Positions 1 through 64,000 of a stretch of DNA of 64,000 nt are shown here, in pieces. Each line of letters begins with the position of its first letter. Positions within the stretch are counted from its first letter, which is position 1. A model generated the notes under the pieces. That model was not told the DNA's origin. It saw only the letters and a program-made list of their open reading frames with translations, and did no database searches. Source of the DNA: Streptomyces sp. NBC_00236. GTDB lineage: Bacteria > Actinomycetota > Actinomycetes > Streptomycetales > Streptomycetaceae. The stretch is from NCBI RefSeq assembly GCF_036195045.1, contig NZ_CP108100.1:1302001-1366000 (forward strand), in the 5' to 3' direction. A program made the translations under genes and the position numbers.

Positions 1-1455
1 GGAGCCGTCGACGACCTTGTACTCCTTGTCCAGGCCGTAGCCCGGCAGGATCTTGTCCTTGAGCAGGCCCGTCTCACCGGCGCTCGGCTCGATGCCGACG
101 ATCCGGCCCTTGAAGTCCGATCCCTTGCCCTTCAGGTCGTCGAGCGAGTCGACGCCCTTCACGTACGAGGGGACGGCCAGCTCCAGGGAGGTGGGGCCGT
201 ACCAGGAGCCCATGTCCTCCAGGCGGTCCTTGTACTTCTTCCAGTACGCGGCGTGGGTGACCGGCAGCCAGGAGTCGGTCTCGAAGTCGATCTGACCGCC
301 CGCCATACCGGTGTACAGCGCGCCGGCCTCGTACTGCTTGACGTCGACCTCGAAGCCGCGCTGCTCCAGCATCTCCTTCCACAGGAAGGTGGAGGCGATG
401 CCTTCGTCCCACGGGATGTAGCCCATGCTGATCTTCTTGCCGGCCCCGATGTTCTTGGGGTCGGAGCTCGCGGTGCTGTCCTTGCCCGAGGAACCGAACA
501 TGCCCATGCCGCCGGCGACGAGGGCGAGGACCACGATGCCGACCAGGGCGACGACGGGCTGCGGGCGGTAGTTCCACACCTTCAGCCCACCGGTCGCCGC
601 CTGCGCCTTGGCGAGCGCGCGGCGGGCGAGCGGGGAGACCTCGCGGCCCAGGGCGCTGGTCATCCGGTCCAGGTACATCGCCAGGACGACGATGGAGACG
701 CCGGCTTCGAAGCCGAGGCCCACGTCGACGTTGCCGATGGCGCGGTAGACGGCGCCACCGAGGCCGCCGCCGCCGACCATGCCGGCGATGACCACCATGG
801 ACAGGCCCAGCATGATGACCTGGTTGATGCCCGCCATGATCGTGGGCAGCGCGAGCGGCAGCTGCACCCGGATCAGGGTGTTGCGCGACGTGGTGCCGAA
901 GGCCTCGGCCGCCTCGACGAGTTCACCGTCGACCTGGCGGATGCCGAGCTCGGTCATCCGGACGCCCGGGGGCAGCGCGAAGATGATGGTGGCGATGATC
1001 CCGGGGACGACACCGACACCGAAGAAGATGACGCCCGGAATCAGGTAGACCATGGCGGGCATGGTCTGCATGAAGTCGAGGACCGGCCGGGTCACCGCGC
1101 TGACGGTCTTCGAGCGGGACGCCCAGATACCGAGAGGGATGGCCAGGACCAGCGTCACGATGGTCGCGACGAGCACCAGGGTGAGGGTGTCCATCGCTTC
1201 GTCCCACAACTCGACCGAGTCGATGAGGGCGAAGCCGACGAACGCGAGCACACCGGCGAGCAGGCCGCGCAGCCACCAGGCGATGACGGCGACGATGCCC
1301 GCGAAGAGCAGGGGGGCGGGGGCGGAGAGCACGGCGGCGATGCCGTCGAACATGCCGCTCACGATGGAGCTGATGGCGTCGAAGAGCCAGGCCAGGTGGG
1401 TCTGGAGCCAGTCGACGGCGGAGTCGACCCAGTCGCCGAGGTGGAGCCTAAACAC
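1..1455 (-). CDS. Glycine betaine ABC transporter, permease fused to substrate-binding domain (3' end cut by window)
   Basis: Membrane part of an osmoprotectant (glycine betaine/proline/carnitine) importer. At least 485 residues are visible. The first ~290 form the permease, with several hydrophobic segments and a BPD_transp EAA-type loop near residue 183 (EAAEAFGTTSRNTLIRVQLP). A further membrane segment at about 297-318 then leads into an extracytoplasmic OpuAC-type binding domain (..MGYIPWDEGIASTFLWKEML..) that runs off the window edge. This is the OpuABC arrangement, in which the binding protein is tethered to the permease. The GTG start overlaps the stop of the upstream ATPase gene by eight bases (GTGTTTAG), so the two are translationally coupled. 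The C-terminus is missing only because the window ends. Choline or ectoine specificity cannot be excluded. Confidence 0.9.
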   Translation of the reverse strand, partial: MFRLHLGDWVDSAVDWLQTHLAWLFDAISSIVSGMFDGIAAVLSAPAPLLFAGIVAVIAWWLRGLLAGVLAFVGFALIDSVELWDEAMDTLTLVLVATIVTLVLAIPLGIWASRSKTVSAVTRPVLDFMQTMPAMVYLIPGVIFFGVGVVPGIIATIIFALPPGVRMTELGIRQVDGELVEAAEAFGTTSRNTLIRVQLPLALPTIMAGINQVIMLGLSMVVIAGMVGGGGLGGAVYRAIGNVDVGLGFEAGVSIVVLAMYLDRMTSALGREVSPLARRALAKAQAATGGLKVWNYRPQPVVALVGIVVLALVAGGMGMFGSSGKDSTASSDPKNIGAGKKISMGYIPWDEGIASTFLWKEMLEQRGFEVDVKQYEAGALYTGMAGGQIDFETDSWLPVTHAAYWKKYKDRLEDMGSWYGPTSLELAVPSYVKGVDSLDDLKGKGSDFKGRIVGIEPSAGETGLLKDKILPGYGLDKEYKVVDGS

Positions 1456-2572
1456 TGGCCACCTTCTTCAGCGAGGCCGCGGCGTCCTGGGGAGCCTCGG
1501 TGGGGGTCATCGGCTCACCGAGCACGGCGAGCAGCCGGGCCCTCGGCACGACGCCGACGAGCTTGCCCTTGTCGTCGGTCACGGCGACCGCGACCCCGCT
1601 CTGCGAGCAGGGGGTGAACAACTCGATGATCGGGGTGGACTCGGCCACGGTGGCCGGTGCCTCCCGCAGCACGTCGGCGGGCGTACGCAGTTCCTTGCCG
1701 TCGTCCGTCCTGGTGCCCATCACCGTGTGCGGTTCGGCCATGATGGCGCCCGCGGTCAGCACCCGGGAGCGGTCGACGTCCTGGGTGAAGGAGGCCACGT
1801 AGTCGTTGGCCGGGGTGACGAGGATGTCCTCGGCGGTCCCGAGCTGGACTATCTCGCCGTCGCGCATCACCGCGATGCGGTCGCCGAGGCGCATGGCCTC
1901 GTTGAGGTCGTGGGTGATGAAGACGATGGTCTTCTTCAGCCGCTTCTGCAGTTCCAGGAGCTGGTCCTGCATGTCGCGACGGATCAGCGGGTCGAGCGCG
2001 CTGAACGACTCGTCCATCAGGAGCAGGTCGGCGTCGGTGGCGAGCGCGCGGGCGAGGCCGACGCGCTGCTGCATGCCGCCGGAGAGCTCGTCGGGCCAGG
2101 ACTTCTCCCAGCCGGCGAGGCCGGTCATCTCCAGTGCCTCGGTGGCGCGGCGGTTGCGCTCGGCGCGCGGCACACCCTGCACTTCGAGGCCGTAGGCGGC
2201 GTTCTCCAGGACGCTCCGGTGGGGGAAGAGCGCGAAGTGCTGGAACACCATGCTGATCTTGGTGGAGCGGACATGCCGCAGCTCGGCGGGGCTCAGGGCG
2301 GTCAGGTCCTGGCCGTCGAAGAGCACCTGACCGGCGGTGGGCTCCAGCAGTCCGTTGAGCATGCGCAGCAAGGTGGACTTGCCGGACCCGGACAGACCCA
2401 TCACGACGAAGATCTGGCCCGGTTCCACGGTGAACGATGCGTCGATCACCGCTGCGGTCGTTCCGTCGGCGCGCAGCGCTTCGCGGTCCGTGCCGCTCTT
2501 CAGCTTCTGCACGGCTTGATCGGGTCGTCTGCCGAAAACTTTGTACAAGTGTTCGGCTTGCAGCCTTGACAC
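1448..2572 (-). CDS. Glycine betaine/proline ABC transporter ATP-binding protein with CBS domains
   Basis: ATPase that energises the downstream betaine permease fusion; cytoplasmic face of the membrane. 374 residues from the chosen GTG. Walker A is GLSGSGKST at about 59-67, the signature is LSGGMQQRV, Walker B is LLLMDES, and the H-loop is ITHD. The C-terminal ~110 residues (from AGAIMAEPHTVM) look like a CBS pair, the ionic-strength sensor in OpuAA/ProV-type ATPases. I prefer the GTG that follows a GAGGTG ribosome site over a far-upstream start at 2662, because the extra N-terminus would read through a leader hairpin. It forms an operon with the permease gene through an overlapping stop/start. 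Confidence 0.93.
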   Translation of the reverse strand: MSRLQAEHLYKVFGRRPDQAVQKLKSGTDREALRADGTTAAVIDASFTVEPGQIFVVMGLSGSGKSTLLRMLNGLLEPTAGQVLFDGQDLTALSPAELRHVRSTKISMVFQHFALFPHRSVLENAAYGLEVQGVPRAERNRRATEALEMTGLAGWEKSWPDELSGGMQQRVGLARALATDADLLLMDESFSALDPLIRRDMQDQLLELQKRLKKTIVFITHDLNEAMRLGDRIAVMRDGEIVQLGTAEDILVTPANDYVASFTQDVDRSRVLTAGAIMAEPHTVMGTRTDDGKELRTPADVLREAPATVAESTPIIELFTPCSQSGVAVAVTDDKGKLVGVVPRARLLAVLGEPMTPTEAPQDAAASLKKVASV

Positions 2573-2597
2573 ATACACCTCACGCGTTGAACCGAAA

Positions 2598-2626
2598 ACG
2601 GTCTGCCACCCCCTCCGGCAGACCGT
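2598..2626 (-). promoter_or_regulatory. Terminator-like hairpin in the leader of the betaine transporter operon
   Basis: On the minus strand a 10-bp perfect stem (ACGGTCTGCC / GGCAGACCGT) is followed directly by TTTTCGG. It lies about 26 bases upstream of the ATPase start codon. Its position inside the 5' leader suggests attenuation or mRNA protection rather than termination of another gene, since the neighbouring gene diverges. No known riboswitch consensus was recognised. Confidence 0.5.
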
Positions 2627-2731
2627 GGAGCGGTGCGGATTCGGTCCGCATGGCACGTGCACTAGTTGAAAATGCGACGTGGTCCGCTCCGATGCCGCGC
2701 CTGCCCCCGCTTACGCAGGACAAACACAAGA

Positions 2732-2745
2732 GTGAGCCAGGTCAC
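2732..2745. promoter_or_regulatory. Crp-like palindrome between divergent opuA-type and exonuclease genes
   Basis: GTGAGCCAGGTCAC matches GTGA-N6-TCAC, and also the GTG-N6-GNCAC form reported for Streptomyces Crp. It lies in the shared upstream region of the transporter operon and the exonuclease gene. Binding is inferred only from the motif. Confidence 0.4.
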
Positions 2746-2839
2746 AAAAGAGCGGCGCGAGTTCGGGAACCGCGTCCGCGGCGGCCGGTGTCCGTGCGGT
2801 GAGGCATCAGGTGTCAGTGGGGTGCGGCATCATCGGGGT

Positions 2840-3763
2840 GTGACGCGACGCCTGATGCTCCTCGACACCGCCTCCCTCTACTTCCGCGCCTACTTCGGGG
2901 TGCCCGACTCGGTGCGCGCGCCGGACGGGACACCCGTCAACGCCGTGCGCGGACTGCTGGATTTCATCGGCCGCCTCGTGCAGGACCACCGGCCTGACGA
3001 TCTGGTCGCCTGCTGGGACGCGGACTGGCGGCCGCAGTGGCGGGTCGACCTGATCCCCTCGTACAAGGCGCACCGCGTCGCCGTGGAGACGGGCGCGGGG
3101 CTGCCCGACGAGGAGGAGACGCCCGACACGCTGGCGCCGCAGGTGCCGGTCATCGCGGACGTCCTGGACGCCCTGGGCATCGCCCGGGTCGGCGTCGCGG
3201 GATACGAGGCCGACGACGTGATCGGCACGCTGACCGGGCAGGCGACCGGCCCGGTCGACATCGTCACCGGCGACCGGGACCTCTACCAGCTGGTGGACGA
3301 CGCCCGCGGGGTGCGGGTGCTCTACCCGTTGAAGGGTGTGGGCACCCTCCAGATGACGGACGAGGCGTGGCTCCGCGAGAAGTACGGGGTGGCCGGCTCC
3401 GGCTACGTCGACCTGGCACTGCTGCGCGGCGACCCGAGCGACGGACTGCCGGGTGTTCCCGGTATCGGCGAGAAGACCGCGGCGAAGCTGCTGGACGCGT
3501 TCGGCGATCTGGCCGGGATCATGGCAGCGGTCGACGATCCGGCCGCCAAGCTGACGCCCTCGCAGCGCAAGCGGCTCGACGAGGCCCGCGACTACGTGGC
3601 CGTCGCGCCGACCGTGGTCCGGGTCGCCGGTGACGTACCCCTGCCGGAGTTCGACCCCGCACTGCCCACCGAACCCCGGGACCCCGCGACGCTTGAAGCG
3701 CTTGCGGACCAGTGGGGACTGGGCGGGGCTCTTCAGCGCCTGCTCTCCGTCCTCGCCGCCTGA
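2840..3763 (+). CDS. 5'-3' exonuclease (PolI N-terminal nuclease-like)
   Basis: Stand-alone flap/5' nuclease of about 307 residues, resembling the 5' nuclease domain of DNA polymerase I. The N-terminus MLLDTASLYFRAYFGVP carries the first acidic metal ligand. GYEADDVIG and GDRDLYQLV carry the conserved Asp/Glu cluster. GDPSDGLPGVPGIGEKTAAK is the helix-three-turn-helix DNA-binding element. It likely acts in RNA-primer removal or repair. Two in-frame starts exist, GTG at 2840 and ATG at 2855. I use 2840 because VTRRLMLLD resembles the common N-terminus, but the ribosome site is weak for both. Confidence 0.88.
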   Translation: MTRRLMLLDTASLYFRAYFGVPDSVRAPDGTPVNAVRGLLDFIGRLVQDHRPDDLVACWDADWRPQWRVDLIPSYKAHRVAVETGAGLPDEEETPDTLAPQVPVIADVLDALGIARVGVAGYEADDVIGTLTGQATGPVDIVTGDRDLYQLVDDARGVRVLYPLKGVGTLQMTDEAWLREKYGVAGSGYVDLALLRGDPSDGLPGVPGIGEKTAAKLLDAFGDLAGIMAAVDDPAAKLTPSQRKRLDEARDYVAVAPTVVRVAGDVPLPEFDPALPTEPRDPATLEALADQWGLGGALQRLLSVLAA

Positions 3764-3798
3764 GCGGTCAATCGTCTCCACACCTCCCGCCCGAGGTG

Positions 3799-3817
3799 TT
3801 AGGTTAGGTAACCCTAA
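3799..3817 (+). promoter_or_regulatory. Iron box (DmdR/IdeR operator)
   Basis: TTAGGTTAGGTAACCCTAA is a 19-bp dyad very close to the DtxR/IdeR/DmdR consensus TTAGGTTAGSCTAACCTAA. It lies about 60 bases upstream of the siderophore-interacting protein start. Iron-dependent repression of that gene is therefore expected. Confidence 0.85.
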
Positions 3818-3875
3818 GACCCATGGTCGCATGTATGGGCCATCGGTCCGGCATCCGGAGCAGGGAGACAACCTC

Positions 3876-4718
3876 GTGGCAGAACGACCGGCGCGGCAGG
3901 CACCCACCGCGCAGGGTGCGCAGGTCCTGCGCACCGAGCAGATCACCCCGCACATGATCCGGGTGGTGCTCGGCGGTGACGGTCTCGCCGACTTCGCGCT
4001 GTCCGGCTTCACCGACCACTACGTCAAACTGTGCTTCGCCCCCGAGGGCGCCGATTACGCGCACCCCTTCGACATGGCCCGCATCCGCGAGGAGTACCCG
4101 CGCGAACTCTGGCCCACGACGCGTACGTACACGGTGCGCTCCTGGGACCCCGACAGCCGGGAGCTCGCGATCGACTTCGTGGTGCACGGCGACGAGGGCC
4201 TCGCAGGTCCGTGGGCGGCTCGCGCGGCAGCGGGCGACCAGGTGACCTTCCTGGGCCCCGGCGGCGGTTACGGCCCCGACGCCTCGGCCGACTGGCACCT
4301 ACTGGTGGGCGACGAGAGCGCGCTGCCGGCCGTGGCGGCCACCTTGGAGCAGATGCCCGCCGGTGCGGTGGTGCACGCGTTCATCGAGGTCTCGGACGCC
4401 TCGGAGGAGCAGAAGATCGCGTCGCCGGACGGCGTCGAGGTCACCTGGCTGCACCGGGGCGAGCGACCGGTGGGCGAGGCGCTCACCGCCGCGGTGAAGG
4501 AGCTGGAGTTCCCCGCCGGCGACGTCCAGGCCTTCGTCCACGGCGAGGCCGGCTTCGTCAAGGAGATCCGCCGCCACCTGCGGCTCGACCGCGGGATCCC
4601 GCTGCCGCAGCTGTCGATCTCCGGCTACTGGCGGCTGGGCCAGAACGACGACGCCTGGCGCTCCGTCAAGCGCGAGTGGAACGCCCAGGTGGAGCGCGAG
4701 CAGGAGAGCGCCGCGTAG
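3876..4718 (+). CDS. Siderophore-interacting protein (FAD-dependent ferric-siderophore reductase)
   Basis: 280-residue SIP/ViuB-family flavoprotein that reduces ferric siderophores in the cytoplasm to release iron. The N-terminal FAD-binding barrel contains the RTYTVRSWD flavin motif near residue 82, and the C-terminal SIP domain ends with QLSISGYWRLGQNDDAWR. The GTG start is preceded by a GGGAG ribosome site about 8 bases upstream. The gene stands alone behind a strong iron box. No siderophore receptor or biosynthetic gene is adjacent, so it probably serves xenosiderophores or a siderophore encoded elsewhere. Confidence 0.93.
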   Translation: MAERPARQAPTAQGAQVLRTEQITPHMIRVVLGGDGLADFALSGFTDHYVKLCFAPEGADYAHPFDMARIREEYPRELWPTTRTYTVRSWDPDSRELAIDFVVHGDEGLAGPWAARAAAGDQVTFLGPGGGYGPDASADWHLLVGDESALPAVAATLEQMPAGAVVHAFIEVSDASEEQKIASPDGVEVTWLHRGERPVGEALTAAVKELEFPAGDVQAFVHGEAGFVKEIRRHLRLDRGIPLPQLSISGYWRLGQNDDAWRSVKREWNAQVEREQESAA

Positions 4719-4811
4719 CGTCTGACGACGAACGGTACTGTGCCCCGGCCCCATGCGGACCGGGGCGCAGTCGCGCCCGCCCCCGTGACCGCATCACGGC
4801 GCCGCGGATCC

Positions 4812-5060
4812 GGTCGCCGGCCCCCGGCCGAACACCCGCGCCGCGGACCCGGTCGCACACACCCCGCCGAGCACCACGGCCACGCGGACCGGTCGCGCAC
4901 GCCTCCGCCACCACCGCGCCGCGACGCCGCCGGCCAGGTCGCGCACGCCCCCGCCGAGCACCACAGTCACGCAGACCCGGTCGCGCACACCCCCGCCACA
5001 CCACCACCGCGCCGCGGACTCAGTCGCGCGCCTCCTCGCCGAACGCCCGCGCCGACGCGT
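4812..5060. repeat. Degenerate tandem repeat, period about 40-46 bp, running into the 3' end of the MerR gene
   Basis: Six copies of a unit beginning (G/A)GTCGC.. and containing CCGCC..CACC..CGCGCCGCG start near 4812, 4851, 4891, 4937, 4979 and 5022. The last copy is coding sequence at the C-terminus of the MerR-family gene, and the first copy (GCCGAACACCCGCGCCG) closely matches that coding end (GCCGAACGCCCGCGCCG). The array fills the 300-bp gap between siderophore-interacting protein and MerR genes. I see no gene in it. Confidence 0.7.
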
Positions 5061-5658
5061 CGACATGCGCGAGCCGGCGCAGGGCGGCGAACATCGCCTC
5101 ACCGAGCACCGTACCGACGACCACACCCTCCACCAGGTCCTCCCGCGCCAGGCGGCGCCCGACGTAGTCGAGGTCGACGCGCGCGACCTGTTCGGCGGCG
5201 GCCGCGTAGTCGTCGAGCAGTTCCACGAAGCTGCCGTGACCGGCCCGGCGCAGCGCCACCAGCACCTCGGCCAGGGACTCCCCGCCAGGGCCGTCCGCGT
5301 CGCACCGCCAGCCCTTGCGCTTCAGGAGTTCCGCCACGTCCTCGCGGGCGTCCTCCAGTTCGGGCCCGGGGTCGCCGCCCCGCGACGGCGCGATGCTCTT
5401 CGCCGCCGCGCCCAGCACGTCGAACAACGGCTGCTCCGGGTCCTCCATCACCCGGAGCACCTCCCCGATGGCCGCCAACGGGAGCCCTCCGACGTCCAGC
5501 AGCGCGCGGACCAGCCGGAGCCTGCGCTCGTGCCCGTCGTCGTAGCTCGCCTGGTTCGGGCTGGTCAGCCGCCCGGCCGGCAGCAGCCCCTCCCGTACGT
5601 AGAACTTGATCGTCGGTACCGGAACCCCGGACCTGCGGCTCAACTCACCGATGCGCAC
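5020..5658 (-). CDS. MerR-family transcriptional regulator
   Basis: 212-residue regulator. The N-terminal winged helix MRIGELSRRSGVPVPTIKFY..GLLPAGR occupies about residues 1-70 and is typical of MerR proteins. It is followed by a dimerisation helix and a longer C-terminal effector region rich in Asp/Glu/Arg. There is no metal-binding Cys signature, so it probably senses an organic ligand. The GTG start at 5658 is the first codon of the HTH. It is divergent from two membrane-protein genes, with GATAG/CTATC half-sites between them, so it likely regulates these and itself. Its 3' end merges with a tandem-repeat array. Confidence 0.88.
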   Translation of the reverse strand: MRIGELSRRSGVPVPTIKFYVREGLLPAGRLTSPNQASYDDGHERRLRLVRALLDVGGLPLAAIGEVLRVMEDPEQPLFDVLGAAAKSIAPSRGGDPGPELEDAREDVAELLKRKGWRCDADGPGGESLAEVLVALRRAGHGSFVELLDDYAAAAEQVARVDLDYVGRRLAREDLVEGVVVGTVLGEAMFAALRRLAHVDASARAFGEEARD

Positions 5659-5702
5659 CGCGCGTTCTCCCTTATCCGCTTGCCAACCCGCCTCCCATCC
5701 TA

Positions 5703-5741
5703 GATAGTTCCACTATCGGATAGCAGGCAGTGCCACTATCC
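5703..5741. promoter_or_regulatory. Cluster of GATAG/CTATC half-sites, candidate MerR operator
   Basis: Alternating half-sites occur at 5703 (GATAG), 5713 (CTATC), 5719 (GATAG) and 5736 (CTATC). They form GATAGT-TCC-ACTATC and GGATAG-N12-CTATCC dyads in the 105-bp divergent intergenic region. The second dyad has MerR-like spacing and sits just upstream of the membrane-protein start at 5764. Confidence 0.6.
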
Positions 5742-5763
5742 ATAATCATCTCTGGGGGATCTC

Positions 5764-6726
5764 ATGCAGCACTGGCGCACCTGGCACCGTCCATTAGTTC
5801 TCTTCGCCGCCGCCATGGCCGTGACGACCGTCGTCTCCGGCGTGGGCCTGCTGGTCGACGACCGCGTCCTGGCGGGCTCGGCGATCTGGTTCAAACCCTT
5901 CAAGTTCGCGGCCTCGTTCGTGATGTACGCCCTCGCTCTCGCCTGGATGCTGACGCTGCTCACCCGGGGCCGGCGCATCGGCTGGTGGGCCGGGACCGTG
6001 GTCGCGCTCGCCAGCTTCGTCGAGATGGTGATCATCGTCGGGCAGGTCGTCCGCGGGAAGCGCAGCCACTTCAACAACGCCACCCCGTTCGACGCTTCGC
6101 TGTTCGCCGTGATGGGCGCCACCATCGTCATCCTGTGGGCCGCCACGCTGGTCATCGCGATCCTGCTGCTGCGCGCCCGGATCGCGGACCGCGCCTCGGC
6201 CTGGGCCATCCGCTCGGGCGTCTTCCTGGCCCTGGCGGGCGCCGCCATCGGCTTCCTCATGACACAGCCCTCGGCGGAGCAGCGGGCGGCCGGAAACCTC
6301 GACACGGCCGATGTGGTGGGGGCGCACGCCGTGGGCGTACCGGACGGCGGGCCCTCGATGCCGCTGACCGGCTGGTCGACGACCGGCGGCGATCTGCGCA
6401 TCCCGCATTTCGTGGGGATGCACGCGCTCCAGCTCCTCCCCCTGTTCCTGCTGGTGCTGATCACTCTGGCGCCGCGCTTCGCCCGGTTGCGTGACCCGCG
6501 GGTCCGGCTGCGCCTGGTGCGGGTCGCCTCCGGCGCCTATGCCGCGGTCACCGCCCTGGTCGCCTGGCAGGCACTGCGCGGCCAGCCGCTGATTCACCCG
6601 GACGGTGCGACCCTCACCGCGGCCGCGCTCGTCCTGGCCGCCACCGCCGCCGGTACGTACGGCGCACTGCGGGTGCGCTCCGGAGCGCACCCCTCCCCCT
6701 CCGCCACGAAGGAGCTCACGTCATGA
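5764..6726 (+). CDS. Conserved multi-pass membrane protein of unknown function
   Basis: 320-residue integral membrane protein with about seven to eight hydrophobic segments. Visible motifs include IWFKPFKFAASFVMY near residues 40-55 and an HFVGMHALQLLPLFLL segment near residue 220. I do not recognise a characterised family. The ATG follows a GGGGG ribosome site. Its stop overlaps the start of the next gene (ATGA), so it is co-translated with the ABA4-like protein. Together they form a two-gene operon behind the putative MerR operator. Confidence 0.75.
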   Translation: MQHWRTWHRPLVLFAAAMAVTTVVSGVGLLVDDRVLAGSAIWFKPFKFAASFVMYALALAWMLTLLTRGRRIGWWAGTVVALASFVEMVIIVGQVVRGKRSHFNNATPFDASLFAVMGATIVILWAATLVIAILLLRARIADRASAWAIRSGVFLALAGAAIGFLMTQPSAEQRAAGNLDTADVVGAHAVGVPDGGPSMPLTGWSTTGGDLRIPHFVGMHALQLLPLFLLVLITLAPRFARLRDPRVRLRLVRVASGAYAAVTALVAWQALRGQPLIHPDGATLTAAALVLAATAAGTYGALRVRSGAHPSPSATKELTS

Positions 6727-7196
6727 CCGGTGCACTGTTCGAGATCTCGTTCGTGCTGGCCGCGCCGTTCTGGCTGCTCATGATCTTCCTGCCGGGCCGT
6801 GCGGTCACGGCCCGGGTCGCCGCCTCACCCCTGACCGTTCTGCCGGTGCTCGCCGTCTACCTCGCGATGGCCCTTCCGGTGTTCCCCGAGCTCTGGACGG
6901 CGGTGAGCAGCCCGGACATCGACACGTTCCGTGATCTGACCGCGCTGGCGAACGGGGCGGGAGCCGTGTGGGCCCAAGTCATCGCCTGGGACCTGCTGCT
7001 GGGGCAGTGGATGTTCCTGGAGGGCCGCCGACTGGGCATCTCACCGTTGGTGATGGGCCCGCTGCTGGTGCTGACGATCCTGCTCTCGCCGTTCGGACTG
7101 CTGCTCTTCCTGGCGCTGCGCGCGGTCCGGACACGCGGGACCCGGTCCGGGAGCGGGCTCCCGGACCGGGCGGACGATGTGGTGGCGGACCGTTGA
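6723..7196 (+). CDS. ABA4-like (DUF4281) membrane protein
   Basis: 157-residue four-helix membrane protein. It matches the ABA4-like/DUF4281 pattern: an N-terminal FEISFVLAAPFWLLMIFLP segment, then GAGAVWAQVIAWDLLLGQWMF with the conserved W..DL..G..., then a C-terminal SPFGLLLFLALRAV segment. The plant homologue is needed for neoxanthin synthesis. Bacterial members have no established reaction. It overlaps the preceding membrane-protein gene by four bases. Confidence 0.75.
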   Translation: MTGALFEISFVLAAPFWLLMIFLPGRAVTARVAASPLTVLPVLAVYLAMALPVFPELWTAVSSPDIDTFRDLTALANGAGAVWAQVIAWDLLLGQWMFLEGRRLGISPLVMGPLLVLTILLSPFGLLLFLALRAVRTRGTRSGSGLPDRADDVVADR

Positions 7197-7207
7197 GGAA
7201 CCGGCCG

Positions 7208-7987
7208 TCAGACGGACTTCTGGTACGAGCGGAAAGTGCGGGTCGACAGCCACACCGCGATCACGGCGAGCACCAGCAGCGCTCCCCCGCGACTGAGCAC
7301 CAGGCCCCAGTCCGGATCCGCCGTCAGCGCGGAGCGGCCCGCCACCATCGCCCAGTTGACCGGGTTGAAGTCGGCGATGTCACGCATCCAGGACGGCATC
7401 TGGCTCGGCGCCATGAAGGACGTGGAGAGGAAGGTCAGCGGCAGGAGCAGGAACGTGTTGATGCCGATGATCGACTCCCGCTGGCGGACCAGCATGCCCA
7501 GGGCGTTGGAGAGGGCGCCGAAGACCGTACCGAGCAGGATCGAGGCGAGGACCAGGATCAGCAGCCCGGCCGCCCCGCCGGGGTAGCCGGCGCCCGCGGC
7601 CCGGCCGAGCAGGACGATGATCGCGGACTGCACCGCCGTACTGATGCCGTTCTGCACGACGTTGGCGTTCATCAGCGCGTTGCGGCTGACGGGTGTCGTC
7701 AGGAAACGGTTGAGCGTGCCGCGCTCGATCTCCTCCAAGGTGCCCATTCCGGCCCACATGCTCGAACCCAGAGCGCTCATCACGACGATGCCGGGGATCA
7801 GGTAGTCCAGGTAGGACGTGGTGCCGAAGCCGCCGAGTTCGACGACCTTCTTGAAGAGGTTGCCGAACAGGAACAGCCAGATCACCGGCTGGATCAGCGA
7901 GATCACCAGGAAGACCGGCTGCCTGAGGATCGCCATCAGCTGGCGCTGGGTCATGTACCAGGTCTGGGCGAATACCTGACTTTTCAT
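7208..7987 (-). CDS. ABC-2 type exporter permease (DrrB-like)
   Basis: 259-residue permease with about six membrane segments and the ABC-2 features: an N-terminal cytoplasmic QTWYMTQRQLMAILRQP, a loop with MGTLEEIERGTLNRFLTTP, and PLTFLSTSFMAPSQMPSWM. It pairs with the upstream ATPase through an ATGA start/stop overlap. It likely exports a hydrophobic drug or lipid-like compound. No biosynthetic cluster is adjacent, so the substrate is unknown. Confidence 0.9.
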   Translation of the reverse strand: MKSQVFAQTWYMTQRQLMAILRQPVFLVISLIQPVIWLFLFGNLFKKVVELGGFGTTSYLDYLIPGIVVMSALGSSMWAGMGTLEEIERGTLNRFLTTPVSRNALMNANVVQNGISTAVQSAIIVLLGRAAGAGYPGGAAGLLILVLASILLGTVFGALSNALGMLVRQRESIIGINTFLLLPLTFLSTSFMAPSQMPSWMRDIADFNPVNWAMVAGRSALTADPDWGLVLSRGGALLVLAVIAVWLSTRTFRSYQKSV

Positions 7988-8997
7988 CGGGAGCCTCCCG
8001 CGGCGGCCGGTGCAGGGGCGCCGTGCGGGCCTGCGGCCTCCGCCTCGGAGAAGCGGCGGCCGGCGTATCGCAGATAGACGTCGTCGAGCGAGGGGCGGGC
8101 GACGGTGGCGGCTGCCACCGCCGCTCCGGCCCGCTCCAGGGCGGTGAGCAGCACGGGAACGGCGGCCGCACCGTCCTCTGCGCGCACGCTGACCCGTCGG
8201 CCGTCCACCAGCACCTCGTACACGCCGGGCAGTCCCGCCAGTGCGGCGGTCGCGGCCTCGTGGTCGCCTTCGGCGCGCAGCTCCATGTGGACGGCGTCGC
8301 CCCTCAGCTCGCCCTTGAGGTCGTCGGGGGTGCCCTCGACGACGATGCGGCCACGGTCGACGATCGCGATGCGCTCGGCGAGCCGGTCGGCCTCCTCCAG
8401 ATAGTGCGTGGTGAGCACGATGGTCAGGCCCTCCTCGGCCGCCAGCCGGGAGATCTCCTCCCACATCGCCGTGCGGGCCTCCGGATCGAGGCCCGTCGTC
8501 GGCTCGTCGAGGAACAGCACCTCGGGGCGGTGCACCAGCCCGAGCGCCACGTCGAGTCGGCGCTGCATACCACCGGAGTACCCCTTGACCTGGCGCTTCC
8601 CTGCATCCGCGAGGTCGAAGCGGTCCAGCAGCTCATCGGCCCGGCGCTGGACGGCGACGCCCCGCATGCCGTACAGCCGGCCCTGGAGCACCAGGTTCTC
8701 GCGGCCCGTGGCGACCGGGTCGGCGCCGGACTTCTGGGCGACCACACCGATGGCCCGGCGCACCCGGTCGGGGTGGCGCAGCACGTCGTGGCCGGCGACG
8801 GACGCGGTGCCGGAGTCCGGGCGGGCGAGGGTGGTGAGGATCTTGACGGTGGTGGACTTGCCCGCACCGTTGGGCCCGAGAAGCCCGAAGACGGTGCCGG
8901 GGGCGACGGTGAGATCCATCCCGCTCAACGCGGTGACGTCCCCCGGATAGGTCTTGATCAGCTGCCGCGCCAGGACGGCGGGCGCACGGGTGCTCAT
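7984..8997 (-). CDS. ABC exporter ATP-binding protein (DrrA-like)
   Basis: 337-residue ATPase of the daunorubicin-resistance DrrA family. Walker A is GPNGAGKST, the Q-loop lies in GVVAQKSGAD, the signature is YSGGMQRRLD, Walker B is VLFLDEPTTG, and the H-loop is TTH. A C-terminal DrrA extension of about 100 residues follows. The ATG at 8997 has an AGGAG site and is chosen over the upstream in-frame start at 9027. It forms an operon with the DrrB-like permease. The PadR gene on the same strand upstream is a plausible regulator. Confidence 0.93.
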   Translation of the reverse strand: MSTRAPAVLARQLIKTYPGDVTALSGMDLTVAPGTVFGLLGPNGAGKSTTVKILTTLARPDSGTASVAGHDVLRHPDRVRRAIGVVAQKSGADPVATGRENLVLQGRLYGMRGVAVQRRADELLDRFDLADAGKRQVKGYSGGMQRRLDVALGLVHRPEVLFLDEPTTGLDPEARTAMWEEISRLAAEEGLTIVLTTHYLEEADRLAERIAIVDRGRIVVEGTPDDLKGELRGDAVHMELRAEGDHEAATAALAGLPGVYEVLVDGRRVSVRAEDGAAAVPVLLTALERAGAAVAAATVARPSLDDVYLRYAGRRFSEAEAAGPHGAPAPAAAGGSR

Positions 8998-9139
8998 GAC
9001 GGAGCTCTCCTGTGGTCGGCGGGGCACTGGTGTTCCCGATGGGCCGAGCCGGTCCGCGCGTGGAGTGCCGGGCTATCCTGGGTGTGCCGCACCTCGATCG
9101 CCTGGCGTGCCTTCACGGCTTGTCCGGTCCGGGGTTCGA

Positions 9140-9183
9140 GACCCCGGCAGGTGCTGCTCCAACAGTCCCTGCCGGGGTCTTTT
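9140..9183 (+). terminator. Intrinsic-terminator-like hairpin with tRNA T-arm-like sequence
   Basis: GACCCCGGCAGG and CCTGCCGGGGTC form a perfect 12-bp stem with a 16-base loop, followed by TTTT on the plus strand. Immediately upstream, CGGGGTTCGAGACCCCG looks like a tRNA T-arm. No complete tRNA or plus-strand gene precedes it, so what it terminates is unclear. The rest of 9000-9140 shows nothing I can name. Confidence 0.6.
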
Positions 9184-9188
9184 CCTCT

Positions 9189-9365
9189 AGGGCGTGTTTC
9201 GAAAGTCCCGCCTGCTCGGCGACGCCTGGCACGCACGCTCGCCGCGTTGTCGGGATCACCCCGATACAACCAGTATCGGGGCGACCCTCCGCCTTGCGAT
9301 CGCACGCACCAGACGCCGCCGAGCCCGCCCTCCGGGCGGACGGCGCTACTTCCGAAACACGCCCT
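9189..9365. mobile_element. MITE-like 177-bp palindromic element
   Basis: Terminal inverted repeats AGGGCGTGTTTCGAAAGT and ACTTCCGAAACACGCCCT (one mismatch) bound the element. Interior arms are also complementary (GCTCGGCGACGCCTGG against CCAGACGCCGCCGAGC), and the centre is CCCCGATA-N7-TATCGGGG. It can therefore fold almost end to end. It has no coding capacity and no clear target-site duplication. I recognise this sequence type as recurring in Streptomyces genomes. It sits between the ABC exporter and PadR genes. Confidence 0.8.
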
Positions 9366-9381
9366 TGGTCCGTCCCTCCCG

Positions 9382-10053
9382 TCACACCGTGCGTTCGGGG
9401 TCGAGGACGATGTCCTGCTCGTCCAGCTCCTGCCAGTCCTGAGGCACCTCGCCGGTCTCGTGGAACGACTTCCATTCCTCGATTCCACCGACGGTGGATT
9501 CGGCGACTTCCTTGCGGAAACCCTTGATCCACTCCAGTTGCGCCTCGATCATGTGGAGCTGGTATTCGGTCTCCACGACGAAGATCCGGGGCAGGACGTC
9601 ACTCAGCTGAGTGAGTACCCCCCGCAGCGCCGCGGCCCGGATGACCTGCGCCTGCTCCCGGTCCAGCAGCAGCTCCGCCACCTCGTCCGGCGGCAGCACC
9701 GGAAGCAGCGACAGGGCCGTGTCGAACACGGGGAACTCCGCCGCCGGTACAGCGATCAGGTCGGACAGCCAGTCCAGCATCTCGGCGCGCCCGGCCTCGG
9801 TGATGCCGTACAGCGTGCGCTCCGGGCGGTTGCCCTGCCGCTGCACGTCCGTGACCTCCACATAGCCGTGCTTCTCCAGGTTCTGGACCACGGTGTAGAG
9901 CGAGCCGAAGTTGATCTTGACACTGTGTTCCTTGCCGCGCCGACGCAGGGTCTGGGCGATCTCATAGGGATGCATGGACCGCTCGGCGAGCAGCACCATC
10001 ACCGTGAGCGCCAGCGGATTGCCGAGCTTGCGCCGCTTGGCCACCGCCCTCAC
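9382..10053 (-). CDS. PadR-family transcriptional regulator
   Basis: 223-residue PadR regulator. The winged helix spans about residues 10-95: LGNPLALTVMVLLAERSMHPYEIAQTL, FGSLYTVVQNLEKHGYVE, and the wing with ERTLYGITEAGR. A long C-terminal Vir_act_alpha_C dimerisation domain follows, with the EYQLHMIEAQLEWIKGF helix. The GTG at 10053 gives MRAVAKRRK; a second GTG at 10044 is equally possible. It lies upstream of, and on the same strand as, the DrrAB-like exporter, separated by the MITE. PadR proteins often repress such exporters, so this is the likely target. Direct repeats upstream may be its operator. Confidence 0.9.
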   Translation of the reverse strand: MRAVAKRRKLGNPLALTVMVLLAERSMHPYEIAQTLRRRGKEHSVKINFGSLYTVVQNLEKHGYVEVTDVQRQGNRPERTLYGITEAGRAEMLDWLSDLIAVPAAEFPVFDTALSLLPVLPPDEVAELLLDREQAQVIRAAALRGVLTQLSDVLPRIFVVETEYQLHMIEAQLEWIKGFRKEVAESTVGGIEEWKSFHETGEVPQDWQELDEQDIVLDPERTV

Positions 10054-10086
10054 CCCTCACCCGTTGTCGAATACTCGCCGACGAAC

Positions 10087-10128
10087 ATATCGCGAGCCCC
10101 GGGACTCGTCAACCACGATATATCGCGA
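10087..10128. promoter_or_regulatory. Direct repeats ATATCGCGA, candidate PadR operator
   Basis: ATATCGCGA occurs at 10087-10095 and 10120-10128. The second copy is embedded in the palindrome CGATATATCG. The pair lies immediately upstream of the PadR gene, in the region shared with the sigma-factor gene. Autoregulation is inferred. Confidence 0.45.
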
Positions 10129-10162
10129 ATCGGAAGATGCGTGGAAAGATCTGGCCCTCTGA

Positions 10163-10190
10163 CCAATCCGCGCTGCCACCGGCTCCGAAT
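10163..10190 (+). promoter_or_regulatory. ECF (SigK-type) promoter of the sigma factor gene
   Basis: CCAATCC at 10163-10169 and CCGAAT at 10185-10190 are separated by 15 bases. The same architecture occurs twice at 17448-17536. It resembles the CCATCC/CCGAAT-type promoter described for mycobacterial SigK. The transcript start would fall near 10197, about 35 bases upstream of the GTG start codon, implying positive autoregulation. Confidence 0.7.
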
Positions 10191-10230
10191 CACCCCACGA
10201 GACCGATGAGCATCCTGGGAGGACGCCCGC

Positions 10231-10815
10231 GTGAAAGAAGCCGTGCACATCAGCGGACTGGCCTCGGCGGGGCCTGATCTCCAGGAACTCCTGGGGAGAG
10301 TCGCCCGGGGGGATCAGGACGCCTTCTCCCAGGTGTACGAGGCGGTGTGCGGCCCCGTACTCGGTCTGGTACGCAGCGTGCTGCGTGATCCGGCCCAGTC
10401 CGAGGAGGTCGCGCAGGAGGTCCTGGTCGAGGTGTGGCGTACGGCGCCGCGCTTCCAGGCCGCCCGCGGGAGCGCCATGAACTGGGTGCTGACGATGGCC
10501 CATCACCGGGCGGTGGACCGGGTCCGTTCGGTGGAGGCCACGACGGCCCGTGAGCACAAGGCCGCGCTGCTCGACCGCACCCCCGCGTTCGACGACGTCA
10601 CCGAGCAGGTGGAGACCCGGCTGGAGCGGGAGCAGGTACGCCGCTGCATGCGGACGCTCTCCGAGCTGCAACGGGAGTCCGTGACCCTGGCGTACTACCG
10701 CGGCCTGACCTACCGCGAGGTGGCGGAGCTGCTCGCGGCCCCACTCGGAACGATCAAGACTCGACTGCGCGACGGGCTGATCCGGCTGCGCGACTGCCTC
10801 GGGGTGAGCGGATGA
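10231..10815 (+). CDS. ECF RNA polymerase sigma factor, SigK (ECF19) type
   Basis: 194-residue extracytoplasmic-function sigma factor. Region 2 spans about residues 35-110 (VRSVLRDPAQSEEVAQEVLVEVW and SAMNWVLTMAHHRAVDRVR). Region 4 spans about 130-190 (LSELQRESVTLAYYRGLTYREVAELL..PLGTIKTRLRDGL). The GTG has a GGGAGG ribosome site eight bases upstream. Its stop overlaps the anti-sigma start (ATGA), a tight sigma/anti-sigma pair. The neighbourhood (FAD amine oxidase, DUF1365, CFA synthases, DUF1295, fasciclin) matches the M. tuberculosis sigK locus and MPT70/83 targets. Note that the name SigK is used for an unrelated factor in S. coelicolor. Confidence 0.92.
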   Translation: MKEAVHISGLASAGPDLQELLGRVARGDQDAFSQVYEAVCGPVLGLVRSVLRDPAQSEEVAQEVLVEVWRTAPRFQAARGSAMNWVLTMAHHRAVDRVRSVEATTAREHKAALLDRTPAFDDVTEQVETRLEREQVRRCMRTLSELQRESVTLAYYRGLTYREVAELLAAPLGTIKTRLRDGLIRLRDCLGVSG

Positions 10816-11585
10816 GCGACGCCGGACTTCACACACTGACCGGGGCCTACGCCCTGCACGCTCTTCCGGAGCCCGAACGCCGGGAGTTCGAGAGGCATCT
10901 GGGCGACTGCGAGGCCTGCTCCGTCGAGGTGCACGAGCTCTCGGAGACCGCGACCCGGCTCGGGCTCGCCGTGTCCGCCGCGCCCCCGCGGGAGCTGCGC
11001 GAGCGGGTGCTCCGGGAAATCGCGACCGTACGCCAGGAGCCACCGTCCGGCGGCCGCCGGGCACGCAACGGGGCCACCGGCCGCAGTGGCGCGGGCCGGA
11101 CCCGGCGCTGGCCGGCGTTCGCGCTCGCCGCGAGCCTGGCCGCGGCGGCGGGCTTCGGCGGCGTGGCCGTCTGGCAGAACCAGGTGGCGCAGGACGCCCG
11201 GCAGGAGGCCCGCGCCGCGCAGGACGAGAACGCACAGCTCGTCCAGGTCCTCGCCGCACCCGACGCGCAGTCACGGTCCGGCACGCTGAAGGACGGCGCG
11301 ACGGGCACGGTGGTGGTCTCCGAGAGCCAGGACCGTGCCGTGTTCCTGGCCTCGGGACTGGCCGAGGCTCCAGGCGGCAAGGTCTACCAGCTGTGGTTCG
11401 ACGACGGCGGCACGATGCGCTCGGCGGGCCTGATGCGGGCGTCGGGAGACTCCCCCACGACGTACGCGACCCTGCTCGACGGGCCGGTGGACGGCGCCAC
11501 GGGCATGGGGGTCACCGTCGAACCCGCGGGCGGCTCGACGCAGCCGACGTCGGCCCCGCTGGCCCTGATGAGCCTGCCGGCCTGA
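10812..11585 (+). CDS. Anti-sigma factor RskA-like, zinc-finger type
   Basis: 257-residue membrane-anchored anti-sigma factor. The N-terminal anti-sigma domain has the H-x3-C-x2-C zinc motif (ERHLGDCEAC) near residues 30-40. A single membrane segment lies at about residues 95-120 (WPAFALAASLAAAAGFGGVAVW). The extracytoplasmic RskA domain ends with the MGVTVEPAGGS..P element common to this family. It should sequester the co-encoded sigma factor until regulated proteolysis releases it. It overlaps the sigma gene by four bases. Confidence 0.9.
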   Translation: MSDAGLHTLTGAYALHALPEPERREFERHLGDCEACSVEVHELSETATRLGLAVSAAPPRELRERVLREIATVRQEPPSGGRRARNGATGRSGAGRTRRWPAFALAASLAAAAGFGGVAVWQNQVAQDARQEARAAQDENAQLVQVLAAPDAQSRSGTLKDGATGTVVVSESQDRAVFLASGLAEAPGGKVYQLWFDDGGTMRSAGLMRASGDSPTTYATLLDGPVDGATGMGVTVEPAGGSTQPTSAPLALMSLPA

Positions 11586-11590
11586 GCGGA

Positions 11591-11619
11591 TGCCCGGCCT
11601 CCGGGGACGAGGCCGGGCA
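11591..11619 (+). terminator. Terminator after the anti-sigma gene
   Basis: TGCCCGGCCTC and GAGGCCGGGCA form a perfect 11-bp stem with a 7-base loop, starting five bases after the stop codon. There is no strong T-tract, as is common in Streptomyces. Confidence 0.7.
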
Positions 11620-11965
11620 GGGACTGCTCAGCGGAGCGCCAGGCGGAGCGGAGCAGTAAGTCGCTCGTCCTGGACCGGCACGGACTGCTCAGCGGCGCGG
11701 CGGGCAGGGCACGAAGCCACTCGTCCCTGGACCGGCACGAACTGCTCAGCCGCACGGCGGACGGCGCACGAAACCACTCGCCCCTGGACCGGCACGGACC
11801 GCTCAGCCGCACGGCGGACGGCGCACGAAGCCACTCACCCCTGGACCGGCACGAACTGCTCAGCCGCACGGCGGACGGCGCACGAAGCCACTCGCCCCTG
11901 GACCGGCACGGACTGCTCAGCGGCGCGGCGGGCGAGGCAGGAAGCCGCTCGTCCTGGACCGGTAG
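11620..11965. repeat. Tandem repeat, 57-bp unit, about six copies, ending inside the DUF1295 gene
   Basis: The unit core GGACCGG occurs at 11672, 11729, 11786, 11843 and 11900 with exact 57-bp spacing, then at 11956 (56 bp). A partial copy starts near 11620. Each unit carries GCTCAGC with the minus-strand stop TGA that ends the DUF1295 gene, so the array consists of copies of that gene's last ~13 codons plus stop. It fills the gap between two convergent genes. There is no spacer diversity and no cas gene. Confidence 0.88.
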
Positions 11966-12717
11966 GCGGCGAACCCGGGCCGCTCGGCCATGTGCCGTTC
12001 CAGGAGCGCCTTCCCGCTGCCGCCGATGAGCAGAAAGCTCATCAGGACGGGCGAGACCAGCGTGGCGGCGGCCGGACCGGGCGCCTGGCACACGATCAGG
12101 AACAGGCCCCACCACACGCAGAAGTCGCCGAAGTAGTTCGGGTGCCGGGTCCACGCCCACAGTCCCCGGTCCATGATCTTGCCGTGGTTGGCCGGGTCGG
12201 CCCTGAACCGGGCGAGCTGGTGGTCGCCGACACCCTCGAACAGCAGCCCGACGGCCCACAGTCCCGCCCCGGCCCAGCCCCATCCCGCGACCGGCCCCGT
12301 GAGGTATCCGGCCGCCTGCACCGGGAGCGAGATCACCCAGACCAGCGCGCCCTGGAGCAGGTAGACCTTCCGCAGGGCGTACAGATCCGGGTTGCCCGGC
12401 GCCTCGGCGAGCATCGACGCGTAGCGCGGATCCTCCCCGTGGCCCCGGCCACGGCGGGCGATGTGCACTGCCAGCCGCAGCCCCCAGACGGCCGTGAGCA
12501 CCGCGACCAGCAACCGGCGGCCGTCGTCGCCCTCACCCGCCGACAGGACGTACGAGACGAGGGCGACGATGGTGAAAGCAATCCCCCAGGCGATGTCGAC
12601 GACCCGGTGCACGCCCTTGTACAGGCCGACCGCGAAGGTGGCGAGCATGACGGCCAGTGCGGCACCGGCACACGGTGCGAGGCCCTGTGCGAACGCCGCC
12701 CAGGAGAAGCCGCTCAT
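11917..12717 (-). CDS. DUF1295 family membrane protein (steroid 5-alpha-reductase-like fold)
   Basis: 266-residue multi-pass membrane protein. The C-terminal ICMT/steroid-reductase-like motif WTRHPNYFGDFCVWWGLFL near residue 195 and the preceding NPDLYALRKVYLLQG are diagnostic of DUF1295. Family members are thought to be NAD(P)H-dependent reductases or modifiers of hydrophobic substrates; the substrate here is unknown. It is last in a five-gene minus-strand operon (FAD oxidoreductase, DUF1365, two CFA-type methyltransferases, this gene), and its start overlaps the upstream stop. Its final codons are tandemly duplicated downstream. Confidence 0.85.
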   Translation of the reverse strand: MSGFSWAAFAQGLAPCAGAALAVMLATFAVGLYKGVHRVVDIAWGIAFTIVALVSYVLSAGEGDDGRRLLVAVLTAVWGLRLAVHIARRGRGHGEDPRYASMLAEAPGNPDLYALRKVYLLQGALVWVISLPVQAAGYLTGPVAGWGWAGAGLWAVGLLFEGVGDHQLARFRADPANHGKIMDRGLWAWTRHPNYFGDFCVWWGLFLIVCQAPGPAAATLVSPVLMSFLLIGGSGKALLERHMAERPGFAAYRSRTSGFLPRPPRR

Positions 12718-14081
12718 CCGGTGGCTCCGGCCGTCTCCCCGTGACGGGCGGCAGGGACCTCGGCGGCGCCCGGGTACCAGCCGGCCCGGGTGACGGGCAT
12801 CCCGGCCGAGCCGGTCGCGTCCGGCCGCACGGCGAGGATCTGGTCCACGCCCATGCGCCGTTCCTCGAAGGCGAGGGAGCCGCCCGCCAGATACAGCCGC
12901 CACACCCGCACGGTCTCCTCGCCGACGAGCGCGGCGAACTCCGCCCAACGCTCCTCCAGGGTGCGCCGCCACGCGTCGACGGTGCGGACGTAGTGCTCGC
13001 GCAGCCCGTCCACGTCCCGCACTTCGAGCCCCGCCCCCTCCAGCAGCCCCACGGTCTCGCCGAGGGGCCGCATGTGCATGTCGGGCGCGATGTACGACTC
13101 GATGAACGCCCCGCCGCCCGGGGCCTGACGCCCCCGCGACATCTGCTGGACGAGCACCCGGCCCCGCGGCCGCACCATTCCGTGCAGCGTCCCGGCGAAG
13201 CCCGGGTACTGCGCGTCGCCGACGTGCTCGCCCATCTCGACGGTGGACACCGCGTCATAACCGGCCTCATGGCCGGGTGCGCGGCCGATGTCCCGGTAGT
13301 CGCAGCAGCGGACCTCGACCAGGTCCTCCAGGTGCTGTTCGGCCACCCGCTGCCGGACGTACGCCGCCTGCTCCCGGGCCAGGGTGACGGCGGTGACGCG
13401 GACGCCGTGCCGGCGCGCGGCGTACAGCGTCAGAGACCCCCAGCCGCAGCCGATGTCCAGCAGCCGCGCGCCCGGGCGCAGGTCCAGCTTGCGGCAGATC
13501 AGCTCCAGTTTGTCGCGCTGGGCGTCGGCGGGACCGTAACCAGGTGCGTCGCTCGTCCAGTAGCCGCACGAGTAGGCCATGGTCTCGTCGAGGAGCAGCG
13601 CGTAGAACGCGTTGGAAAGGTCGTAGTGGTGGCTGATGGCGGCCCGGTCGCGGGCCTTGCTGTGCAGGACGCCGTGGAGTCCTGCCCGGGCGGCGGGGAC
13701 CGGTGGCCTGGGGCCGACGGCTCCCAGGCGCAGTGCGGTGCCGACGGCCCGCAGCCGTTCGCCGGCCCCGGGGCGCGGCGGGCGCAGGCCGCGCTCGCGC
13801 ACCGCGTGGCGCATCGCCCGCAGCCCGTCGGCGAGGTCCCCCTCGATGTCGATGTCCCCGGTGATGTACGCCTCGGCGAGACCGAGTTCGCCCGGTGCCC
13901 AGAGCAGCCGGCGCAGCGCCCGGCGGGAGCGGACGTGGACCAGGGGGCCGTCGGCGGCCCCCGTCTCGCTGCCGTCCCACATCCGTACCCTGACCGGGAG
14001 TTCGCCGCCGAGCAGGTGCTCGGCGAGGGGTTCGAGCCGCTGGGCGGCGCCGGTGGCCGCCCGCTTGCCGGTGAGTGTCAT
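12714..14081 (-). CDS. Cyclopropane-fatty-acyl-phospholipid synthase-like methyltransferase (first of two)
   Basis: 455-residue SAM-dependent methyltransferase of the CFA synthase/UfaA1 family. The N-terminal lipid-binding region has YITGDIDIEGDL, and ISHHYDLSNAFYALLLDE precedes the SAM-binding motif LLDIGCGWGSLTLYAA. It transfers a methyl or methylene group to an unsaturated acyl chain in membrane phospholipid. The start overlaps the stop of the paralogous upstream gene (ATGA). Two paralogues in one operon suggest distinct steps or positions of methylation rather than redundancy. Confidence 0.9.
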   Translation of the reverse strand: MTLTGKRAATGAAQRLEPLAEHLLGGELPVRVRMWDGSETGAADGPLVHVRSRRALRRLLWAPGELGLAEAYITGDIDIEGDLADGLRAMRHAVRERGLRPPRPGAGERLRAVGTALRLGAVGPRPPVPAARAGLHGVLHSKARDRAAISHHYDLSNAFYALLLDETMAYSCGYWTSDAPGYGPADAQRDKLELICRKLDLRPGARLLDIGCGWGSLTLYAARRHGVRVTAVTLAREQAAYVRQRVAEQHLEDLVEVRCCDYRDIGRAPGHEAGYDAVSTVEMGEHVGDAQYPGFAGTLHGMVRPRGRVLVQQMSRGRQAPGGGAFIESYIAPDMHMRPLGETVGLLEGAGLEVRDVDGLREHYVRTVDAWRRTLEERWAEFAALVGEETVRVWRLYLAGGSLAFEERRMGVDQILAVRPDATGSAGMPVTRAGWYPGAAEVPAARHGETAGATG

Positions 14082-15382
14082 CGCGCCGTTTCCTGACGGG
14101 TCAGCAGCATCTGCTGCACATGGAGGTAACCGGAACGGAATCCCGCTTCGGAGTAGGCCAGATAGAAGGTCCACATGCGACGGAAGGTGGCGTCGAAGCC
14201 GAGGGCGTCGACATCGGCGGCCCGTTCGGTGAACCGTTCACGCCACAGGCGCAGGGTCTCGGCGTAGTGCGTGCCGAAGTCGTCGCAGCGCTCGACGCGC
14301 AGGGCGGTGTGTGCGGCCGTGACCTCGCCGATGGCCTCGACGGAGGGGAGGAGTCCACCGGGGAAGATGTACTTCTGGATCCAGGTGTAGGTGTTGCGGC
14401 CGGCCCGCATCCGGTCGTCGGGCATGGTGATGGCCTGGAGGGCGATCCGTCCACCGGGGGCCAGGCGCCGGTCCAGTGTGCGGAAGTAGACGGGCCAGAA
14501 GTCCGCGCCGACCGCCTCGATCATCTCGACGCTGACGACGGCGTCGTACACCCCGTCGACGTCCCGGTAGTCGCAGAGCCGGACGTCGACACGGTCCTCG
14601 AATCCGGCGTCCCTGATCCGGCGGCGCGCCAGATCCCGCTGCTCCCGGGAGAGCGTGACGGAGACGACGCGGGCGCCCCGGGCCGCGGCACGGATGGCCA
14701 GTTCGCCCCATCCGGTGCCGATCTCCAGGAGTTCGGTGCCGGGGCCGACCGCGGCCAGGTCGAGCAGCCGGTCGATCTTGCGGTGCTGGGCGGCGGGCAG
14801 CAGAGCGGGCTCGGCGGGGAAGCCGCGGAAGAGGGCGGCGGAGTAGCTGAGCGTTTCGTCGAGGAAGAGCGCGAAGAGTTCGTTGGACAGGTCGTAGTGG
14901 TGGCTGATGTTGTCGCGGGCGCCTTCCTGCGTGCCGAGCTGCCCGGCGGGGCGGCGGCGGGCCCAGAGTCCGCGCAGCCGCTGGAGGGGCGGCGGGATCA
15001 GGGTGGCGACCTGGTCGGCGAGGACGGTCAGGACGCCCACCGGGTCGGGCGTGTCCCACTCGCCCGCCATGTACGACTCCCCGAAGCCGATCAGGCCGTC
15101 GGCCCCGATGCGGCGGAAGAACGTGGCGGGGTCCGTCACGTCCATCAGCGGGCCGCCGAGACCGAGTTCCTCGCGTCCCGCGAGGCGGACCCGCAGTGGG
15201 AGGCGGGCCAGGGCGCGGCGGACGAGCCGTTCGGCGACGGCGGTCCGCAGCCGGGAGGCACGGGTCGGCCGCACGACGTCGGGCCAGCGGCCGGGATCGA
15301 CGTCGGCGGTGGTGTCGACGGAAGCCGGGGCCGAGGGGGAGGACGGGGACGGGGAGTGGGTTGTGGTGGTGGACACGCTCAC
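14078..15382 (-). CDS. Cyclopropane-fatty-acyl-phospholipid synthase-like methyltransferase (second of two)
   Basis: 434-residue CFA/UfaA1-family methyltransferase. Motifs include GFGESYMAGEWDTPDP in the lipid-binding half, ISHHYDLSNELFALFLDETL, and a SAM site LLEIGTGWGELAIRAA, whose Thr replaces the Cys found in its neighbour. The GTG start follows GGAAGGA. The DUF1365 stop overlaps this start region. The N-terminal ~25 residues are Ser/Thr/Pro-rich and probably disordered. It should act on unsaturated membrane lipids in the operon controlled by the ECF promoter at 17448-17475. Confidence 0.9.
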   Translation of the reverse strand: MSVSTTTTHSPSPSSPSAPASVDTTADVDPGRWPDVVRPTRASRLRTAVAERLVRRALARLPLRVRLAGREELGLGGPLMDVTDPATFFRRIGADGLIGFGESYMAGEWDTPDPVGVLTVLADQVATLIPPPLQRLRGLWARRRPAGQLGTQEGARDNISHHYDLSNELFALFLDETLSYSAALFRGFPAEPALLPAAQHRKIDRLLDLAAVGPGTELLEIGTGWGELAIRAAARGARVVSVTLSREQRDLARRRIRDAGFEDRVDVRLCDYRDVDGVYDAVVSVEMIEAVGADFWPVYFRTLDRRLAPGGRIALQAITMPDDRMRAGRNTYTWIQKYIFPGGLLPSVEAIGEVTAAHTALRVERCDDFGTHYAETLRLWRERFTERAADVDALGFDATFRRMWTFYLAYSEAGFRSGYLHVQQMLLTRQETAR

Positions 15383-16101
15383 TGCATTCCTTCCTGGGTG
15401 CGGTGGTGGGGGCGGGGCTGTACGGGCAGTCCGCGGAGCAGGAGGCGGATGCCGTGCAGCCGGATGGCGGCCGACACGACGGCCGTGGACCAGGGGTGGC
15501 GGACGGCGAGGCGGAGCAGCTCGGCCGGGCCGGCGGGCCTCCGTACGCCCCGGACGGTGGCGGTGAAGGGCCGGGTGCCGGCCCGTTCCAGCTGGACCGT
15601 CAGGGTGAGCCGGGGGCCGGGTTCGGGCAGTCTCATCCGGTAGTCGCCGTCGGTGCCGAAGAACGGCGACACGTAGAACTCCTTGCCGGTGTCCGCCTGT
15701 CCGGAGCCGTCCGGACGCAACAGATAGCAGTGGCGTTCGCCGTACGTGTTGTGGACCTCGGCGACCGTGCAGAGCGGGGTGCCGTCGGCGCGGCGGCACC
15801 AGTAGACGGTCAGCGGGTTGAAGACGTGGCCCAGCACCCGGGCCTGAGTGAGCATCCGCACGGATCCGTCGGCGATGTCGATGCCGTGGGCGGCCAGGTA
15901 GCGGTCGAGGCCGGCCCTGATGGTCGGGGCCGTACCGCCGAAGTGGTCGCGCGGGTCGAAGCCCGCCAGCGGGCGCAGGGCGCGGGGCAGCCGCGGCGGC
16001 TCGTCCGGGTCGATCAGCCACAGGTAGGTGCGGTGCCGGAGGGCGTACCTGGTGGGCGCCGTCCGTACGTGCGTGATCGTGCAGGGGTAGAGGGCGTTCA
16101 C
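15379..16101 (-). CDS. DUF1365 domain-containing protein
   Basis: 240-residue protein with the DUF1365 features: ALYPCTITHVRTAPTRYALRHRTYLWLID at the N-terminus, HVFNPLTVYWCRRADG in the middle, and EVHNTYGERHCYLL. No biochemical function is established. It is almost always adjacent to an FAD amine-oxidase-like gene and CFA synthase, which implies a role in modified fatty acid synthesis or trafficking. GTG start; its GTGA overlaps the stop of the upstream oxidoreductase. Confidence 0.88.
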   Translation of the reverse strand: MNALYPCTITHVRTAPTRYALRHRTYLWLIDPDEPPRLPRALRPLAGFDPRDHFGGTAPTIRAGLDRYLAAHGIDIADGSVRMLTQARVLGHVFNPLTVYWCRRADGTPLCTVAEVHNTYGERHCYLLRPDGSGQADTGKEFYVSPFFGTDGDYRMRLPEPGPRLTLTVQLERAGTRPFTATVRGVRRPAGPAELLRLAVRHPWSTAVVSAAIRLHGIRLLLRGLPVQPRPHHRTQEGMQ

Positions 16102-17372
16102 CAGTCCACCCCCAGTGCGGCGGCCGCCTCGGCCCCCGAGCGGCAGCCGTCCTCGTGGAAGCCCCAGCCGTGATACGCCCCCGCGTAGGCGGTGACGGGG
16201 CCGGAGAGGGCGGGCAGCCGGGCCTGCGCGGCGACCGATTCGGGGGTGTAGACGGGGTGCTCGTACTCCATGCGGGCGCGGACCAGGCCGGGGGCGACGC
16301 GGTCGGCCCCGTTCAGGGTGACGACGAAGGTCTCGGGTGCGTCGAGGCGTTGGAGCCGGTTCATGTCGTAGCTGACGGTGACGTGCGCGGCGTCGGCGGA
16401 GCAGGACGGCATCAGGTAGTTCCAGGAGGCACGGGCACCGCGGGCGGCGGGCAGCAGCCGGGTGTCGGTGTGCAGCAGGGTGGGATTGCGGGAGTAGCGG
16501 AAGGCGCCCAGGGTGCGGGTCTCCTCGTCGGTCGGGTCGGCGAGGATGCGCAGTGCCTGGTCGGGGTGGGTGGCGATGACGACGGAGTCGAACGGCTCGG
16601 TGGTGTCGTCGGCGGTGACGAGGTCGACGCCGTCCGTGTGACGGCGCACGGTACGGACCGGGGTCGAGGTGCGGACGGCGCCGAGTTGCTTGGTGACCCG
16701 GTCGACGTAGGCCGCCGATCCGCCGGTGACGGTCCGCCACGCCGGGGAGCCGCCGATGGTGAGCATCCCGTGGTGGTCGAGGAAGCGGAAGAGGTAACGG
16801 GCGGGGTAGCGCATCGCGGTCACCGGGTCGCAGGACCAGACCGCGGAGACCACGGGGGTCAGGAAGTGGGCGGTGAAGTACGGGGAGAACCGGCCGCGTG
16901 CCGCGAAGTCGCCGAGCGTCATCGTGTCCGCGTCCGGGCCGCCGTCCGCCAGCAGGCGCCGGGCGGCCCGGTGGAAGCGGGGCACGGCGGCCAGCATCCG
17001 CAGATAGGCGGGGTCGCGGACCGTTGCCGGCCGGGCGAGGAGACCGGCCGGACCACGGGCACCCGCGTACTCCAGGCCGCATCCCTCGCACCGTACGGAC
17101 ATGCTCATCTCCGACTCCTGTGTCGGGACGGCGAGTTCCGCGAAGAGCCGCAGCAGATGCGGATAGGTGCGCCGGTTGTGCACGATGAAGCCGGAGTCCA
17201 CGCGGTGGACCCGGCCGTCGGACGCGGGCAGGTCGTGGGTGTGCGCGTGACCCCCCACCCGGTCGTCCGCCTCGAACAACGTCACGTCGTGCGCCCTGCG
17301 CAGGATGTGGGCGGCGGTCAGTCCCGCCACCCCGCTCCCCACGACGGCTGTGCGTCGCCGCCTGTCTGTCAT
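16098..17372 (-). CDS. FAD-dependent amine oxidase/desaturase-like oxidoreductase
   Basis: Roughly 424-residue NAD(P)-binding Rossmann flavoprotein. The N-terminal dinucleotide motif is VVGSGVAGLTAAHIL, followed by FEADDRVGGHAHTH. The C-terminal FAD contact is AYAGAYHGWGFHEDG. SVRCEGCGLEYAG carries a CxxC. It belongs with the FAD oxidoreductases of SigK and ChrR-RpoE regulons. A Rhodobacter homologue has been implicated in desaturation during furan fatty acid synthesis (recalled, unverified). The ATG at 17372 lies five bases after GAGGAGG and is preferred over the adjoining GTG. First gene of a five-gene overlapping operon. Confidence 0.88.
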   Translation of the reverse strand: MTDRRRRTAVVGSGVAGLTAAHILRRAHDVTLFEADDRVGGHAHTHDLPASDGRVHRVDSGFIVHNRRTYPHLLRLFAELAVPTQESEMSMSVRCEGCGLEYAGARGPAGLLARPATVRDPAYLRMLAAVPRFHRAARRLLADGGPDADTMTLGDFAARGRFSPYFTAHFLTPVVSAVWSCDPVTAMRYPARYLFRFLDHHGMLTIGGSPAWRTVTGGSAAYVDRVTKQLGAVRTSTPVRTVRRHTDGVDLVTADDTTEPFDSVVIATHPDQALRILADPTDEETRTLGAFRYSRNPTLLHTDTRLLPAARGARASWNYLMPSCSADAAHVTVSYDMNRLQRLDAPETFVVTLNGADRVAPGLVRARMEYEHPVYTPESVAAQARLPALSGPVTAYAGAYHGWGFHEDGCRSGAEAAAALGVDW

Positions 17373-17447
17373 CACGCCCTCCTCGGCTCACCGGCGCAGG
17401 CCGCTCCTCGTACCGTCACGAAGGAGCGGCGATGCCTTTCGGCTGTG

Positions 17448-17475
17448 GTTCGTCACCGGTCGCGCCGCGGATTGG
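17448..17475 (-). promoter_or_regulatory. ECF (SigK-type) promoter of the lipid-modification operon
   Basis: On the minus strand, CCAATCC (17475-17469) and ACGAAC (17453-17448) are separated by 15 bases, the same spacing as at the sigma-factor gene. The predicted start near 17440 leaves a leader of about 65 bases before the oxidoreductase ATG. Confidence 0.65.
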
Positions 17476-17508
17476 CGCGGGCCGATTCTCATTCGGTCGA
17501 GTGACAGA

Positions 17509-17536
17509 CCAATCCGCCCGGCTTCGGGGAACGAAT
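17509..17536 (+). promoter_or_regulatory. ECF (SigK-type) promoter of the Moco oxidoreductase gene
   Basis: CCAATCC at 17509-17515 and ACGAAT at 17531-17536 are separated by 15 bases. The predicted transcript start falls at about 17543-17544, exactly at the GTG proposed as start codon, which would make the transcript leaderless. Confidence 0.65.
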
Positions 17537-17543
17537 GCCGGTT

Positions 17544-19172
17544 GTGAGTGAAGATCAGAACGACATGCGGAACGGGGCCCAGTGGTCCCGGCGGTCCCGC
17601 TGGGCACGTGCGGCCTTCGCCGCGCTCAGCGGTGTGATCGCCGGGTTCTGTGCCCTGGCCGTCGCCGAGCTCGTCGCGGCGGTCGTACGTCCCGAGGCGG
17701 GTCCGGTCGCGGCGGTGGGCGGTGCGGTGATCGACCGCACTCCCCCGGCGCTCAAGGACTTCGCCGTACGGAACTTCGGCACGAACGACAAGCTGGTGCT
17801 CCAACTCGGCATCCTGGCCCTGCTGGCGGTCTTCGCCATGGCGGTCGGGGTGCTGGCGCTGCACCGCCGGCTGCTCGGCTCGGCGGCCGTCCTGGTCTTC
17901 GGGGTGGTCGGGGCGGTCGCGGCGGTCGGCCGGCCCGAGGGCCGGGTGTCCGACGCGCTGCCCTCGGTGGTGGGTGCCGTGGTGGCCGCGGGAGTCCTCT
18001 ATCTCCTGGCCGGACGGCTGGCCCCGGTCCCGGGCCCCTCCCCCGCGGCTGGCGGGAGGGACGCGGAGCCGGACCACGGCACCTTCGACCGGCGGCGCTT
18101 CGTCATCGCGGCGAGCGCCGCGGCGGCGGCCTCGGCGGGCGCCGGACTGCTGGGACGGCGGCTCACCTCGGCCGTGCAGGCCGGGGCCGCCGCCTCACGG
18201 CGGGACCTGGTCCTGCCCGTGCCCGCCTCGGCGGCGCCCGCCGTACCCGCGGGGGCCGATCTGGGGATCCGCGGGCTGAGCTCGTTCGTCACCCCGAACA
18301 AGAGCTTCTACCGGGTGGACACGGCACTGGTCGTGCCGCGCGTCGATGCCGGCGAGTGGCGGCTGAGGATCCACGGCAAGGGCGTGAAGAGGCCCTTGAC
18401 GCTCAGCTTCCAGGACCTGCTGCGCCGGGAGATCATCGAGCGCGACATCACCCTGGCCTGTGTCTCCAACGAGGTGGGCGGACCGTACGTCGGGAACGCC
18501 CGGTGGATCGGCGTGCGGCTGGCCGGTCTGCTGCGGGAGGCCGGGGTGAAACCCCCGTCCCGGGGCGGAGCCGCCGACCAGATCGTGGCGCGTTCGGTGG
18601 ACGGCATGACGATCGGCACTCCGGTCGAGGACGTCATGGACGGCCGCGACGCGATGCTCGCCCTCGGCATGAACGGTGAGCCGCTGCCCTTCGAGCACGG
18701 CTTCCCGGTCCGGATGGTCGTCCCCGGCCTGTACGGATACGTGTCGGCCTGCAAGTGGCTGAAGGACATCGAGCTCACCACGTTCGACGACTACGACGCC
18801 TACTGGGTCAAGCGGTCCTGGTCCCGGCAGGCGCCCATCAAGACGGAGTCCCGCATCGACACCCCCCGCCCCTTCGCCTCCCCGAAGACCGGCACCGTCC
18901 CGGTCGCCGGGGTCGCCTGGGCCCAGCACCGCGGTATCCAGCGGGTCGAGGTCCGGGTCGACGGCGGACCGTGGAACACCGCACGGCTGGCTGCCGAGGA
19001 CAGCCGGGACACCTGGCGCCAGTGGGTGTGGGAATGGCCGGCCACCTCCGGCAGTCACACCCTGGAGGTCCGCGCGACGGACCGCACCGGCGCCACCCAG
19101 ACCGAGGAACGCGTCGGCACCGTACCCAACGGTGCTACCGGCTGGCACTCCGTGGTGGTCGACGTGTCCTGA
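17544..19172 (+). CDS. Membrane-anchored molybdopterin-dependent oxidoreductase (sulfite oxidase family)
   Basis: About 542 residues. The N-terminal ~165 contain four hydrophobic segments. Then comes a twin-arginine-like element, DRRRFVIAASAAAAASAG, and a catalytic Oxidored_molyb domain with the Mo-ligand Cys in ITLACVSNEVGG (about Cys306). A C-terminal Mo-co dimerisation domain of Ig-like fold follows (EVRVDGGPWNTARL). It is probably anchored with its active site outside the membrane. I choose GTG 17544 because the ATG at 17535 lies inside the promoter -10; ATG 17565 is another option. The electron acceptor and substrate are unknown. The fasciclin lipoprotein gene follows 117 bases later. 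Confidence 0.88.
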   Translation: MSEDQNDMRNGAQWSRRSRWARAAFAALSGVIAGFCALAVAELVAAVVRPEAGPVAAVGGAVIDRTPPALKDFAVRNFGTNDKLVLQLGILALLAVFAMAVGVLALHRRLLGSAAVLVFGVVGAVAAVGRPEGRVSDALPSVVGAVVAAGVLYLLAGRLAPVPGPSPAAGGRDAEPDHGTFDRRRFVIAASAAAAASAGAGLLGRRLTSAVQAGAAASRRDLVLPVPASAAPAVPAGADLGIRGLSSFVTPNKSFYRVDTALVVPRVDAGEWRLRIHGKGVKRPLTLSFQDLLRREIIERDITLACVSNEVGGPYVGNARWIGVRLAGLLREAGVKPPSRGGAADQIVARSVDGMTIGTPVEDVMDGRDAMLALGMNGEPLPFEHGFPVRMVVPGLYGYVSACKWLKDIELTTFDDYDAYWVKRSWSRQAPIKTESRIDTPRPFASPKTGTVPVAGVAWAQHRGIQRVEVRVDGGPWNTARLAAEDSRDTWRQWVWEWPATSGSHTLEVRATDRTGATQTEERVGTVPNGATGWHSVVVDVS

Positions 19173-19251
19173 ACGGGCGTTCCCAGCGCGTTCACGCCAC
19201 CCCGGGCTTACCTCACACGCCCCTCCACACACCCCATACCGATCACCGAAC

Positions 19252-19267
19252 GTGACAGAACAGTCAC
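19252..19267. promoter_or_regulatory. Inverted repeat GTGAC-N6-GTCAC upstream of the fasciclin gene
   Basis: GTGACAGAACAGTCAC lies 23 bases before the fasciclin start. It could be a regulator site or a small mRNA hairpin. Its spacing differs from the Crp form by two bases. No SigK-type promoter is visible here, so the gene may be read through from the Moco gene. Confidence 0.3.
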
Positions 19268-19289
19268 ACATCCACATCAGGAGAACATC

Positions 19290-19943
19290 ATGAAGGTCAT
19301 CCACGCCCGTCGCGCCGCCGTCGCACTCTCCGCCGCGATCGTCCTGCCACTGGCCCTGACGGCCTGCTCCAGCGACTCCGACGACAGCAGCGCGTCCGGC
19401 TCCTCGGCGAGCTCGGCGAAGGCCTCGGACAAGGCATCGGAGCCCGCCGGCGACACGACGCCCATGAACGAGCCCTTCGGTCCGGCCTGTTCGACGGTGC
19501 CGAAGGACGGCGCCGGCTCCTTCGACGGCATGGCGAAGGACCCGGTCGCCACGGCCGCCTCGAACAACCCGGCGCTCTCCACCCTCGTCACCGCGGTGAA
19601 GAAGGCCGGCCTGGTCGACACCCTGAACAACGCGGAGAACATCACGGTGTTCGCCCCGACCAACGACGCGTTCGCCAAGGTCCCGAAGGCCGACCTGGAC
19701 AAGCTGCTCGCCGACAAGGCCGCGCTCACCAAGGTCCTCACCTACCACGTGGTGGGCCAGAAGCTGACGCCGAAGCAGCTGGAGAAGGGATCCTTCGACA
19801 CGCTGGAGAAGAGCGAGCTGACGACGTCCGGTTCGGACATGGCGTACACCGTGAACGACTCCTCGAAGGTCGTCTGCGGCAACGTCCAGACGGCCAACGC
19901 GACGGTCTACATCGTCGACACGGTCCTGATGCCGGCCAAGTAG
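19290..19943 (+). CDS. Fasciclin-domain lipoprotein (MPT70/MPT83-like)
   Basis: 217-residue secreted lipoprotein. The signal peptide has lipobox LTAC with acylated Cys26, then a Ser-rich linker. A FAS1 domain covers about residues 80-215: ITVFAPTNDAFAKVP is the H1 motif, YHVVGQKLTP lies near the H2 region, and ATVYIVDTVLMP is the C-terminal strand. M. tuberculosis homologues MPT70 and MPT83 are the main SigK targets, which supports the assignment of the adjacent ECF factor. Likely surface adhesion or stress-related function. AGGAG site before ATG. Confidence 0.92.
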   Translation: MKVIHARRAAVALSAAIVLPLALTACSSDSDDSSASGSSASSAKASDKASEPAGDTTPMNEPFGPACSTVPKDGAGSFDGMAKDPVATAASNNPALSTLVTAVKKAGLVDTLNNAENITVFAPTNDAFAKVPKADLDKLLADKAALTKVLTYHVVGQKLTPKQLEKGSFDTLEKSELTTSGSDMAYTVNDSSKVVCGNVQTANATVYIVDTVLMPAK

Positions 19944-19948
19944 CGGCC

Positions 19949-19962
19949 CTCCCGCGCGGGAG
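19949..19962 (+). terminator. Short GC palindrome after the fasciclin gene
   Basis: CTCCCGCGCGGGAG is a perfect 14-bp palindrome six bases after the stop codon. It is a weak terminator candidate without a T-tract. Confidence 0.4.
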
Positions 19963-20059
19963 CCACCGCCACCGCCCTCGGCAACCCGCCGCAGGACGTG
20001 AGCACTTCGGCCCCGCGCGGACACGGCCTCGTCACGCCCCGGAAACAGCGCGTCCCTAA

Positions 20060-20080
20060 TTTCTGTCGCCCGACAGGAAA
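20060..20080. promoter_or_regulatory. TetR-type operator upstream of the APC permease
   Basis: TTTCTGTCGCCCGACAGGAAA is a near-perfect palindrome whose core CTGTCGCCCGACAG differs by one central base from the site at 24090-24109. The flanking CCCTAA is also shared. It lies 19 bases before the permease start, well placed for repression. Confidence 0.75.
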
Positions 20081-20098
20081 TCGGCGACAGGGGCTGAC

Positions 20099-21634
20099 AT
20101 GACCGCCACCGCACCAACGGACGTACGACCGGATCCCGCCGGAACCGGCCAGGGCGACCACGCCTCCCTGGCCGGTTTCGGCTACCGCCAGGAACTGCAC
20201 CGGTCCATGGGCCGGTACGCCTCGTTCGCGGCCGGCTTCTCCTTCATCTCCGTCCTGACCACCGTCTTCCAGTTCTTCGCGTTCGGCTTCTCCTTCGGCG
20301 GCGCCGCCTTCTTCTGGACCTGGCCGGCCGTGCTCGTCGGCCAGTTGCTGGTCGCCGCCTGCTTCGCCGAACTCGCCGCCCGCTACCCGCTGTCCGGCGC
20401 CATCTACCAGTGGTCGACCCGGCTCAGCACTCCCGCGTTCGGCTGGTACGCCGGGTGGATCATGGTGATCGGGCAGATCGTCGTGGTCGCCGCCGCGGCG
20501 CTGGCCCTCCAGGTGGTCCTGCCGGCCATCTGGTCCGGTTTCCAGCTGGTGGGCGGTGACCCGGCGCCCACCACGGCGACGGGCGCGGCCAACGCCGCGC
20601 TGCTGGCCGTGGCGCTCCTGGCCCTCACGACGACGGTGAACCTGCTCGACAACAAGGTCATGTCGGCGGTCAACCGCATCGGGGTGACGGCCGAGATCAT
20701 CGGCGCGGTGCTCATCCTGGTCCTCCTGTTCACCCACACCGAGCGCACCCCCGGCGTCACCCTGCACACGGGCGGCCAGGGCGGCGCCCTCGGGGCGCTG
20801 CTCGTCGGTTCGTTCACCGCGGCCTACGTCCTGATCGGCTTCGACAGCGCCGGCGAGATGAGCGAGGAGACCCGCTCCCCGCGCCGCACCGCCCCGCGCA
20901 CGATCCTGCTCGCGCTGGCCTCGGCGGGGGTGCTCGGCGGGCTGCTGGTCCTCGCGGGCATCCTGGCCGCACCGGACCTGACCAACGGCCGGCTGGCCAC
21001 GGAAGGCCTGTCGTACGTGCTGACCAGCAGCCTCGGGGACGGCGTGGGCCGGGTGCTGCTCGCCGATGTGGCGGTCGCCGTCGCGGTGGCCACGCTCGCC
21101 ATCCAGACGGCCGGTTCACGGATGCTGTTCTCGATGGCGCGCGACGGGGTGCTGCCCTGCTCGTCCCGGCTCGCCAAGGTCTCCCCGCGCACCGGGATGC
21201 CCGCCGCACCCGCCCTGTTCGTCGGCGCGGCGGCCGCGGCGCTCGGACTGCTGAACCTGGCCTCACCGGAGGCGTTCCTGGCGATCGGCACCACGTGCAT
21301 CGCGATGCTGTACCTGGCGTACGCGATGGTCACGGGCCCGATGCTGCTGCGCAGGCTGCGCCGCCTCCCGCTCTCCCCCGCCACCGGCCCGGTCCACGAC
21401 GAGGAAGGCAGGCCCCTCTTCTCGCTGGGCCGTTGGGGACTCCCGGTCAACGCGCTGGCCTTCGCGTACGGAGCGGTGATGACGGTCAACCTGGCCTGGC
21501 CGCGGGCTGCGGTGTACGACCCGGCGGGCGGGCACTGGTACTTCCAGTGGTTCACGGTGCTCTTCCTGGCCGTCACCATGCTGCTCGGCGCGGCTTATCG
21601 CGTGTACGCCAAGCGGTCGCCCTCCGTACGCTGA
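20099..21634 (+). CDS. APC-superfamily amino acid/amine permease
   Basis: 511-residue transporter with about 12 membrane segments. The first carries the APC-type sequence ASFAAGFSFISVLTTVFQFFA, and LAARYPLSGAIYQWSTRL is typical of the amino-acid permease family (UGA4/GABA-type branch). It should import an amine or amino acid by a cation-coupled mechanism. The operator it shares with the carboxylase operon suggests its substrate feeds that pathway, possibly guanidine, a guanidino compound or arginine derivative. The next gene starts four bases after its stop. Confidence 0.9.
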   Translation: MTATAPTDVRPDPAGTGQGDHASLAGFGYRQELHRSMGRYASFAAGFSFISVLTTVFQFFAFGFSFGGAAFFWTWPAVLVGQLLVAACFAELAARYPLSGAIYQWSTRLSTPAFGWYAGWIMVIGQIVVVAAAALALQVVLPAIWSGFQLVGGDPAPTTATGAANAALLAVALLALTTTVNLLDNKVMSAVNRIGVTAEIIGAVLILVLLFTHTERTPGVTLHTGGQGGALGALLVGSFTAAYVLIGFDSAGEMSEETRSPRRTAPRTILLALASAGVLGGLLVLAGILAAPDLTNGRLATEGLSYVLTSSLGDGVGRVLLADVAVAVAVATLAIQTAGSRMLFSMARDGVLPCSSRLAKVSPRTGMPAAPALFVGAAAAALGLLNLASPEAFLAIGTTCIAMLYLAYAMVTGPMLLRRLRRLPLSPATGPVHDEEGRPLFSLGRWGLPVNALAFAYGAVMTVNLAWPRAAVYDPAGGHWYFQWFTVLFLAVTMLLGAAYRVYAKRSPSVR

Positions 21635-21638
21635 CGGG

Positions 21639-22628
21639 ATGAACTCCCTGAGCAGGCAGGACCGGGCGGCGGGTGCGGTGGTCGGATCGGCGGTCGGCGA
21701 CGCCCTGGGCGCGCCGTTCGAGTTCGGACCGGCCGGCGTCTACACCGCCCGTTTCCCGGACGGCACCGGCACGATGTGCGGCGGTGGCGGCTGGGACCCC
21801 GGTGAGGCGACGGACGACACGCAGATGGCCGTGCTCGTCGCGGAGTCGCTGCTGGAGCGCGGGGGTCTCGACCTGCCCGACCTCTTCGACCGGTTCCGGC
21901 GGTGGGCCGCCGGCGATCCGAAGGACATCGGCCTCCAGACCGAGTCCGTCCTGACCAGCGGTGATCCGTGGGACACCGCGGCGGCACTGCACTTCCAGGT
22001 CAACGGCCGCGCGGCGGGCAACGGTTCACTGATGCGCGCCGCCACGTCCGCCGTGTACTTCGCCTGGCCGCAGCAGGCGGACGCGGACGCACGGGCCACG
22101 ACCATGGACGCGGCCCGCCGGATCGCCGCCCTGACGCACGGCGACCGCGCGGCCTGGGAGGGCACCGCCGTCCTGCACGAACTGATCCGGGTCGCGCTGA
22201 ACGGGGCCGACCCGCTCGCCGCCGTCCCGGAGGCGCTGGCCGCCGTGCACGCGGATCACCGGGAGCGCTGGGCGGCCGTCCTGGTGCCGGACTGGCACCC
22301 GGACCGGGCGACGGAGTTCAACGGAGCGGTGTGGCCCTGTCTGGGCACCGCGCTGTGGGCGCTGCGCACGACACGTTCGTACGAGGCCGCGCTGGCCTCG
22401 GCCATCGACGTGGGCGGCGACACCGACACCGTGGCGGCGGTGACCGGGGCGCTGGCGGGTGCGGTGCACGGACTCGGGTCGATCCCGTCGCGCTGGACGG
22501 ATCCGCTGCACGTCCCGCTGCCGGGATACGGCGCCCGGGTGCTGCGTACCCCGGAGCTGATCTCACTGGCCCGGCGGCTGGACGACCGGTGCACGGATGC
22601 GGATCCTGCGGAGATTCCGTCGCCTTGA
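21639..22628 (+). CDS. ADP-ribosylglycohydrolase family protein (DraG-like)
   Basis: 329-residue DraG-family hydrolase. The N-terminal GAVVGSAVGDALGAPFEF and GEATDDTQMA carry the first metal ligands, and the C-terminal SAIDVGGDTDTVAAVTGALAGA carries the second Asp pair for two Mg/Mn ions. It removes ADP-ribose from proteins or small molecules. It is probably co-transcribed with the APC permease (4-base gap) and so falls under the TetR operator. Its target is unknown. Its presence beside nitrogen-compound import hints at control of a nitrogen-related enzyme, but this is inference. Confidence 0.9.
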   Translation: MNSLSRQDRAAGAVVGSAVGDALGAPFEFGPAGVYTARFPDGTGTMCGGGGWDPGEATDDTQMAVLVAESLLERGGLDLPDLFDRFRRWAAGDPKDIGLQTESVLTSGDPWDTAAALHFQVNGRAAGNGSLMRAATSAVYFAWPQQADADARATTMDAARRIAALTHGDRAAWEGTAVLHELIRVALNGADPLAAVPEALAAVHADHRERWAAVLVPDWHPDRATEFNGAVWPCLGTALWALRTTRSYEAALASAIDVGGDTDTVAAVTGALAGAVHGLGSIPSRWTDPLHVPLPGYGARVLRTPELISLARRLDDRCTDADPAEIPSP

Positions 22629-22652
22629 ATCTACACATAAGGGGCATATAAG
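22625..22652 (+). promoter_or_regulatory. Housekeeping-type promoter for the SPW membrane-protein gene
   Basis: TTGAAT at 22625-22630 and TATAAG at 22647-22652 have a 16-base spacer in an AT-rich patch that begins at the draG stop. A GCCGCTG/CAGCGGC hairpin (22671-22691) sits in the resulting leader. Confidence 0.5.
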
Positions 22653-22723
22653 AGCACAATGGCAGGACAGGCCGCTGCCGCACACAGCGGCGGCCCGGCC
22701 TGCAGGACCAAAGGAGACGAACC

Positions 22724-23173
22724 ATGTCAAACGTCTCGCACGCCGGTCACGACATGACCGGACACCCCGACGTCTCCGAAATGCGCGACCGCTACGACCG
22801 GATGATGGGCGGCCGCGACGTGGCGCTCGTCGACGGGCCGGTGTTCCTGGTCGGTCTGTACTGCGCCGTGTCGCCCTGGGTGCTGCACTTCACCACCTCG
22901 CAGGCCCCGCTCGTGACGCACAACCTGATCATGGGTATCGCGATCGCCGTGCTGGGGCTGGGATTCACCGTGATGCCGCAGCGGATGTACGGCCTGAGCT
23001 GGGCCATCTGCGCCATGGGCGCCTGGATGATCATCTCGCCCTGGGTGGTGGGCAGCAGCCCGGACATGGGCGTCGTGCTCAACAACGTCATCATCGGCGG
23101 TCTGACCGTCCTGCTGGGACTGGTCTGCGCAGGCGCGTCGATGAGAAGCGGCCGCGGCGGCGCCCGGGCCTGA
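22724..23173 (+). CDS. SPW-repeat membrane protein
   Basis: 149-residue small membrane protein with two SPW repeats (YCAVSPWVLHF and WMIISPWVVGSS) and about four hydrophobic segments. The N-terminal ~40 residues are charged and cytoplasmic. SPW proteins are frequent in actinobacteria and have no assigned function. AAAGGAG ribosome site before ATG. It has its own promoter candidate and is probably unrelated to the permease operon. Confidence 0.85.
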   Translation: MSNVSHAGHDMTGHPDVSEMRDRYDRMMGGRDVALVDGPVFLVGLYCAVSPWVLHFTTSQAPLVTHNLIMGIAIAVLGLGFTVMPQRMYGLSWAICAMGAWMIISPWVVGSSPDMGVVLNNVIIGGLTVLLGLVCAGASMRSGRGGARA

Positions 23174-23245
23174 AGCCCCCGCCCCCGCCTCCCGCTCCGT
23201 CAGCTCATTGCGTCCGCCCCGGAGAAAGGATCAGCCACCGTTGCC

Positions 23246-23272
23246 GGCCGGCCCGCGGGACAGGGGCCGGCC
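23246..23272. terminator. Hairpin between convergent SPW and TetR genes
   Basis: Two copies of GGCCGGCC (23246-23253 and 23265-23272) form an 8-bp stem with an 11-base loop in the 144-bp gap between convergent genes. It is a plausible bidirectional terminator. Nothing else is seen in the gap. Confidence 0.45.
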
Positions 23273-23317
23273 GACAGCCGTGCGGGCACCCGGCCACCCG
23301 GGCATCCCGGCCCCGGC

Positions 23318-24007
23318 TCAGCCCTCGCGCCCCGCTCCGCTCCCGGCTTCCCGCCCCGGCCCCACGATCCGCAGCGCCGCGTCCGCCGTCGCCGTCGCGA
23401 ACGCCTCCGCCTCCCGCTCGGGCTCCGACAGGTGCACGAGGATCACGCCCTCGATGAGCCCGAAGACCAGGTCCGCCCGGAGCCGCGCCTCGTCCGCGTC
23501 GAGCGCCGCGCCCACCTCGGTGGCGACCAGCAGTTCCCCGTAAGCCGAGCGCAGCGCCGCCCGCACCCGGCGGAAGTCCGCGAACCGCTCGGCCCGCACC
23601 TCCGGCAGCACGTACAGCGCGCCCAGGTTGTACGGACCCCCGCACAACAGGGCCACGTCCGCCCGGCACAGCTCCCACAGGCGGTCCTCGGCCGGCCGGC
23701 CCCCGTCCGCGAGCAGCTTCTCGGCAAGGGCGAGCGAGGGGGCCACGGTCGACTCCAGGAGTGCCGCCAGCAGATCCTCCTTGCCCGCCACGTAGTGGTA
23801 CATCGTCGCCTGCCGCATGCCCGCCCGTTCGGCGACGGCCCGGGTGGTGGTCGCCGCGTACCCACGCGTGGTGAACAACTCCGCTGCCGCGGCCAGAAGT
23901 TCGTCCCGCGCGGACAGTCCGCTGTCCGGGCGCTGGGTGGCGCGCGGCCTGCCGACCCGCCGGCCGCCGGTTCCTGAGGTACTGGGCATGGGCCGATCGT
24001 CGCACAT
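23318..24007 (-). CDS. TetR-family transcriptional regulator
   Basis: 229 residues. The N-terminal HTH spans about residues 35-80 (LSARDELLAAAAELFTTRGYAATTTRAVAERAGMRQATMYHYVAGKEDLLAALL). A C-terminal ligand-binding domain follows, with a long acidic helix. ATG 24007 is preferred (GAGG seven bases upstream) to later ATGs at 23989. It is divergent from the carboxylase operon and 82 bp from a perfect palindrome; the same palindrome precedes the APC permease operon. It is predicted to repress both. The inducer may be the imported substrate or a pathway intermediate. Confidence 0.9.
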   Translation of the reverse strand: MCDDRPMPSTSGTGGRRVGRPRATQRPDSGLSARDELLAAAAELFTTRGYAATTTRAVAERAGMRQATMYHYVAGKEDLLAALLESTVAPSLALAEKLLADGGRPAEDRLWELCRADVALLCGGPYNLGALYVLPEVRAERFADFRRVRAALRSAYGELLVATEVGAALDADEARLRADLVFGLIEGVILVHLSEPEREAEAFATATADAALRIVGPGREAGSGAGREG

Positions 24008-24089
24008 CCCCGTCCCTCGCGATCTTGGTGAGCAGTCGGTAACTCCCGCGCAACCAACGGGCAATGGCCATGACTCCCCGGCCCCCTAA

Positions 24090-24109
24090 TTTCTGTCGCG
24101 CGACAGAAA
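24090..24109. promoter_or_regulatory. TetR-type operator in front of the carboxylase operon
   Basis: TTTCTGTCGCGCGACAGAAA is a perfect 20-bp palindrome in the divergent intergenic region between the TetR gene and the DUF1989 genes. It matches the site at 20060-20080, including the CCCTAA flank. Confidence 0.8.
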
Positions 24110-24145
24110 CAAGCATCGGCAACACGTCGAGCCGGAGGTTCAGCC

Positions 24146-24964
24146 ATGGCGACAGCGACGACACACGGAGCCCGGGACCACGCCCGCGCCCAGCACGGCA
24201 CCCGGAGCGGGGCCATGCCGGTGGTTCCCGCGAGCGACTGGCCGGATGCCGCCCCCGGCACCCCGGTCTGGGCCGAGACGGTCGCGGGCGGCAACTACAC
24301 GCACCGCGTCCTGGCCCGGGGCACCGAACTGCGCCTCACCGACCTCGCCGGCGACGCCTGCGCGCATCTGCTGCTCTACGCGGACGGGCGGCCGTGGGAG
24401 CGGCTGAACACGGCGGACACCGTGAAGGTCCAGTGGAACGCCTACCTGGGCGCGGGCCGGCTGCTCCTCTCCGACCAGGGACGGGTGCTCGCCTCGGTGA
24501 CCGCCGACTCCTCGGGCCGTCACGACGCCCTGTGCGGCACCTCCACCCTGCGGAGGAACACCGAACGGTACGGCGACGGCACCCCCCAGTCCGCCTCCCC
24601 CGCCGGCCGCGAACTGCTGAAGCTGGCCGCCTCGAAGAACGGCCTCGAACCGCGCGACCTGCCACCGTCGCTCTCCTTCTTCCAGGGGATCCGGATCCGC
24701 GAGGACGGCACCACCGAGTTCACCGGTTCGGCCGGAGCGGGCACCGCGGTGACGCTGCGCGCCGAGCAGGACCTGACCGTGCTGATCGCGAACGTCCCGC
24801 ATCCCCTGGACCCCCGCCCCGCCTACACGAGCACCCCGCTGGAGGTGCTGGCCTGGCGTGCCCTGCCGACGTCACCGGGCGATGCCCTGTGGGACGCCAC
24901 GCCGGAGGGCCGCCGCGCCTTCCTCAACACCGTCGACTTCCTCACCGCCCGGGGGCTCGCATGA
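24146..24964 (+). CDS. Urea carboxylase-associated protein / carboxyguanidine deiminase subunit (DUF1989)
   Basis: 272-residue DUF1989 protein, formerly called urea amidolyase-associated protein or aminomethyltransferase-like. Motifs are LRLTDLAGDACAHLLLYAD, WNAYLGAGRLLLSDQGRVLASVTADSSGRHDALCGTST (metal-site region), and SLSFFQGIRI. Recent work on guanidine metabolism assigns such pairs to CgdAB, which converts carboxyguanidine to allophanate; I recall this rather than derive it. First gene of a four-gene operon whose members overlap by one to four bases. CGGAGG ribosome site. Confidence 0.85.
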   Translation: MATATTHGARDHARAQHGTRSGAMPVVPASDWPDAAPGTPVWAETVAGGNYTHRVLARGTELRLTDLAGDACAHLLLYADGRPWERLNTADTVKVQWNAYLGAGRLLLSDQGRVLASVTADSSGRHDALCGTSTLRRNTERYGDGTPQSASPAGRELLKLAASKNGLEPRDLPPSLSFFQGIRIREDGTTEFTGSAGAGTAVTLRAEQDLTVLIANVPHPLDPRPAYTSTPLEVLAWRALPTSPGDALWDATPEGRRAFLNTVDFLTARGLA

Positions 24965-25584
24965 CCACGTCCGCCACCGTCCTCACGACGACCGTCATTC
25001 CCGCCCGCGCGGCCTGGTCAGCGACCGTCCGGGCCGGCGAACAGCTCACCCTCACCGATCTGCACGGCAACCAGGCGGTGGACTTCCTGGTGTACGACGC
25101 CCATGACACGGCGGTCCGCTACAGCGCACCCGACACGATCCAGGCCGGGGTCGGCATCTTCCTGACCACCGGCAGCGTGCTGATGTCGAACGAGCACACC
25201 CCGCTGATGACGGTCACCGCGGACACCTGCGGCCGCCACGACACCGTGGGCGGCGCGTGCTCGAAGGAGTCCAACACCCTGCGCTACGGCCACCACACCT
25301 GGTCGCAGCACGCCTGCGTGGACAACTTCCTCGCGGAGGGTGCCCGGTACGGGCTCGGCAAACGCGATCTGGTGTCCAACATCAACTGGTACATGAACGT
25401 GCCCGTGGAGCAGGACGGCACGCTCGGCATCGTCGACGGCCTCTCCGCGCCCGGTAAGGCCCTCACCCTGCGGGCGGAGACGGACGTGCTGGTGCTCATC
25501 TCCAACTGCCCCCAGATCAACAACCCCTGCAACGGTTTCGACCCGACAGCGGTAGAGGCCACGCTCACCGGGACGAGCCGATGA
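24961..25584 (+). CDS. Urea carboxylase-associated protein / carboxyguanidine deiminase subunit (DUF1989), second
   Basis: 207-residue DUF1989 protein, paralogous to the preceding one and its likely partner. Motifs: LTLTDLHGNQAVDFLVYDA, LMTVTADTCGRHDTVGGACSKESN with the putative zinc-binding Cys/His, NINWYMNVPV, and the C-terminal ISNCPQINNPCNGF. It overlaps both neighbours by four bases (ATGA), so subunits would be made in fixed ratio. It is expected to be cytoplasmic and to hydrolyse carboxyguanidine, if the guanidine interpretation of the operon is right. Confidence 0.87.
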   Translation: MTTSATVLTTTVIPARAAWSATVRAGEQLTLTDLHGNQAVDFLVYDAHDTAVRYSAPDTIQAGVGIFLTTGSVLMSNEHTPLMTVTADTCGRHDTVGGACSKESNTLRYGHHTWSQHACVDNFLAEGARYGLGKRDLVSNINWYMNVPVEQDGTLGIVDGLSAPGKALTLRAETDVLVLISNCPQINNPCNGFDPTAVEATLTGTSR

Positions 25585-28500
25585 CCTCCGAGACACCGAT
25601 GACCTTCGACACGCTGCTGATCGCCAACCGTGGCGAGATCGCCGTGCGCATCATCCGTACGGCCCGCCGCCTCGGCCTGCGCACGGTCGCCGTCTTCTCC
25701 GACCCGGACCGGTCGGCCCCGCACGTCCGGCTCGCGGACACGGCGGTGCGGCTGGGCCCCGCGCCCGCCAAGGAGTCCTATCTGGACGCCGATCTGGTAC
25801 TGCGCGCGGCGAAGGACACCGGGGCCGGGGCGATCCACCCCGGCTACGGATTCCTGTCCGAGGACGCGGAGTTCGCCCGGCGCTGCGAGGAGGCGGGCAT
25901 CGTCTTCGTCGGACCGACCGCCGCCCAGCTGGACCTCTTCGGCGCCAAGCACACCGCCCGCGCGGCCGCCGAGGCGGCGGGCGTCCCGCTCGCCCCCGGC
26001 ACCGGACTCCTCCCGGATCTCCGGTCGGCGCTGGCAGCCGCCGAGCACATCGGCTATCCCGTGATGCTGAAGGCCACGGGCGGCGGCGGCGGGATCGGCA
26101 TGTCGGCCTGCCGGTCGGCCGAGGAGCTCGCGGGCGCCTGGGAGCGGGTGCAGCGGGTGGCCGCCGCGTCGTTCTCCTCGGCGGGGGTCTTCCTGGAACG
26201 GCTGGTGGAGGACGCCCGCCATGTCGAGGTCCAGGTGTTCGGCGACGGGCGCGGCCGGGTGGTGACGTTCGGCGACCGCGACTGCTCCCTGCAGCGCCGC
26301 AACCAGAAGGTCCTGGAGGAGGCCCCGGCCCCCGGTCTCCCCGACCGCGTCCGCGCACGACTGACCGACTCCGCACGGGAGCTGTGCGCCTCGGTCGGCT
26401 ACCGCTCTGCCGGAACGGTCGAGTTCGTGTACGACGCCGCACGCGCCGAGGCGTACTTCCTGGAGGTCAACACCCGGCTCCAGGTCGAGCATCCGGTCAC
26501 CGAGGAGATCCACGGCGTCGACCTCGTCGAGTGGATGCTGCGCCTGGCGCAGGGCGAGACCTCCGTCGTACGGCAGCCGGACGCACCGCTCGGCCATGCC
26601 GTGGAGGCGCGGGTCTACGCCGAGGACCCGAGCCGCGACCACCGCCCGGGCGCCGGTCTGCTGACCCGGGTCGACTTCCCCCGGGGCGAGGGCCTGCGTG
26701 TGGACGGCTGGATCGAGACGGGAACGGAGGTGACGACGGCGTACGACCCGATGCTCGCCAAGATCATCGCGTACGGCACCGACCGCGCCGAGGCCCTGGC
26801 GCGGCTGGACGCGGCGCTCGCCGCCACCCGGATCGACGGCATCGAGACCAACCTCGGGCTGGTGCGGGCCGCCCTGGCAGACGAGCGGGTGCGTGACGCG
26901 ACCCACTCCACGGCGACGCTCGCCACGACCGACGACCCGACGCCCCGTATCGAAGTGGTCTCCGGCGGCACCCTGACCACCGTGCAGGACTGGCCCGGCC
27001 GCACCGGCTACTGGCAGGTCGGTGTCCCGCCGTCGGGCCCCATGGACGATCTGTCGTTCCGGCTCGGCAACACCGCGCTCGGCAACGCCCCGGGCGCGCC
27101 CGGCCTGGAGTGCACCCTCCAGGGACCCGCGCTGCGCTTCAGCCACCCCACGACCGTGTGCGTCACGGGCGCGGCGGCCCCGGTGACGGTCGACGGCGTA
27201 CCGGTCCCCCAGTGGGAGCCGCTGACCGTCCCGGCCGGCGCCACCCTCGCGCTCGGCGCCCCGCAGGAGCACGGACTGCGGACGTACCTCCTGTTCGCCG
27301 GCGGCGGCCTGGACGTCCCGGAGTTCCTGGGCAGCGCGGCCACGTTCACGCTCGGCCGCTTCGGCGGGCACGGCGGCCGCGCCCTGCGCACGGGCGACGT
27401 GCTGCACGGCGGGGCGTACGTGCCGGACGGCACCCCCGTGCCGGAGGGCGAGCGCCCCGCTCCCACGGCCACCTGGCGGATCGGGGCGGCCGAAGGCCCG
27501 CACGCGGCACCGGAGTTCTTCACCGAGGAGGACATCCACGACTTCTACGCGGCCGACTGGAAGGTCCACTTCAACTCCGCCCGGACCGGCGTCCGCCTCA
27601 TCGGTCCGAAACCGCGCTGGGCCCGGGCGGACGGCGGCGAGGCGGGTCTGCACCCGTCCAACATCCATGACACGCCGTACTCCGTGGGCGCGGTCGACTA
27701 CACCGGCGACATGCCCGTGCTGCTGGGCCCGGACGGCCCCTCGCTCGGCGGTTTCGTCTGTCCGGCGACGGTGGTGACGTCCGAACGCTGGAAGCTGGGC
27801 CAGCTGCGTCCGGGCGACACGGTCCGCTTCCTGCCCGTGACCGTCACCGGTGAGCCCCGACCCGAGATCACCGACGGCGGCATCCTGTACCGCGACGACG
27901 TCCTCACCTACCGCCGCAGCGGAGACGACAACGTCCTGGTCGAGTACGGCCCGATGCAGCTGGACCTGGCCCTGCGCATGCGCGTCCACGCCCTCATGGA
28001 GGCCCTGACGGCGGCGGACGTCCCCGGCATCACCGGCCTGACCCCGGGCATCCGCTCCCTCCAGATCCAGACGGACCCCGCCGTCCTCGCCCAGCCCGAA
28101 CTCCTCGACCTCCTCCACCGCACCGAGGCGGCGCTCCCGCCCACCGACGCCCTGACCGTCCCCTCCCGCACCGTGCATCTCCCCCTCTCCTGGGACGATC
28201 CGGCGACCCGCGAGGCGATCGCCCGCTACATGGCGGGGGTCCGCGACGACGCGCCGTGGTGCCCGTGGAACATCGAGTTCATCCGCCGGGTCAACGGCCT
28301 GGACTCGGTCGACGACGTCTACCGCACGGTGTTCGACGCCGAGTACCTGGTAATGGGCCTCGGCGACGTGTACCTCGGCGCCCCGGTGGCCACCCCGCTG
28401 GACCCGCGCCACCGCCTCGTCACCACCAAGTACAACCCGGCCCGCACCTGGACCGCGGAGAACTCCGTCGGTATCGGCGGCGCCTACCTCTGCGTCTACG

Positions 28501-29141
28501 GCATGGAGGGTCCGGGCGGCTACCAGTTCGTCGGCCGGACCACCCAGGTCTGGTCCGGCTGGCAGCAGCGCGGCGCCTTCGAGCCGGGTTCCCCGTGGCT
28601 GCTCCGCTTCTTCGACCGCATCAAGTGGTATCCGGTGGAGGCCGACGAACTCCTCGACCTGCGCGCCGACATCATCTCCGGCCGGTTCGTCCCGCGGATC
28701 GAGGAGGGCGAGTTCTCGCTCGCCCGGTACGAGGAGTTCCTGGCCGGGAACGCGGAGTCGATCGCCGCGTTCCGCAGCCGCCAGGGCACGGCCTTCGCCG
28801 CCGAGCGGGACGCCTGGGAAGCCGCGGGCGAGTTCGCCCGGGCCGAGGCCGCCGACGCTCCGGCCCCGCCGGCCGAGGAGGTGACGGTGCCGCAGGGCGG
28901 CCGGCTGGTGGAGGCCGAGTTCGCGGCCTCGGTATGGCAGCTCAACGTGGCCGAGGGCGACACGGTGACGGCCGGTCAGCCGCTGCTGGCGCTGGAGGCG
29001 ATGAAGATGGAGTCCCGGGTGCATGCCCCGGCGGACGGCGTGGTGGACAGGATCCTCACCCGCCCCGGTGCTCAGGTGGAGGCCGGCACAGCCCTGGTCA
29101 CCCTGGCCCCACTCGCCCGTACGAACCGAGGAGCACCCTGA
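25581..29141 (+). CDS. Biotin-dependent urea/guanidine carboxylase
   Basis: 1186-residue single-chain carboxylase. The biotin carboxylase domain covers residues ~8-455 (LIANRGEIAVRIIRTARRLG, KATGGGGGIGM, FLEVNTRLQVEHPVTE). The carboxyltransferase domain covers ~460-1080 and is made of KipA/KipI-like halves (TVQDWPGRTGYWQVGVPPSG, SGDDNVLVEYG). A C-terminal biotinyl domain has EAMKMES with biotinylated Lys about 1142. It uses ATP and bicarbonate to carboxylate urea or guanidine. The adjacent DUF1989 pair and Asp783 in SGDDN favour guanidine, but I could not align the discriminating residue. It overlaps both neighbouring genes. Confidence 0.93.
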   Translation: MTSETPMTFDTLLIANRGEIAVRIIRTARRLGLRTVAVFSDPDRSAPHVRLADTAVRLGPAPAKESYLDADLVLRAAKDTGAGAIHPGYGFLSEDAEFARRCEEAGIVFVGPTAAQLDLFGAKHTARAAAEAAGVPLAPGTGLLPDLRSALAAAEHIGYPVMLKATGGGGGIGMSACRSAEELAGAWERVQRVAAASFSSAGVFLERLVEDARHVEVQVFGDGRGRVVTFGDRDCSLQRRNQKVLEEAPAPGLPDRVRARLTDSARELCASVGYRSAGTVEFVYDAARAEAYFLEVNTRLQVEHPVTEEIHGVDLVEWMLRLAQGETSVVRQPDAPLGHAVEARVYAEDPSRDHRPGAGLLTRVDFPRGEGLRVDGWIETGTEVTTAYDPMLAKIIAYGTDRAEALARLDAALAATRIDGIETNLGLVRAALADERVRDATHSTATLATTDDPTPRIEVVSGGTLTTVQDWPGRTGYWQVGVPPSGPMDDLSFRLGNTALGNAPGAPGLECTLQGPALRFSHPTTVCVTGAAAPVTVDGVPVPQWEPLTVPAGATLALGAPQEHGLRTYLLFAGGGLDVPEFLGSAATFTLGRFGGHGGRALRTGDVLHGGAYVPDGTPVPEGERPAPTATWRIGAAEGPHAAPEFFTEEDIHDFYAADWKVHFNSARTGVRLIGPKPRWARADGGEAGLHPSNIHDTPYSVGAVDYTGDMPVLLGPDGPSLGGFVCPATVVTSERWKLGQLRPGDTVRFLPVTVTGEPRPEITDGGILYRDDVLTYRRSGDDNVLVEYGPMQLDLALRMRVHALMEALTAADVPGITGLTPGIRSLQIQTDPAVLAQPELLDLLHRTEAALPPTDALTVPSRTVHLPLSWDDPATREAIARYMAGVRDDAPWCPWNIEFIRRVNGLDSVDDVYRTVFDAEYLVMGLGDVYLGAPVATPLDPRHRLVTTKYNPARTWTAENSVGIGGAYLCVYGMEGPGGYQFVGRTTQVWSGWQQRGAFEPGSPWLLRFFDRIKWYPVEADELLDLRADIISGRFVPRIEEGEFSLARYEEFLAGNAESIAAFRSRQGTAFAAERDAWEAAGEFARAEAADAPAPPAEEVTVPQGGRLVEAEFAASVWQLNVAEGDTVTAGQPLLALEAMKMESRVHAPADGVVDRILTRPGAQVEAGTALVTLAPLARTNRGAP

Positions 29142-30793
29142 TGCCGACCCCCGTCCTCGCCCGGATCCGCGCCGCGTACGCCCGGATCGAGGCGGTGGAC
29201 CGCCCGGAGATCTGGATCGGCCTGCGCCCGCAGGACGACCTGGAGGAGGAGGCCCACACCCTCGAAACCCGCCTCGCCACCGGTGAATTCCTCCCGTTGG
29301 CGGGCCGTCTGCTCGCCGTCAAGGGCAACATCGACGTGGCCGGCCTGCCCACCACGGCGGGCTGTCCCTCCTACGCGTACGAACCGGCTGCGGACGCCCC
29401 CGCCGTGGCCCGCCTCCGGGCCGCCGGAGCGCTGGTGATCGGCACGACGAACCTGGACCAGTTCGCCACGGGCCTGGTCGGCACCCGCTCTCCCTACGGC
29501 GCGGTCCGCAATGCCCACGCCCCGGACCGCGTCAGCGGTGGTTCCAGCTCCGGTTCGGCGGTGGCCGTGGCCCTCGGTATCGCGGACCTCGCCCTCGGCA
29601 CGGACACGGCGGGCTCCGGCCGGATCCCGGCCGCGTTCAACGGCATCGTGGGCCTGAAGCCGACCCGCGGCCTCGTCCCCACCGACGGCGTGGTCCCGGC
29701 CTGCGCGAGCCTGGACTGCGTCACCGTCTTCGCCCGTACGCTCCCCGAGGCGGAACAGGCGCTCGCCCTGATCACGACTCCCACCCTCACCCCCGCACCC
29801 GCCCGCGTCCCGGGCCCGTGGCGGATCGCGGTACCGCCGACGGACCAGCTGGGCGAACTGGACCCCGGCTGGGCAGAGGCCTACGCGGCCGCGGCGGAGC
29901 GCCTCCGCGCGACGGGTGCCGTCCTGCGCCCCCTCGACCTCTCGCCGTTCACCGAGGCGGCGGCGATGCTGTACGCGGGGGCGTTCGTGGCGGAGCGCTA
30001 CACGGCGGTGGGCACGTTCGTCGACAGCGGCCCGGCGGACCTGGACCCCACGGTGGCGGGCATCATCACCGCGGCCCGGGACATCCCGGCCCATCGCCTG
30101 TTCGCGGACCGGGACCGGCTGGCGGAGCTCCGGGGCGCGGCCGAGGCCGCGCTGGGCGACGCGGACAGCCTGCTGCTCCCGACCGCGCCCGGCCACCCCA
30201 CGCTCGCCGAGGTGGCGGCGGACCCGCTGGGCGCGAACGCGCGCCTCGGCCGGTTCACCAACTCCACCAACCTGTTCGACCTGTGCGCGGTGGCCGTCCC
30301 GGCGGGCGGGGTGTCGGGCCTGCCGTTCGGCGTGATGCTGATCGGCCCCGCCCACACGGACGAACGCCTGGCCCGCATCGCCGCCCTGCTGACCCCGCCC
30401 GTCCACCTCGCGGTGGCGGGCGCCCATCTGACGGGCGAGCCGCTGAACCCCCAACTCCTGTCACTGGGCGCCCGCCTGATCCGCACGACGACCACGGCCC
30501 CCGTCTACCGCCTGCACGCCCTGGCGACCACACCGCCCAAGCCGGGCCTGGTCCGCACGGACGAGGGGGGCGCCGCGATCGAGACGGAACTCTGGGAACT
30601 CCCCGCCGAGGGCCTGGGCACCCTCACCGCAGCCCTCCCCCACCCCATGGTGCTGGGCCGGGTGGACCTGTCGGACGGCACGACGGCGGCGGGCTTCCTG
30701 TGCGAGCCGTACGCGGTGGAGGGATCGAAGGACATCACGGAGTACGGCGGCTGGCGCGCATACAGGACCGCACCCCCACGCCCCAGCCCTTGA
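29141..30793 (+). CDS. atzF: Allophanate hydrolase
   Basis: 550-residue amidase-signature enzyme that hydrolyses allophanate to ammonia and CO2, the last step of the carboxylase pathway. The Ser-cisSer-Lys triad is visible: Lys61 in LAVKGNIDVAG, the cis-Ser in SGGSSSGSAVAVA (about 136), and the nucleophile Ser159 in GTDTAGSGRIPA. The C-terminal ~120 residues (PVYRLHALATTPPKPGLVR..) form the allophanate hydrolase C-domain that decarboxylates the intermediate. The ATG overlaps the carboxylase stop (TGATG). In-frame sequence further upstream is a shadow of the carboxylase gene. Confidence 0.93.
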   Translation: MPTPVLARIRAAYARIEAVDRPEIWIGLRPQDDLEEEAHTLETRLATGEFLPLAGRLLAVKGNIDVAGLPTTAGCPSYAYEPAADAPAVARLRAAGALVIGTTNLDQFATGLVGTRSPYGAVRNAHAPDRVSGGSSSGSAVAVALGIADLALGTDTAGSGRIPAAFNGIVGLKPTRGLVPTDGVVPACASLDCVTVFARTLPEAEQALALITTPTLTPAPARVPGPWRIAVPPTDQLGELDPGWAEAYAAAAERLRATGAVLRPLDLSPFTEAAAMLYAGAFVAERYTAVGTFVDSGPADLDPTVAGIITAARDIPAHRLFADRDRLAELRGAAEAALGDADSLLLPTAPGHPTLAEVAADPLGANARLGRFTNSTNLFDLCAVAVPAGGVSGLPFGVMLIGPAHTDERLARIAALLTPPVHLAVAGAHLTGEPLNPQLLSLGARLIRTTTTAPVYRLHALATTPPKPGLVRTDEGGAAIETELWELPAEGLGTLTAALPHPMVLGRVDLSDGTTAAGFLCEPYAVEGSKDITEYGGWRAYRTAPPRPSP

Positions 30794-30804
30794 GCCGGAC
30801 CCCC

Positions 30805-31010
30805 AGCCCCTCGGCCCTTCCAGCCCTCCGCCGGCCTACCCTGCCCCTCCGGCGGACTATCCAGCCCTTCCGCCGACCTACCCTGCGCCTCCGGCGGACT
30901 GTCCCAGCCCCTCCGGCGGACTGCCCCAGCCCCTCCGGCGTTTGAGGAGCGGGGGTCCGGGGGCGGAGCCCCCGGTTACGGGAAGGGGCGGGTAGGGGAA
31001 CAGGCCCGCC
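30805..31010. repeat. Streptomyces intergenic repeat with short tandem units and terminator hairpin
   Basis: Between allophanate hydrolase and helY there are four to five imperfect 21-22-bp units of CCTCCGGCGGACT..CCAGCC (about 30838-30940). They run into GGCGTTTGAGGAGCGGGGGTCC and a CCGGGGGC-GGA-GCCCCCGG hairpin (30957-30975), then GGGAAGGGGCGGGTAGGGGAA. I recognise this combination from many Streptomyces intergenic regions. The hairpin can terminate both convergent genes. No gene is seen in this ~290-bp gap. Confidence 0.7.
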
Positions 31011-31086
31011 GCAGGCGCACCCCACCCGCACCCCACACCGCACCCGCACTCAACCCCCCACCAACGCCCCGCTCACCGCAGGAACC

Positions 31087-33921
31087 TCACCCCACAGAGC
31101 TGTAAGCCACCACGCCCCGCAACACCTCATCAACCGCCTTCCGCGCATTCCGCCCCACAGAACTCCCCTCACGAGGAGCCGCAGCAGCCACCTGCCCCAG
31201 CACGTCGATCACCTGCTTGCACCACCGCACGAAGTCCCCCGCCGGCATCTCCGCCTCGCGCAGCACCTCGTCCAGCGTCCGGCCGGACGCCCACATGTAC
31301 ACCGCCCAGGCGAATCCGAGATCGGGCTCGCGCTGTCCGACCCCCTCCGCCTGGTTGATCTTGAAGTCCTCTTCCAGGGCATCGAGCCGCCCCCAGATCC
31401 GGACCATTTCACCCATCGCGGTCTTCGCCGGCCCGGACGGCAGCTTCGGTGCCACCGCATCGTCCGACTGCCGCGCCTCGTACACCAACGCCGAGACACA
31501 CGCGGCGAGTTCGGCCGGGTTGAGGCCCTCCCACACGCCGGCCCGCAGGCACTCGCTCGCCAGCAGGTCCAGTTCGCCGTACAGCCGGGCCAGCCGACGC
31601 CCGTGCTCCGTGACCTCGCTGCCCCGGAGGTAGTCGAGCTCGGTGAGCAGGGCCACGATCCGGTCGAAGGTGCGGGCGATCGTGTTCGTCCGCCCCTCGA
31701 TCCGCCGCTCCAGCTGCTGCGTGTCCCGCTGCAGCCGGTGATACCGCTCGGCCCAGCGCGCATGGTCCTCGCGCTCGTCGCACCCGTGGCACGGGTGGGC
31801 GCGCAGCTCGGCCCGGTAGCGCGCGATCTCGCGGTCGTCGGCGGCCGCGGCACGCTCCCTGCGGTGCCGGTCCGGCACGATGTGCCCGGCCTTGGTCCGC
31901 AGCGCGGACGCCAGGTCCCGACGCGACTGCGGCGAGCGCGCGTTGAACGACTTCGGGACGCGCATCCGCTCCAGCGCCTCCACCGGAACCGGGAAGTCGA
32001 TCGAGGCCAGCCGCTTCACCTGACGCTCGGCCGTCAGCACCAGGGGCCGCGGCCCGTCGTGGTACTCCATGCCCCGATGCCCGTGCCCGTTGGTCCGCCC
32101 GGCGGGCAGCCCGGGATCCAGGACGAGCGCCAGCCCGGCGAACTTGCCGGTGGGCACATGGATGACATCGCCGGGCTTGAGCTTCTCCAGGGACGCCGCC
32201 GCCGCCGCTCGCCGTTGCGAGGCGCCCTGCTTGGCGAGCTCCGTCTCCCGGTCCTTGAGGTCGCGGCGCAGCCGCGCGTACTCCTCGAAGTCACCGAGGT
32301 GGCAGGTCATTCCCTCCTTGTAGCCCTCCAGACCCTCCTCGTTCTTCTGGACCTGGCGGGAGATCCCGACGACCGAGCGGTCCGCCTGGAACTGGGCGAA
32401 GGAGGTCTCCAGCAGCTCACGTGAACGGTGCCGCCCGAACTGCTGCACCAGATTGACGGCCATGTTGTACGAGGGCCGGAAGCTGGAGCGCAGCGGATAC
32501 GTACGGGTGCCCGCGAGTCCGGCCAGTGCGCCCGGGTCCATGCCGCGCTGCCAGAGCACGACCGCGTGGCCCTCGACATCGATGCCGCGCCGGCCGGCCC
32601 GGCCGGTCAGCTGGGTGTACTCGCCCGGGGTGATGTCGGCATGCTGCTCGCCGTTCCACTTGACGAGCTTCTCCAGGACCACCGAGCGTGCGGGCATGTT
32701 GATGCCGAGCGCGAGGGTCTCCGTCGCGAAGACCGCCTTGACGAGCCCGCGTACGAAGAGCTCCTCGACGACCTCCTTGAAGGTCGGCAGCATCCCGGCA
32801 TGGTGCGCGGCGATGCCCCGCTCCAGACCTTCGAGCCACTCGTAGTACCCGAGGACGTGCAGGTCCTCGGTGGGGATGGACGCCGTGCGCTGCTCGACGA
32901 TCTCCCGGACCAGCCGGCGCTTGTCCTCGTCGTTGAGCCGCAGTCCGGCGTGCAGGCACTGCTGCACGGCGGCCTCGCAGCCGGCCCGGCTGAAGATGAA
33001 CGTGATGGCGGGCAGCAGCCCCTCGGCGTCGAGCCGGTCGATGACCTCGGCCCGCGACGGTGTCCAGATCCGGCTGCGCTGGCGCCGCTCGCGCTCCCGG
33101 TCCGCCTCGCGCACCATCTTCCCGCGGCGGCGCTCGCGCGGGTTGTATCCGCGCTGGTTCTCCATGCGGGCGAGCCGGACCAGGTCGGGGTTGACCTCAC
33201 GGCGTCCGGACCCGCGGCCGCCGTGGTCGCTCTCCTCCTCGAAGAGGTCGTACATCCGGCGGCCGGCCAGCACGTGCTGCCAGAGCGGCACCGGCCGGTG
33301 CTCGGAGACGATCACCTGCGTGTCACCGCGGACGGTGTCCAGCCAGTCGCCGAACTCCTCGGCGTTGGACACGGTCGCCGACAGCGAAACCAGCGTGACG
33401 GATTCGGGGAGGTGAATGATCACTTCCTCCCAGACGGCGCCCCGGAAGCGGTCGGAGAGGTAGTGCACCTCGTCCATGACCACGTAACCGAGGCCGGTCA
33501 GCGCCTGGGAGCCCGCGTACAGCATGTTGCGCAGCACCTCGGTGGTCATGACGACCACCGGTGCGTCGGCGTTGACGCTGTTGTCCCCGGTCAGCAGGCC
33601 GACCTTGTCCGCGCCGTAACGCTTGACCAGGTCGGCGAACTTCTGGTTCGAGAGGGCCTTGATCGGCGTGGTGTAGAAGCACTTGCGGCCCTGGGCCAGG
33701 GCGAGGTGCACGGCGAACTCGCCGACGATCGTCTTGCCCGAACCCGTCGGGGCCGCGACGAGCACGCCCTTGCCGGCCTCCAGCGCCTTGCAGGCCTCGA
33801 TCTGATAGGGGTCCAGATCGAACTCGTACATCTCGCGGAACGGTCCGAGCGCGGTCGCCTGCTCGGCGGCTCGGATCCGGGAAGCCTGGTATCGCTCAGC
33901 TGGTGAGAGGTCCTCTGTCAT
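31087..33921 (-). CDS. helY: DEAD/DEAH-box RNA helicase, HelY/Ski2-like
   Basis: 944-residue superfamily 2 helicase of the Ski2/Mtr4 branch. Walker A APTGSGKT is at about 57-64, with DEVHYLSD, the SLSAT motif, HHAGMLPTFKEV, LALGINMPARSVV, and QLTGRAGRRGID. The C-terminal DSHCT-like region follows. It likely unwinds RNA in turnover complexes. ATG 33921 (MTEDLSPAERY) matches the N-terminus I remember from Streptomyces homologues; a GTG nine bases earlier is possible. It is downstream of tatA-tatC as in mycobacteria, here separated by a lipid-kinase-like gene. Confidence 0.9.
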   Translation of the reverse strand: MTEDLSPAERYQASRIRAAEQATALGPFREMYEFDLDPYQIEACKALEAGKGVLVAAPTGSGKTIVGEFAVHLALAQGRKCFYTTPIKALSNQKFADLVKRYGADKVGLLTGDNSVNADAPVVVMTTEVLRNMLYAGSQALTGLGYVVMDEVHYLSDRFRGAVWEEVIIHLPESVTLVSLSATVSNAEEFGDWLDTVRGDTQVIVSEHRPVPLWQHVLAGRRMYDLFEEESDHGGRGSGRREVNPDLVRLARMENQRGYNPRERRRGKMVREADRERERRQRSRIWTPSRAEVIDRLDAEGLLPAITFIFSRAGCEAAVQQCLHAGLRLNDEDKRRLVREIVEQRTASIPTEDLHVLGYYEWLEGLERGIAAHHAGMLPTFKEVVEELFVRGLVKAVFATETLALGINMPARSVVLEKLVKWNGEQHADITPGEYTQLTGRAGRRGIDVEGHAVVLWQRGMDPGALAGLAGTRTYPLRSSFRPSYNMAVNLVQQFGRHRSRELLETSFAQFQADRSVVGISRQVQKNEEGLEGYKEGMTCHLGDFEEYARLRRDLKDRETELAKQGASQRRAAAAASLEKLKPGDVIHVPTGKFAGLALVLDPGLPAGRTNGHGHRGMEYHDGPRPLVLTAERQVKRLASIDFPVPVEALERMRVPKSFNARSPQSRRDLASALRTKAGHIVPDRHRRERAAAADDREIARYRAELRAHPCHGCDEREDHARWAERYHRLQRDTQQLERRIEGRTNTIARTFDRIVALLTELDYLRGSEVTEHGRRLARLYGELDLLASECLRAGVWEGLNPAELAACVSALVYEARQSDDAVAPKLPSGPAKTAMGEMVRIWGRLDALEEDFKINQAEGVGQREPDLGFAWAVYMWASGRTLDEVLREAEMPAGDFVRWCKQVIDVLGQVAAAAPREGSSVGRNARKAVDEVLRGVVAYSSVG

Positions 33922-33965
33922 CTTGTCCACGAGCCTACCCGCCGCCTCTGACAGTCACTCGATCT

Positions 33966-34871
33966 TTAATCGCCCGTGGTGGAACGAGCCCCCAGCACCC
34001 GGGCGGCACCCGGTACACAGGTGGCGGTCAGCGGAAGCGCGCCGAGGGGTTCACCGTCCGCGTACGCGGTGACACCGACCGCTTCCAGCGCAATGGAGGA
34101 GACCCGGTGCACGGTGACGGCGGGGTGGCCGAGGTGCGTTCCCCTGTAGACCTTGGGGAACACCTTGAGGAGCGTGGCGCGGCTGCAGTCGCCGACGACG
34201 GTCACGTCGAAGAGGCCGTCGTCCATGACGGCGTCCGCGCAGATCCGCATGCCGCCGCCGTAGGTCGAGCCGTTACCGACCGCGATGAGCGTCGCCTCGA
34301 TCTCGCGGAACGGTCCGCCGTCCAGACTCATGCGGTACGTGATGGGCTCGAAGGCCGCGAGTTCGGCGAGGATCGCCAGGTCGTACTTGAACCGGCCGCC
34401 CCAGCGCATCCGGTTGCCGCGGTCGTTGACGCGGGAGTCGAAGCCGGAGGCGAGCACGGATCCGAACCAGCGCTCACCGACCCGGCCGAGGTCGATCTCG
34501 CGGACAGCGCCGCCCTTGAGCGCCTCGGCGGCCAGCCGTCCCGCCGCGGCCGGATCCCGTATCGGCATACCGAGGGCGCGGGCGAAGTCGTTGCCCGTGC
34601 CGACGGCGACGACACCGAGCGGGGTCAGGGTTCCGGCGACCGCCTGGAGGGCGAGGGACATCATCCCGTCGCCGCCGACGGCTATGAGCGCGCCCGTTCC
34701 CCCGGCGACCGCCTCGCGGGCCCGCCGCAACGCGTCATCGGCGTCCTCGCCGAGCACCGTACGGACGGAGAATCCGGCGTCCCGCAACGCGGAAGCGGCC
34801 GGCTGCGCGGCGTGCGCGCCCCGGCCGCGTCCTGCGGTGGGATTGACGAAAAGGGTGATCTCGCTGGTCAC
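33966..34871 (-). CDS. Diacylglycerol kinase-like lipid kinase
   Basis: 301-residue DAGK_cat family protein. The N-terminal FVNPTAGRG motif, the nucleotide-binding GGDGM at residues 66-70, and GTGNDFARALGM are the family hallmarks. The C-terminal beta-sandwich includes GNGSTYGGGM and AVTAYADGEPLG. It probably phosphorylates diacylglycerol or another membrane lipid using ATP. Same strand as tatC (18-bp gap) and helY, likely one transcription unit. The precise lipid substrate cannot be told from sequence. Confidence 0.88.
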   Translation of the reverse strand: MTSEITLFVNPTAGRGRGAHAAQPAASALRDAGFSVRTVLGEDADDALRRAREAVAGGTGALIAVGGDGMMSLALQAVAGTLTPLGVVAVGTGNDFARALGMPIRDPAAAGRLAAEALKGGAVREIDLGRVGERWFGSVLASGFDSRVNDRGNRMRWGGRFKYDLAILAELAAFEPITYRMSLDGGPFREIEATLIAVGNGSTYGGGMRICADAVMDDGLFDVTVVGDCSRATLLKVFPKVYRGTHLGHPAVTVHRVSSIALEAVGVTAYADGEPLGALPLTATCVPGAARVLGARSTTGD

Positions 34872-34889
34872 CCGGGGGACCTTACAAGG

Positions 34890-35846
34890 TCAGGTGATGT
34901 CGTCGTAACCGTCTCGCCCGGACGATCGTCCGCCGTCATGTTCCCCGTCCGCCTGCGCGGGCAGCGAAGCCGACACGTTCTCCATCTCGCCGATGTCCTG
35001 GGGCGTGAGGTCCAGGTCCGAGGCCTCGTCGTCGTCGAGGTCGGCGTCGGGGTTCTCGCGACGCCTCCGCCGGTCGTTGACGAGGCAGATGCCGAGCGCG
35101 AGGAAGTAGAGCAGCACGATCGGCGCGGCCAGTACCACCATGGTCAGCGGGTCACCGGTGGGGGTGGCGACGGCGGCGAAGACCGTGATGCCCATGATCA
35201 TCGCGCGCCACCAGGACCCGAGCCGCTTGGCCGTGAGGACACCGGTGAAGTTCAGCAGGACGAGCAGGAGCGGCAGCTCGAAGGCGAGGCCGAACACGAT
35301 CACCATGCGCGTGACGATGTCGAGGTAGTCGTCGACGGGCAGCAGGTTCGTCGTGTTGTCCGGTGTGAAGTCGAGCAGCACCGCCGCGGTCTGGGGCATC
35401 AGGATGTACGCGAGAGCGGCACCCACGCAGAACAGCGGCACTCCGGCGCCGACGAAGCTCAGCGCGTACTTCTTCTCGTTCCTGTGGAGACCCGGGGCCA
35501 GGAACGCCCAGAGCTGGTAGAGCCAGACGGGAGTGGAGAACAGCACGCCCGCCATGAGGGAGACCTTGAGGGCGATGGAGAACGGTGCGACCAGACCGTT
35601 CACCGTCATCTCGGCGCAGGGACGGCCGTTCGCCTGCTTCTTCTGGCCGTCGGTGCACCCGACCGACTCCAGGATCGGGCGGATCAGGAAGTCGATCAGA
35701 TCCTGGTAGAAGAAGGCCGTGATCGACGTGATCACGATGACCGCCACGACCGCGATCAGCAGTCGGTTACGCAACTCGCGCAGGTGATCAGCGAGAGGCA
35801 TCCGCCCCTCGCCGTCCTTCTCCTGCTTGCGGGCAGACTTGAGCAA
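34890..35846 (-). CDS. tatC: Sec-independent protein translocase TatC
   Basis: 318-residue core receptor of the twin-arginine translocase with six membrane helices. MPLADHLRELRNRLLIAV is the cytoplasmic N-terminal motif, and FLAPGLHRNEKKY with ...FGLAFELPLLLVLL are typical. The C-terminal ~60 residues are acidic and disordered. The TTG start (35846) follows GAGGGAAG, and the N-terminus MLKSARKQEKD fits Streptomyces TatC. It works with the TatA encoded 49 bases upstream. Several predicted Tat clients exist in such genomes, including the Moco oxidoreductase in this window. Confidence 0.94.
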   Translation of the reverse strand: MLKSARKQEKDGEGRMPLADHLRELRNRLLIAVVAVIVITSITAFFYQDLIDFLIRPILESVGCTDGQKKQANGRPCAEMTVNGLVAPFSIALKVSLMAGVLFSTPVWLYQLWAFLAPGLHRNEKKYALSFVGAGVPLFCVGAALAYILMPQTAAVLLDFTPDNTTNLLPVDDYLDIVTRMVIVFGLAFELPLLLVLLNFTGVLTAKRLGSWWRAMIMGITVFAAVATPTGDPLTMVVLAAPIVLLYFLALGICLVNDRRRRRENPDADLDDDEASDLDLTPQDIGEMENVSASLPAQADGEHDGGRSSGRDGYDDIT

Positions 35847-35895
35847 CCCACTTCCCTCGTCTCGTGCGGCAGCTGTCGGTGAGATCCGTCAGCTG

Positions 35896-36183
35896 TCAGC
35901 TCTGGGTGGTGGGCTTCGCTTCGTTCACCGGGCGGGAGCTCGTCACGTCACCGGGAGCGGCCTGGATCGTGCGCGCGGCGGCGGGCTGCTGGGGAGCCTG
36001 GTCGGCGACCGTGTCCGTCGTGGCCGCGGGCTCGTCGTCCTTCTTCATGGCCTTGGCCTCGCTCTTGAGGATGCGGGCCGACTTGCCGAGCGAACGCGCC
36101 ATGTCGGGAAGCTTCTTGGCACCGAACAACAGCAGGATGACAGCGATGATCAGAACGATCTCGAGAGGCTTCAGATTGCCCAT
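35896..36183 (-). CDS. tatA: Sec-independent protein translocase TatA
   Basis: 95-residue pore-forming subunit. A short N-terminal membrane helix, [29 protein letters not shown], contains the FGxKKLP hinge. An amphipathic helix and a disordered Ala/Thr/Pro-rich tail follow. The ATG has a GAAGGAAG ribosome site. Order pafB-pafC-tatA-tatC-helY on one strand is a conserved actinobacterial arrangement, here with two small genes between pafC and tatA. The upstream ~225 bp contains no further gene that I can see. Confidence 0.95.
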
Positions 36184-36410
36184 GATGTGCTTCCTTCTCG
36201 CTGAGGCGGCTGGAGGTGGGACCGCTGCCCTTGGACCGGACACACGTCCGACCATTTCGCTGGGAGCGATCGTAACCCGCGGGAGTAAACGCGAGGCAAT
36301 GCCTATGCATACTTTCGCTGCGGCCCGCACCTCCTGCCAGGGCCGTCACCAGCAGCGTACCCCCCGGGCCTGTGAAAGAGGAGGCCGCGCCTACGGATCA
36401 AACGGCGGCC

Positions 36411-36608
36411 CTAGCGCAGGGTTTCACCGGTGGCCGCGAGATTCGTGGCCGCCCGCTCCAGGTCCTCGGCTGCCCGGTTGATGCGTTGAGTGGTGCTTGT
36501 CACCTGGTGACCGAGACGCTGGGCCTCGATGAAGACCTTGACGGCCAGCACGCCCAGGACGGCGATCCCGAGGAATCCCAGGGCGATGGCGAGCATGGGC
36601 CAGAACAT
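36411..36608 (-). CDS. Small membrane-anchored protein with C-terminal helix
   Basis: 65 residues: an N-terminal membrane helix (MLAIALGFLGIAVLGVLAVKVFIEA) followed by a polar amphipathic helix with heptad character (RINRAAEDLERAATNLAATGETLR). Topology resembles DUF948-like or TatA-like small proteins, but I recognise no named family. The ATG has GAGG about 11 bases upstream. It sits between the zinc-ribbon protein and tatA on the same strand. Confidence 0.65.
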   Translation of the reverse strand: MFWPMLAIALGFLGIAVLGVLAVKVFIEAQRLGHQVTSTTQRINRAAEDLERAATNLAATGETLR

Positions 36609-36673
36609 GCGCAGTGCCTCGATGTTTCTCGTGTCCGAAGGTTCCGACGGTCCCGAATGTCCGGAGTGACGCC

Positions 36674-36952
36674 TCAGGCGCCGGTGTGCAGGCGGAGCGT
36701 CCGCACGCCGCCGCCGGTGAGGAGTTCCACTATCCGCTCCCCCGCCGGCCGGCGGACGGACACGCTGCACGCGGGGCAGGTGAACGAGTAGAACGTGGTC
36801 CGGCTGCTCGCGCCGATCGCCAGCCGGAACTCCGCCGCCGCCAGTTCGAACCGCGCACGGCAGTCCGGACAGGCGACCTTGAACCGCACCGAATCGGGAA
36901 CGACAACGGTCGGCACATCGGAAACACCGGACACCACAGAAATATTGCCCAT
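36674..36952 (-). CDS. Small zinc-ribbon protein
   Basis: 92-residue hypothetical protein with two CxxC pairs (VACPDCRARFEL and FTCPACSVSV) that should bind one zinc ion. The region between them, RLAIGASSRTTFYSF, forms the ribbon. The strong GAGGAGAT site right before ATG supports translation. It lies 18 bases downstream of the pafC stop, in the same operon. Function unknown; a link to the PafBC or proteasome pathway is only positional. Confidence 0.72.
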   Translation of the reverse strand: MGNISVVSGVSDVPTVVVPDSVRFKVACPDCRARFELAAAEFRLAIGASSRTTFYSFTCPACSVSVRRPAGERIVELLTGGGVRTLRLHTGA

Positions 36953-36970
36953 ATCTCCTCAGGTATCCCC

Positions 36971-37927
36971 TCAGGCCAGGCCGTCGTACGCGGCGAGCGC
37001 CGCACGGGCCGCAGTCCGTGCGCTGCGCGCCAGTTCCGGCGGCGAGACGATGCGGCCCTCCCCGCCGAGCCGGAGCGCCAGCCTTCGGAGCGATGCCGGG
37101 TCCGGTGTGCGCAGGGTGATCCGCAGGCCGCCGTCGGGCAGTTCCTCGGCGCTGTCGTGCGGGTAGTACTCGGCGACCCAGCGTCCGCCGGGACCGACCT
37201 CGACCACGACCTCGGGGTCCTCCGCGGCGGGCTGGACCAGGCCCTCCGACAGGTCCCGGAGCTCCAGCTCCGGCGGCGCGGCCGGTTCGTCGAGCAGCCG
37301 GATCTCGGCGACCCTGTCGAGGCGGAAGGTACGCCTGTCCTCGGAGGACCGGCACCAGGCCTCCATATAGGTGTGCCCGACGGCGAACAGCCGGATCGGG
37401 TCCACCTCGCGCTCGGTGAGCTCGTCGCGCGCGGGCGAGTAGTAGCGCAGCCAGAGGCGGCGGCGCTCGGAGATCGCCCGGTCCACATCGGCGAAGACGC
37501 CGCCCTCGGACTCGAAGGTGACCGAGAGCCGGGAGCTGGCTGCCCCCACCTCACCGGCGGCTGCCTCCAGCTTGGCGGTGGCCCGCAGCAGGGCCTGACG
37601 GTCGCTCTCGCGCAGGCCGGGCAGCGTCGCGACAGCGCGGGCGGCGACGAGCAGGGCCGTCGCCTCGTCGGCCGCGAGCCGCAGCGGCTCCGCGACGTCG
37701 TCCGGGTTGTGCCACCAGATGCGGTCGCCGTCGGTGTCGATGTCGAGCAGATCCCCGCCGCGGAAGCTCGTCCCGCACATGGGCAGGACGTCGAGGTCCG
37801 AGATCAGCTCGTCCTCGGTGATCCCGAAGGCCCGCGCGACGTCCTGTACGTGGGCGCCGGGGCGCTCACGCAGATACGTCACCAGGGAGAGCATCCGGCG
37901 GGTCTGGTCGATGGCGTTCGTGGCCAT
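36971..37927 (-). CDS. pafC: WYL-domain transcriptional regulator PafC
   Basis: 318-residue regulator with an N-terminal winged helix (about residues 5-65, RMLSLVTYLRERPGAHVQDVARAFGITEDELISDL) and a WYL domain (about 145-225, DVDRAISERRRLWLRYYSPARDE..EREVDPIRLF..TYMEAWCR), then a WCX extension. PafBC acts as a heterodimer activating LexA-independent DNA-damage genes in mycobacteria, and a similar role is expected here. Thirteen bases separate it from pafB. Confidence 0.9.
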   Translation of the reverse strand: MATNAIDQTRRMLSLVTYLRERPGAHVQDVARAFGITEDELISDLDVLPMCGTSFRGGDLLDIDTDGDRIWWHNPDDVAEPLRLAADEATALLVAARAVATLPGLRESDRQALLRATAKLEAAAGEVGAASSRLSVTFESEGGVFADVDRAISERRRLWLRYYSPARDELTEREVDPIRLFAVGHTYMEAWCRSSEDRRTFRLDRVAEIRLLDEPAAPPELELRDLSEGLVQPAAEDPEVVVEVGPGGRWVAEYYPHDSAEELPDGGLRITLRTPDPASLRRLALRLGGEGRIVSPPELARSARTAARAALAAYDGLA

Positions 37928-37940
37928 GAATACGGTCCCC

Positions 37941-38894
37941 TCAGTCCTTGGCCACGGCGCGCAGCCGGTCCACCACGCCGGCCCGCAGATCCGCAGGTTC
38001 GGTCACGACGACGTCCGGGCCGAACTCGACGAGCCAGGCGTCCAGGCCGTGTCCGTACGGAATCTCCAACTCCTCCCACCCGTCCCCGAGTTCCCGGACC
38101 GATATCGCCCGGGCCCGGAGCGGGTAGCCGGAGTCGGCCCTCAGCCTGATCAGCGCTGTACGGGTCGCCGTCTCCCCCGCCCAGCTCTCGACGGTCTCGC
38201 GGACGGTGACCACATCAGGGACCTCGGCGGTGAAGGCACCGGCGCGCGAGCGCACCTTGCCCGTGATCCGGGAGAGCCGGAACACCCGCTCCGCACCTCG
38301 CTCCCGGTCCCAGCCGGCCAGGTACCAGTGCCCGCGCCAGCACTCCAGCGTCCACGGCTCGACCTGGCGCTGCTCGGGACGGGCGGCGTTGGCCTTGCGG
38401 TAGTCGAAGGTCACCGGCCGGCGGTCGCGGCACGCCAGCATCAGCGGCTCGAACGCGGCCTCGTGGACGGGGATACGGGGTTCGAGGGCACTGTGCACCT
38501 CGTAGGCGTCCTCCGCCTCCGGCATGCCCGCGGCCCGCAGCTTCTGCAGGGCTCCGCTGGCCGCACCGGCCAGCCGGGCCTGCTGCCAGACCTTGGCGGC
38601 CAGCCCGAGGGCAGCGGCCTCCTCGGCGTCCAGCGTGATGGGGGGCAGCCGGTTGCTGTCACGGCGGGCGAGGTAGCCCGTGTCGCCGTCCAGGTTCTCC
38701 ACGGTCTCGATGACCAGACCGAGCTCGCGCAGATCGTCCTTGTCGCGCTCGAACATCCGGTTGAAGGCGTCGTCGGATCCCGCTTCGAGGTAGGCCTCGA
38801 TGGAACCGCGCAGTTCGCGCTTGCTGAGCGGGCGCCGGGTCCCCAGCAGACACAGTGCCAGGTTCATCAGCCGCTCGGCCTTGGCAATCGCCAT
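37941..38894 (-). CDS. pafB: WYL-domain transcriptional regulator PafB
   Basis: 317-residue partner of PafC. N-terminal HTH region AERLMNLALCLLGTRRPLSKRELRGSIEAY.., then a WYL domain (RRPVTFDYRKANAARPEQRQVEPWTLECWRGHWYLAGWDRERG) at about residues 155-205 and a C-terminal WCX region. It is the first gene of the paf regulator-tat unit. The proximity to pafA is conserved although pafA is now 1.6 kb upstream, separated by two FKBP genes. Confidence 0.9.
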   Translation of the reverse strand: MAIAKAERLMNLALCLLGTRRPLSKRELRGSIEAYLEAGSDDAFNRMFERDKDDLRELGLVIETVENLDGDTGYLARRDSNRLPPITLDAEEAAALGLAAKVWQQARLAGAASGALQKLRAAGMPEAEDAYEVHSALEPRIPVHEAAFEPLMLACRDRRPVTFDYRKANAARPEQRQVEPWTLECWRGHWYLAGWDRERGAERVFRLSRITGKVRSRAGAFTAEVPDVVTVRETVESWAGETATRTALIRLRADSGYPLRARAISVRELGDGWEELEIPYGHGLDAWLVEFGPDVVVTEPADLRAGVVDRLRAVAKD

Positions 38895-38958
38895 CGACGC
38901 CCTTTCTGTTTAGCTCTACGACCCTCGACCGTACCGCTCCGGGGTGTCCGGACAAAAG

Positions 38959-38990
38959 CGAGGGCCCGTGCCTTGCGGCACGGGCCCTCG
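38959..38990 (-). terminator. Strong terminator after the FKBP gene
   Basis: Perfect 14-bp stem (CGAGGGCCCGTGCC / GGCACGGGCCCTCG) with a 4-base loop. On the minus strand it is followed by CTTTTGTCC. It ends the FKBP transcription unit before pafB. Confidence 0.85.
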
Positions 38991-39009
38991 GAGCGCGGGG
39001 GGCGCCGGA

Positions 39010-39381
39010 TCAGACGGCGACCAGGTCGCAGACGAAGATCAGCGTCTCGCCCGGGGCGATCTTGCCGCCGGCGCCGCGGTCACCGTACGCGAGGTGCGCG
39101 GGGATGGTCAGCTGGCGACGGCCGCCGACCTTCATGCCCTGCACGCCCTGGTCCCAGCCCTTGATGACCTGGCCGGCACCGAGCTGGAACTGGAGCGGCG
39201 TACCGCGGTTCCAGGAGGCGTCGAACTCCTCGCCGGTGGAGAAGGACACGCCCACGTAGTGGACGGAGACGGTCTGGCCGGCCTTGGCCTCGGCACCTTC
39301 GCCTTCCCAGATCTCCTTGATCTCCAGGTCGGCCGGCGGCTCGCCACCCGGGAAGTCGATCTCGGGCTTCTCGATGCTCAC
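39010..39381 (-). CDS. FKBP-type peptidyl-prolyl cis-trans isomerase (cytoplasmic)
   Basis: 123-residue single-domain FKBP that catalyses prolyl isomerisation. The domain covers nearly the whole protein: GQTVSVHYVGVSFSTGEEFDASWNRG, FQLGAGQVIKGWDQGVQGMKVGGRRQLTIPAHLAYGDRG, and LIFVCDLVAV, with the expected Tyr, Phe and Trp of the active site. GTG start. The second FKBP gene lies upstream on the same strand (43-base gap). No signal peptide. Confidence 0.93.
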   Translation of the reverse strand: MSIEKPEIDFPGGEPPADLEIKEIWEGEGAEAKAGQTVSVHYVGVSFSTGEEFDASWNRGTPLQFQLGAGQVIKGWDQGVQGMKVGGRRQLTIPAHLAYGDRGAGGKIAPGETLIFVCDLVAV

Positions 39382-39424
39382 TGACTTGCTCCTCTAAATG
39401 ATGAACTGGGCAACCGGGACAGTC

Positions 39425-40387
39425 TTACATCTTTGCGAGGATGTCCACGGCGAAGACGAGCGTGGAGTTCGCGGGGATGGACTGCTGCGCCTTGTCACCG
39501 AGGCCCTGGTCCGGCGGGATGACCAGCAGCACGCGGCTGCCGATCTTCTTGCCGATCATGCCGTCCTTGAGGCCCTTGAGGGTGACCTGGGCGAGCGGGA
39601 AGGAGGCCGTCTTGCCCGTTTTGTACGTGTTGTCGAACTCCTTGCCGTCCTTCCACAGCTTGGCCACGTAGTTCACGACGACCGTGTCGGTCTCCTTCAC
39701 GACCTCGCCCTTGGACTCCAGCACGTAGTTGGAGACCAGCTTCTTGGGCGGGGCGACCTTGCTGGGGATCGTGAGGGTCGGTGCCTTGCCGTCGGTGTTC
39801 GTGCCCACCTTCGGCAGGTCGGTGTTGTCCTGGGCGACCGGGGTGCCCTTGGCCGACGCCGGGATCTGCTTCGCCTTCAGGACGTCGACGACGAAGACGA
39901 GGGTGGCGTTCGGCTTGATGTCGCCCTGGCCGTTCGCGCCGTATCCGAGGTCCGGCGGGATGACGAGTTCGACCCTGCTGCCGACCTTCTGCCCGACCAG
40001 GCCCTTGTCCCAGCCCTGGATGACCATGCCGGCGCCGAGCGTGAGATCGAACGGCTGCTTGCGGTCGAAACTGTTGTCGAACGGCTTGTCGGAGTCCCAG
40101 GCCTGCCCCAGGTAGTTGACCTGGATCGCGTCGCCGTTCTTGAGCGTCGCGCCGTCGCCCTCACTGACGACCTTGGTCTTCAGCTCCTTGGGCGGCGTTC
40201 CCGTGCCCTTGGCCAGGGTGGGCTTCTCGCCGAACTTCGCGCCCGCGGTGATGGCGGGGAACCCGCCCTTCGTGGGGGTGGACGCGGACGCGGAGGCGGA
40301 AGCGGAGTCGGAGCCCTTGTCGTCGCTGCCGCAGGCCGCTGACACCAGCAGCAGGGGGACGACGAGAAGGCCGGCAATTCGGCGCAC
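39425..40387 (-). CDS. Lipoprotein with two FKBP-type prolyl isomerase domains
   Basis: 320-residue secreted lipoprotein. The signal peptide has lipobox SAAC (Cys19), then a Ser/Ala-rich linker. Two tandem FKBP domains lie at about residues 70-155 (VNYLGQAWDSDKPFDNSF..LGAGMVIQGWDKGLVGQKVGSRVELVIPPDLGYG) and 210-318 (VNYVAKLWKDGKEFDNTY..LKDGMIGKKIGSRVLLVIPPDQGLG). It should assist folding outside the membrane. The second domain lacks the Trp of the VI(Q/K)GW motif (LKGLKDG), so it may be less active. The GTG at 40387 follows GAGGAA and gives a proper signal sequence, preferred over an upstream start at 40414. Confidence 0.88.
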   Translation of the reverse strand: MRRIAGLLVVPLLLVSAACGSDDKGSDSASASASASTPTKGGFPAITAGAKFGEKPTLAKGTGTPPKELKTKVVSEGDGATLKNGDAIQVNYLGQAWDSDKPFDNSFDRKQPFDLTLGAGMVIQGWDKGLVGQKVGSRVELVIPPDLGYGANGQGDIKPNATLVFVVDVLKAKQIPASAKGTPVAQDNTDLPKVGTNTDGKAPTLTIPSKVAPPKKLVSNYVLESKGEVVKETDTVVVNYVAKLWKDGKEFDNTYKTGKTASFPLAQVTLKGLKDGMIGKKIGSRVLLVIPPDQGLGDKAQQSIPANSTLVFAVDILAKM

Positions 40388-40461
40388 TGGTTCCTCAGAT
40401 CTCAGACGACACATGTGTTGGGCACAGCCCAGGGGGTCCCCGACACTCTAGGGCGTGCGCA

Positions 40462-40490
40462 GGGCCCCGTACGAGGAACGTACGGGGCCC
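40462..40490 (-). terminator. Terminator after pafA
   Basis: GGGCCCCGTAC and GTACGGGGCCC form a perfect 11-bp stem with a 7-base loop between the pafA stop and the FKBP lipoprotein gene. Confidence 0.7.
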
Positions 40491-40526
40491 GAGTCGCACA
40501 AGAGCCGAGGCGTGTCCTGCGCCGGC

Positions 40527-41888
40527 TCACATACCCGCGATCAGCTTCTCCACTCGGTCGTCGACGGATCGGAACGGGTCCTTGCACAACACCGTGCGCT
40601 GCGCCTGGTCGTTGAGCTTGAGATGGACCCAGTCGACGGTGAAGTCCCGCCGCTGTTCCTGGGCCCGCCGGATGAAGTCGCCCCGCAGCCGCGCCCTGGT
40701 CGTCTGCGGAGGCACCGACTTGCCCTCGAAGATCTTCAGGTCGTTGCAGATACGGGCGGCCTGCCCCTTGCGTTCCAGCAGGTAGTACAGGCCCCGGCGG
40801 CGGTGGATGTCGTGGTAGGCGAGGTCTATCTGGGCGACCCGCGGATTCGACATGGTCATGTTGTGCTTGGCCCGGTACCGCTCGATGAGCTTGTACTTCA
40901 TGACCCAGTCGATCTCGGTGCCGATCCGGTCGAGGTCCTCGGCCTCGATCGCGTCGAGGGTACGGCCCCACAGTTCGAGGACCTTCGCGACGTTGCCCGT
41001 ACGGATCCCGCGGCGGTCCACGAAGTCCACGGCCTTCTCGTAGTACTCGCGCTGCACCTCTATGGCGGATGCCTCGCGGCCGCTGGCGAGTCGTACCTTG
41101 CGCTGTCCCGTGATGTCGTGGCTGACCTCACGGATCGCCCGGATCGGGTTCTCCAGCGTCAGATCCCGCATCACCGTGCCCGCCTCGATCATGCGGAGCA
41201 CCAGGTCGGTCGCGCCGACCTTGAGGAGCATCGTCGTCTCGGACATGTTGGAGTCACCGACGATGACGTGGAGGCGCCGGTAGCGCTCCGCGTCCGCGTG
41301 CGGTTCGTCGCGGGTGTTGATGATCGGCCGGGAACGCGTCGTCGCGGAGCTGACGCCCTCCCAGATGTGCTCGGCACGCTGGCTGACGCAGTAGACGGCG
41401 CCCCGCGGGGTCTGCAGCACCTTGCCGGCGCCGCAGATCAGCTGCCTCGTGACGAGGAAGGGAATGAGGATGTCCGCGAGCCGGGAGAATTCTCCGTGCC
41501 GGGCCACGAGGTAGTTCTCATGACATCCGTAGGAGTTTCCCGCCGAGTCGGTGTTGTTCTTGAAGAGATAGACGTCGCCTGCGATTCCCTCCTCGTGCAG
41601 GCGGCGTTCGGCGTCGACAAGCAGGCCTTCGAGAATGCGCTCGCCGGCCTTGTCGTGGGTGACCAGTTCGGTCAGGTTGTCGCATTCGGGGGTTGCATAT
41701 TCCGGATGCGATCCCACGTCGAGGTAGAGGCGGGCGCCGTTCCGCAGAAAGACATTGCTGCTGCGGCCCCATGACACAACACGGCGGAAGAGGTAGCGCG
41801 CCACTTCATCAGGAGACAGTCGGCGCTGTCCCCTGAACGTGCACGTGACGCCGTACTCGTTCTCCAGCCCGAAAATGCGGCGGTCCAT
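40527..41888 (-). CDS. pafA: Pup--protein ligase PafA
   Basis: 453-residue glutamine-synthetase-like ligase that attaches the C-terminal Glu of Pup to substrate lysines using ATP. The N-terminus [18 protein letters not shown] carries the metal-binding Glu residues. [22 protein letters not shown] is the nucleotide/Pup-binding core shared with Dop, and [33 protein letters not shown] is diagnostic of the family. Length is standard. It lies in its own unit between the FKBP genes and the MFS/LacI pair. Confidence 0.96.
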
Positions 41889-42095
41889 GACTGAACATTA
41901 CGCCTGATGGACCGAGCTGAAACCGGGTTCGACGGCACCGTTTCGATCATTTTCCGATCCTCGCACCACAACAGCACTACGCCCGGGAGCTGCGAGGACC
42001 TTTCCGGTGGCCCGCGAGGCAGGTGGCGCCACCACTCCAGCGGCCCTCGCGGGTGCGTCGTCGCGACGCCAGGTCGCGGCGGGGCCGGACCCCCG

Positions 42096-43355
42096 TCACG
42101 CCTGGGGGCCCTGGCTCAAGCCGGTTTCGACGGCGCCCGTCCGGTCGCCTCCCGGACCGCGGACCGCGACGGCGCTGTGCCCGGGGACCGCGAGGACCCT
42201 TCCGGTGGACAGCAGCACGATCAGCGCGGCCACGCCGCCGGCCCCCGCCACGGCGAAGCTCCACGCCGTCCCGCCGAGCTCCACGGCCGGGCCCGCCACC
42301 GCCGTTCCCACCGCGGCGCCCACACCGAACGTCGTCACCAGCCAGGAGAACGCCTCCGTCACCGTGCCCCGCGGGGCGTGCCGGTCGACGACGATGAACG
42401 AGCAGGCGATGGCCGGGGCCAGGAACACCCCGGCGACGGCTGCCAGCACGGTCATGGCCACCACACCCGGCGTCAGCATCAGCGGCAGATACCCGAGGGC
42501 CAGCAGCGCCACGATCACCCGGAGCCTGCGCTCGGGCGGCCCGGACCACTGCCGGGCCCCGTACACCGCTCCGCCGATCAGCGCGCCCAGGCCCAGGGCC
42601 GCCATCAGCCAGCCGTAGACGGACTCCCGGCCGTGGTCGTCGGCGTACGCCACACCGGCCACGGTGATGGAGCCCAGCGCCATCCCGACGAAGAAGAACG
42701 AGCCGAGCAGCGCCAGCAGCCCGCGCGAGCGCAGCGCACCCAGCCAGTGCGCCTCGCGCGGGGCGGAGCGCCAGGTCCTGGACGGCTCGGACAGGACGAC
42801 GGAGAGCGCCCCCAGGACCCCGATCGCGTTGATGACGAGCAACGCGGCGGCCGGCGACCAGAGGGACACCAGCAGGGTCACCAGCAGCGGTCCGATCGTG
42901 AACATGACCTCCTGGGCCACCGCATCCATGGCATAGGCCCGGTGCACCCGGTCCTCACTCCCGAGCACGCTCGGCCACAGGGCCCGCAGGCCGCCCTCCA
43001 GGGGCGGTGTGAACACTCCGGCCACGACCACCGCCGCGTAGGCCAACGGCAGGGAACCGAAACCCGCCACGGCGAGCAGGGCCATGCCGAGGGCCGAGAG
43101 GACGGAGGCGGGGAGCTGGACCCGGGGCTGGCCGTAGAGGTCGACCGCGCGGCCCAGCAGCGGCTGTCCGACCGCCGTGGCAAGCCCGTACACGGCGGCG
43201 AGCGCGCCGGCGAGGGTGTAGCTGCCGCCCTCCGCGCGGGTGAACAGCACGATCGCGATGTGCGCGGTGCCGTTCGGCAGTCGCCCCACCAGGGTGCCCG
43301 TCAGCAGCCGGGCGGCATGCCGCGCCCGGAGGATGTCCAGATATCCCGCGGCCAT
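42096..43355 (-). CDS. Major facilitator superfamily transporter
   Basis: About 419-residue, 12-helix MFS transporter. The motif-A-like loop after helix 2 (GLATAVGQPLLGRAVDLYGQ) and symmetrical halves are visible; the C-terminal tail is short and charged. Substrate unknown. ATG 43355 with a GGGGCGGG site gives a proper first helix; the ORF is open further upstream but reads into the intergenic operator. It is divergent from a LacI-family gene, its likely regulator. The ~200 bp between this gene and pafA shows no gene. Confidence 0.88.
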   Translation of the reverse strand: MAAGYLDILRARHAARLLTGTLVGRLPNGTAHIAIVLFTRAEGGSYTLAGALAAVYGLATAVGQPLLGRAVDLYGQPRVQLPASVLSALGMALLAVAGFGSLPLAYAAVVVAGVFTPPLEGGLRALWPSVLGSEDRVHRAYAMDAVAQEVMFTIGPLLVTLLVSLWSPAAALLVINAIGVLGALSVVLSEPSRTWRSAPREAHWLGALRSRGLLALLGSFFFVGMALGSITVAGVAYADDHGRESVYGWLMAALGLGALIGGAVYGARQWSGPPERRLRVIVALLALGYLPLMLTPGVVAMTVLAAVAGVFLAPAIACSFIVVDRHAPRGTVTEAFSWLVTTFGVGAAVGTAVAGPAVELGGTAWSFAVAGAGGVAALIVLLSTGRVLAVPGHSAVAVRGPGGDRTGAVETGLSQGPQA

Positions 43356-43400
43356 GTCCCGCCCCTCTCGTTGGAGCGCCGTTGCGGCCACCCGAGGTTT

Positions 43401-43427
43401 TACGTATAACTTCCAAGCTCATACGTA
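43401..43427. promoter_or_regulatory. Candidate LacI-family operator between MFS and regulator genes
   Basis: Two TACGTA palindromes (TTTACGTATAA at about 43401 and CATACGTACC at about 43421) lie exactly 20 bp apart in the AT-richer divergent region. Together they read TACGTAT-N13-ATACGTA. The spacing of two helical turns suits cooperative or bivalent binding. Confidence 0.5.
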
Positions 43428-43487
43428 CCATGAGCGCAGTCCGCAGGTCCACATCGTCGCGCCTGCCCGATCGGCCCGGAGGCCCGC

Positions 43488-44525
43488 GTGACCAGACCCG
43501 CACCACCCGGCCCGCCCCGGCCCACCAGCCGCGACGTGGCACGGGCCGCAGGCGTCTCCCAGGCCACCGTCTCCCTGGTCCTCGGTGACAAATGGCGCGG
43601 CCGGGTCTCCGAGAGCACCGCCGGCCGGGTGCGCGACGCCGCCCGCGACCTCGGCTACCGGCCCAACCTGGCCGCCCGCAACCTGCGCCTCGGCCACACC
43701 AGGACCGCACTGCTGGTCGTCCCCGCCCTGACCAACGAGTTCTTCGCCCGGGTCTACACCGGCGCCGCCGCGGTCGCCGCGGAGCACGGCTTCGGCGTCG
43801 TCCTGTACCCGTCACCCGACGGCACGGGACCGGCCCGGGACCCCTTCGCCTCGGCACGCGCGGCCCTGGACGGGGTGATCGCCTCCTCGATGGCCGCCGA
43901 CGCCCTGGGCGCCCTGCGCGGCGCCGGACTCCCCCTGGTCATGCTCGACAGCGACCCCGCGGCGCCGGGCCCCGCGGCCAGGGTCAACCTCGACATCGCC
44001 GACGGGATGCGTCAGGTGGCCGGTCACCTGCTCTCCCTCGGCCACCGCCGCTTCCTCCACCTCGCCTCGGCCGTCGACTCCTGGACCTTCGCGGTCCGCG
44101 CCCGCGCCCTCCACGAGGCCCTGAGCGGCGTCCCCGGCAGCGACGTGCGGACCGTGCCCGCCGCGCTGGACGTACGGGCCGGCCGCGACGCGGCGGAACG
44201 CGCGCTGGTCCTCCCCGGGCCCCGCCCCACCGCCGTCGTCTGCGACGACGACATCCTGGCCGCGGGTGCCTGCAAGGCCGCCCGCCGGCTCGGGCTGCGT
44301 GTTCCGGACGACCTCTCGGTCACCGGCTTCGACGACCTGGCCCTGGCCACGGCGGTCGAGCCGGAACTCACCACGGTGCGGCTGCCCGCCGAGCAGGTCG
44401 GTGAGCGCGGCATGAGCGCCCTCCTGGCCGTGCTCGAAGGCCGGCAGGCCGAGCCCGGCAGCCTGCCCGTACACCTCGTCGTACGGGGCTCCAGCGCGCC
44501 GCCGCCCGCCGGCCCCACCGCATGA
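43488..44525 (+). CDS. LacI-family transcriptional regulator
   Basis: 345 residues. The N-terminal LacI HTH (TSRDVARAAGVSQATVSLVLGDKWRGRVSESTAGRVRDAARDLGYRPNLAARNLR) covers about residues 13-70, and a periplasmic-binding-protein-like effector domain follows (ALLVVPALTNEFFARVYTGAAAVA.., VTGFDDLALA..VRLPAEQVGERGM). GTG with GGAGG upstream. It is divergent from the MFS transporter and probably represses it. The MFS/LacI pair between pafA and prcA also occurs in other Streptomyces, as I recall. Confidence 0.9.
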   Translation: MTRPAPPGPPRPTSRDVARAAGVSQATVSLVLGDKWRGRVSESTAGRVRDAARDLGYRPNLAARNLRLGHTRTALLVVPALTNEFFARVYTGAAAVAAEHGFGVVLYPSPDGTGPARDPFASARAALDGVIASSMAADALGALRGAGLPLVMLDSDPAAPGPAARVNLDIADGMRQVAGHLLSLGHRRFLHLASAVDSWTFAVRARALHEALSGVPGSDVRTVPAALDVRAGRDAAERALVLPGPRPTAVVCDDDILAAGACKAARRLGLRVPDDLSVTGFDDLALATAVEPELTTVRLPAEQVGERGMSALLAVLEGRQAEPGSLPVHLVVRGSSAPPPAGPTA

Positions 44526-44564
44526 CTGTGCCCCGGCCCGCCGGAGAGGCGAACCGGGGCACAG
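44526..44564. terminator. Bidirectional terminator between LacI gene and prcA
   Basis: CTGTGCCCCGG and CCGGGGCACAG form a perfect 11-bp stem with a 17-base loop, between the convergent LacI-family and prcA genes. Confidence 0.75.
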
Positions 44565-44583
44565 GAGGATCACACGGAACCGG

Positions 44584-45447
44584 CTACTCGACGTCGCCGC
44601 CGGAGTCGGTGGAGTCACCGGCGCCGGAGGAGTCCGGGGCTGCCTTCTTCCCGCCCGGCTTGCCCGCGTCCGTCGTGGCGGCGGAGGTGTCCGCGCCGTC
44701 GGCTTCCTCGGTGTCCGAAGGGGCGTCCGTCGGCGTCGCACCGGCGCCGTCGGCCTCCAGCAGCCGCGCGAGCTGCCGGCCGACGATCCGCTTGAACTTG
44801 CGCTGCTGCGGCCTCGTACGGTCCAGGACCGCGACCTCCAGCCGTTCCGCGGGGATCTCCCGCTCGCTGCCGTTGGGATCGCGGGACAGCGCCTGCACCG
44901 CCAGCTTCAGCGCCTCGGCGAGCGACATCCCGTCACGGTGGCGCTGGTCGAGGAAGGTGCTGATCTGTTCCGCATTGCCGCCGACCGCGACCGAGCCGTG
45001 CTCGTCGACGATCGATCCGTCGTGCGGCAGCCGGTAGATCTGGTCGCCCTCGGGCCCGTCGCCGACCTCGGCGACCACCAGTTCCACCTCGTACGGTTTC
45101 TCGGCAGCACTGGAGAAAATGGTGCCGAGCGTCTGCGCGTAGACGTTCGCCAGTCCACGCGCCGTCACATCGTCGCGGTCATAGGTGTATCCGCGCAGAT
45201 CGGCGTAGCGCACTCCGCCGATGCGGAGATTCTCGTACTCGTTGTACTTGCCGGCGGCGGCGAAACCGATCCGGTCATAGATCTCGCTGAACTTGTGCAG
45301 CGCACGGGACGGGTTCTCGCCGACGAACACAATGCCGTCGGCGTACTGCAGCACAACCAGGCTGCGACCACGGGCGATGCCCTTCCGGGCGTATTCCGCC
45401 CGGTCGGCCATGGCCTGCTGAGGTGAGACATAGAACGGCGTCGACAC
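44584..45447 (-). CDS. prcA: Proteasome subunit alpha
   Basis: 287-residue alpha subunit of the 20S proteasome. The N-terminal gating segment [27 protein letters not shown] and the core [44 protein letters not shown] are characteristic. A long acidic Ser/Ala-rich C-terminal tail (from about residue 240) is typical of Streptomyces PrcA. It lacks the catalytic Thr, as expected. Encoded 59 bases downstream of prcB. It forms the outer rings that dock the ARC ATPase. Confidence 0.96.
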
Positions 45448-45506
45448 CGGCTATCCGTCCCTTTCTGTCAGTGGCAGGAGCATCGAAGAAGCCTCGGAAC
45501 GGGCGG

Positions 45507-46352
45507 TCAGAGCAGCGCGGCGCGCGGGCCGTCGGGCTGTTCCAGCCGGCGTTCCAGAATCGAGCGGGCGATCTCGGAGGATTCCGTCTCGGTCAGCTTC
45601 CGGAAGCCCTCGTCGGTGATGACGGTGAGGATCGGATAGATACGACGGCCCACGTCCGGACCACCGGTCGCCGAGTCGTCGTCCGCCGCGTCGTACAACG
45701 CCTGTACGACCAGCGTGAGCGTCTGCTCCTCCGTCAGGTCCTCGCGGTAGAGCTTCTTCATCGAGTTGCGGGCGAAGATCGAACCGGATCCGGTGGACGC
45801 GTACCCGTGCTCCTCGGAACGGCCGCCGGTGACGTCGTAGCTGAAGATCCGGCCCCGCTCGCGGTCGACGTCGTAGCCGGCGAAGAGCGGCACCACGGCG
45901 AGGCCCTGCATGGCCATCGCGAGGTTGCTCCGGATCATCGTGGAGAGCCGGTTCGCCTTGCCCTCCAGGGAGAGCTGGGCCCCCTCGACCTTCTCGAAGT
46001 GCTCCAGCTCCAGCTGGAAGAGCTTGACCATCTCCACGGCCAGACCGGCCGTGCCGGCGATACCCACCGCCGAGTACTCGTCGGCCGGGAAGACCTTCTC
46101 GATGTCGCGCTGCGCGATCATGTTGCCCATGGTCGCCCGCCGGTCACCGGCCAGGACGACACCGCCGGGGAAGGAGGCCGCGACGATCGTGGTGCCGTGC
46201 GGCGCCTCGATGGCCCCCTTCATGGGCGGCAGCTGCCGGTTGCCCGGGAGCATCCCGGGCGACTGGTCGGACAGGAAGTCCATGAACGAAGAGGACCCGG
46301 GCGTCAGGAAGGCAGCTGGTAGACGCCCGGTGCTACGAGTGTTGGCTTCCAC
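45507..46352 (-). CDS. prcB: Proteasome subunit beta
   Basis: 281-residue catalytic subunit. A 53-residue propeptide is followed by the N-terminal nucleophile Thr54 in [28 protein letters not shown]; the Asp/Lys of the catalytic centre are in AGDRRAT and the following [20 protein letters not shown]. Cleavage at Gly53-Thr54 activates it. GTG start at 46352. Its first 49 bases overlap the end of the small endonuclease VII-like ORF, so it is probably translationally coupled to it. Confidence 0.96.
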
Positions 46353-46579
46353 GCGTTTCCCTCCAGGTAAGCGATGGCCCTGCGCAAGGTGTCAGGATCA
46401 TCTCCCAACTTGCCTACGGCCGAATTGCAGTTGAAGCACCGTATGCCACGGACCCTACCCGTCCGACGGCGGTGATCCACATGTGTGGCGGAGGCATTCG
46501 GACCGATCGCGGTCCGAGCCCGCGGATGAGGCCGGCGGCCGTGCGGCACAGGCCGAAGCCCGTGCCGCACGCCGGTCAC
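46304..46579 (-). CDS. Short endonuclease VII-like (HNH) ORF between pup and prcB
   Basis: About 91 residues. The C-terminal half, [42 protein letters not shown], is a clear recombination endonuclease VII signature (VDH..TG.VRG..C..CN.A.G). The first zinc-binding CxxC pair and core N-terminus of the family are absent, and the sequence before VDH is Pro/Arg-rich, so it looks truncated or repurposed. The start is uncertain (GTG 46579, weak ribosome site). The stop lies 49 bases inside prcB. It may serve mainly to couple translation between pup and prcB. Confidence 0.6.
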
Positions 46580-46599
46580 CGGTGAGGGCGCCGGGCCGG

Positions 46600-46818
46600 T
46601 TACTCCCCGCCCTTTTGGACGAACGAGCGAACGAAGTCCTCGGCATTGGCCTCGAGCACGTCGTCGATCTCGTCGAGGACGTCGTCCACGTCGTCGCTGA
46701 GCTTCTCCTGTCGCTCCTTGAGGTCCTCGGAGCCCTGCGCCTCCTGGGCCTGCTCCTCGACCTCCTCGGTGGAGCGCGTCGCCTTCTGCTGTCCGCCGCC
46801 GGTGTCCTTGGTCGCCAT
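46600..46818 (-). CDS. pup: Prokaryotic ubiquitin-like protein Pup
   Basis: 72-residue disordered tagging protein. The N-terminus MATKDTGGGQQKATRS, the acidic coiled-coil-forming middle (KLSDDVDDVLDEIDDVLEANAEDFVRSFVQ) that binds ARC, and the C-terminal Gly-Gly-Glu are diagnostic. The encoded terminal Glu means no Dop deamidation is needed before ligation, unlike GGQ Pup of mycobacteria. ATG 46818 has a GGGTGAG site and is preferred to an in-frame start at 46827. Confidence 0.96.
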   Translation of the reverse strand: MATKDTGGGQQKATRSTEEVEEQAQEAQGSEDLKERQEKLSDDVDDVLDEIDDVLEANAEDFVRSFVQKGGE

Positions 46819-46938
46819 ATAGCTCACCCCGCTCGGTTCGAAGCACTTGATCAGACCCTACCTACGGGGTCCGACATTGGCCCGGTACTTGTCTCAACGT
46901 CCGGAGGTCATCGGAATGATTCCCCGTCGGCGGCCCTT

Positions 46939-48450
46939 TCAGCCGCCCTGCAGCACCCGGACCAGCTCTTCCGCCGTACGGCAGCGGTCCAGGAGCGCCT
47001 TGACGTGGTCGCGGGTGCCCCGCAGCGGCTCCATGGTGGGTACCCGCTGCAGGGAGTCATGGCCCGGCAGGTCGAAGATGACCGAGTCCCAGGAGGCCGC
47101 GGCCACGTCGTCCGCGTACTGCTCCAGGCAGCGACCGCGGAAATACGCCCTGGTGTCCTCCGGAGGCGCTGTACGGGCCTTCTCGACCTCGTTCTCGTCC
47201 AGCAGGCGTTTCATCCTGCCCCGGGCCACCAGGCGGTTGTAGAGGCCCTTCTCGGGCCGTACGTCGGCGTACTGCAGGTCCACCAGGTGCAGGCGGGGCG
47301 CGTCCCAGTCCAGGCTGTCGCGGCGGCGGTAGCCCTCCATGAGCTCCCGCTTGGCGATCCAGTCCAGCTCGCGGGACAGGCTCATCGGATCGTTCTCCAG
47401 CCGGTTGAGCGTGTCCTCCCAGCGGATCAGGATGTCCTTGGTCTGCTCGTCGGCGTCCGCCCCGTACCGCTCCTCGACGTACTTGCGGCCCAGCTCGAAG
47501 TACTCCATCTGGAGCTGGACAGCGGTGAGTGTCCGGCCGCTGCGCAGCGTGATCAGCTGCTGGAGGTCCGGGTCGTGGGAGACCTGGTGGAGGGTGCGCA
47601 CGGGCTGGTCGACGGCCAGGTCGACATTGATGAAGCCGTCCTCGATCATGGAGAGGACCAGCGAGGTGGTGCCCAGCTTGAGGTAGGTGGAGATCTCCGA
47701 GAGGTTCGCGTCCCCGATGATCACGTGGAGCCTGCGGTACTTCTCGGCGTCGGAGTGGGGCTCGTCGCGGGTGTTGATGATCGGCCGCTTGAGGGTGGTC
47801 TCCAGACCGACCTCGACCTCGAAGTAGTCGGCGCGCTGACTGATCTGGAACCCGTGCTCGTGGCCGTCCTGGCCGATTCCGACCCGGCCCGCACCGGTGA
47901 CGACCTGGCGCGAGACGAAGAACGGCGTCAGATGGCGCACGATGTCGGAGAACGGCGTCTCGCGCTTCATCAGGTAGTTCTCGTGGGTGCCGTACGAGGC
48001 GCCCTTGTTGTCGGTGTTGTTCTTGTACAGATGGATCGGCTGGGCGCCCGGGAGCTGGGCAGCACGCTCGGCGGCCTCGGCCATGATCCGCTCGCCGGCC
48101 TTGTCCCACAGGACCGCGTCCCTGGGATTGGTGATCTCCGGCGAGCTGTACTCGGGGTGCGCGTGGTCGACGTAGAGCCGTGCGCCGTTGGTGAGGATGA
48201 CGTTGGCCAGGCCGATGTCCTCATCGGTGAGCTGGCTGGAGTCGGCGGTCTCGCGGGCGAGGTCGAAGCCTCGCGCGTCGCGCAGCGGGTTCTCCTCCTC
48301 GAAGTCCCAGCGGGCGCGGCGCGCCCGGTGCATCGCCGCCGCGTAGGCGTTGACGATCTGGGACGAGGTGAGCATGGCATTGGCGTTGGGGTGACCTGGC
48401 ACGGAGATCCCGTACTCGGTCTCGATGCCCATTACTCGCCGTACGGTCAT
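46939..48450 (-). CDS. dop: Depupylase/deamidase Dop
   Basis: 503-residue glutamine-synthetase-like enzyme paralogous to Paf[28 protein letters not shown] at the N-terminus, with the loop that follows it, distinguishes Dop. [28 protein letters not shown] and [31 protein letters not shown] are the shared core. Because Pup here ends in Glu, the main role should be removing Pup from substrates rather than deamidation. It sits between arc and pup on the same strand. Confidence 0.96.
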
Positions 48451-48642
48451 GCGGCCCTCCTTGCCCGGCGACGCTCCCTTCCGGGGCGGCGCTCAAGTAC
48501 CGCTGCTTTTCCGGTGCGTGCGCGGTTTGCCCGTTCCCGCACTGCGCGACCGGGCGGTACGCCAGAGCCTAGAGCGCCTCTGTGCCGGTGGGGAGATCAA
48601 TTACGTCATTACTGCGGTGTCGTGGGAGCTGTCCGGAAAGCA

Positions 48643-48680
48643 ACCGGCTGCGGATGCCCGGCCGGGCATCCGCAGCCGGT
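48643..48680 (-). terminator. Terminator after arc
   Basis: A perfect 38-bp palindrome with 19-bp arms (ACCGGCTGCGGATGCCCGG). It begins eight bases beyond the arc stop on the minus strand and separates arc from dop. The rest of the ~240-bp gap shows no gene. Confidence 0.8.
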
Positions 48681-48687
48681 CTGCGTT

Positions 48688-50454
48688 CTAGAGGTACTGC
48701 CCGGTATTCGCCACCGTGTCGATGGAGCGACCGGTGTCCGCGCCCTGCTTTCCGGTGACGAGTGTGCGGATGAAGACGATCCGCTCACCCTTCTTGCCGG
48801 AGATCCTGGCCCAGTCGTCCGGGTTGGTGGTGTTCGGCAGGTCCTCGTTCTCCTTGAACTCGTCCACGCAGGCCTGGAGGAGATGGGAGACGCGCAGGCC
48901 CTTCTGGCCCTGCTCGAGGAATGCCTTGATGGCCATCTTCTTGGCCCGGTCGACGATGTTCTGGATCATCGCGCCGGAGTTGAAGTCCTTGAAGTACAGG
49001 ACTTCCTTGTCGCCGTTGGCGTACGTGACCTCGAGGAAGCGGTTCTCCTCGGACTCGGTGTACATCCGCTCGACGACCGACTGGATCATCGCGTGAGCCG
49101 CGGCCTCCTTGGAGCCCGTGTGCTCGGCCAGGTCGTCCGCGTGCAGGGGCAGCGAGGGCGTGAGGTACTTCGCGAAGATGTCCTTCGCGGCCTCTGCGTC
49201 GGGACGCTCGATCTTGATCTTCACATCGAGGCGGCCGGGACGCAGGATCGCGGGGTCGATCATGTCCTCGCGGTTGGAGGCGCCGATGACGATGACGTTC
49301 TCCAGGCCCTCGACGCCGTCGATCTCGGCGAGCAGCTGGGGGACGATGGTGTTCTCCACGTCCGAGCTGACGCCGGATCCGCGGGTGCGGAAGAGGGACT
49401 CCATCTCGTCGAAGAAGACGATGACGGGGGTACCCTCACTCGCCTTCTCGCGGGCACGCTGGAAGACCAGGCGGATGTGGCGCTCGGTCTCGCCGACGTA
49501 CTTGTTGAGGAGCTCCGGACCCTTGATGTTGAGGAAGTAGCTCTTCCCGGCCGGCTGGCCGGTGACTTCGGCGACCTTCTTGGCGAGGGAGTTGGCGACC
49601 GCCTTGGCAATGAGGGTCTTGCCGCAGCCGGGCGGGCCGTAGAGCAGGATGCCCTTCGGCGGCCGGAGCTCGTGTTCCTTGAAGAGGTCGGGGTGCAGGT
49701 AGGGGAGCTCGACCGCGTCGCGGATCAGCTCGATCTGGTCGCCCAGGCCACCGATCTTGTTGTAGTCGATGTCCGGGACTTCTTCGAGGACGAGCTCTTC
49801 GACCTCGCTCTTGGGGACGACTTCGTAGACGTAGCCGGACCTGGGTTCGAGCAGCAGGGCGTCGCCGGGGCGGATGGTGATGTCCAGCAACGGCTCGGCG
49901 AGCCGCACCACCCGTTCCTCGTCGGTGTGCCCGACCACCAGGGCTCGTTCGCCGTCCTCAAGGATCTCCTTGAGGGTGACGATGTCCCCGGCCCGCTCGA
50001 ATTCCATGGCGTCGACCACGTTGAGCGCTTCGTTGAGCATGACTTCCTGGCCGCGCCGGAGGTCTTCGAGCTCAACGCTGGGACTGACGTTCACCCGGAG
50101 CTTGCGGCCCCCGGTGAAGATGTCGCAGGTGCCGTCCTCGTTCGCATGCAGGAACACACCGAAGCCGGCCGGCGGCTGTGCGAGCCGGTCGACCTCTTCC
50201 TTGAGGGCCACGATCTGGTCGCGGGCCTCGCGGAGTGTGCCGGCGAGCCGCTCGTTCTGTGCGGACACGCCTGCGAGGTTGGTCTGCAACTCGACGATCC
50301 GCTCTTCGAGAATCCTCGTATGACGCGGAGAGTCGGCGAGCTTACGTCGCAGGACGGCGATTTCCTGCTCAAGATAGGCGACCTGGCCGGCTGGGTCATC
50401 GGACCCCCGCCCGGGCCGGATGCCGCGGTTGATGTCGTCGTCGTGGGCTGCCAC
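48688..50454 (-). CDS. arc: Proteasome-associated AAA ATPase ARC (Mpa)
   Basis: 588-residue hexameric unfoldase that recruits pupylated proteins. An N-terminal coiled coil covers about residues 22-92, followed by tandem OB domains ([29 protein letters not shown]..). The AAA module has Walker [10 protein letters not shown] near residue 275, Walker [13 protein letters not shown], and the arginine-finger region ([19 protein letters not shown]). The C-terminal Gln-Tyr-Leu is the HbYX-like motif that docks into the proteasome alpha ring. GTG 50454 lies 8 bases after GGAGG and is preferred to the longer start at 50472. Confidence 0.96.
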
Positions 50455-50492
50455 GGTCCTCACCTCCTCCAAGGGGAGCTGGACGCTTCCTG

Positions 50493-50520
50493 ACCCTACC
50501 TGGGTGGGTGATGATTGAAA
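50493..50520 (-). promoter_or_regulatory. Candidate arc promoter
   Basis: On the minus strand TTTCAA (50520-50515) and TAGGGT (50498-50493) have a 16-base spacer, about 40 bases before the arc start codon. A housekeeping-type promoter by inspection only. Confidence 0.4.
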
Positions 50521-50696
50521 CCCCTAGATCACAAAGACTGTGGGGCGTGTCCGATCTTCACCCTTGCGCCCTCTCCCTCGTGTCAGGTGAATACCCACCC
50601 TTCAACCTCCGAAAGCGGCCGGTTGTATCGTCGAAGTGTTCAACACCCGTCAGGGCTGGCTTTTTTTGGTTCGAATACGCAGGAACGGCAGGAGAA

Positions 50697-51008
50697 ATGA
50701 CCGTGCAGCAGGACGCTCCGACCGGTAGCGGGACTCAGGATCTGGAGGTCTGGATCGACCAGGACCTCTGCACGGGGGACGGCATCTGCGTGCAGTACGC
50801 GCCGGAGGTGTTCGAGCTGGACATCGACGGGCTCGCGTATGTGAAGAGCGATCAGGACGAGCTGCTCCAGGACAAGGGCGCGACCACGCGGGTTCCGCTG
50901 CCGATCCTCCAGGACGTGGTCGACTCGGCCAAGGAGTGCCCGGGCGACTGCATTCATGTACGGCGCGTTTCGGACAGGGTCGAGGTCTTCGGTCCCGAGG
51001 CGGCCTGA
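50697..51008 (+). CDS. Small ferredoxin, [3Fe-4S]/[4Fe-4S] single-cluster type
   Basis: 103-residue ferredoxin. The cluster ligands are Cys25 and Cys31 in LCTGDGICVQYAPEVFEL and Cys81 in KECPGDC; Cys85 is extra. The position of the second Cys of a CxxCxxC is Gly, as in [3Fe-4S] ferredoxins that donate electrons to P450s and similar oxygenases. No P450 is adjacent, so the partner is encoded elsewhere. ATG with GGAGA upstream. Divergent from arc across a 240-bp region without another visible gene. Confidence 0.87.
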   Translation: MTVQQDAPTGSGTQDLEVWIDQDLCTGDGICVQYAPEVFELDIDGLAYVKSDQDELLQDKGATTRVPLPILQDVVDSAKECPGDCIHVRRVSDRVEVFGPEAA

Positions 51009-51065
51009 CCGGGCGGTGCCGGCCGCCCGTCCGCGGGCCCGGACGGCGAACTCGCCGGGTGGCGG

Positions 51066-51653
51066 TCAGACGCCGGTGCCTGCGGGGTTCTCCGGTCCGC
51101 TGCCGCGTACGAAGGCACCGTTCCGCCACTGCCAGGTGACCTGCTCCTGCTCGTCCGGACAGCAGGAGGGCACCGAGGCCGAGGAGTAGCCGAGGAGGGT
51201 GGCGGAGACGACGCCGTCCCGCACCGCGAAGTCACCGACGCTCATCTTCTGGACGGGGTCCACCAGGGTCGCGACGATCCGTGGTGCGGCCCCGTTCCCC
51301 TGTGTGAGGACGTAGACGCCGCTGGGCGGGGTGCCGGATCCGGCCGCGCAGTGGACCACCGCGACGGTTTCCGGGCGGCCGTCGCCGTCGAGATCGTCGG
51401 GGACCTGTTTGGCCACGGTGTGGCCTGCTCCGCCGCATTCGAGGGGGAAGTCCGCACGGGCCGGGTCGGGCGCGACGGCAGGGGACGCGCCGTGCTGTGC
51501 CACGGTCCGGTGGGGGATGGAGGCCGAGGCGCTCTCGTCGGGCTGGAGCAGACCGGCTGCCGCCACGACGGCGGCCATGGCTGCCGCCGTGGCGAGCCAG
51601 TGCATCGGCGTGGTGTCGGTGTGCGCGAGGTCCGGGAGCGCGGAGGTCTGCAC
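51066..51653 (-). CDS. Predicted secreted or membrane-anchored protein of unknown function
   Basis: 195 residues with one N-terminal hydrophobic segment (about 20-38, LATAAAMAAVVAAAGLL). The extracytoplasmic domain starts FPLECGGAGHTVAKQVPDDLDGDGRPETVAVVHCAAGSG and ends SCCPDEQEQVTWQWRNGAFV. The DLDGDGRPE segment resembles an FG-GAP/calcium-binding loop, and the Cys pairs suggest disulfides. I do not recognise a named family. GTG 51653 is chosen because AGGAG lies nine bases upstream. It may occupy the position of a lipoprotein gene near arc in mycobacteria. Confidence 0.7.
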   Translation of the reverse strand: MQTSALPDLAHTDTTPMHWLATAAAMAAVVAAAGLLQPDESASASIPHRTVAQHGASPAVAPDPARADFPLECGGAGHTVAKQVPDDLDGDGRPETVAVVHCAAGSGTPPSGVYVLTQGNGAAPRIVATLVDPVQKMSVGDFAVRDGVVSATLLGYSSASVPSCCPDEQEQVTWQWRNGAFVRGSGPENPAGTGV

Positions 51654-51830
51654 GCGGGAGGTCTCCTGTGGTTCCTGTGGTGCGGAATGCCGGAAAGGCA
51701 GTGCCGTCGGCGGGACGTCGGCGGCGGGGTGGGGGTGGCCAGCATCGTGCCACACCTCACACGGCAGTGGAACGGTGGGGTCGCTACGGATCCCACCCGG
51801 CGTGCACCGCGCACTCATGGGCAACGAAAA

Positions 51831-51880
51831 GGCGCCGCCGCCGAGTTCCCGGGTCGGTCCGGGAACTCGGCGGCGGCGCC
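51831..51880 (-). terminator. Long perfect terminator hairpin after trmI
   Basis: Two 22-base arms starting GGCGCCGCCGCCGAGTTCCC pair perfectly around a 6-base loop. On the minus strand the stem is followed by TTTTCGTT. It ends the trmI transcript and insulates the secreted-protein gene. Confidence 0.88.
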
Positions 51881-51936
51881 GGTAGGTCGGGGTGCGCGGC
51901 GAAGGCGGCACCCCTGGTTCAGGCCGGCGGGCGGTC

Positions 51937-52845
51937 TCAGTCGCGGGCTGCGGAGCCGCTCTGGCTGCCCGGGCCCGTGTAGTCCTCGCCGTAGGCGCCC
52001 TTGGAGGGGCGGCGGCGGCGCGGCGGCGGCTGGACTCCGTCGGCCAGCCGGCGGGCGGTGACCAGGAATCCGGTGTGGCCGATCATGCGGTGGTCCGGGC
52101 GCACGGCGAGGCCCTCGACGTGCCAGTTGCGGATCATCGACTCCCAGGGCTGCGGTTCGGCGAAGCAGCCGATCTCACGGATGGACTCGACCGTCCGCGA
52201 GAGCTGGGTGGTGGTCGCTACGTACGCGCAGAGGATGCCGCCGGGGACGAGCGCCTTGGAGACGACGTCCAGGCACTCCCAGGGCGCGAGCATGTCCAGG
52301 ACGACGCGGTCCACGTCGGTCTCCGACAGGTTGTCCTGGAGGTCGCCGACCGTGAGCTGCCATGCGGGGTGCGGGCTGCCGAAGTAGCGCTCGACGTTCT
52401 GCTGGGCGATCTCGGCGAAGTCCTCGCGGCGCTCGTAGGAGTGCAGCATGCCCTGCTCGCCGATGGCGCGGAGCAGGAAGGTGGACAGTGCGCCGGATCC
52501 GACGCCGGCTTCCACGACGCGGGCGCCGGGGAAGATGTCGCCGAAGGCCAGGATCTGACCCGCGTCCTTGGGGTAGACCACGGCGGCGCCGCGGGGCATG
52601 GACAGGACGTAGTCGGGGAGCAGGGGGCGCAGCGCCAGGTAGACGACGTTTCCCGTGGTACGGACAACACTGCCCTCGGGAGCACCGATCAGCTCGTCGT
52701 GCGAGAAAGAACCCTTGTGGGTGTGGAAGTTCTTTCCGGCTTCGAGCGTGAAGGTGTAGTGGCGTCCCTTGGGATCCGTGAGCTGGACCTGGTCCCCGAC
52801 CTTGAAGGGCCCACGTCGGCGGGCGGCACCGGTCGGTTCAGACAT
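51937..52845 (-). CDS. trmI: tRNA (adenine-N1-)-methyltransferase TrmI
   Basis: 302-residue SAM-dependent enzyme that methylates A58 (and neighbours) in tRNA. The N-terminal beta domain includes FKVGDQVQLTDPKGRHYTFTLEAGKNFHTHKGSFSHDELIG. The Rossmann core has VVEAGVGSGALSTFLLRAIG (motif I), YERREDFAEIAQQNVERYFG, and LDMLAPWECLDVVSKALVPGG. RYVAxTTQ-like AYVATTTQLSRTVE is conserved in the family. ATG 52845. A homologue lies near arc in M. tuberculosis too (Rv2118c). Confidence 0.94.
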   Translation of the reverse strand: MSEPTGAARRRGPFKVGDQVQLTDPKGRHYTFTLEAGKNFHTHKGSFSHDELIGAPEGSVVRTTGNVVYLALRPLLPDYVLSMPRGAAVVYPKDAGQILAFGDIFPGARVVEAGVGSGALSTFLLRAIGEQGMLHSYERREDFAEIAQQNVERYFGSPHPAWQLTVGDLQDNLSETDVDRVVLDMLAPWECLDVVSKALVPGGILCAYVATTTQLSRTVESIREIGCFAEPQPWESMIRNWHVEGLAVRPDHRMIGHTGFLVTARRLADGVQPPPRRRRPSKGAYGEDYTGPGSQSGSAARD

Positions 52846-52906
52846 GTGACCAGCGTACCGGTGTTTCCGGGGCCTCCGACCGCCCGCCCTGGCAGGGCTA
52901 CGGCCG

Positions 52907-54157
52907 TCAGGCCGCGGGGCGGGCCATGGCGGCGACGAACGCACGCTCGACGTCGGCGGTGGAGAGCACTCCGTAGATCTCGCCAGTGTCCTCGACGACG
53001 AGGTACTCGGTGGCGGGGCTGGCCTTGAGGCGGTCCAGGAGGGCCTCGCCGGCCAGTTCGGCGGAGACCTTCATGCCGTCGGTGAGGTCCTGGGCGAGGC
53101 CGCTGACGGCGACCCAGGGGCGGCGGTGTTCGGGGACGGCGACGATGGCGGCCTCCCGGACGACGGCCCGGGGCTCACCGGTCCCGTCGACGACGACGAG
53201 GGCGCGGGCGCCCGCCTCGTTGGCCCGCCGCAGGGCCTCGGAGAGCGGGGTGCTCGCCTCTACGGGGACGGCGCGCCGGGTGAGGGTGCGGGCCTGCAGG
53301 TCGGGGAGGTGTTCGCGGAGCCGGGCCATGCGCAGGCTGTTGCCCGCGCCGGTCCAGATGATGGCGGCGAGGATCGCGGCGAGCAGGGCGTCGGTGACGG
53401 TGTCCATGCCGCTGATCTCGCGGTCGCCGCTCCCGAGGACGTCGGTGTGGGTGAGGAGGGGCAGGCCGATGAGGGTGACGACGGCGAGGGCGCGGCCGAC
53501 CCACGCGGCGGCGACGGTGCCGCTCATCGGCCGGCCGGTGATCTTCCAGACGATGGCGCGGAGCATCCGGCCTCCGTCGAGCGGGAGGCCGGGCAGGAGG
53601 TTGAACGCGGCGACGATGAGGTTGGAGATCATCAGTCCGCCGAGCAGCACGCCGGGCACGGTGCCGGCCTCGACGAACTTCATCGGGACGTAGAAGACGC
53701 CTGCCAGGACGAGGGAGAGCAGCGGGCCGACGAAGGCGAGGACGAATTCGCGGCCGGGGGTCTCGGACTCCTTCTCGATCTCGGAGACACCGCCGAAGAA
53801 CTGGAGCTGGATCCGGCGGACCGGGAGCTTGTAGCGCAGGGCGGCGACCGTGTGGGCGAGTTCGTGGACGAGCACGGAGGCGTAGAAGGCGATCGCGAAG
53901 AAGAGGGCGACCAGGTAGCGCGCCGCGCCGAGGTCGGGCAGGACACGGTCGAGCTGGCCGCCGAAGACCCAGGTGATCAGGGCTGCCACGACGAACCAGC
54001 TGGGCGCGACGTAGACGGGCACGCCGAAGGGGCGGCCCATGAGGATGCCGCCTCCGGGATCCTCCTTGCGTCCCGGTGCGCCCTTGTCGGGGCCGTCGCC
54101 GGGGCCCGTACCCCCTGGGCCGGGCTGCGGCTGCCCGCTGTTGCCGCTCTCGTCCAC
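52907..54157 (-). CDS. Site-2 protease family metalloprotease with CBS domains (Rip3-like)
   Basis: 416-residue intramembrane M50 zinc protease. A Gly/Pro-rich cytoplasmic leader of ~38 residues is followed by membrane segments. The zinc motif HELAH is at residues 98-102 and the second motif is LLPGLPLDGGRMLRAIVW. The C-terminal ~130 residues form a CBS pair (VEASTPLSEALRRANEAGARALVVVD.., ..VVEDTGEIYGVLSTADVERAFV). Candidate for regulated intramembrane proteolysis. Whether it cleaves the RskA-like anti-sigma factor in this window is unknown. GTG start. It overlaps no neighbour. Confidence 0.92.
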   Translation of the reverse strand: MDESGNSGQPQPGPGGTGPGDGPDKGAPGRKEDPGGGILMGRPFGVPVYVAPSWFVVAALITWVFGGQLDRVLPDLGAARYLVALFFAIAFYASVLVHELAHTVAALRYKLPVRRIQLQFFGGVSEIEKESETPGREFVLAFVGPLLSLVLAGVFYVPMKFVEAGTVPGVLLGGLMISNLIVAAFNLLPGLPLDGGRMLRAIVWKITGRPMSGTVAAAWVGRALAVVTLIGLPLLTHTDVLGSGDREISGMDTVTDALLAAILAAIIWTGAGNSLRMARLREHLPDLQARTLTRRAVPVEASTPLSEALRRANEAGARALVVVDGTGEPRAVVREAAIVAVPEHRRPWVAVSGLAQDLTDGMKVSAELAGEALLDRLKASPATEYLVVEDTGEIYGVLSTADVERAFVAAMARPAA

Positions 54158-54263
54158 GAGGTCCCTTCGGTCGGTGCCGTTTCGGCACGATCATGCAGTG
54201 TTCGAGGGTCTGTGGTCGATGGTATGCCGATTGATGTCAGTGGCGGGTCGTAGGGTCTTCGTC

Positions 54264-55175
54264 ATGACCTCAGTACCGCGGCCGCCCCAGCCGCCCTCGT
54301 CCCTTTCGCCGTCGCGGGCGAGCGATTTCATGCAGTGCCCCCTGCTGTACCGGTTCCGGGTCATCGACAAGCTGCCGCAGAAGCCCAGTGAGGCGGCTAC
54401 CCGGGGCACGCTGGTGCATGCGGTGCTGGAGCGGCTGTTCGACAATCCCGCGCCGGAGCGCACACCGGGCCGGGCCACGTCGTTGATCCCGGCCCAGTGG
54501 GACCGGCTGCTGGAGTCGAAGCCGGAGCTGGCGGAGCTGTTCGCCGAGGACCCGGAGGGCGAGCGGCTCGCGCGGTGGCTGTCGGAGGCGGAGCGGCTGG
54601 TGGAGCGCTGGTTCTCACTGGAGGATCCGACGCGCCTGGAGCCGGCCGAGCGGGAGATGTTCGTCGAGACGGAGCTGGAGTCGGGTCTGCGGCTGCGCGG
54701 GGTGATCGACCGGATCGACGTGGCGCCGACGGGCGAGGTCCGGATCGTGGACTACAAGACGGGGAAGGCGCCGCGTCCGGAGTACGCGGAGGGCGCGCTC
54801 TTCCAGATGAAGTTCTACGCGCTGGTGATCTGGCGGCTCAAGGGCGTGGTGCCGCGCCGGCTCCAGCTGGTCTATCTGGGCAGCGGCGACGTGATGACGT
54901 ACGACCCGGTGGTCGCGGACCTGGAGCGGGTGGAGCGCAAGCTGCTGGCGCTCTGGGATGCGATCTCGCTGGCGACGGAGACCGGTGAGTGGCGGCCGCG
55001 GCCGACGAAGCTGTGCGGCTGGTGCGATCATCAGGCGCTCTGTCCCGAATTCGGTGGGACTCCCCCGGTGTATCCGCTGTCGGTGCGCCCGGCGGAATCG
55101 ACGCAGGATGTCCAGGGCAGAATGGACCCGGTCCGGGCTGAGACCGGCCTGCCCGGTGCCCTTGAAGGACATTGA
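54264..55175 (+). CDS. RecB-family exonuclease with Fe-S cluster motif
   Basis: 303-residue PD-(D/E)XK nuclease. SLSPSRASDFMQCPLLYRFRVIDKLP carries the first Cys, LRGVIDRIDVAPTGEVRIVDYKTGKAP is the catalytic core, and CGWCDHQALCPEF holds the remaining Cys of an AddB-type [4Fe-4S] site. A homologue lies beside trmI in mycobacteria (Rv2119c). It should act in DNA processing or repair. ATG 54264 follows TAGGG; the reading frame is open upstream but lacks a better start. Confidence 0.9.
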   Translation: MTSVPRPPQPPSSLSPSRASDFMQCPLLYRFRVIDKLPQKPSEAATRGTLVHAVLERLFDNPAPERTPGRATSLIPAQWDRLLESKPELAELFAEDPEGERLARWLSEAERLVERWFSLEDPTRLEPAEREMFVETELESGLRLRGVIDRIDVAPTGEVRIVDYKTGKAPRPEYAEGALFQMKFYALVIWRLKGVVPRRLQLVYLGSGDVMTYDPVVADLERVERKLLALWDAISLATETGEWRPRPTKLCGWCDHQALCPEFGGTPPVYPLSVRPAESTQDVQGRMDPVRAETGLPGALEGH

Positions 55176-55184
55176 GGAGATCCC

Positions 55185-55856
55185 GTGGCAATCCGCGTCC
55201 TACTGGTCGACGACCAACCGCTGCTGCGCACCGGCTTCCGGATGATTCTGGAGGCGGAGGGCGACCTCGCGGTGGTGGGCGAGGCCGGTGACGGTCTCCA
55301 GGCGCTCGACCAGGTGCGGGCACTGCAGCCCGATGTGGTGCTGATGGACATCCGGATGCCGCGGATGGACGGCGTCGAGGCGACGCGTCAGATCACCGGC
55401 CCGGGCCGGGACGGCCCGGCGAAGGTGCTGGTGCTGACGACGTTCGACCTCGACGAGTACGTGGTGGAGGCGCTGCGCGCCGGCGCCAGCGGCTTCCTGC
55501 TGAAGGACGCCCCGGCCAATGAGCTGGTACAGGCGATCCGGGTGGTCGCGGGTGGCGAGGCGATGCTCGCGCCGAGCATCACGCGCCGGCTGCTCGACAA
55601 GTACGCGGACCACCTGCCGTCCGGCGAGGAGCCGGTCCCGGACACCCTGCACACGCTCACGGACCGTGAGGTGGAGGTCCTGAAGCTGGTGGCACGCGGC
55701 CTGTCGAACGCGGAGATCGCCGCCGATCTGTTCGTCAGTGAGACCACGGTCAAGACGCATGTGGGTCATGTGCTGACGAAACTGGGCCTGCGCGACCGGG
55801 TGCAGGCCGCGGTGTACGCGTACGAGAGCGGACTGGTGCGCCCCGGCGCCCAGTGA
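55185..55856 (+). CDS. NarL/FixJ-family response regulator
   Basis: 223 residues. The receiver domain covers about 1-120 with acidic pair Asp9-Asp10, phospho-acceptor Asp55 (VVLMDIRMPRMDG), Thr in VLTTFD, and Lys in FLLKDAPANELV. The LuxR-type HTH covers about 155-215 (LTDREVEVLKLVARGLSNAEIAADLFVSETTVKTHVGHVLTKLGLRDRVQAAVYAYE). GTG with GAGGAG nine bases after the RecB-family stop, so the two may be co-expressed. No sensor kinase is adjacent, so it is an orphan. Confidence 0.93.
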   Translation: MAIRVLLVDDQPLLRTGFRMILEAEGDLAVVGEAGDGLQALDQVRALQPDVVLMDIRMPRMDGVEATRQITGPGRDGPAKVLVLTTFDLDEYVVEALRAGASGFLLKDAPANELVQAIRVVAGGEAMLAPSITRRLLDKYADHLPSGEEPVPDTLHTLTDREVEVLKLVARGLSNAEIAADLFVSETTVKTHVGHVLTKLGLRDRVQAAVYAYESGLVRPGAQ

Positions 55857-55893
55857 CCCTTCGGGGGGGCCGGGGCCGGGGCGGCATCGTGTG

Positions 55894-57489
55894 TCAGCTT
55901 CGGCCGAGCTCCCACAGCTGGAGGTCGGCGGAGGAGGTGACCGCCCATTCGACGCCGGTGAGTCCCTCGCGGGAGGCGACGTACTGCTTGCCCTGCCAGA
56001 CCGGGAGGACGGGGACGTCCTCGGCGACGATGTCCTGGAGCTGCTGGAAGGTCCTGGTGGCGGCGCTGCGGTCGTCCTCGCGGCGGGACTGCGGGATGAG
56101 GGTCTCCTGAGCCAGGGTCGACCGGTAGGGCGAGTTGAGGAAGTTGTCCTTGTCGAGGAACGGCGCCGTGTAGTTGTCCGGGTCCGGGAAGTCGGGGAAC
56201 CAGCCCATGCCGTAGGCGGCGTAGTCGCCGCGTACCTCGGCCGGGCGGTACTTCGCCCAGGGGGTGCCTTCGACGGAGATGTCGAACAGCCCGGTGTCGT
56301 TGAACTGCTTCTTCAGCGTCCGGAACTCTGCGGCGGTGGCCTCGCCGTAGTGGTCGGTCGTGTAGTGCAGGGTGAACTTCACCGGTGTGTGGATCCCGGC
56401 GGCCTTCAGGATGGCAGCGGCCTTGGTGGCGCTGGGCTCGCCGTACTTGTTGAAGAACGAGTTGGTGTGCCCGGTGATGCTGGACGGGATCAGTGAGTAG
56501 AGCGGCTCGGCCGTCGTCCCGTAGACCTCGCTCGCGATCTGACCGCGGTCGATGATCTGGGCCATGGCCTGGCGGACCGCCTTGTTCTTCACGGCGGGGT
56601 CCTCGGTGTCGAAGCCGAGGTAACTGATCGCGAGGCCGGGCATCTCGGTGAGCTTGACGTCGTCCCTGGGCTTTTCCAGCATCTGCTGGGCCTGCTCCGG
56701 CGACATGGTCCGGGTCATCATGTCGATCTTCTTCTCGTCGAGCGCCTTGCCCATGGCAGTGGCGTCGGGGAAGAGATCGAGCTCGACCTTTTCGTTCATC
56801 ACCTTCAGGTCCCCCTTGTAACGGGGGTTCTTGGTGAAGACGACTTTCACGACCTGGTCGTTCTTCACTTCGGGCTTCATGGTGTACGGGCCGGAACCGT
56901 CCACCTGGAATCCGCTGCGCGCGGAGGTCGCCGGATATTTGGCCTTCTGGACAATTCCGGCGGGCGGCGTGGAGAGCTTGTAGGGGAAGGTCGCGTCCGA
57001 GGTCCGGAGGTGGAATATGACTTCGCGATCGCCCTTGGTCTCGACGGTGTCGATGTTGTTGAGCAGGGACACCGGTCCGTTGGTGGACTTGATCCGGATG
57101 ACGCGGTCGATGGAGTACTTGACGTCCTCGGCGGTGACCGCGCTGCCGTCGGCGAATTCGAGTCCCGCGCGCAGTTTGCAGCGGTAGCTCTCGTTCGCCG
57201 TGTCCGTGAAGGTGCAGCTCTCGGCCGCCTCGGGCACGGGCAGGCCGCCACCCCGGGGGACGTGCATGAGGGTCTGGACCGTCTGCCGCAGCACGTTCCA
57301 GACGCCCGCCTCGTAGCCGATGGCGGGGTCGAGGGGTGCCGGGGCCTCCTCGGAGGCGACGAACTGGTCCGTAGTGCCGACAACGATGGCGCCACTGCCA
57401 TCGCTCCCGCCGCCCGATGCGCCGCAGGCGGCGAGTACGGGCGCGAGCAGGCCGACGACGGCCGGCAGCACCAGAGTCTTGCGGTTCAT
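55894..57489 (-). CDS. ABC transporter substrate-binding lipoprotein, oligopeptide/dipeptide type (SBP_bac_5)
   Basis: 531-residue extracellular binding protein. The signal peptide has lipobox LAAC with Cys22. The large bilobed SBP_bac_5 domain includes LEFADGSAVTAEDVKYSIDRVI, VDGSGPYTMKPEVKNDQVVKVVFTKNPRYKG, NKAVRQAMAQIIDRGQIASEVYG, and YGMGWFPDFPDPDNYTAPFL. It captures peptides or similar solutes. No permease or ATPase genes are beside it, so it must work with components encoded elsewhere or signal independently. A Crp-like palindrome lies about 240 bases upstream. Confidence 0.92.
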   Translation of the reverse strand: MNRKTLVLPAVVGLLAPVLAACGASGGGSDGSGAIVVGTTDQFVASEEAPAPLDPAIGYEAGVWNVLRQTVQTLMHVPRGGGLPVPEAAESCTFTDTANESYRCKLRAGLEFADGSAVTAEDVKYSIDRVIRIKSTNGPVSLLNNIDTVETKGDREVIFHLRTSDATFPYKLSTPPAGIVQKAKYPATSARSGFQVDGSGPYTMKPEVKNDQVVKVVFTKNPRYKGDLKVMNEKVELDLFPDATAMGKALDEKKIDMMTRTMSPEQAQQMLEKPRDDVKLTEMPGLAISYLGFDTEDPAVKNKAVRQAMAQIIDRGQIASEVYGTTAEPLYSLIPSSITGHTNSFFNKYGEPSATKAAAILKAAGIHTPVKFTLHYTTDHYGEATAAEFRTLKKQFNDTGLFDISVEGTPWAKYRPAEVRGDYAAYGMGWFPDFPDPDNYTAPFLDKDNFLNSPYRSTLAQETLIPQSRREDDRSAATRTFQQLQDIVAEDVPVLPVWQGKQYVASREGLTGVEWAVTSSADLQLWELGRS

Positions 57490-57861
57490 CGTGGACGTTC
57501 TCCCTCATGCGGTCATGGAGAAAACGACATTAGTAGCCGCCGCCGGTGGGCCCGGACCGGTTCCGCGCCCCGGGTATTCAGAAAGACCGGGAAGTCAACG
57601 GCGAGTAAATTTCCCGCTCCCGGAATCTCCCGGAATGATTCGTACACGGATTCACCAATCGGGACACTTGGGTACGTGCCCCGGGTGGCCGGACAGATTT
57701 CCGCCATCCCTCGATCGCGTGAAGAGTGACGAACGTCACGCGATGGACCTCCTTGCGCTTTGGCATGTCCCCGCCTTGTCGACACCATGGTGCGACACAA
57801 AACGCACGCCTTTTCGCGAGAGATTTTCCATTCATTCACAGAAATACTCTCGGTGTGCGGA
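57490..57861. other. 372-bp intergenic region upstream of the binding-protein gene
   Basis: No ORF with plausible codon use is present. It is less GC-rich than its surroundings. It holds a Crp-like site (57726-57739) and a CACCATGGTG palindrome at about 57783-57792. It most likely contains the promoter of the binding-protein gene and the 3' end of the HAD-gene transcript. Confidence 0.6.
57726..57739. promoter_or_regulatory. Crp-like palindrome upstream of the binding-protein gene
   Basis: GTGACGAACGTCAC is a perfect inverted repeat (GTGACG-AA-CGTCAC) that fits GTG-N6-GNCAC. It is the second such site in the window, along with 2732-2745. Both lie upstream of solute-uptake genes. Confidence 0.45.
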
Positions 57862-58563
57862 TCACCGCATTCCGGTGACCAGTCCCCGGAGAAACGCGAG
57901 ATCGACTTCTTCGAGCGACCCGACGACGACCCGGCCGGCGGCCGGTGCGATCGGCGATACGGACGGTACGGCGACCACTCGGCACCCCGCGGCCTCCGCG
58001 GCGGCCACGCCGGTCGCGGTGTCCTCGATGACGGCGCAGAGCCGGGGGTCGGCCCCGAAGCCGCTCGCGGCCGTGAGGTAGGGCTCCGGGTGGGGCTTCG
58101 TGCGGGTGACCTCATCACCCGCGACGGTGAGCGCGAAGTGGTGACGGCCCACCGAGTCCAGGACCCGGTCGATGATCCGGCGGTGCGAGGCGGAGACGAG
58201 CGCCGTGGGCACCTCGTGTCTCGCGAGCTCGGCAAGCAGCCGGGCCGCTCCCGGCATCAACGGCACACCGTCGGCGATGCGCTTCTCGAAGCGGTCGTTG
58301 AGCAGCACGGTCAGCTCGTCGAGGGTGACGTCCGCCCCCGTGACGTCCATCAGGTATCCGGCGCTGCGGGTCATCGGACCGCCGACGACGACGTCCTTCC
58401 ACGCCTCGTCCAGCCGGTACCCCAGATCGGCGAAGACCGACACCTCTGCGTCCCACCAGAAGCCCTCGGTGTCGACCAGGGTGCCGTCCATGTCGAGGAG
58501 GACGGCCTGCAGGGCGGCGCCCTCGGCCGTACGGGTCGGGGACGCGGGGATCGTACTGGTCAT
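57862..58563 (-). CDS. HAD-superfamily phosphatase (beta-phosphoglucomutase/phosphatase subgroup)
   Basis: 233-residue HAD hydrolase. The motif I nucleophile Asp24 and acid/base Asp26 are in LLDMDGTLVDTEG, motif II is in ALVSASHRR, and motifs III-IV are in TRTKPHPEPYLTAA..CAVIEDTATGVAAAEAAG. It has a C1-type helical cap. It resembles sugar-phosphate phosphatases; the substrate is not predictable. ATG 58563 with GGAAGG upstream. It lies just downstream of metH but is separated by a terminator-like hairpin. Confidence 0.9.
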   Translation of the reverse strand: MTSTIPASPTRTAEGAALQAVLLDMDGTLVDTEGFWWDAEVSVFADLGYRLDEAWKDVVVGGPMTRSAGYLMDVTGADVTLDELTVLLNDRFEKRIADGVPLMPGAARLLAELARHEVPTALVSASHRRIIDRVLDSVGRHHFALTVAGDEVTRTKPHPEPYLTAASGFGADPRLCAVIEDTATGVAAAEAAGCRVVAVPSVSPIAPAAGRVVVGSLEEVDLAFLRGLVTGMR

Positions 58564-58590
58564 CCGGCACACCTTCCATGAGGGACGAGA

Positions 58591-58627
58591 AGGCCGGCCG
58601 CCTTTCCCGGAGGAGGGCGACCGGCCT
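58591..58627 (-). terminator. Terminator-like hairpin after metH
   Basis: AGGCCGGCCGCC and GGGCGACCGGCCT pair over about 11 bp with two bulged or mismatched bases, in the 118-bp gap between metH and the HAD gene. Confidence 0.6.
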
Positions 58628-58681
58628 GCACTGGACCGACCAGTGTACGACTCGTGCTGCTACCGCGCGTCGAACGGAGCC

Positions 58682-61600
58682 TTACCGCGCGTTGAAGTAC
58701 TTCGCTTCGGGGTGGTGGATGACGATCGCGTCGGTGGACTGCTCGGGGTGGAGCTGGAACTCCTCCGACAGGTGGACCCCGATCCGCTCGGGCTGGAGCA
58801 GGTCGGCGATCTTCGCCCGGTCCTCCAGGTCCGGGCACGCACCGTAACCGAGGGAGAAGCGCGCACCGCGGTACTTGAGCGCGAACATGTCCTCGACATC
58901 GGCCGGGTCGTCGCCCGCGAAGCCGAGCTCGGAGCGGACCCGGGCGTGCCAGTACTCGGCGAGGGCCTCCGCGAGCTGGACGGACAGGCCGTGCAGCTCC
59001 AGGTAGTCGCGGTAGGAGTTGGCTTCGAAGAGCTTGGCGGTCTCGCCGCCGATCTTCGAACCGACGGTGACGACCTGGAGGCCGATGACGTCCGTCTCGC
59101 CGGACTCCTCGGGGCGGAAGAAGTCCGCGAGGCACAGTCGGCGGCCGCGGCGCTGGCGCGGGAAGGTGAAGCGGGTGCGCTCGGAGCCGTCCTCGTGGAG
59201 CAGGATCAGGTCGTCGCCCTTGGAGACGCAGGGGTAGTAGCCGTAGACGACGGCGGCCTCGAGGAGGTTCTCGGTGTGGAGCTTGTCGAGCCAGCCGCGC
59301 AGGTGCGGACGTCCCTCGGTCTCGACCAGTTCCTCGTACGTCGGTCCGTCACCGGCCCTGGCCTGCTTGAGGCCCCACTGGCCCTTGAAGAGCGCGCCCT
59401 CGTCGAGCCAGGAGGCGTACTCCTTGAGCTGGATGCCCTTGACGACGCGGCTGCCCCAGAACGGCGGGGTGGGGACGGGGTTGTCGACGGCGACGTCGGA
59501 GCGCACGCCCTCCTCCGGCTCCTCGACCTCCAGCACGGCCGTGTCGCGCTTGGGCACACGGCGCTGCTTGAGCTCGGGGAGAGTCGCGCCGGGGACGCCG
59601 CGCTTGACCGCGATCAGGGCGTCCATCAGGCGCAGGCCCTCGAAGGCGTCGCGGGCGTAGCGGACCTCGCCCTCGTAGATCTCGTGGAGGTCCTGCTCGA
59701 CGTAGGCGCGGGTCAGGGCGGCGCCGCCCAGGATGACCGGGTAGTCCGCGGCCAGCTTGCGCTGGTTGAGCTCCTGGAGGTTCTCCTTCATGATCACGGT
59801 GGACTTGACCAGGAGACCGGACATGCCGATGACGTCGGCCTTGTGCTCGTCGGCGGCTTCCAGGATCGCGGAGACGGGCTGCTTGATGCCGATGTTGACG
59901 ACGTTGTAGCCGTTGTTGGACAGGATGATGTCGACGAGGTTCTTGCCGATGTCATGGACGTCGCCGCGGACGGTGGCCAGCACGATGGTGCCCTTGCCCT
60001 CGGCGTCGGACTTCTCCATGTGCGGTTCCAGGTGGGCCACCGCGGTCTTCATGACCTCGGCGGACTGGAGCACGAACGGCAGCTGCATCTGGCCGGAGCC
60101 GAAGAGCTCGCCGACGACCTTCATGCCTGCCAGCAGGGTGTCGTTGACGATGTCCAGAGCCGGCCGGGTCTGCAGGGCCTCGTCGAGGTCGGCCTCCAGT
60201 CCCTTCTTCTCGCCGTCGATGATCCGGCGCTGGAGGCGCTCGTCGAGCGGCAGGGCGAGGAGTTCCTCGGCCTTGCCCTCCTTCATCGACTTCATGTTGA
60301 CGCCCTCGAACAGCTCCATGAGCCGCTGCAGCGGGTCGTAACCCTCGGAACGGCGGTCGTAGACCAGGTCGTGGGCGACCTTGACCTGCTCCTCGTCCAG
60401 GCGGGCGATCGGAAGGATCTTCGAGGCGTGCACGATCGCGGAGTCGAGACCCGCCTTGACGCACTCGTCGAGGAAGACGGAGTTCAGGACGACGCGGGCG
60501 GCCGGGTTGAGGCCGAAGGAGATGTTCGACAGGCCCAGCGTCGTCTGGACGTCGGGGTGGCGCTTCTTCAGCTCGCGAATGGCCTCGATGGTGGCGATGC
60601 CGTCCTTGCGGGACTCCTCCTGCCCGGTGCAGATGGTGAAGGTGAGGCAGTCGATGAGGATGTCCGACTCGTGGATGCCCCAGTTGGCGGTGAGGTCCTC
60701 GATGAGCCGCTCCGCGATGGCGACCTTGTGCTCGGCGGTGCGGGCCTGGCCCTCCTCGTCGATGGTCAGCGCGATGAGCGCGGCACCGTGCTCGGCGGCG
60801 AGCCGGGTGACCTGGACGAAGCGCGACTCGGGGCCGTCGCCGTCCTCGTAGTTCACCGAGTTCAGGACCGCGCGTCCGCCGAGCTTCTCCAGGCCGGCCC
60901 GCAGTACGGGCAGCTCCGTGGAGTCCAGCACGATCGGCAGGGTGGAGGCCGTGGCGAACCGTCCGGCCAGTTCCTTCATGTCGGCGACACCGTCGCGGCC
61001 GACGTAGTCGACGCAGAGGTCGAGCATGTGCGCGCCCTCGCGGATCTGGTCGCGGGCCATCTCCACACAGTCGTCCCAGCGGGCCTCCAGCATGGCCTCG
61101 CGGAACTTCTTCGAGCCGTTGGCGTTCGTACGCTCACCGATCGCGAGGTACGAGGTGTCCTGGCGGAACGGCACGGTCTGGTAGAGCGAGGCGGCGCCGG
61201 GCTCGGGGCGCGGGTCTCGCGGAGCGAGAGCGACACCGCGGACACGCTCGACCACCTGCCGCAGGTGCTCGGGCGTCGTACCGCAGCACCCCCCGACCAG
61301 CGACAGGCCGTACTCGCGCACGAACGTCTCCTGCGCGTCGGCGAGCTCCTCGGGCGACAAGGGGTAGTGCGCGCCGTCCTTGCCGAGCACGGGGAGACCG
61401 GCGTTGGGCATGCAGGAGATCGGGATGCGCGAGTGGCGGGCGAGGTAGCGCAGGTGCTCGCTCATCTCGGCGGGGCCGGTGGCGCAGTTCAGGCCGATGA
61501 GGTCGACGCCGAGCGGTTCCAGGGCGGTGAGCGCGGCGCCGATCTCGGAGCCGAGCAGCATGGTGCCGGTCGTCTCGACGGTGACGGAGCAGATCACCGG

Positions 61601-62194
61601 CAGATCGGCGCCGGTGGCCTCCAGGGCACGACGGGCGCCGATGACGGACGCCTTGGTCTGCAGCAGGTCCTGCGTCGTCTCCACCAGAAGGGCGTCGGCG
61701 CCGCCGGCGATCATGCCCTCGGCGTTCTGCTGGTAGGCGTCGCGGAGCTTGTCGTACGGGGCGTGGCCGAGGGTCGGCAGTTTCGTGCCCGGGCCCATCG
61801 AGCCCAGCACCCAGCGCTGCTGTCCGGTGGACGCGGTGAACTCGTCGGCGACCTCACGGGCGATACGCGCCCCGGACTCGGAGAGCTCGTACACCCGCTC
61901 GGGGATGTCGTACTCGCCGAGGGCTGCCAGGTTCGCACCGAAGGTGTTCGTCTCCACGCAGTCCACGCCGACGGCGAAGTACTCCTCGTGCACCGAGCGC
62001 ACGATGTCGGGGCGCGTGAGGTTGAGGATCTCGTTGCAGCCTTCGAGGTTCTCGAAGTCCTCGAGCGTGGGGTCCTGTGCCTGGAGCATGGTGCCCATGG
62101 CACCGTCGGCCACCACGACTCGGGTGGCGAGCGCCTCACGGAGGGCTGCGGCTCGGTTCCGGCTGTCGGCGGAAGGGGTCGGCGACGAGGCCAT
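58682..62194 (-). CDS. metH: Cobalamin-dependent methionine synthase
   Basis: 1170-residue enzyme that methylates homocysteine using 5-methyltetrahydrofolate. The homocysteine domain covers about 20-330 with zinc Cys in GLNCATGP and GGCCGTTPEH. The pterin domain covers about 350-620 (IGERTNANGSKKFREAML). The B12-binding domain has axial ligand His747 in GDVHDIGKN and IGMSGLLVKSTV. The C-terminal AdoMet reactivation domain ends with GYGACPDLEDRAKI. ATG 62194 follows AGGGAG and gives a full-length enzyme. I saw no cobalamin riboswitch in the ~200 bp upstream. Confidence 0.96.
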   Translation of the reverse strand: MASSPTPSADSRNRAAALREALATRVVVADGAMGTMLQAQDPTLEDFENLEGCNEILNLTRPDIVRSVHEEYFAVGVDCVETNTFGANLAALGEYDIPERVYELSESGARIAREVADEFTASTGQQRWVLGSMGPGTKLPTLGHAPYDKLRDAYQQNAEGMIAGGADALLVETTQDLLQTKASVIGARRALEATGADLPVICSVTVETTGTMLLGSEIGAALTALEPLGVDLIGLNCATGPAEMSEHLRYLARHSRIPISCMPNAGLPVLGKDGAHYPLSPEELADAQETFVREYGLSLVGGCCGTTPEHLRQVVERVRGVALAPRDPRPEPGAASLYQTVPFRQDTSYLAIGERTNANGSKKFREAMLEARWDDCVEMARDQIREGAHMLDLCVDYVGRDGVADMKELAGRFATASTLPIVLDSTELPVLRAGLEKLGGRAVLNSVNYEDGDGPESRFVQVTRLAAEHGAALIALTIDEEGQARTAEHKVAIAERLIEDLTANWGIHESDILIDCLTFTICTGQEESRKDGIATIEAIRELKKRHPDVQTTLGLSNISFGLNPAARVVLNSVFLDECVKAGLDSAIVHASKILPIARLDEEQVKVAHDLVYDRRSEGYDPLQRLMELFEGVNMKSMKEGKAEELLALPLDERLQRRIIDGEKKGLEADLDEALQTRPALDIVNDTLLAGMKVVGELFGSGQMQLPFVLQSAEVMKTAVAHLEPHMEKSDAEGKGTIVLATVRGDVHDIGKNLVDIILSNNGYNVVNIGIKQPVSAILEAADEHKADVIGMSGLLVKSTVIMKENLQELNQRKLAADYPVILGGAALTRAYVEQDLHEIYEGEVRYARDAFEGLRLMDALIAVKRGVPGATLPELKQRRVPKRDTAVLEVEEPEEGVRSDVAVDNPVPTPPFWGSRVVKGIQLKEYASWLDEGALFKGQWGLKQARAGDGPTYEELVETEGRPHLRGWLDKLHTENLLEAAVVYGYYPCVSKGDDLILLHEDGSERTRFTFPRQRRGRRLCLADFFRPEESGETDVIGLQVVTVGSKIGGETAKLFEANSYRDYLELHGLSVQLAEALAEYWHARVRSELGFAGDDPADVEDMFALKYRGARFSLGYGACPDLEDRAKIADLLQPERIGVHLSEEFQLHPEQSTDAIVIHHPEAKYFNAR

Positions 62195-62371
62195 GGATGT
62201 ACTCCCTGGGATGCGACGGCTGTCGGCTTTGCGGCTTCGGCGGAAGGCGCACCCGGCCAGGGTAGCCGGGCGGCGTCCCGGGCCGTCACTCTGTCCCACG
62301 AATCGGACTGCATGCTGTTCAGGCGGTCTTCCGGGGTGTCGGGGTGCCGCAGAATTCCTGCGCGATCGAGC

Positions 62372-62411
62372 ATCGGTCGGCATCGACCGATAGTGTTCAG
62401 CATTGTCGAAC
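62372..62411. promoter_or_regulatory. Tandem operators upstream of gylR
   Basis: Two dyads lie 20 bp apart: ATCGGTCG-GCAT-CGACCGAT (62372-62391) and GTTCAGCATTGTCGAAC (62395-62411). The second matches 14-15 of 17 bases of the site before glpF (63296-63312). Likely GylR autoregulatory operators. Confidence 0.65.
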
Positions 62412-62432
62412 GAGGTGGAGGAGTACGGCGCG

Positions 62433-63197
62433 ATGGCCAAGAACATCCAGTCGCTGGAGCGGGCGGCGGCGATGCTGCGACTGCTGGCGGGCGGCGAGCG
62501 GCGGCTGGGGCTGTCCGACATCGCCTCCTCCCTGGGCCTGGCCAAGGGCACCGCACACGGAATCCTGCGCACGCTCCAGCACGAGGGTTTCGTCGAGCAG
62601 GACGCGGCGTCCGGGCGCTACCAGCTGGGGGCCGAGCTGCTGCGCCTGGGCAACAGCTATCTGGACGTCCACGAACTGCGGGCCCGCGCACTGGTCTGGA
62701 CGGACGACCTGGCCCGCTCCAGCGGCGAGAGCGCCCACCTCGGCGTGCTGCACCAGCAGGGCGTCCTGATCGTCCACCACGTCTTCCGGCCCGACGACAG
62801 CCGTCAGGTGCTGGAGGTCGGGGCCATGCAGCCGCTGCACTCCACGGCCCTGGGCAAGGTCCTGGCGGCCTACGACCCGGTGGCCCACACGGAGGCCCTG
62901 GAGGCGGAGCGGCAGACGTTCACGCCCCGTACGGTCACCGATCCGGAGGCGTTCGAGTCGATGCTCGACCTGATCCGCGCGCGGGGCTGGGCGGCCGACG
63001 TGGAGGAGACCTGGGAGGGCGTGGCCGCGGTGGCCGCACCCATCCACGACCGGCGCCGGATGCCGGTCGGAGCCGTGGCCGTGACCGGCGCGGTGGAGCG
63101 GGTGTGCACGGACGGCGAGCTGCGGCCGGAGCTGGTGGCCGCCGTACGCGACTGCGCCCGCGCGGTCTCCCGGGATCTGGGCGCCAGGCGCTTCTGA
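62433..63197 (+). CDS. gylR: IclR-family glycerol operon regulator GylR
   Basis: 254 residues, the length I recall for S. coelicolor GylR. The N-terminal winged helix (IQSLERAAAMLRLLAGGERRLGLSDIASSLGLAKGTAHGILRTLQHEGFVEQ) covers about residues 5-62 and the IclR effector domain covers about 75-250 (..LHSTALGKVLAAYDP.., ..AAVAAPIHDRRRMPVGAVAVTG..). It controls the glycerol uptake and catabolism operon that begins with glpF 240 bases downstream, probably derepressed by glycerol 3-phosphate. ATG 62433 with GGAGGAG is preferred over an upstream TTG at 62403. Confidence 0.93.
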   Translation: MAKNIQSLERAAAMLRLLAGGERRLGLSDIASSLGLAKGTAHGILRTLQHEGFVEQDAASGRYQLGAELLRLGNSYLDVHELRARALVWTDDLARSSGESAHLGVLHQQGVLIVHHVFRPDDSRQVLEVGAMQPLHSTALGKVLAAYDPVAHTEALEAERQTFTPRTVTDPEAFESMLDLIRARGWAADVEETWEGVAAVAAPIHDRRRMPVGAVAVTGAVERVCTDGELRPELVAAVRDCARAVSRDLGARRF

Positions 63198-63295
63198 GCT
63201 CCGTGCGGGACCATTGCGAGCACCGGTAACGATCGAGTTATAGAACACACAACCCTTGACGCCTCATTCACCTGGGGGAAACACTGCCGTTCACC

Positions 63296-63312
63296 GGTCG
63301 GCATTGTCGAAC
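63296..63312. promoter_or_regulatory. GylR operator upstream of glpF
   Basis: GGTCGGCATTGTCGAAC repeats the gylR-upstream operator (GTTCAGCATTGTCGAAC). It sits in the promoter region of the glycerol operon, about 125 bases before the glpF start codon. Confidence 0.65.
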
Positions 63313-63314
63313 GC

Positions 63315-63334
63315 CTAACGGAAATACGCGTTAG
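63315..63334. promoter_or_regulatory. Inverted repeat CTAACG-N8-CGTTAG in the glpF promoter region
   Basis: CTAACG (63315-63320) and CGTTAG (63329-63334) flank GAAATACG, immediately beside the GylR-type operator. TAGGGT at 63332-63337 could be a -10 element. It may bind a further regulator or form part of an extended GylR site. Confidence 0.4.
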
Positions 63335-63436
63335 GGTGTGGCAGAGCCAAGGCCGGCAACGCCCTCACATGAGGGCGCGGACCACCGGAGGGACCCGGGG
63401 TTCGGCTTCCCTGGACGAAGGACAAAGGAGTCGCGG

Positions 63437-64000
63437 GTGTCCAGCTCCGACATCTTCATCGGCGAGACCATCGGTACCGCCGTACTCATCCTGCTCGGCG
63501 GCGGTGTCTGTGCCGCCGTCACGCTCAAGCGCTCGAAGGCGCAGAACGCCGGCTGGCTCGCCGTCACCTTCGGGTGGGGTTTCGCGGTGCTGACCGGCGC
63601 CTACATGGTCGGCGGTGTATCCGGTGCGCACCTCAACCCGGCGGTCACCATCGGCCTGGCGATCGAGGGCGGCACCAAGTGGAGCGACGTACCGCTCTAT
63701 CTCGTCTCCGAACTGTTCGGCGCGATGATCGGCGCGGTGCTGGTCTGGCTGGTCTACTACGGACAGTTCCGGGCCCATCTCACCGATCCGGAGGTCCTGA
63801 GCGCCCATTCGGGTGAGGAGGGCATGGTCGACAAGGCCGCGGCCCCCAAGGCCGGACCGGTGCTCGGCATCTTCTCCACGGGCCCCGAGATCCGTAACGC
63901 CGTGCAGAACGTCGTCACCGAGATCATCGCCACGATCGTGCTGGTCCTGGCGATCCTCACGCAGGGCCTCAACAACGACGGCAACGGGATCGGCACGCTC
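63437..64000 (+). CDS. glpF: Glycerol uptake facilitator (MIP/aquaglyceroporin), 3' end cut by window
   Basis: First 188 residues of a membrane channel for glycerol. The start [23 protein letters not shown] and the first NPA box in [17 protein letters not shown] (near residue 66) are typical of MIP channels. The region ENxxTE-like [16 protein letters not shown] marks the start of the second half, and the second NPA lies beyond the window. GTG with AAAGGAG nine bases upstream. First gene of the gyl operon; glpK and glpD homologues are expected next. Confidence 0.94.

What the first reader, a model, noticed from the sequence alone, without database searches (positions are those of the whole stretch)
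10163..19943. Self-contained ECF sigma regulon defined by a repeated promoter, controlling membrane-lipid modification
Three sites with the form CCAATCC-N15-(A/C)CGAA(T/C) occur at exactly three places: before the sigma gene (10163), and facing both ways in the 170-bp gap between the amine oxidase operon and the Moco gene (17448-17475 minus, 17509-17536 plus). Spacing is identical in all three. Every gene from 10231 to 19943 thus falls behind one of them. The gene set (sigma, anti-sigma, FAD oxidase, DUF1365, two CFA methyltransferases, DUF1295, Moco enzyme, fasciclin) combines the mycobacterial sigK locus with genes that ChrR-RpoE controls in proteobacteria, where singlet oxygen triggers methylated or furan fatty acid synthesis (recalled). 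I infer a stress-induced programme that rewrites membrane lipids and adds a surface redox/adhesion pair.
Basis: partly seen in the sequence, partly recalled or inferred. Interest (0 to 1): 0.85.

Follow-up and report, generated by a model that had tools for sequence, protein, structure and literature searches.

The report
Streptomyces SigK lipid-modification regulon
A Streptomyces stress switch of the SigK type appears to turn on, through three matching promoters, genes that resemble the bacterial machinery for light-protective furan fatty acids, which suggests a testable job for a regulator whose trigger is unknown.

Summary
The three sites exist as described and are the only exact matches in the 8.33-Mb genome. 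A matrix from related loci scores them 27-35 bits; the window's next best site scores 5.6. In 80 related loci the site stands before the same three gene starts and almost never before internal genes; one -10 base changes together in a locus's promoters. The regulator pair is SigK-RskA.

The lipid operon resembles the furan-fatty-acid enzymes UfaD-UfaO-UfaM, which ChrR-RpoE controls in Rhodobacter's singlet-oxygen response. A Mesorhizobium plasmid has nearly the same gene set, with fasciclin, a Moco enzyme and photolyase, around ChrR. In 27 of 80 SigK loci a photolyase follows rskA; six adjoin LitR-LitS.

Best reading: a SigK regulon making furan, or related methylated, membrane lipids against photo-oxidative stress. 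The regulon is well supported by comparison; product and signal are inferred. 'Self-contained' holds for exact sites in this genome, not for the genus. New variant of a known kind.

The parts
10163..10190 (+). SigK-type promoter before sigK
   Evidence: exact match; 35.0 bits; site before sigK in 76 of 80 relatives counting the CGGA form
10231..10815 (+). sigK, ECF sigma factor
   Evidence: NF007228 SigK 289.2 bits, cut-off 226; M. tuberculosis SigK 4nqw E 6.7e-47, C139 and C189 align with C133 and C183
10812..11585 (+). rskA, membrane anti-sigma
   Evidence: RskA_C 111.2 bits, RskA_N 29.1; NF052375 223.6, cut-off 100; weak match to the solved RskA piece, E 0.14
11669..11962 (.). 57-bp tandem repeat, 5.2 copies, where many relatives carry a photolyase gene
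   Evidence: photolyase behind rskA in 27 of 80 relatives
11917..12717 (-). DUF1295 membrane protein (steroid-reductase-like), last gene of the lipid operon
   Evidence: PF06966 229 bits (scanned with a longer frame 11917-12972)
12714..14081 (-). cfa2, CFA-type SAM methyltransferase; possible FufM-like step (inferred)
   Evidence: CMAS 242.6 bits (scanned as 12714-14174)
14078..15382 (-). cfa1, CFA-type SAM methyltransferase; UfaM-like by place and similarity
   Evidence: CMAS 284 bits; 41% to the CFA protein of the ChrR locus L173
15379..16101 (-). DUF1365 protein, UfaO-like
   Evidence: PF07103 224 bits; 32-39% to DUF1365 proteins of four ChrR loci; UfaO is a DUF1365 protein
16098..17375 (-). 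FAD oxidoreductase (amine-oxidase family), UfaD-like, first gene of the lipid operon
   Evidence: PF01593 93.9 bits; 37-44% to FAD proteins of four ChrR loci
17448..17475 (-). SigK-type promoter of the lipid operon
   Evidence: exact match; 27.3 bits; 46 of 46 relatives counting the CGGA form
17509..17536 (+). SigK-type promoter of Moco-fasciclin
   Evidence: exact match; 29.9 bits; 35 of 41 relatives counting the CGGA form
17544..19172 (+). sulfite-oxidase-superfamily Moco enzyme with N-terminal hydrophobic segments (by eye)
   Evidence: PF00174 147.8 bits; sulfite:cytochrome c oxidoreductase 2blf E 2.1e-27
19290..19943 (+). fasciclin protein with an apparent lipobox (LTAC)
   Evidence: PF02469 116.5 bits; MPT70 1nyo E 7.5e-33

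Best explanation
This is a SigK-RskA regulon in one piece. RskA holds SigK at the membrane. A signal, most likely light-driven singlet oxygen or the lipid peroxides it makes, leads to loss of RskA. SigK then transcribes three units from CCAATCC-N15-(A/C)CGAA(T/C) promoters: sigK-rskA (feedback), the five-gene lipid operon, and Moco-fasciclin. The lipid operon works like the Rhodobacter furan-fatty-acid pathway: a CFA-type enzyme methylates an unsaturated phospholipid chain (UfaM step), the FAD enzyme desaturates it (UfaD step), the DUF1365 protein inserts O2 to form a furan ring (UfaO step); the second CFA enzyme may add a second methyl (FufM step). The furan lipid would scavenge singlet oxygen. 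The Moco enzyme and the fasciclin lipoprotein act outside the membrane, perhaps on oxidised surface proteins. Supported by comparison: promoters, units, protein families. Inferred: signal, product, order of steps, role of DUF1295 and of Moco-fasciclin.
For: Only three exact sites in the genome, all here. Site before sigK 76/80, FAD 46/46, Moco 35/41, against rskA 0/77, DUF1365 0/45, cfa1 1/47, cfa2 1/49, DUF1295 0/52. The -10 base agrees between sigK and FAD promoters in 46/46 loci and sigK and Moco promoters in 33/34. SigK and RskA family scores. Same enzyme types as UfaD-UfaO-UfaM; FAD-DUF1365-CFA together in 17 of 17 non-Streptomyces actinobacterial regions long enough to tell. R. sphaeroides RpoE regulon has the same types plus fasciclin and photolyase. 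ChrR pair near these genes in 7 of 9 proteobacterial plasmid loci opened; L173 has nearly the whole set. Photolyase behind rskA in 27/80 loci; LitR-LitS beside sigK in 6/80. Homologues of SigK targets are light-induced in M. kansasii.
Against: No expression or lipid data from Streptomyces. Identities to the proteobacterial proteins are only 32-44%, and the tested Rhodobacter proteins themselves were not compared. 13 or 14 of 17 actinobacterial triads show no SigK gene or site. The -10 change is about two events on the tree. The window lacks the photolyase. M. kansasii induction was small and dipZ was not induced. In mycobacteria no condition but macrophage contact activated mpt70p. UfaA1 in crude extract was reported to make a 10-methyl acid. 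RskA has no ChrR-type cupin domain. Streptomyces membranes are mostly saturated branched chains (recalled), so the substrate is uncertain.
Confidence: 0.6

Rival explanations
1. Same SigK regulon, but the lipid operon makes 10-methyl (tuberculostearic-type), cyclopropane or other methylated acids, with no furan ring.
For: Two CFA-type enzymes. M. tuberculosis UfaA1 in crude extract was reported to give 10-methyl stearate (passage in PMC5660069), and ufaA1 is said to be under sigK (passage in PMC6540422).
Against: The 10-methyl route shown in PMC5660069 needs the BfaA FAD-binding oxidoreductase with BfaB; the window FAD protein is of the amine-oxidase family (that BfaA is of another FAD family is recalled). 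The DUF1365 gene is the part that marks the furan route and sits with FAD and CFA in 17 of 17 regions.
Confidence: 0.25
2. Same SigK regulon, but the signal is a sulfur, chlorine or envelope oxidant rather than light or singlet oxygen; the Moco enzyme (sulfite oxidation or methionine sulfoxide repair) is the main output.
For: The Moco enzyme is nearest to sulfite dehydrogenases. ECF26 sigma factors control sulfite oxidases in response to sulfite (PMC6527743, passages). In L173 the Moco gene is msrP.
Against: Promoter of ECF26 (GGAAT/CGTC) differs; the lipid and photolyase genes point to photo-oxidation.
Confidence: 0.2
3. The shared site is read by another sigma or regulator, not by SigK.
For: In other genomes 75 of 150 listed sites lie far from a SigK-family gene, and some sites stand before an anti-sigma gene next to a sigma about 30% identical.
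Against: 75 of 150 lie within 13 kb of one, against about 0.3% expected by position. The -10 base changes with the sigma clade. PMC7509140 states that SigK sites are highly conserved in Actinobacteria and that SigK orthologues read the mpt70 site.
Confidence: 0.05

Closest known systems
SigK-RskA regulon of mycobacteria (ECF18/ECF19)
   Same: SigK-subfamily sigma with both redox cysteines, RskA-type anti-sigma, CFA gene under sigK, fasciclin targets (MPT70/MPT83 type), conserved promoter
   Different: Here sigK has its own site; the three units lie in one block; a Moco gene precedes fasciclin (dipZ stands between the fasciclin genes in mycobacteria); two CFA genes
ChrR-RpoE (ECF11) singlet-oxygen regulon of proteobacteria
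   Same: Targets of the same types: FAD protein, DUF1365, CFA, fasciclin, photolyase in relatives, in L173 also Moco and DUF1295
   Different: Anti-sigma is RskA-type, not the ChrR cupin type; sigma 30-38% identical; different promoter
Furan-fatty-acid pathway UfaM-UfaD-UfaO-FufM
   Same: Same enzyme types in one operon
   Different: Product not tested; similarity measured only to proteins of neighbouring ChrR loci, not to the tested enzymes
LitR-LitS light switch of Streptomyces
   Same: Next to sigK in 6 of 80 related loci
   Different: Not next to sigK in the window; LitS is a different sigma, about 30% identical
S. coelicolor 'SigK' (SCO6520)
   Same: Name only
   Different: A SigB-type sigma (PMC9205884, passages)

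Membership tests
SigK-RskA system | Sigma above the SigK subfamily cut-off | tested here: met
   289.2 against 226 bits
SigK-RskA system | Adjacent anti-sigma with RskA domains | tested here: met
   RskA_C 111.2 against 29.4; RskA_N 29.1 against 27
SigK-RskA system | Two redox cysteines of SigK | tested here: met
   C139 and C189 align with C133 and C183
SigK-RskA system | Fasciclin (MPT83/MPT70-type) target | tested here: met
   MPT70 E 7.5e-33; downstream of a site through Moco
SigK-RskA system | Transcription depends on SigK | not testable with these tools
   needs RNA work
ECF11 (RpoE-ChrR) | ChrR anti-sigma with cupin domain | tested here: not met
   RskA domains only; ChrR of L171 and L173 shows PF12973
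Furan-fatty-acid pathway | DUF1365 (UfaO), FAD desaturase (UfaD) and CFA-type methylase (UfaM) together | tested here: met
   UfaD's FAD family inferred from gene order in L171
Furan-fatty-acid pathway | Furan acyl chain made | not testable with these tools
   needs GC-MS
Sulfite dehydrogenase SorA/SorT/SoxC | Score above the curated cut-off | tested here: not met
   127 against 600, 88 against 570, 117 against 420

The most novel reading that the evidence does not exclude
The unknown job of SigK-RskA systems across Actinobacteria, those that control the MPT70/MPT83 antigens included, is a photo-oxidative (singlet oxygen) membrane response that makes furan fatty acids: an independent takeover of the effector set that ChrR-RpoE runs in proteobacteria, with oxidation of the furan lipid itself feeding back on RskA.
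Probability: 0.4. Interest if true: 0.82.

Novelty: new variant of a known kind. Interest (0 to 1): 0.62.

Why it matters
Veyrier et al. 2020 say that the signal for SigK is still unknown. If the SigK operon is the furan-fatty-acid pathway, both signal and product become directly testable in harmless Streptomyces, with light plus a photosensitiser and fatty acid GC-MS. It would also show that two unlike anti-sigma types, ChrR and RskA, were each coupled to the same lipid-protection genes; a Caballeronia plasmid with an RskA-type pair beside a proteobacterial-type cassette points the same way.

Tried and rejected
(1) Further SigK targets in this genome: 16 one-mismatch sites, none convincing. 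The variant CCMATCC-N16-CGGAT has one match, at window 5694-5721; the frame behind it (5764-6726) has no Pfam match.

(2) I first took the six LitR-LitS loci to have lost the SigK site before the FAD gene: 0 of 6 against 39 of 40 elsewhere (sites, loci, Fisher test). The alignment showed a changed -10 (CGGA for CGAA) at the same place, and a count with that form removes the difference. Claim withdrawn.

(3) Sigma residues that go with the -10 change (positions 46, 54, 83 and others): about two changes on the tree, so none can be singled out.

(4) A fasciclin promoter of its own in the window: none.

(5) LitR-LitS beside the unlinked photolyase of this genome: none found in the 19.5 kb read.

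(6) Rfam in 9000-21000: no match at gathering score. PADLOC on the sigma: none.

(7) Print search for SigK with furan fatty acids: searches showed 25 of 18,004, 20 of 302 and 10 of 82 papers, none joining the two; not exhaustive. Lemke 2020 has no 'Mycobacterium' or 'Streptomyces' in its main text. Veyrier 2008 is not held; Dufour 2008 and Lemke 2014 were seen only as references, so an earlier remark there cannot be excluded.

Full report
What is there. The window lies in a Streptomyces-type genome (one contig, 8.33 Mb; 78 of the 80 named relatives are called Streptomyces). From 10163 to 19943 it holds three units: sigK-rskA (+), a five-gene lipid operon (-), and Moco-fasciclin (+). The five lipid genes overlap head to tail by 4 bases each, as do sigK and rskA, so each set is very likely one message. 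Families: SigK-subfamily sigma, RskA-type anti-sigma, FAD oxidoreductase of the amine-oxidase family, DUF1365, two CFA-type methyltransferases, DUF1295, a sulfite-oxidase-superfamily Moco enzyme, and fasciclin.

The promoters are specific. The exact pattern occurs three times in the window and three times in the genome, none for the reversed pattern. A matrix from 127 sites in related loci gives 35.0, 29.9 and 27.3 bits; the fourth best site in 64 kb has 5.6. Of 101 genomes of the genus, 71 carry the exact pattern; the reversed control has three places, in three genomes. 77 of 101 carry a SigK-family gene at E 1e-45.

The sites follow gene starts. Five of the nine fasciclin sites have the N15 spacing; in four of these no Moco gene was called in the locus. 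A second count with spacer fixed at N15 and the -10 form CGGA added gives sigK 76 of 80, FAD 46 of 46 and Moco 35 of 41. The base agrees between the sigK and FAD promoters in 46 of 46 loci (39 A, 7 G) and between sigK and Moco in 33 of 34. That is what one co-evolving sigma would give, but it rests on about two changes on the sigma tree. The lipid operon is not always near sigK: the FAD gene was usable in 46 of 80 loci, and L068, L081 and L085 have Moco-fasciclin straight after sigK-rskA, still with a site.

Start of the Moco gene. ATG 17535 lies inside the -10 box; GTG 17544 follows it by seven bases. Measured to this start, 22 of 31 sites in relatives lie 34-39 bases upstream; others range more widely.

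Not self-contained in the genus. Of 150 listed exact sites in the 101 genomes (the list was cut), 75 lie within 13 kb of a SigK-family gene, about 0.3% expected by position, and 75 do not. Among 30 sites turned into loci, the gene behind was a zinc-finger anti-sigma in 11 and DUF4331 in 8, by similarity to one another (Pfam on one of each). Of 20 wider regions, six have DUF4331 back to back with a SigK and/or RskA paralogue (sigma 58-65% identical in the five where it was called), six have the anti-sigma gene near a sigma 30-32% identical, L155 and L158 have an unlinked Moco-fasciclin pair behind the site, and L159 an unlinked Moco gene. In the window's genome the sigma has no close paralogue (next 31-34%).

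What the lipid operon most likely makes. Lemke et al. 2020 (PMC7380195; abstract, sections 8 and 9, and passages) show that UfaM, UfaD and UfaO turn an 18:1 phospholipid chain into a furan fatty acid, that UfaO carries DUF1365 and uses O2, and that FufM adds a second methyl. The R. sphaeroides RpoE regulon table (PMC7074977, passages) lists rpoE, chrR, the CFA gene, photolyase, RSP_1091, RSP_1090 and fasciclin RSP_1409. Donohue 2019 (PMC6852236, passages) puts furan-fatty-acid genes in the conserved ECF11 core. I opened 12 of 52 plasmid records with a DUF1365 match (40 listed): nine proteobacterial, three actinobacterial. A ChrR-sigma pair stands near the FAD and DUF1365 genes in seven of nine (L171, L172, L173, L177, L179, L180, L182; as annotated, Pfam-checked in L171 and L173); L181 (Caballeronia) has an RskA-type pair, and L178 (Salinivibrio) has neither but has photolyase. 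L173 carries FAD-DUF1365-CFA, fasciclin, MsrP-MsrQ, photolyase and DUF1295-CFA around ChrR. Window proteins are 37-44% (FAD), 32-39% (DUF1365), 41% (cfa1 to L173), 33-37% (DUF1295) and 36-39% (fasciclin) identical to these; Moco only 26% to MsrP. In L171 the order sigma-ChrR, FAD, DUF1365, MFS repeats that of R. sphaeroides RSP_1093-1089, which is why I equate the FAD protein with UfaD; this is inference.

Actinobacterial breadth. On the three actinobacterial plasmids a SigK-like site stands before the operon with the FAD gene (3 of 3; in Rhodococcus the first gene is an alpha/beta hydrolase), and sigK-rskA lie beside it in two. In a phylum draw 23 of 198 genomes have the FAD protein at E 1e-50, five of them Streptomyces. 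Of the other 18, all fetched, one is cut short; in 17 of 17 FAD, DUF1365 and CFA lie together. A SigK gene or a site close to FAD is seen in 3 (L183, L184, L185, all of the window's class), doubtfully in one more (L189), and not in 13. So the triad is wider than its link to SigK.

Light. A photolyase follows rskA by 14-117 bases in 27 of 80 loci and sigK directly in L094; 36 of 80 hold one (Pfam on two). Six of 80 have LitR (MerR with B12-binding domain; Pfam on L116) and LitS next to sigK; LitR-LitS is a blue-green light switch (PMC12705666, passages). In M. kansasii homologues of the SigK targets mpt83 and mpt70 are light-induced, weakly, and dipZ between them is not (PMC9861118, passages). 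Against this, Veyrier et al. found no condition but macrophage contact that activates mpt70p. The window lacks the photolyase; a 57-bp tandem repeat lies there. The one PF00875 match of the genome lies elsewhere.

Relation to known systems. By the features tested this is a SigK-RskA system, though the match to the solved RskA piece is weak (E 0.14). PMC7509140 (introduction, sections 8, 11, 13 and passages read) reports conserved SigK sites in Actinobacteria and an unknown signal. It is not an ECF11 system, because the anti-sigma is not ChrR, but its target set works like one.

Verdict. The regulon reading is well supported by comparison alone. The furan-fatty-acid and photo-oxidative reading is the best fit but unproven; its value is a concrete, cheap test of what SigK-RskA is for.

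Noticed in passing
window 11669-11962: 57-bp tandem repeat (5.2 copies, 89% matches) behind rskA, running into the 3' end of the DUF1295 gene, at the place where many relatives carry a photolyase.
   Followed up: partly
L142, L144, L147, L148, L149, L152: In other Streptomyces a SigK-type site stands before a zinc-finger anti-sigma gene that neighbours a different ECF sigma (30-32% identical): possible link by which one sigma system silences another.
   Followed up: partly
L141, L143, L145, L146, L150, L151: A second SigK/RskA-type pair stands back to back with a DUF4331 gene that has the same type of site.
   Followed up: partly
L094: rskA was not detected and a photolyase begins about 40 bases after sigK: a possible natural loss of the anti-sigma.
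   Followed up: no
L181: A betaproteobacterial plasmid (Caballeronia) has an RskA-type anti-sigma and sigma beside FAD-DUF1365-CFA and DUF1295-CFA genes.
   Followed up: partly
window 9382-10150: A PadR-type regulator gene is read away from sigK; the gap before the SigK site holds ATATCGCGA repeats that look like an operator (by eye).
   Followed up: no
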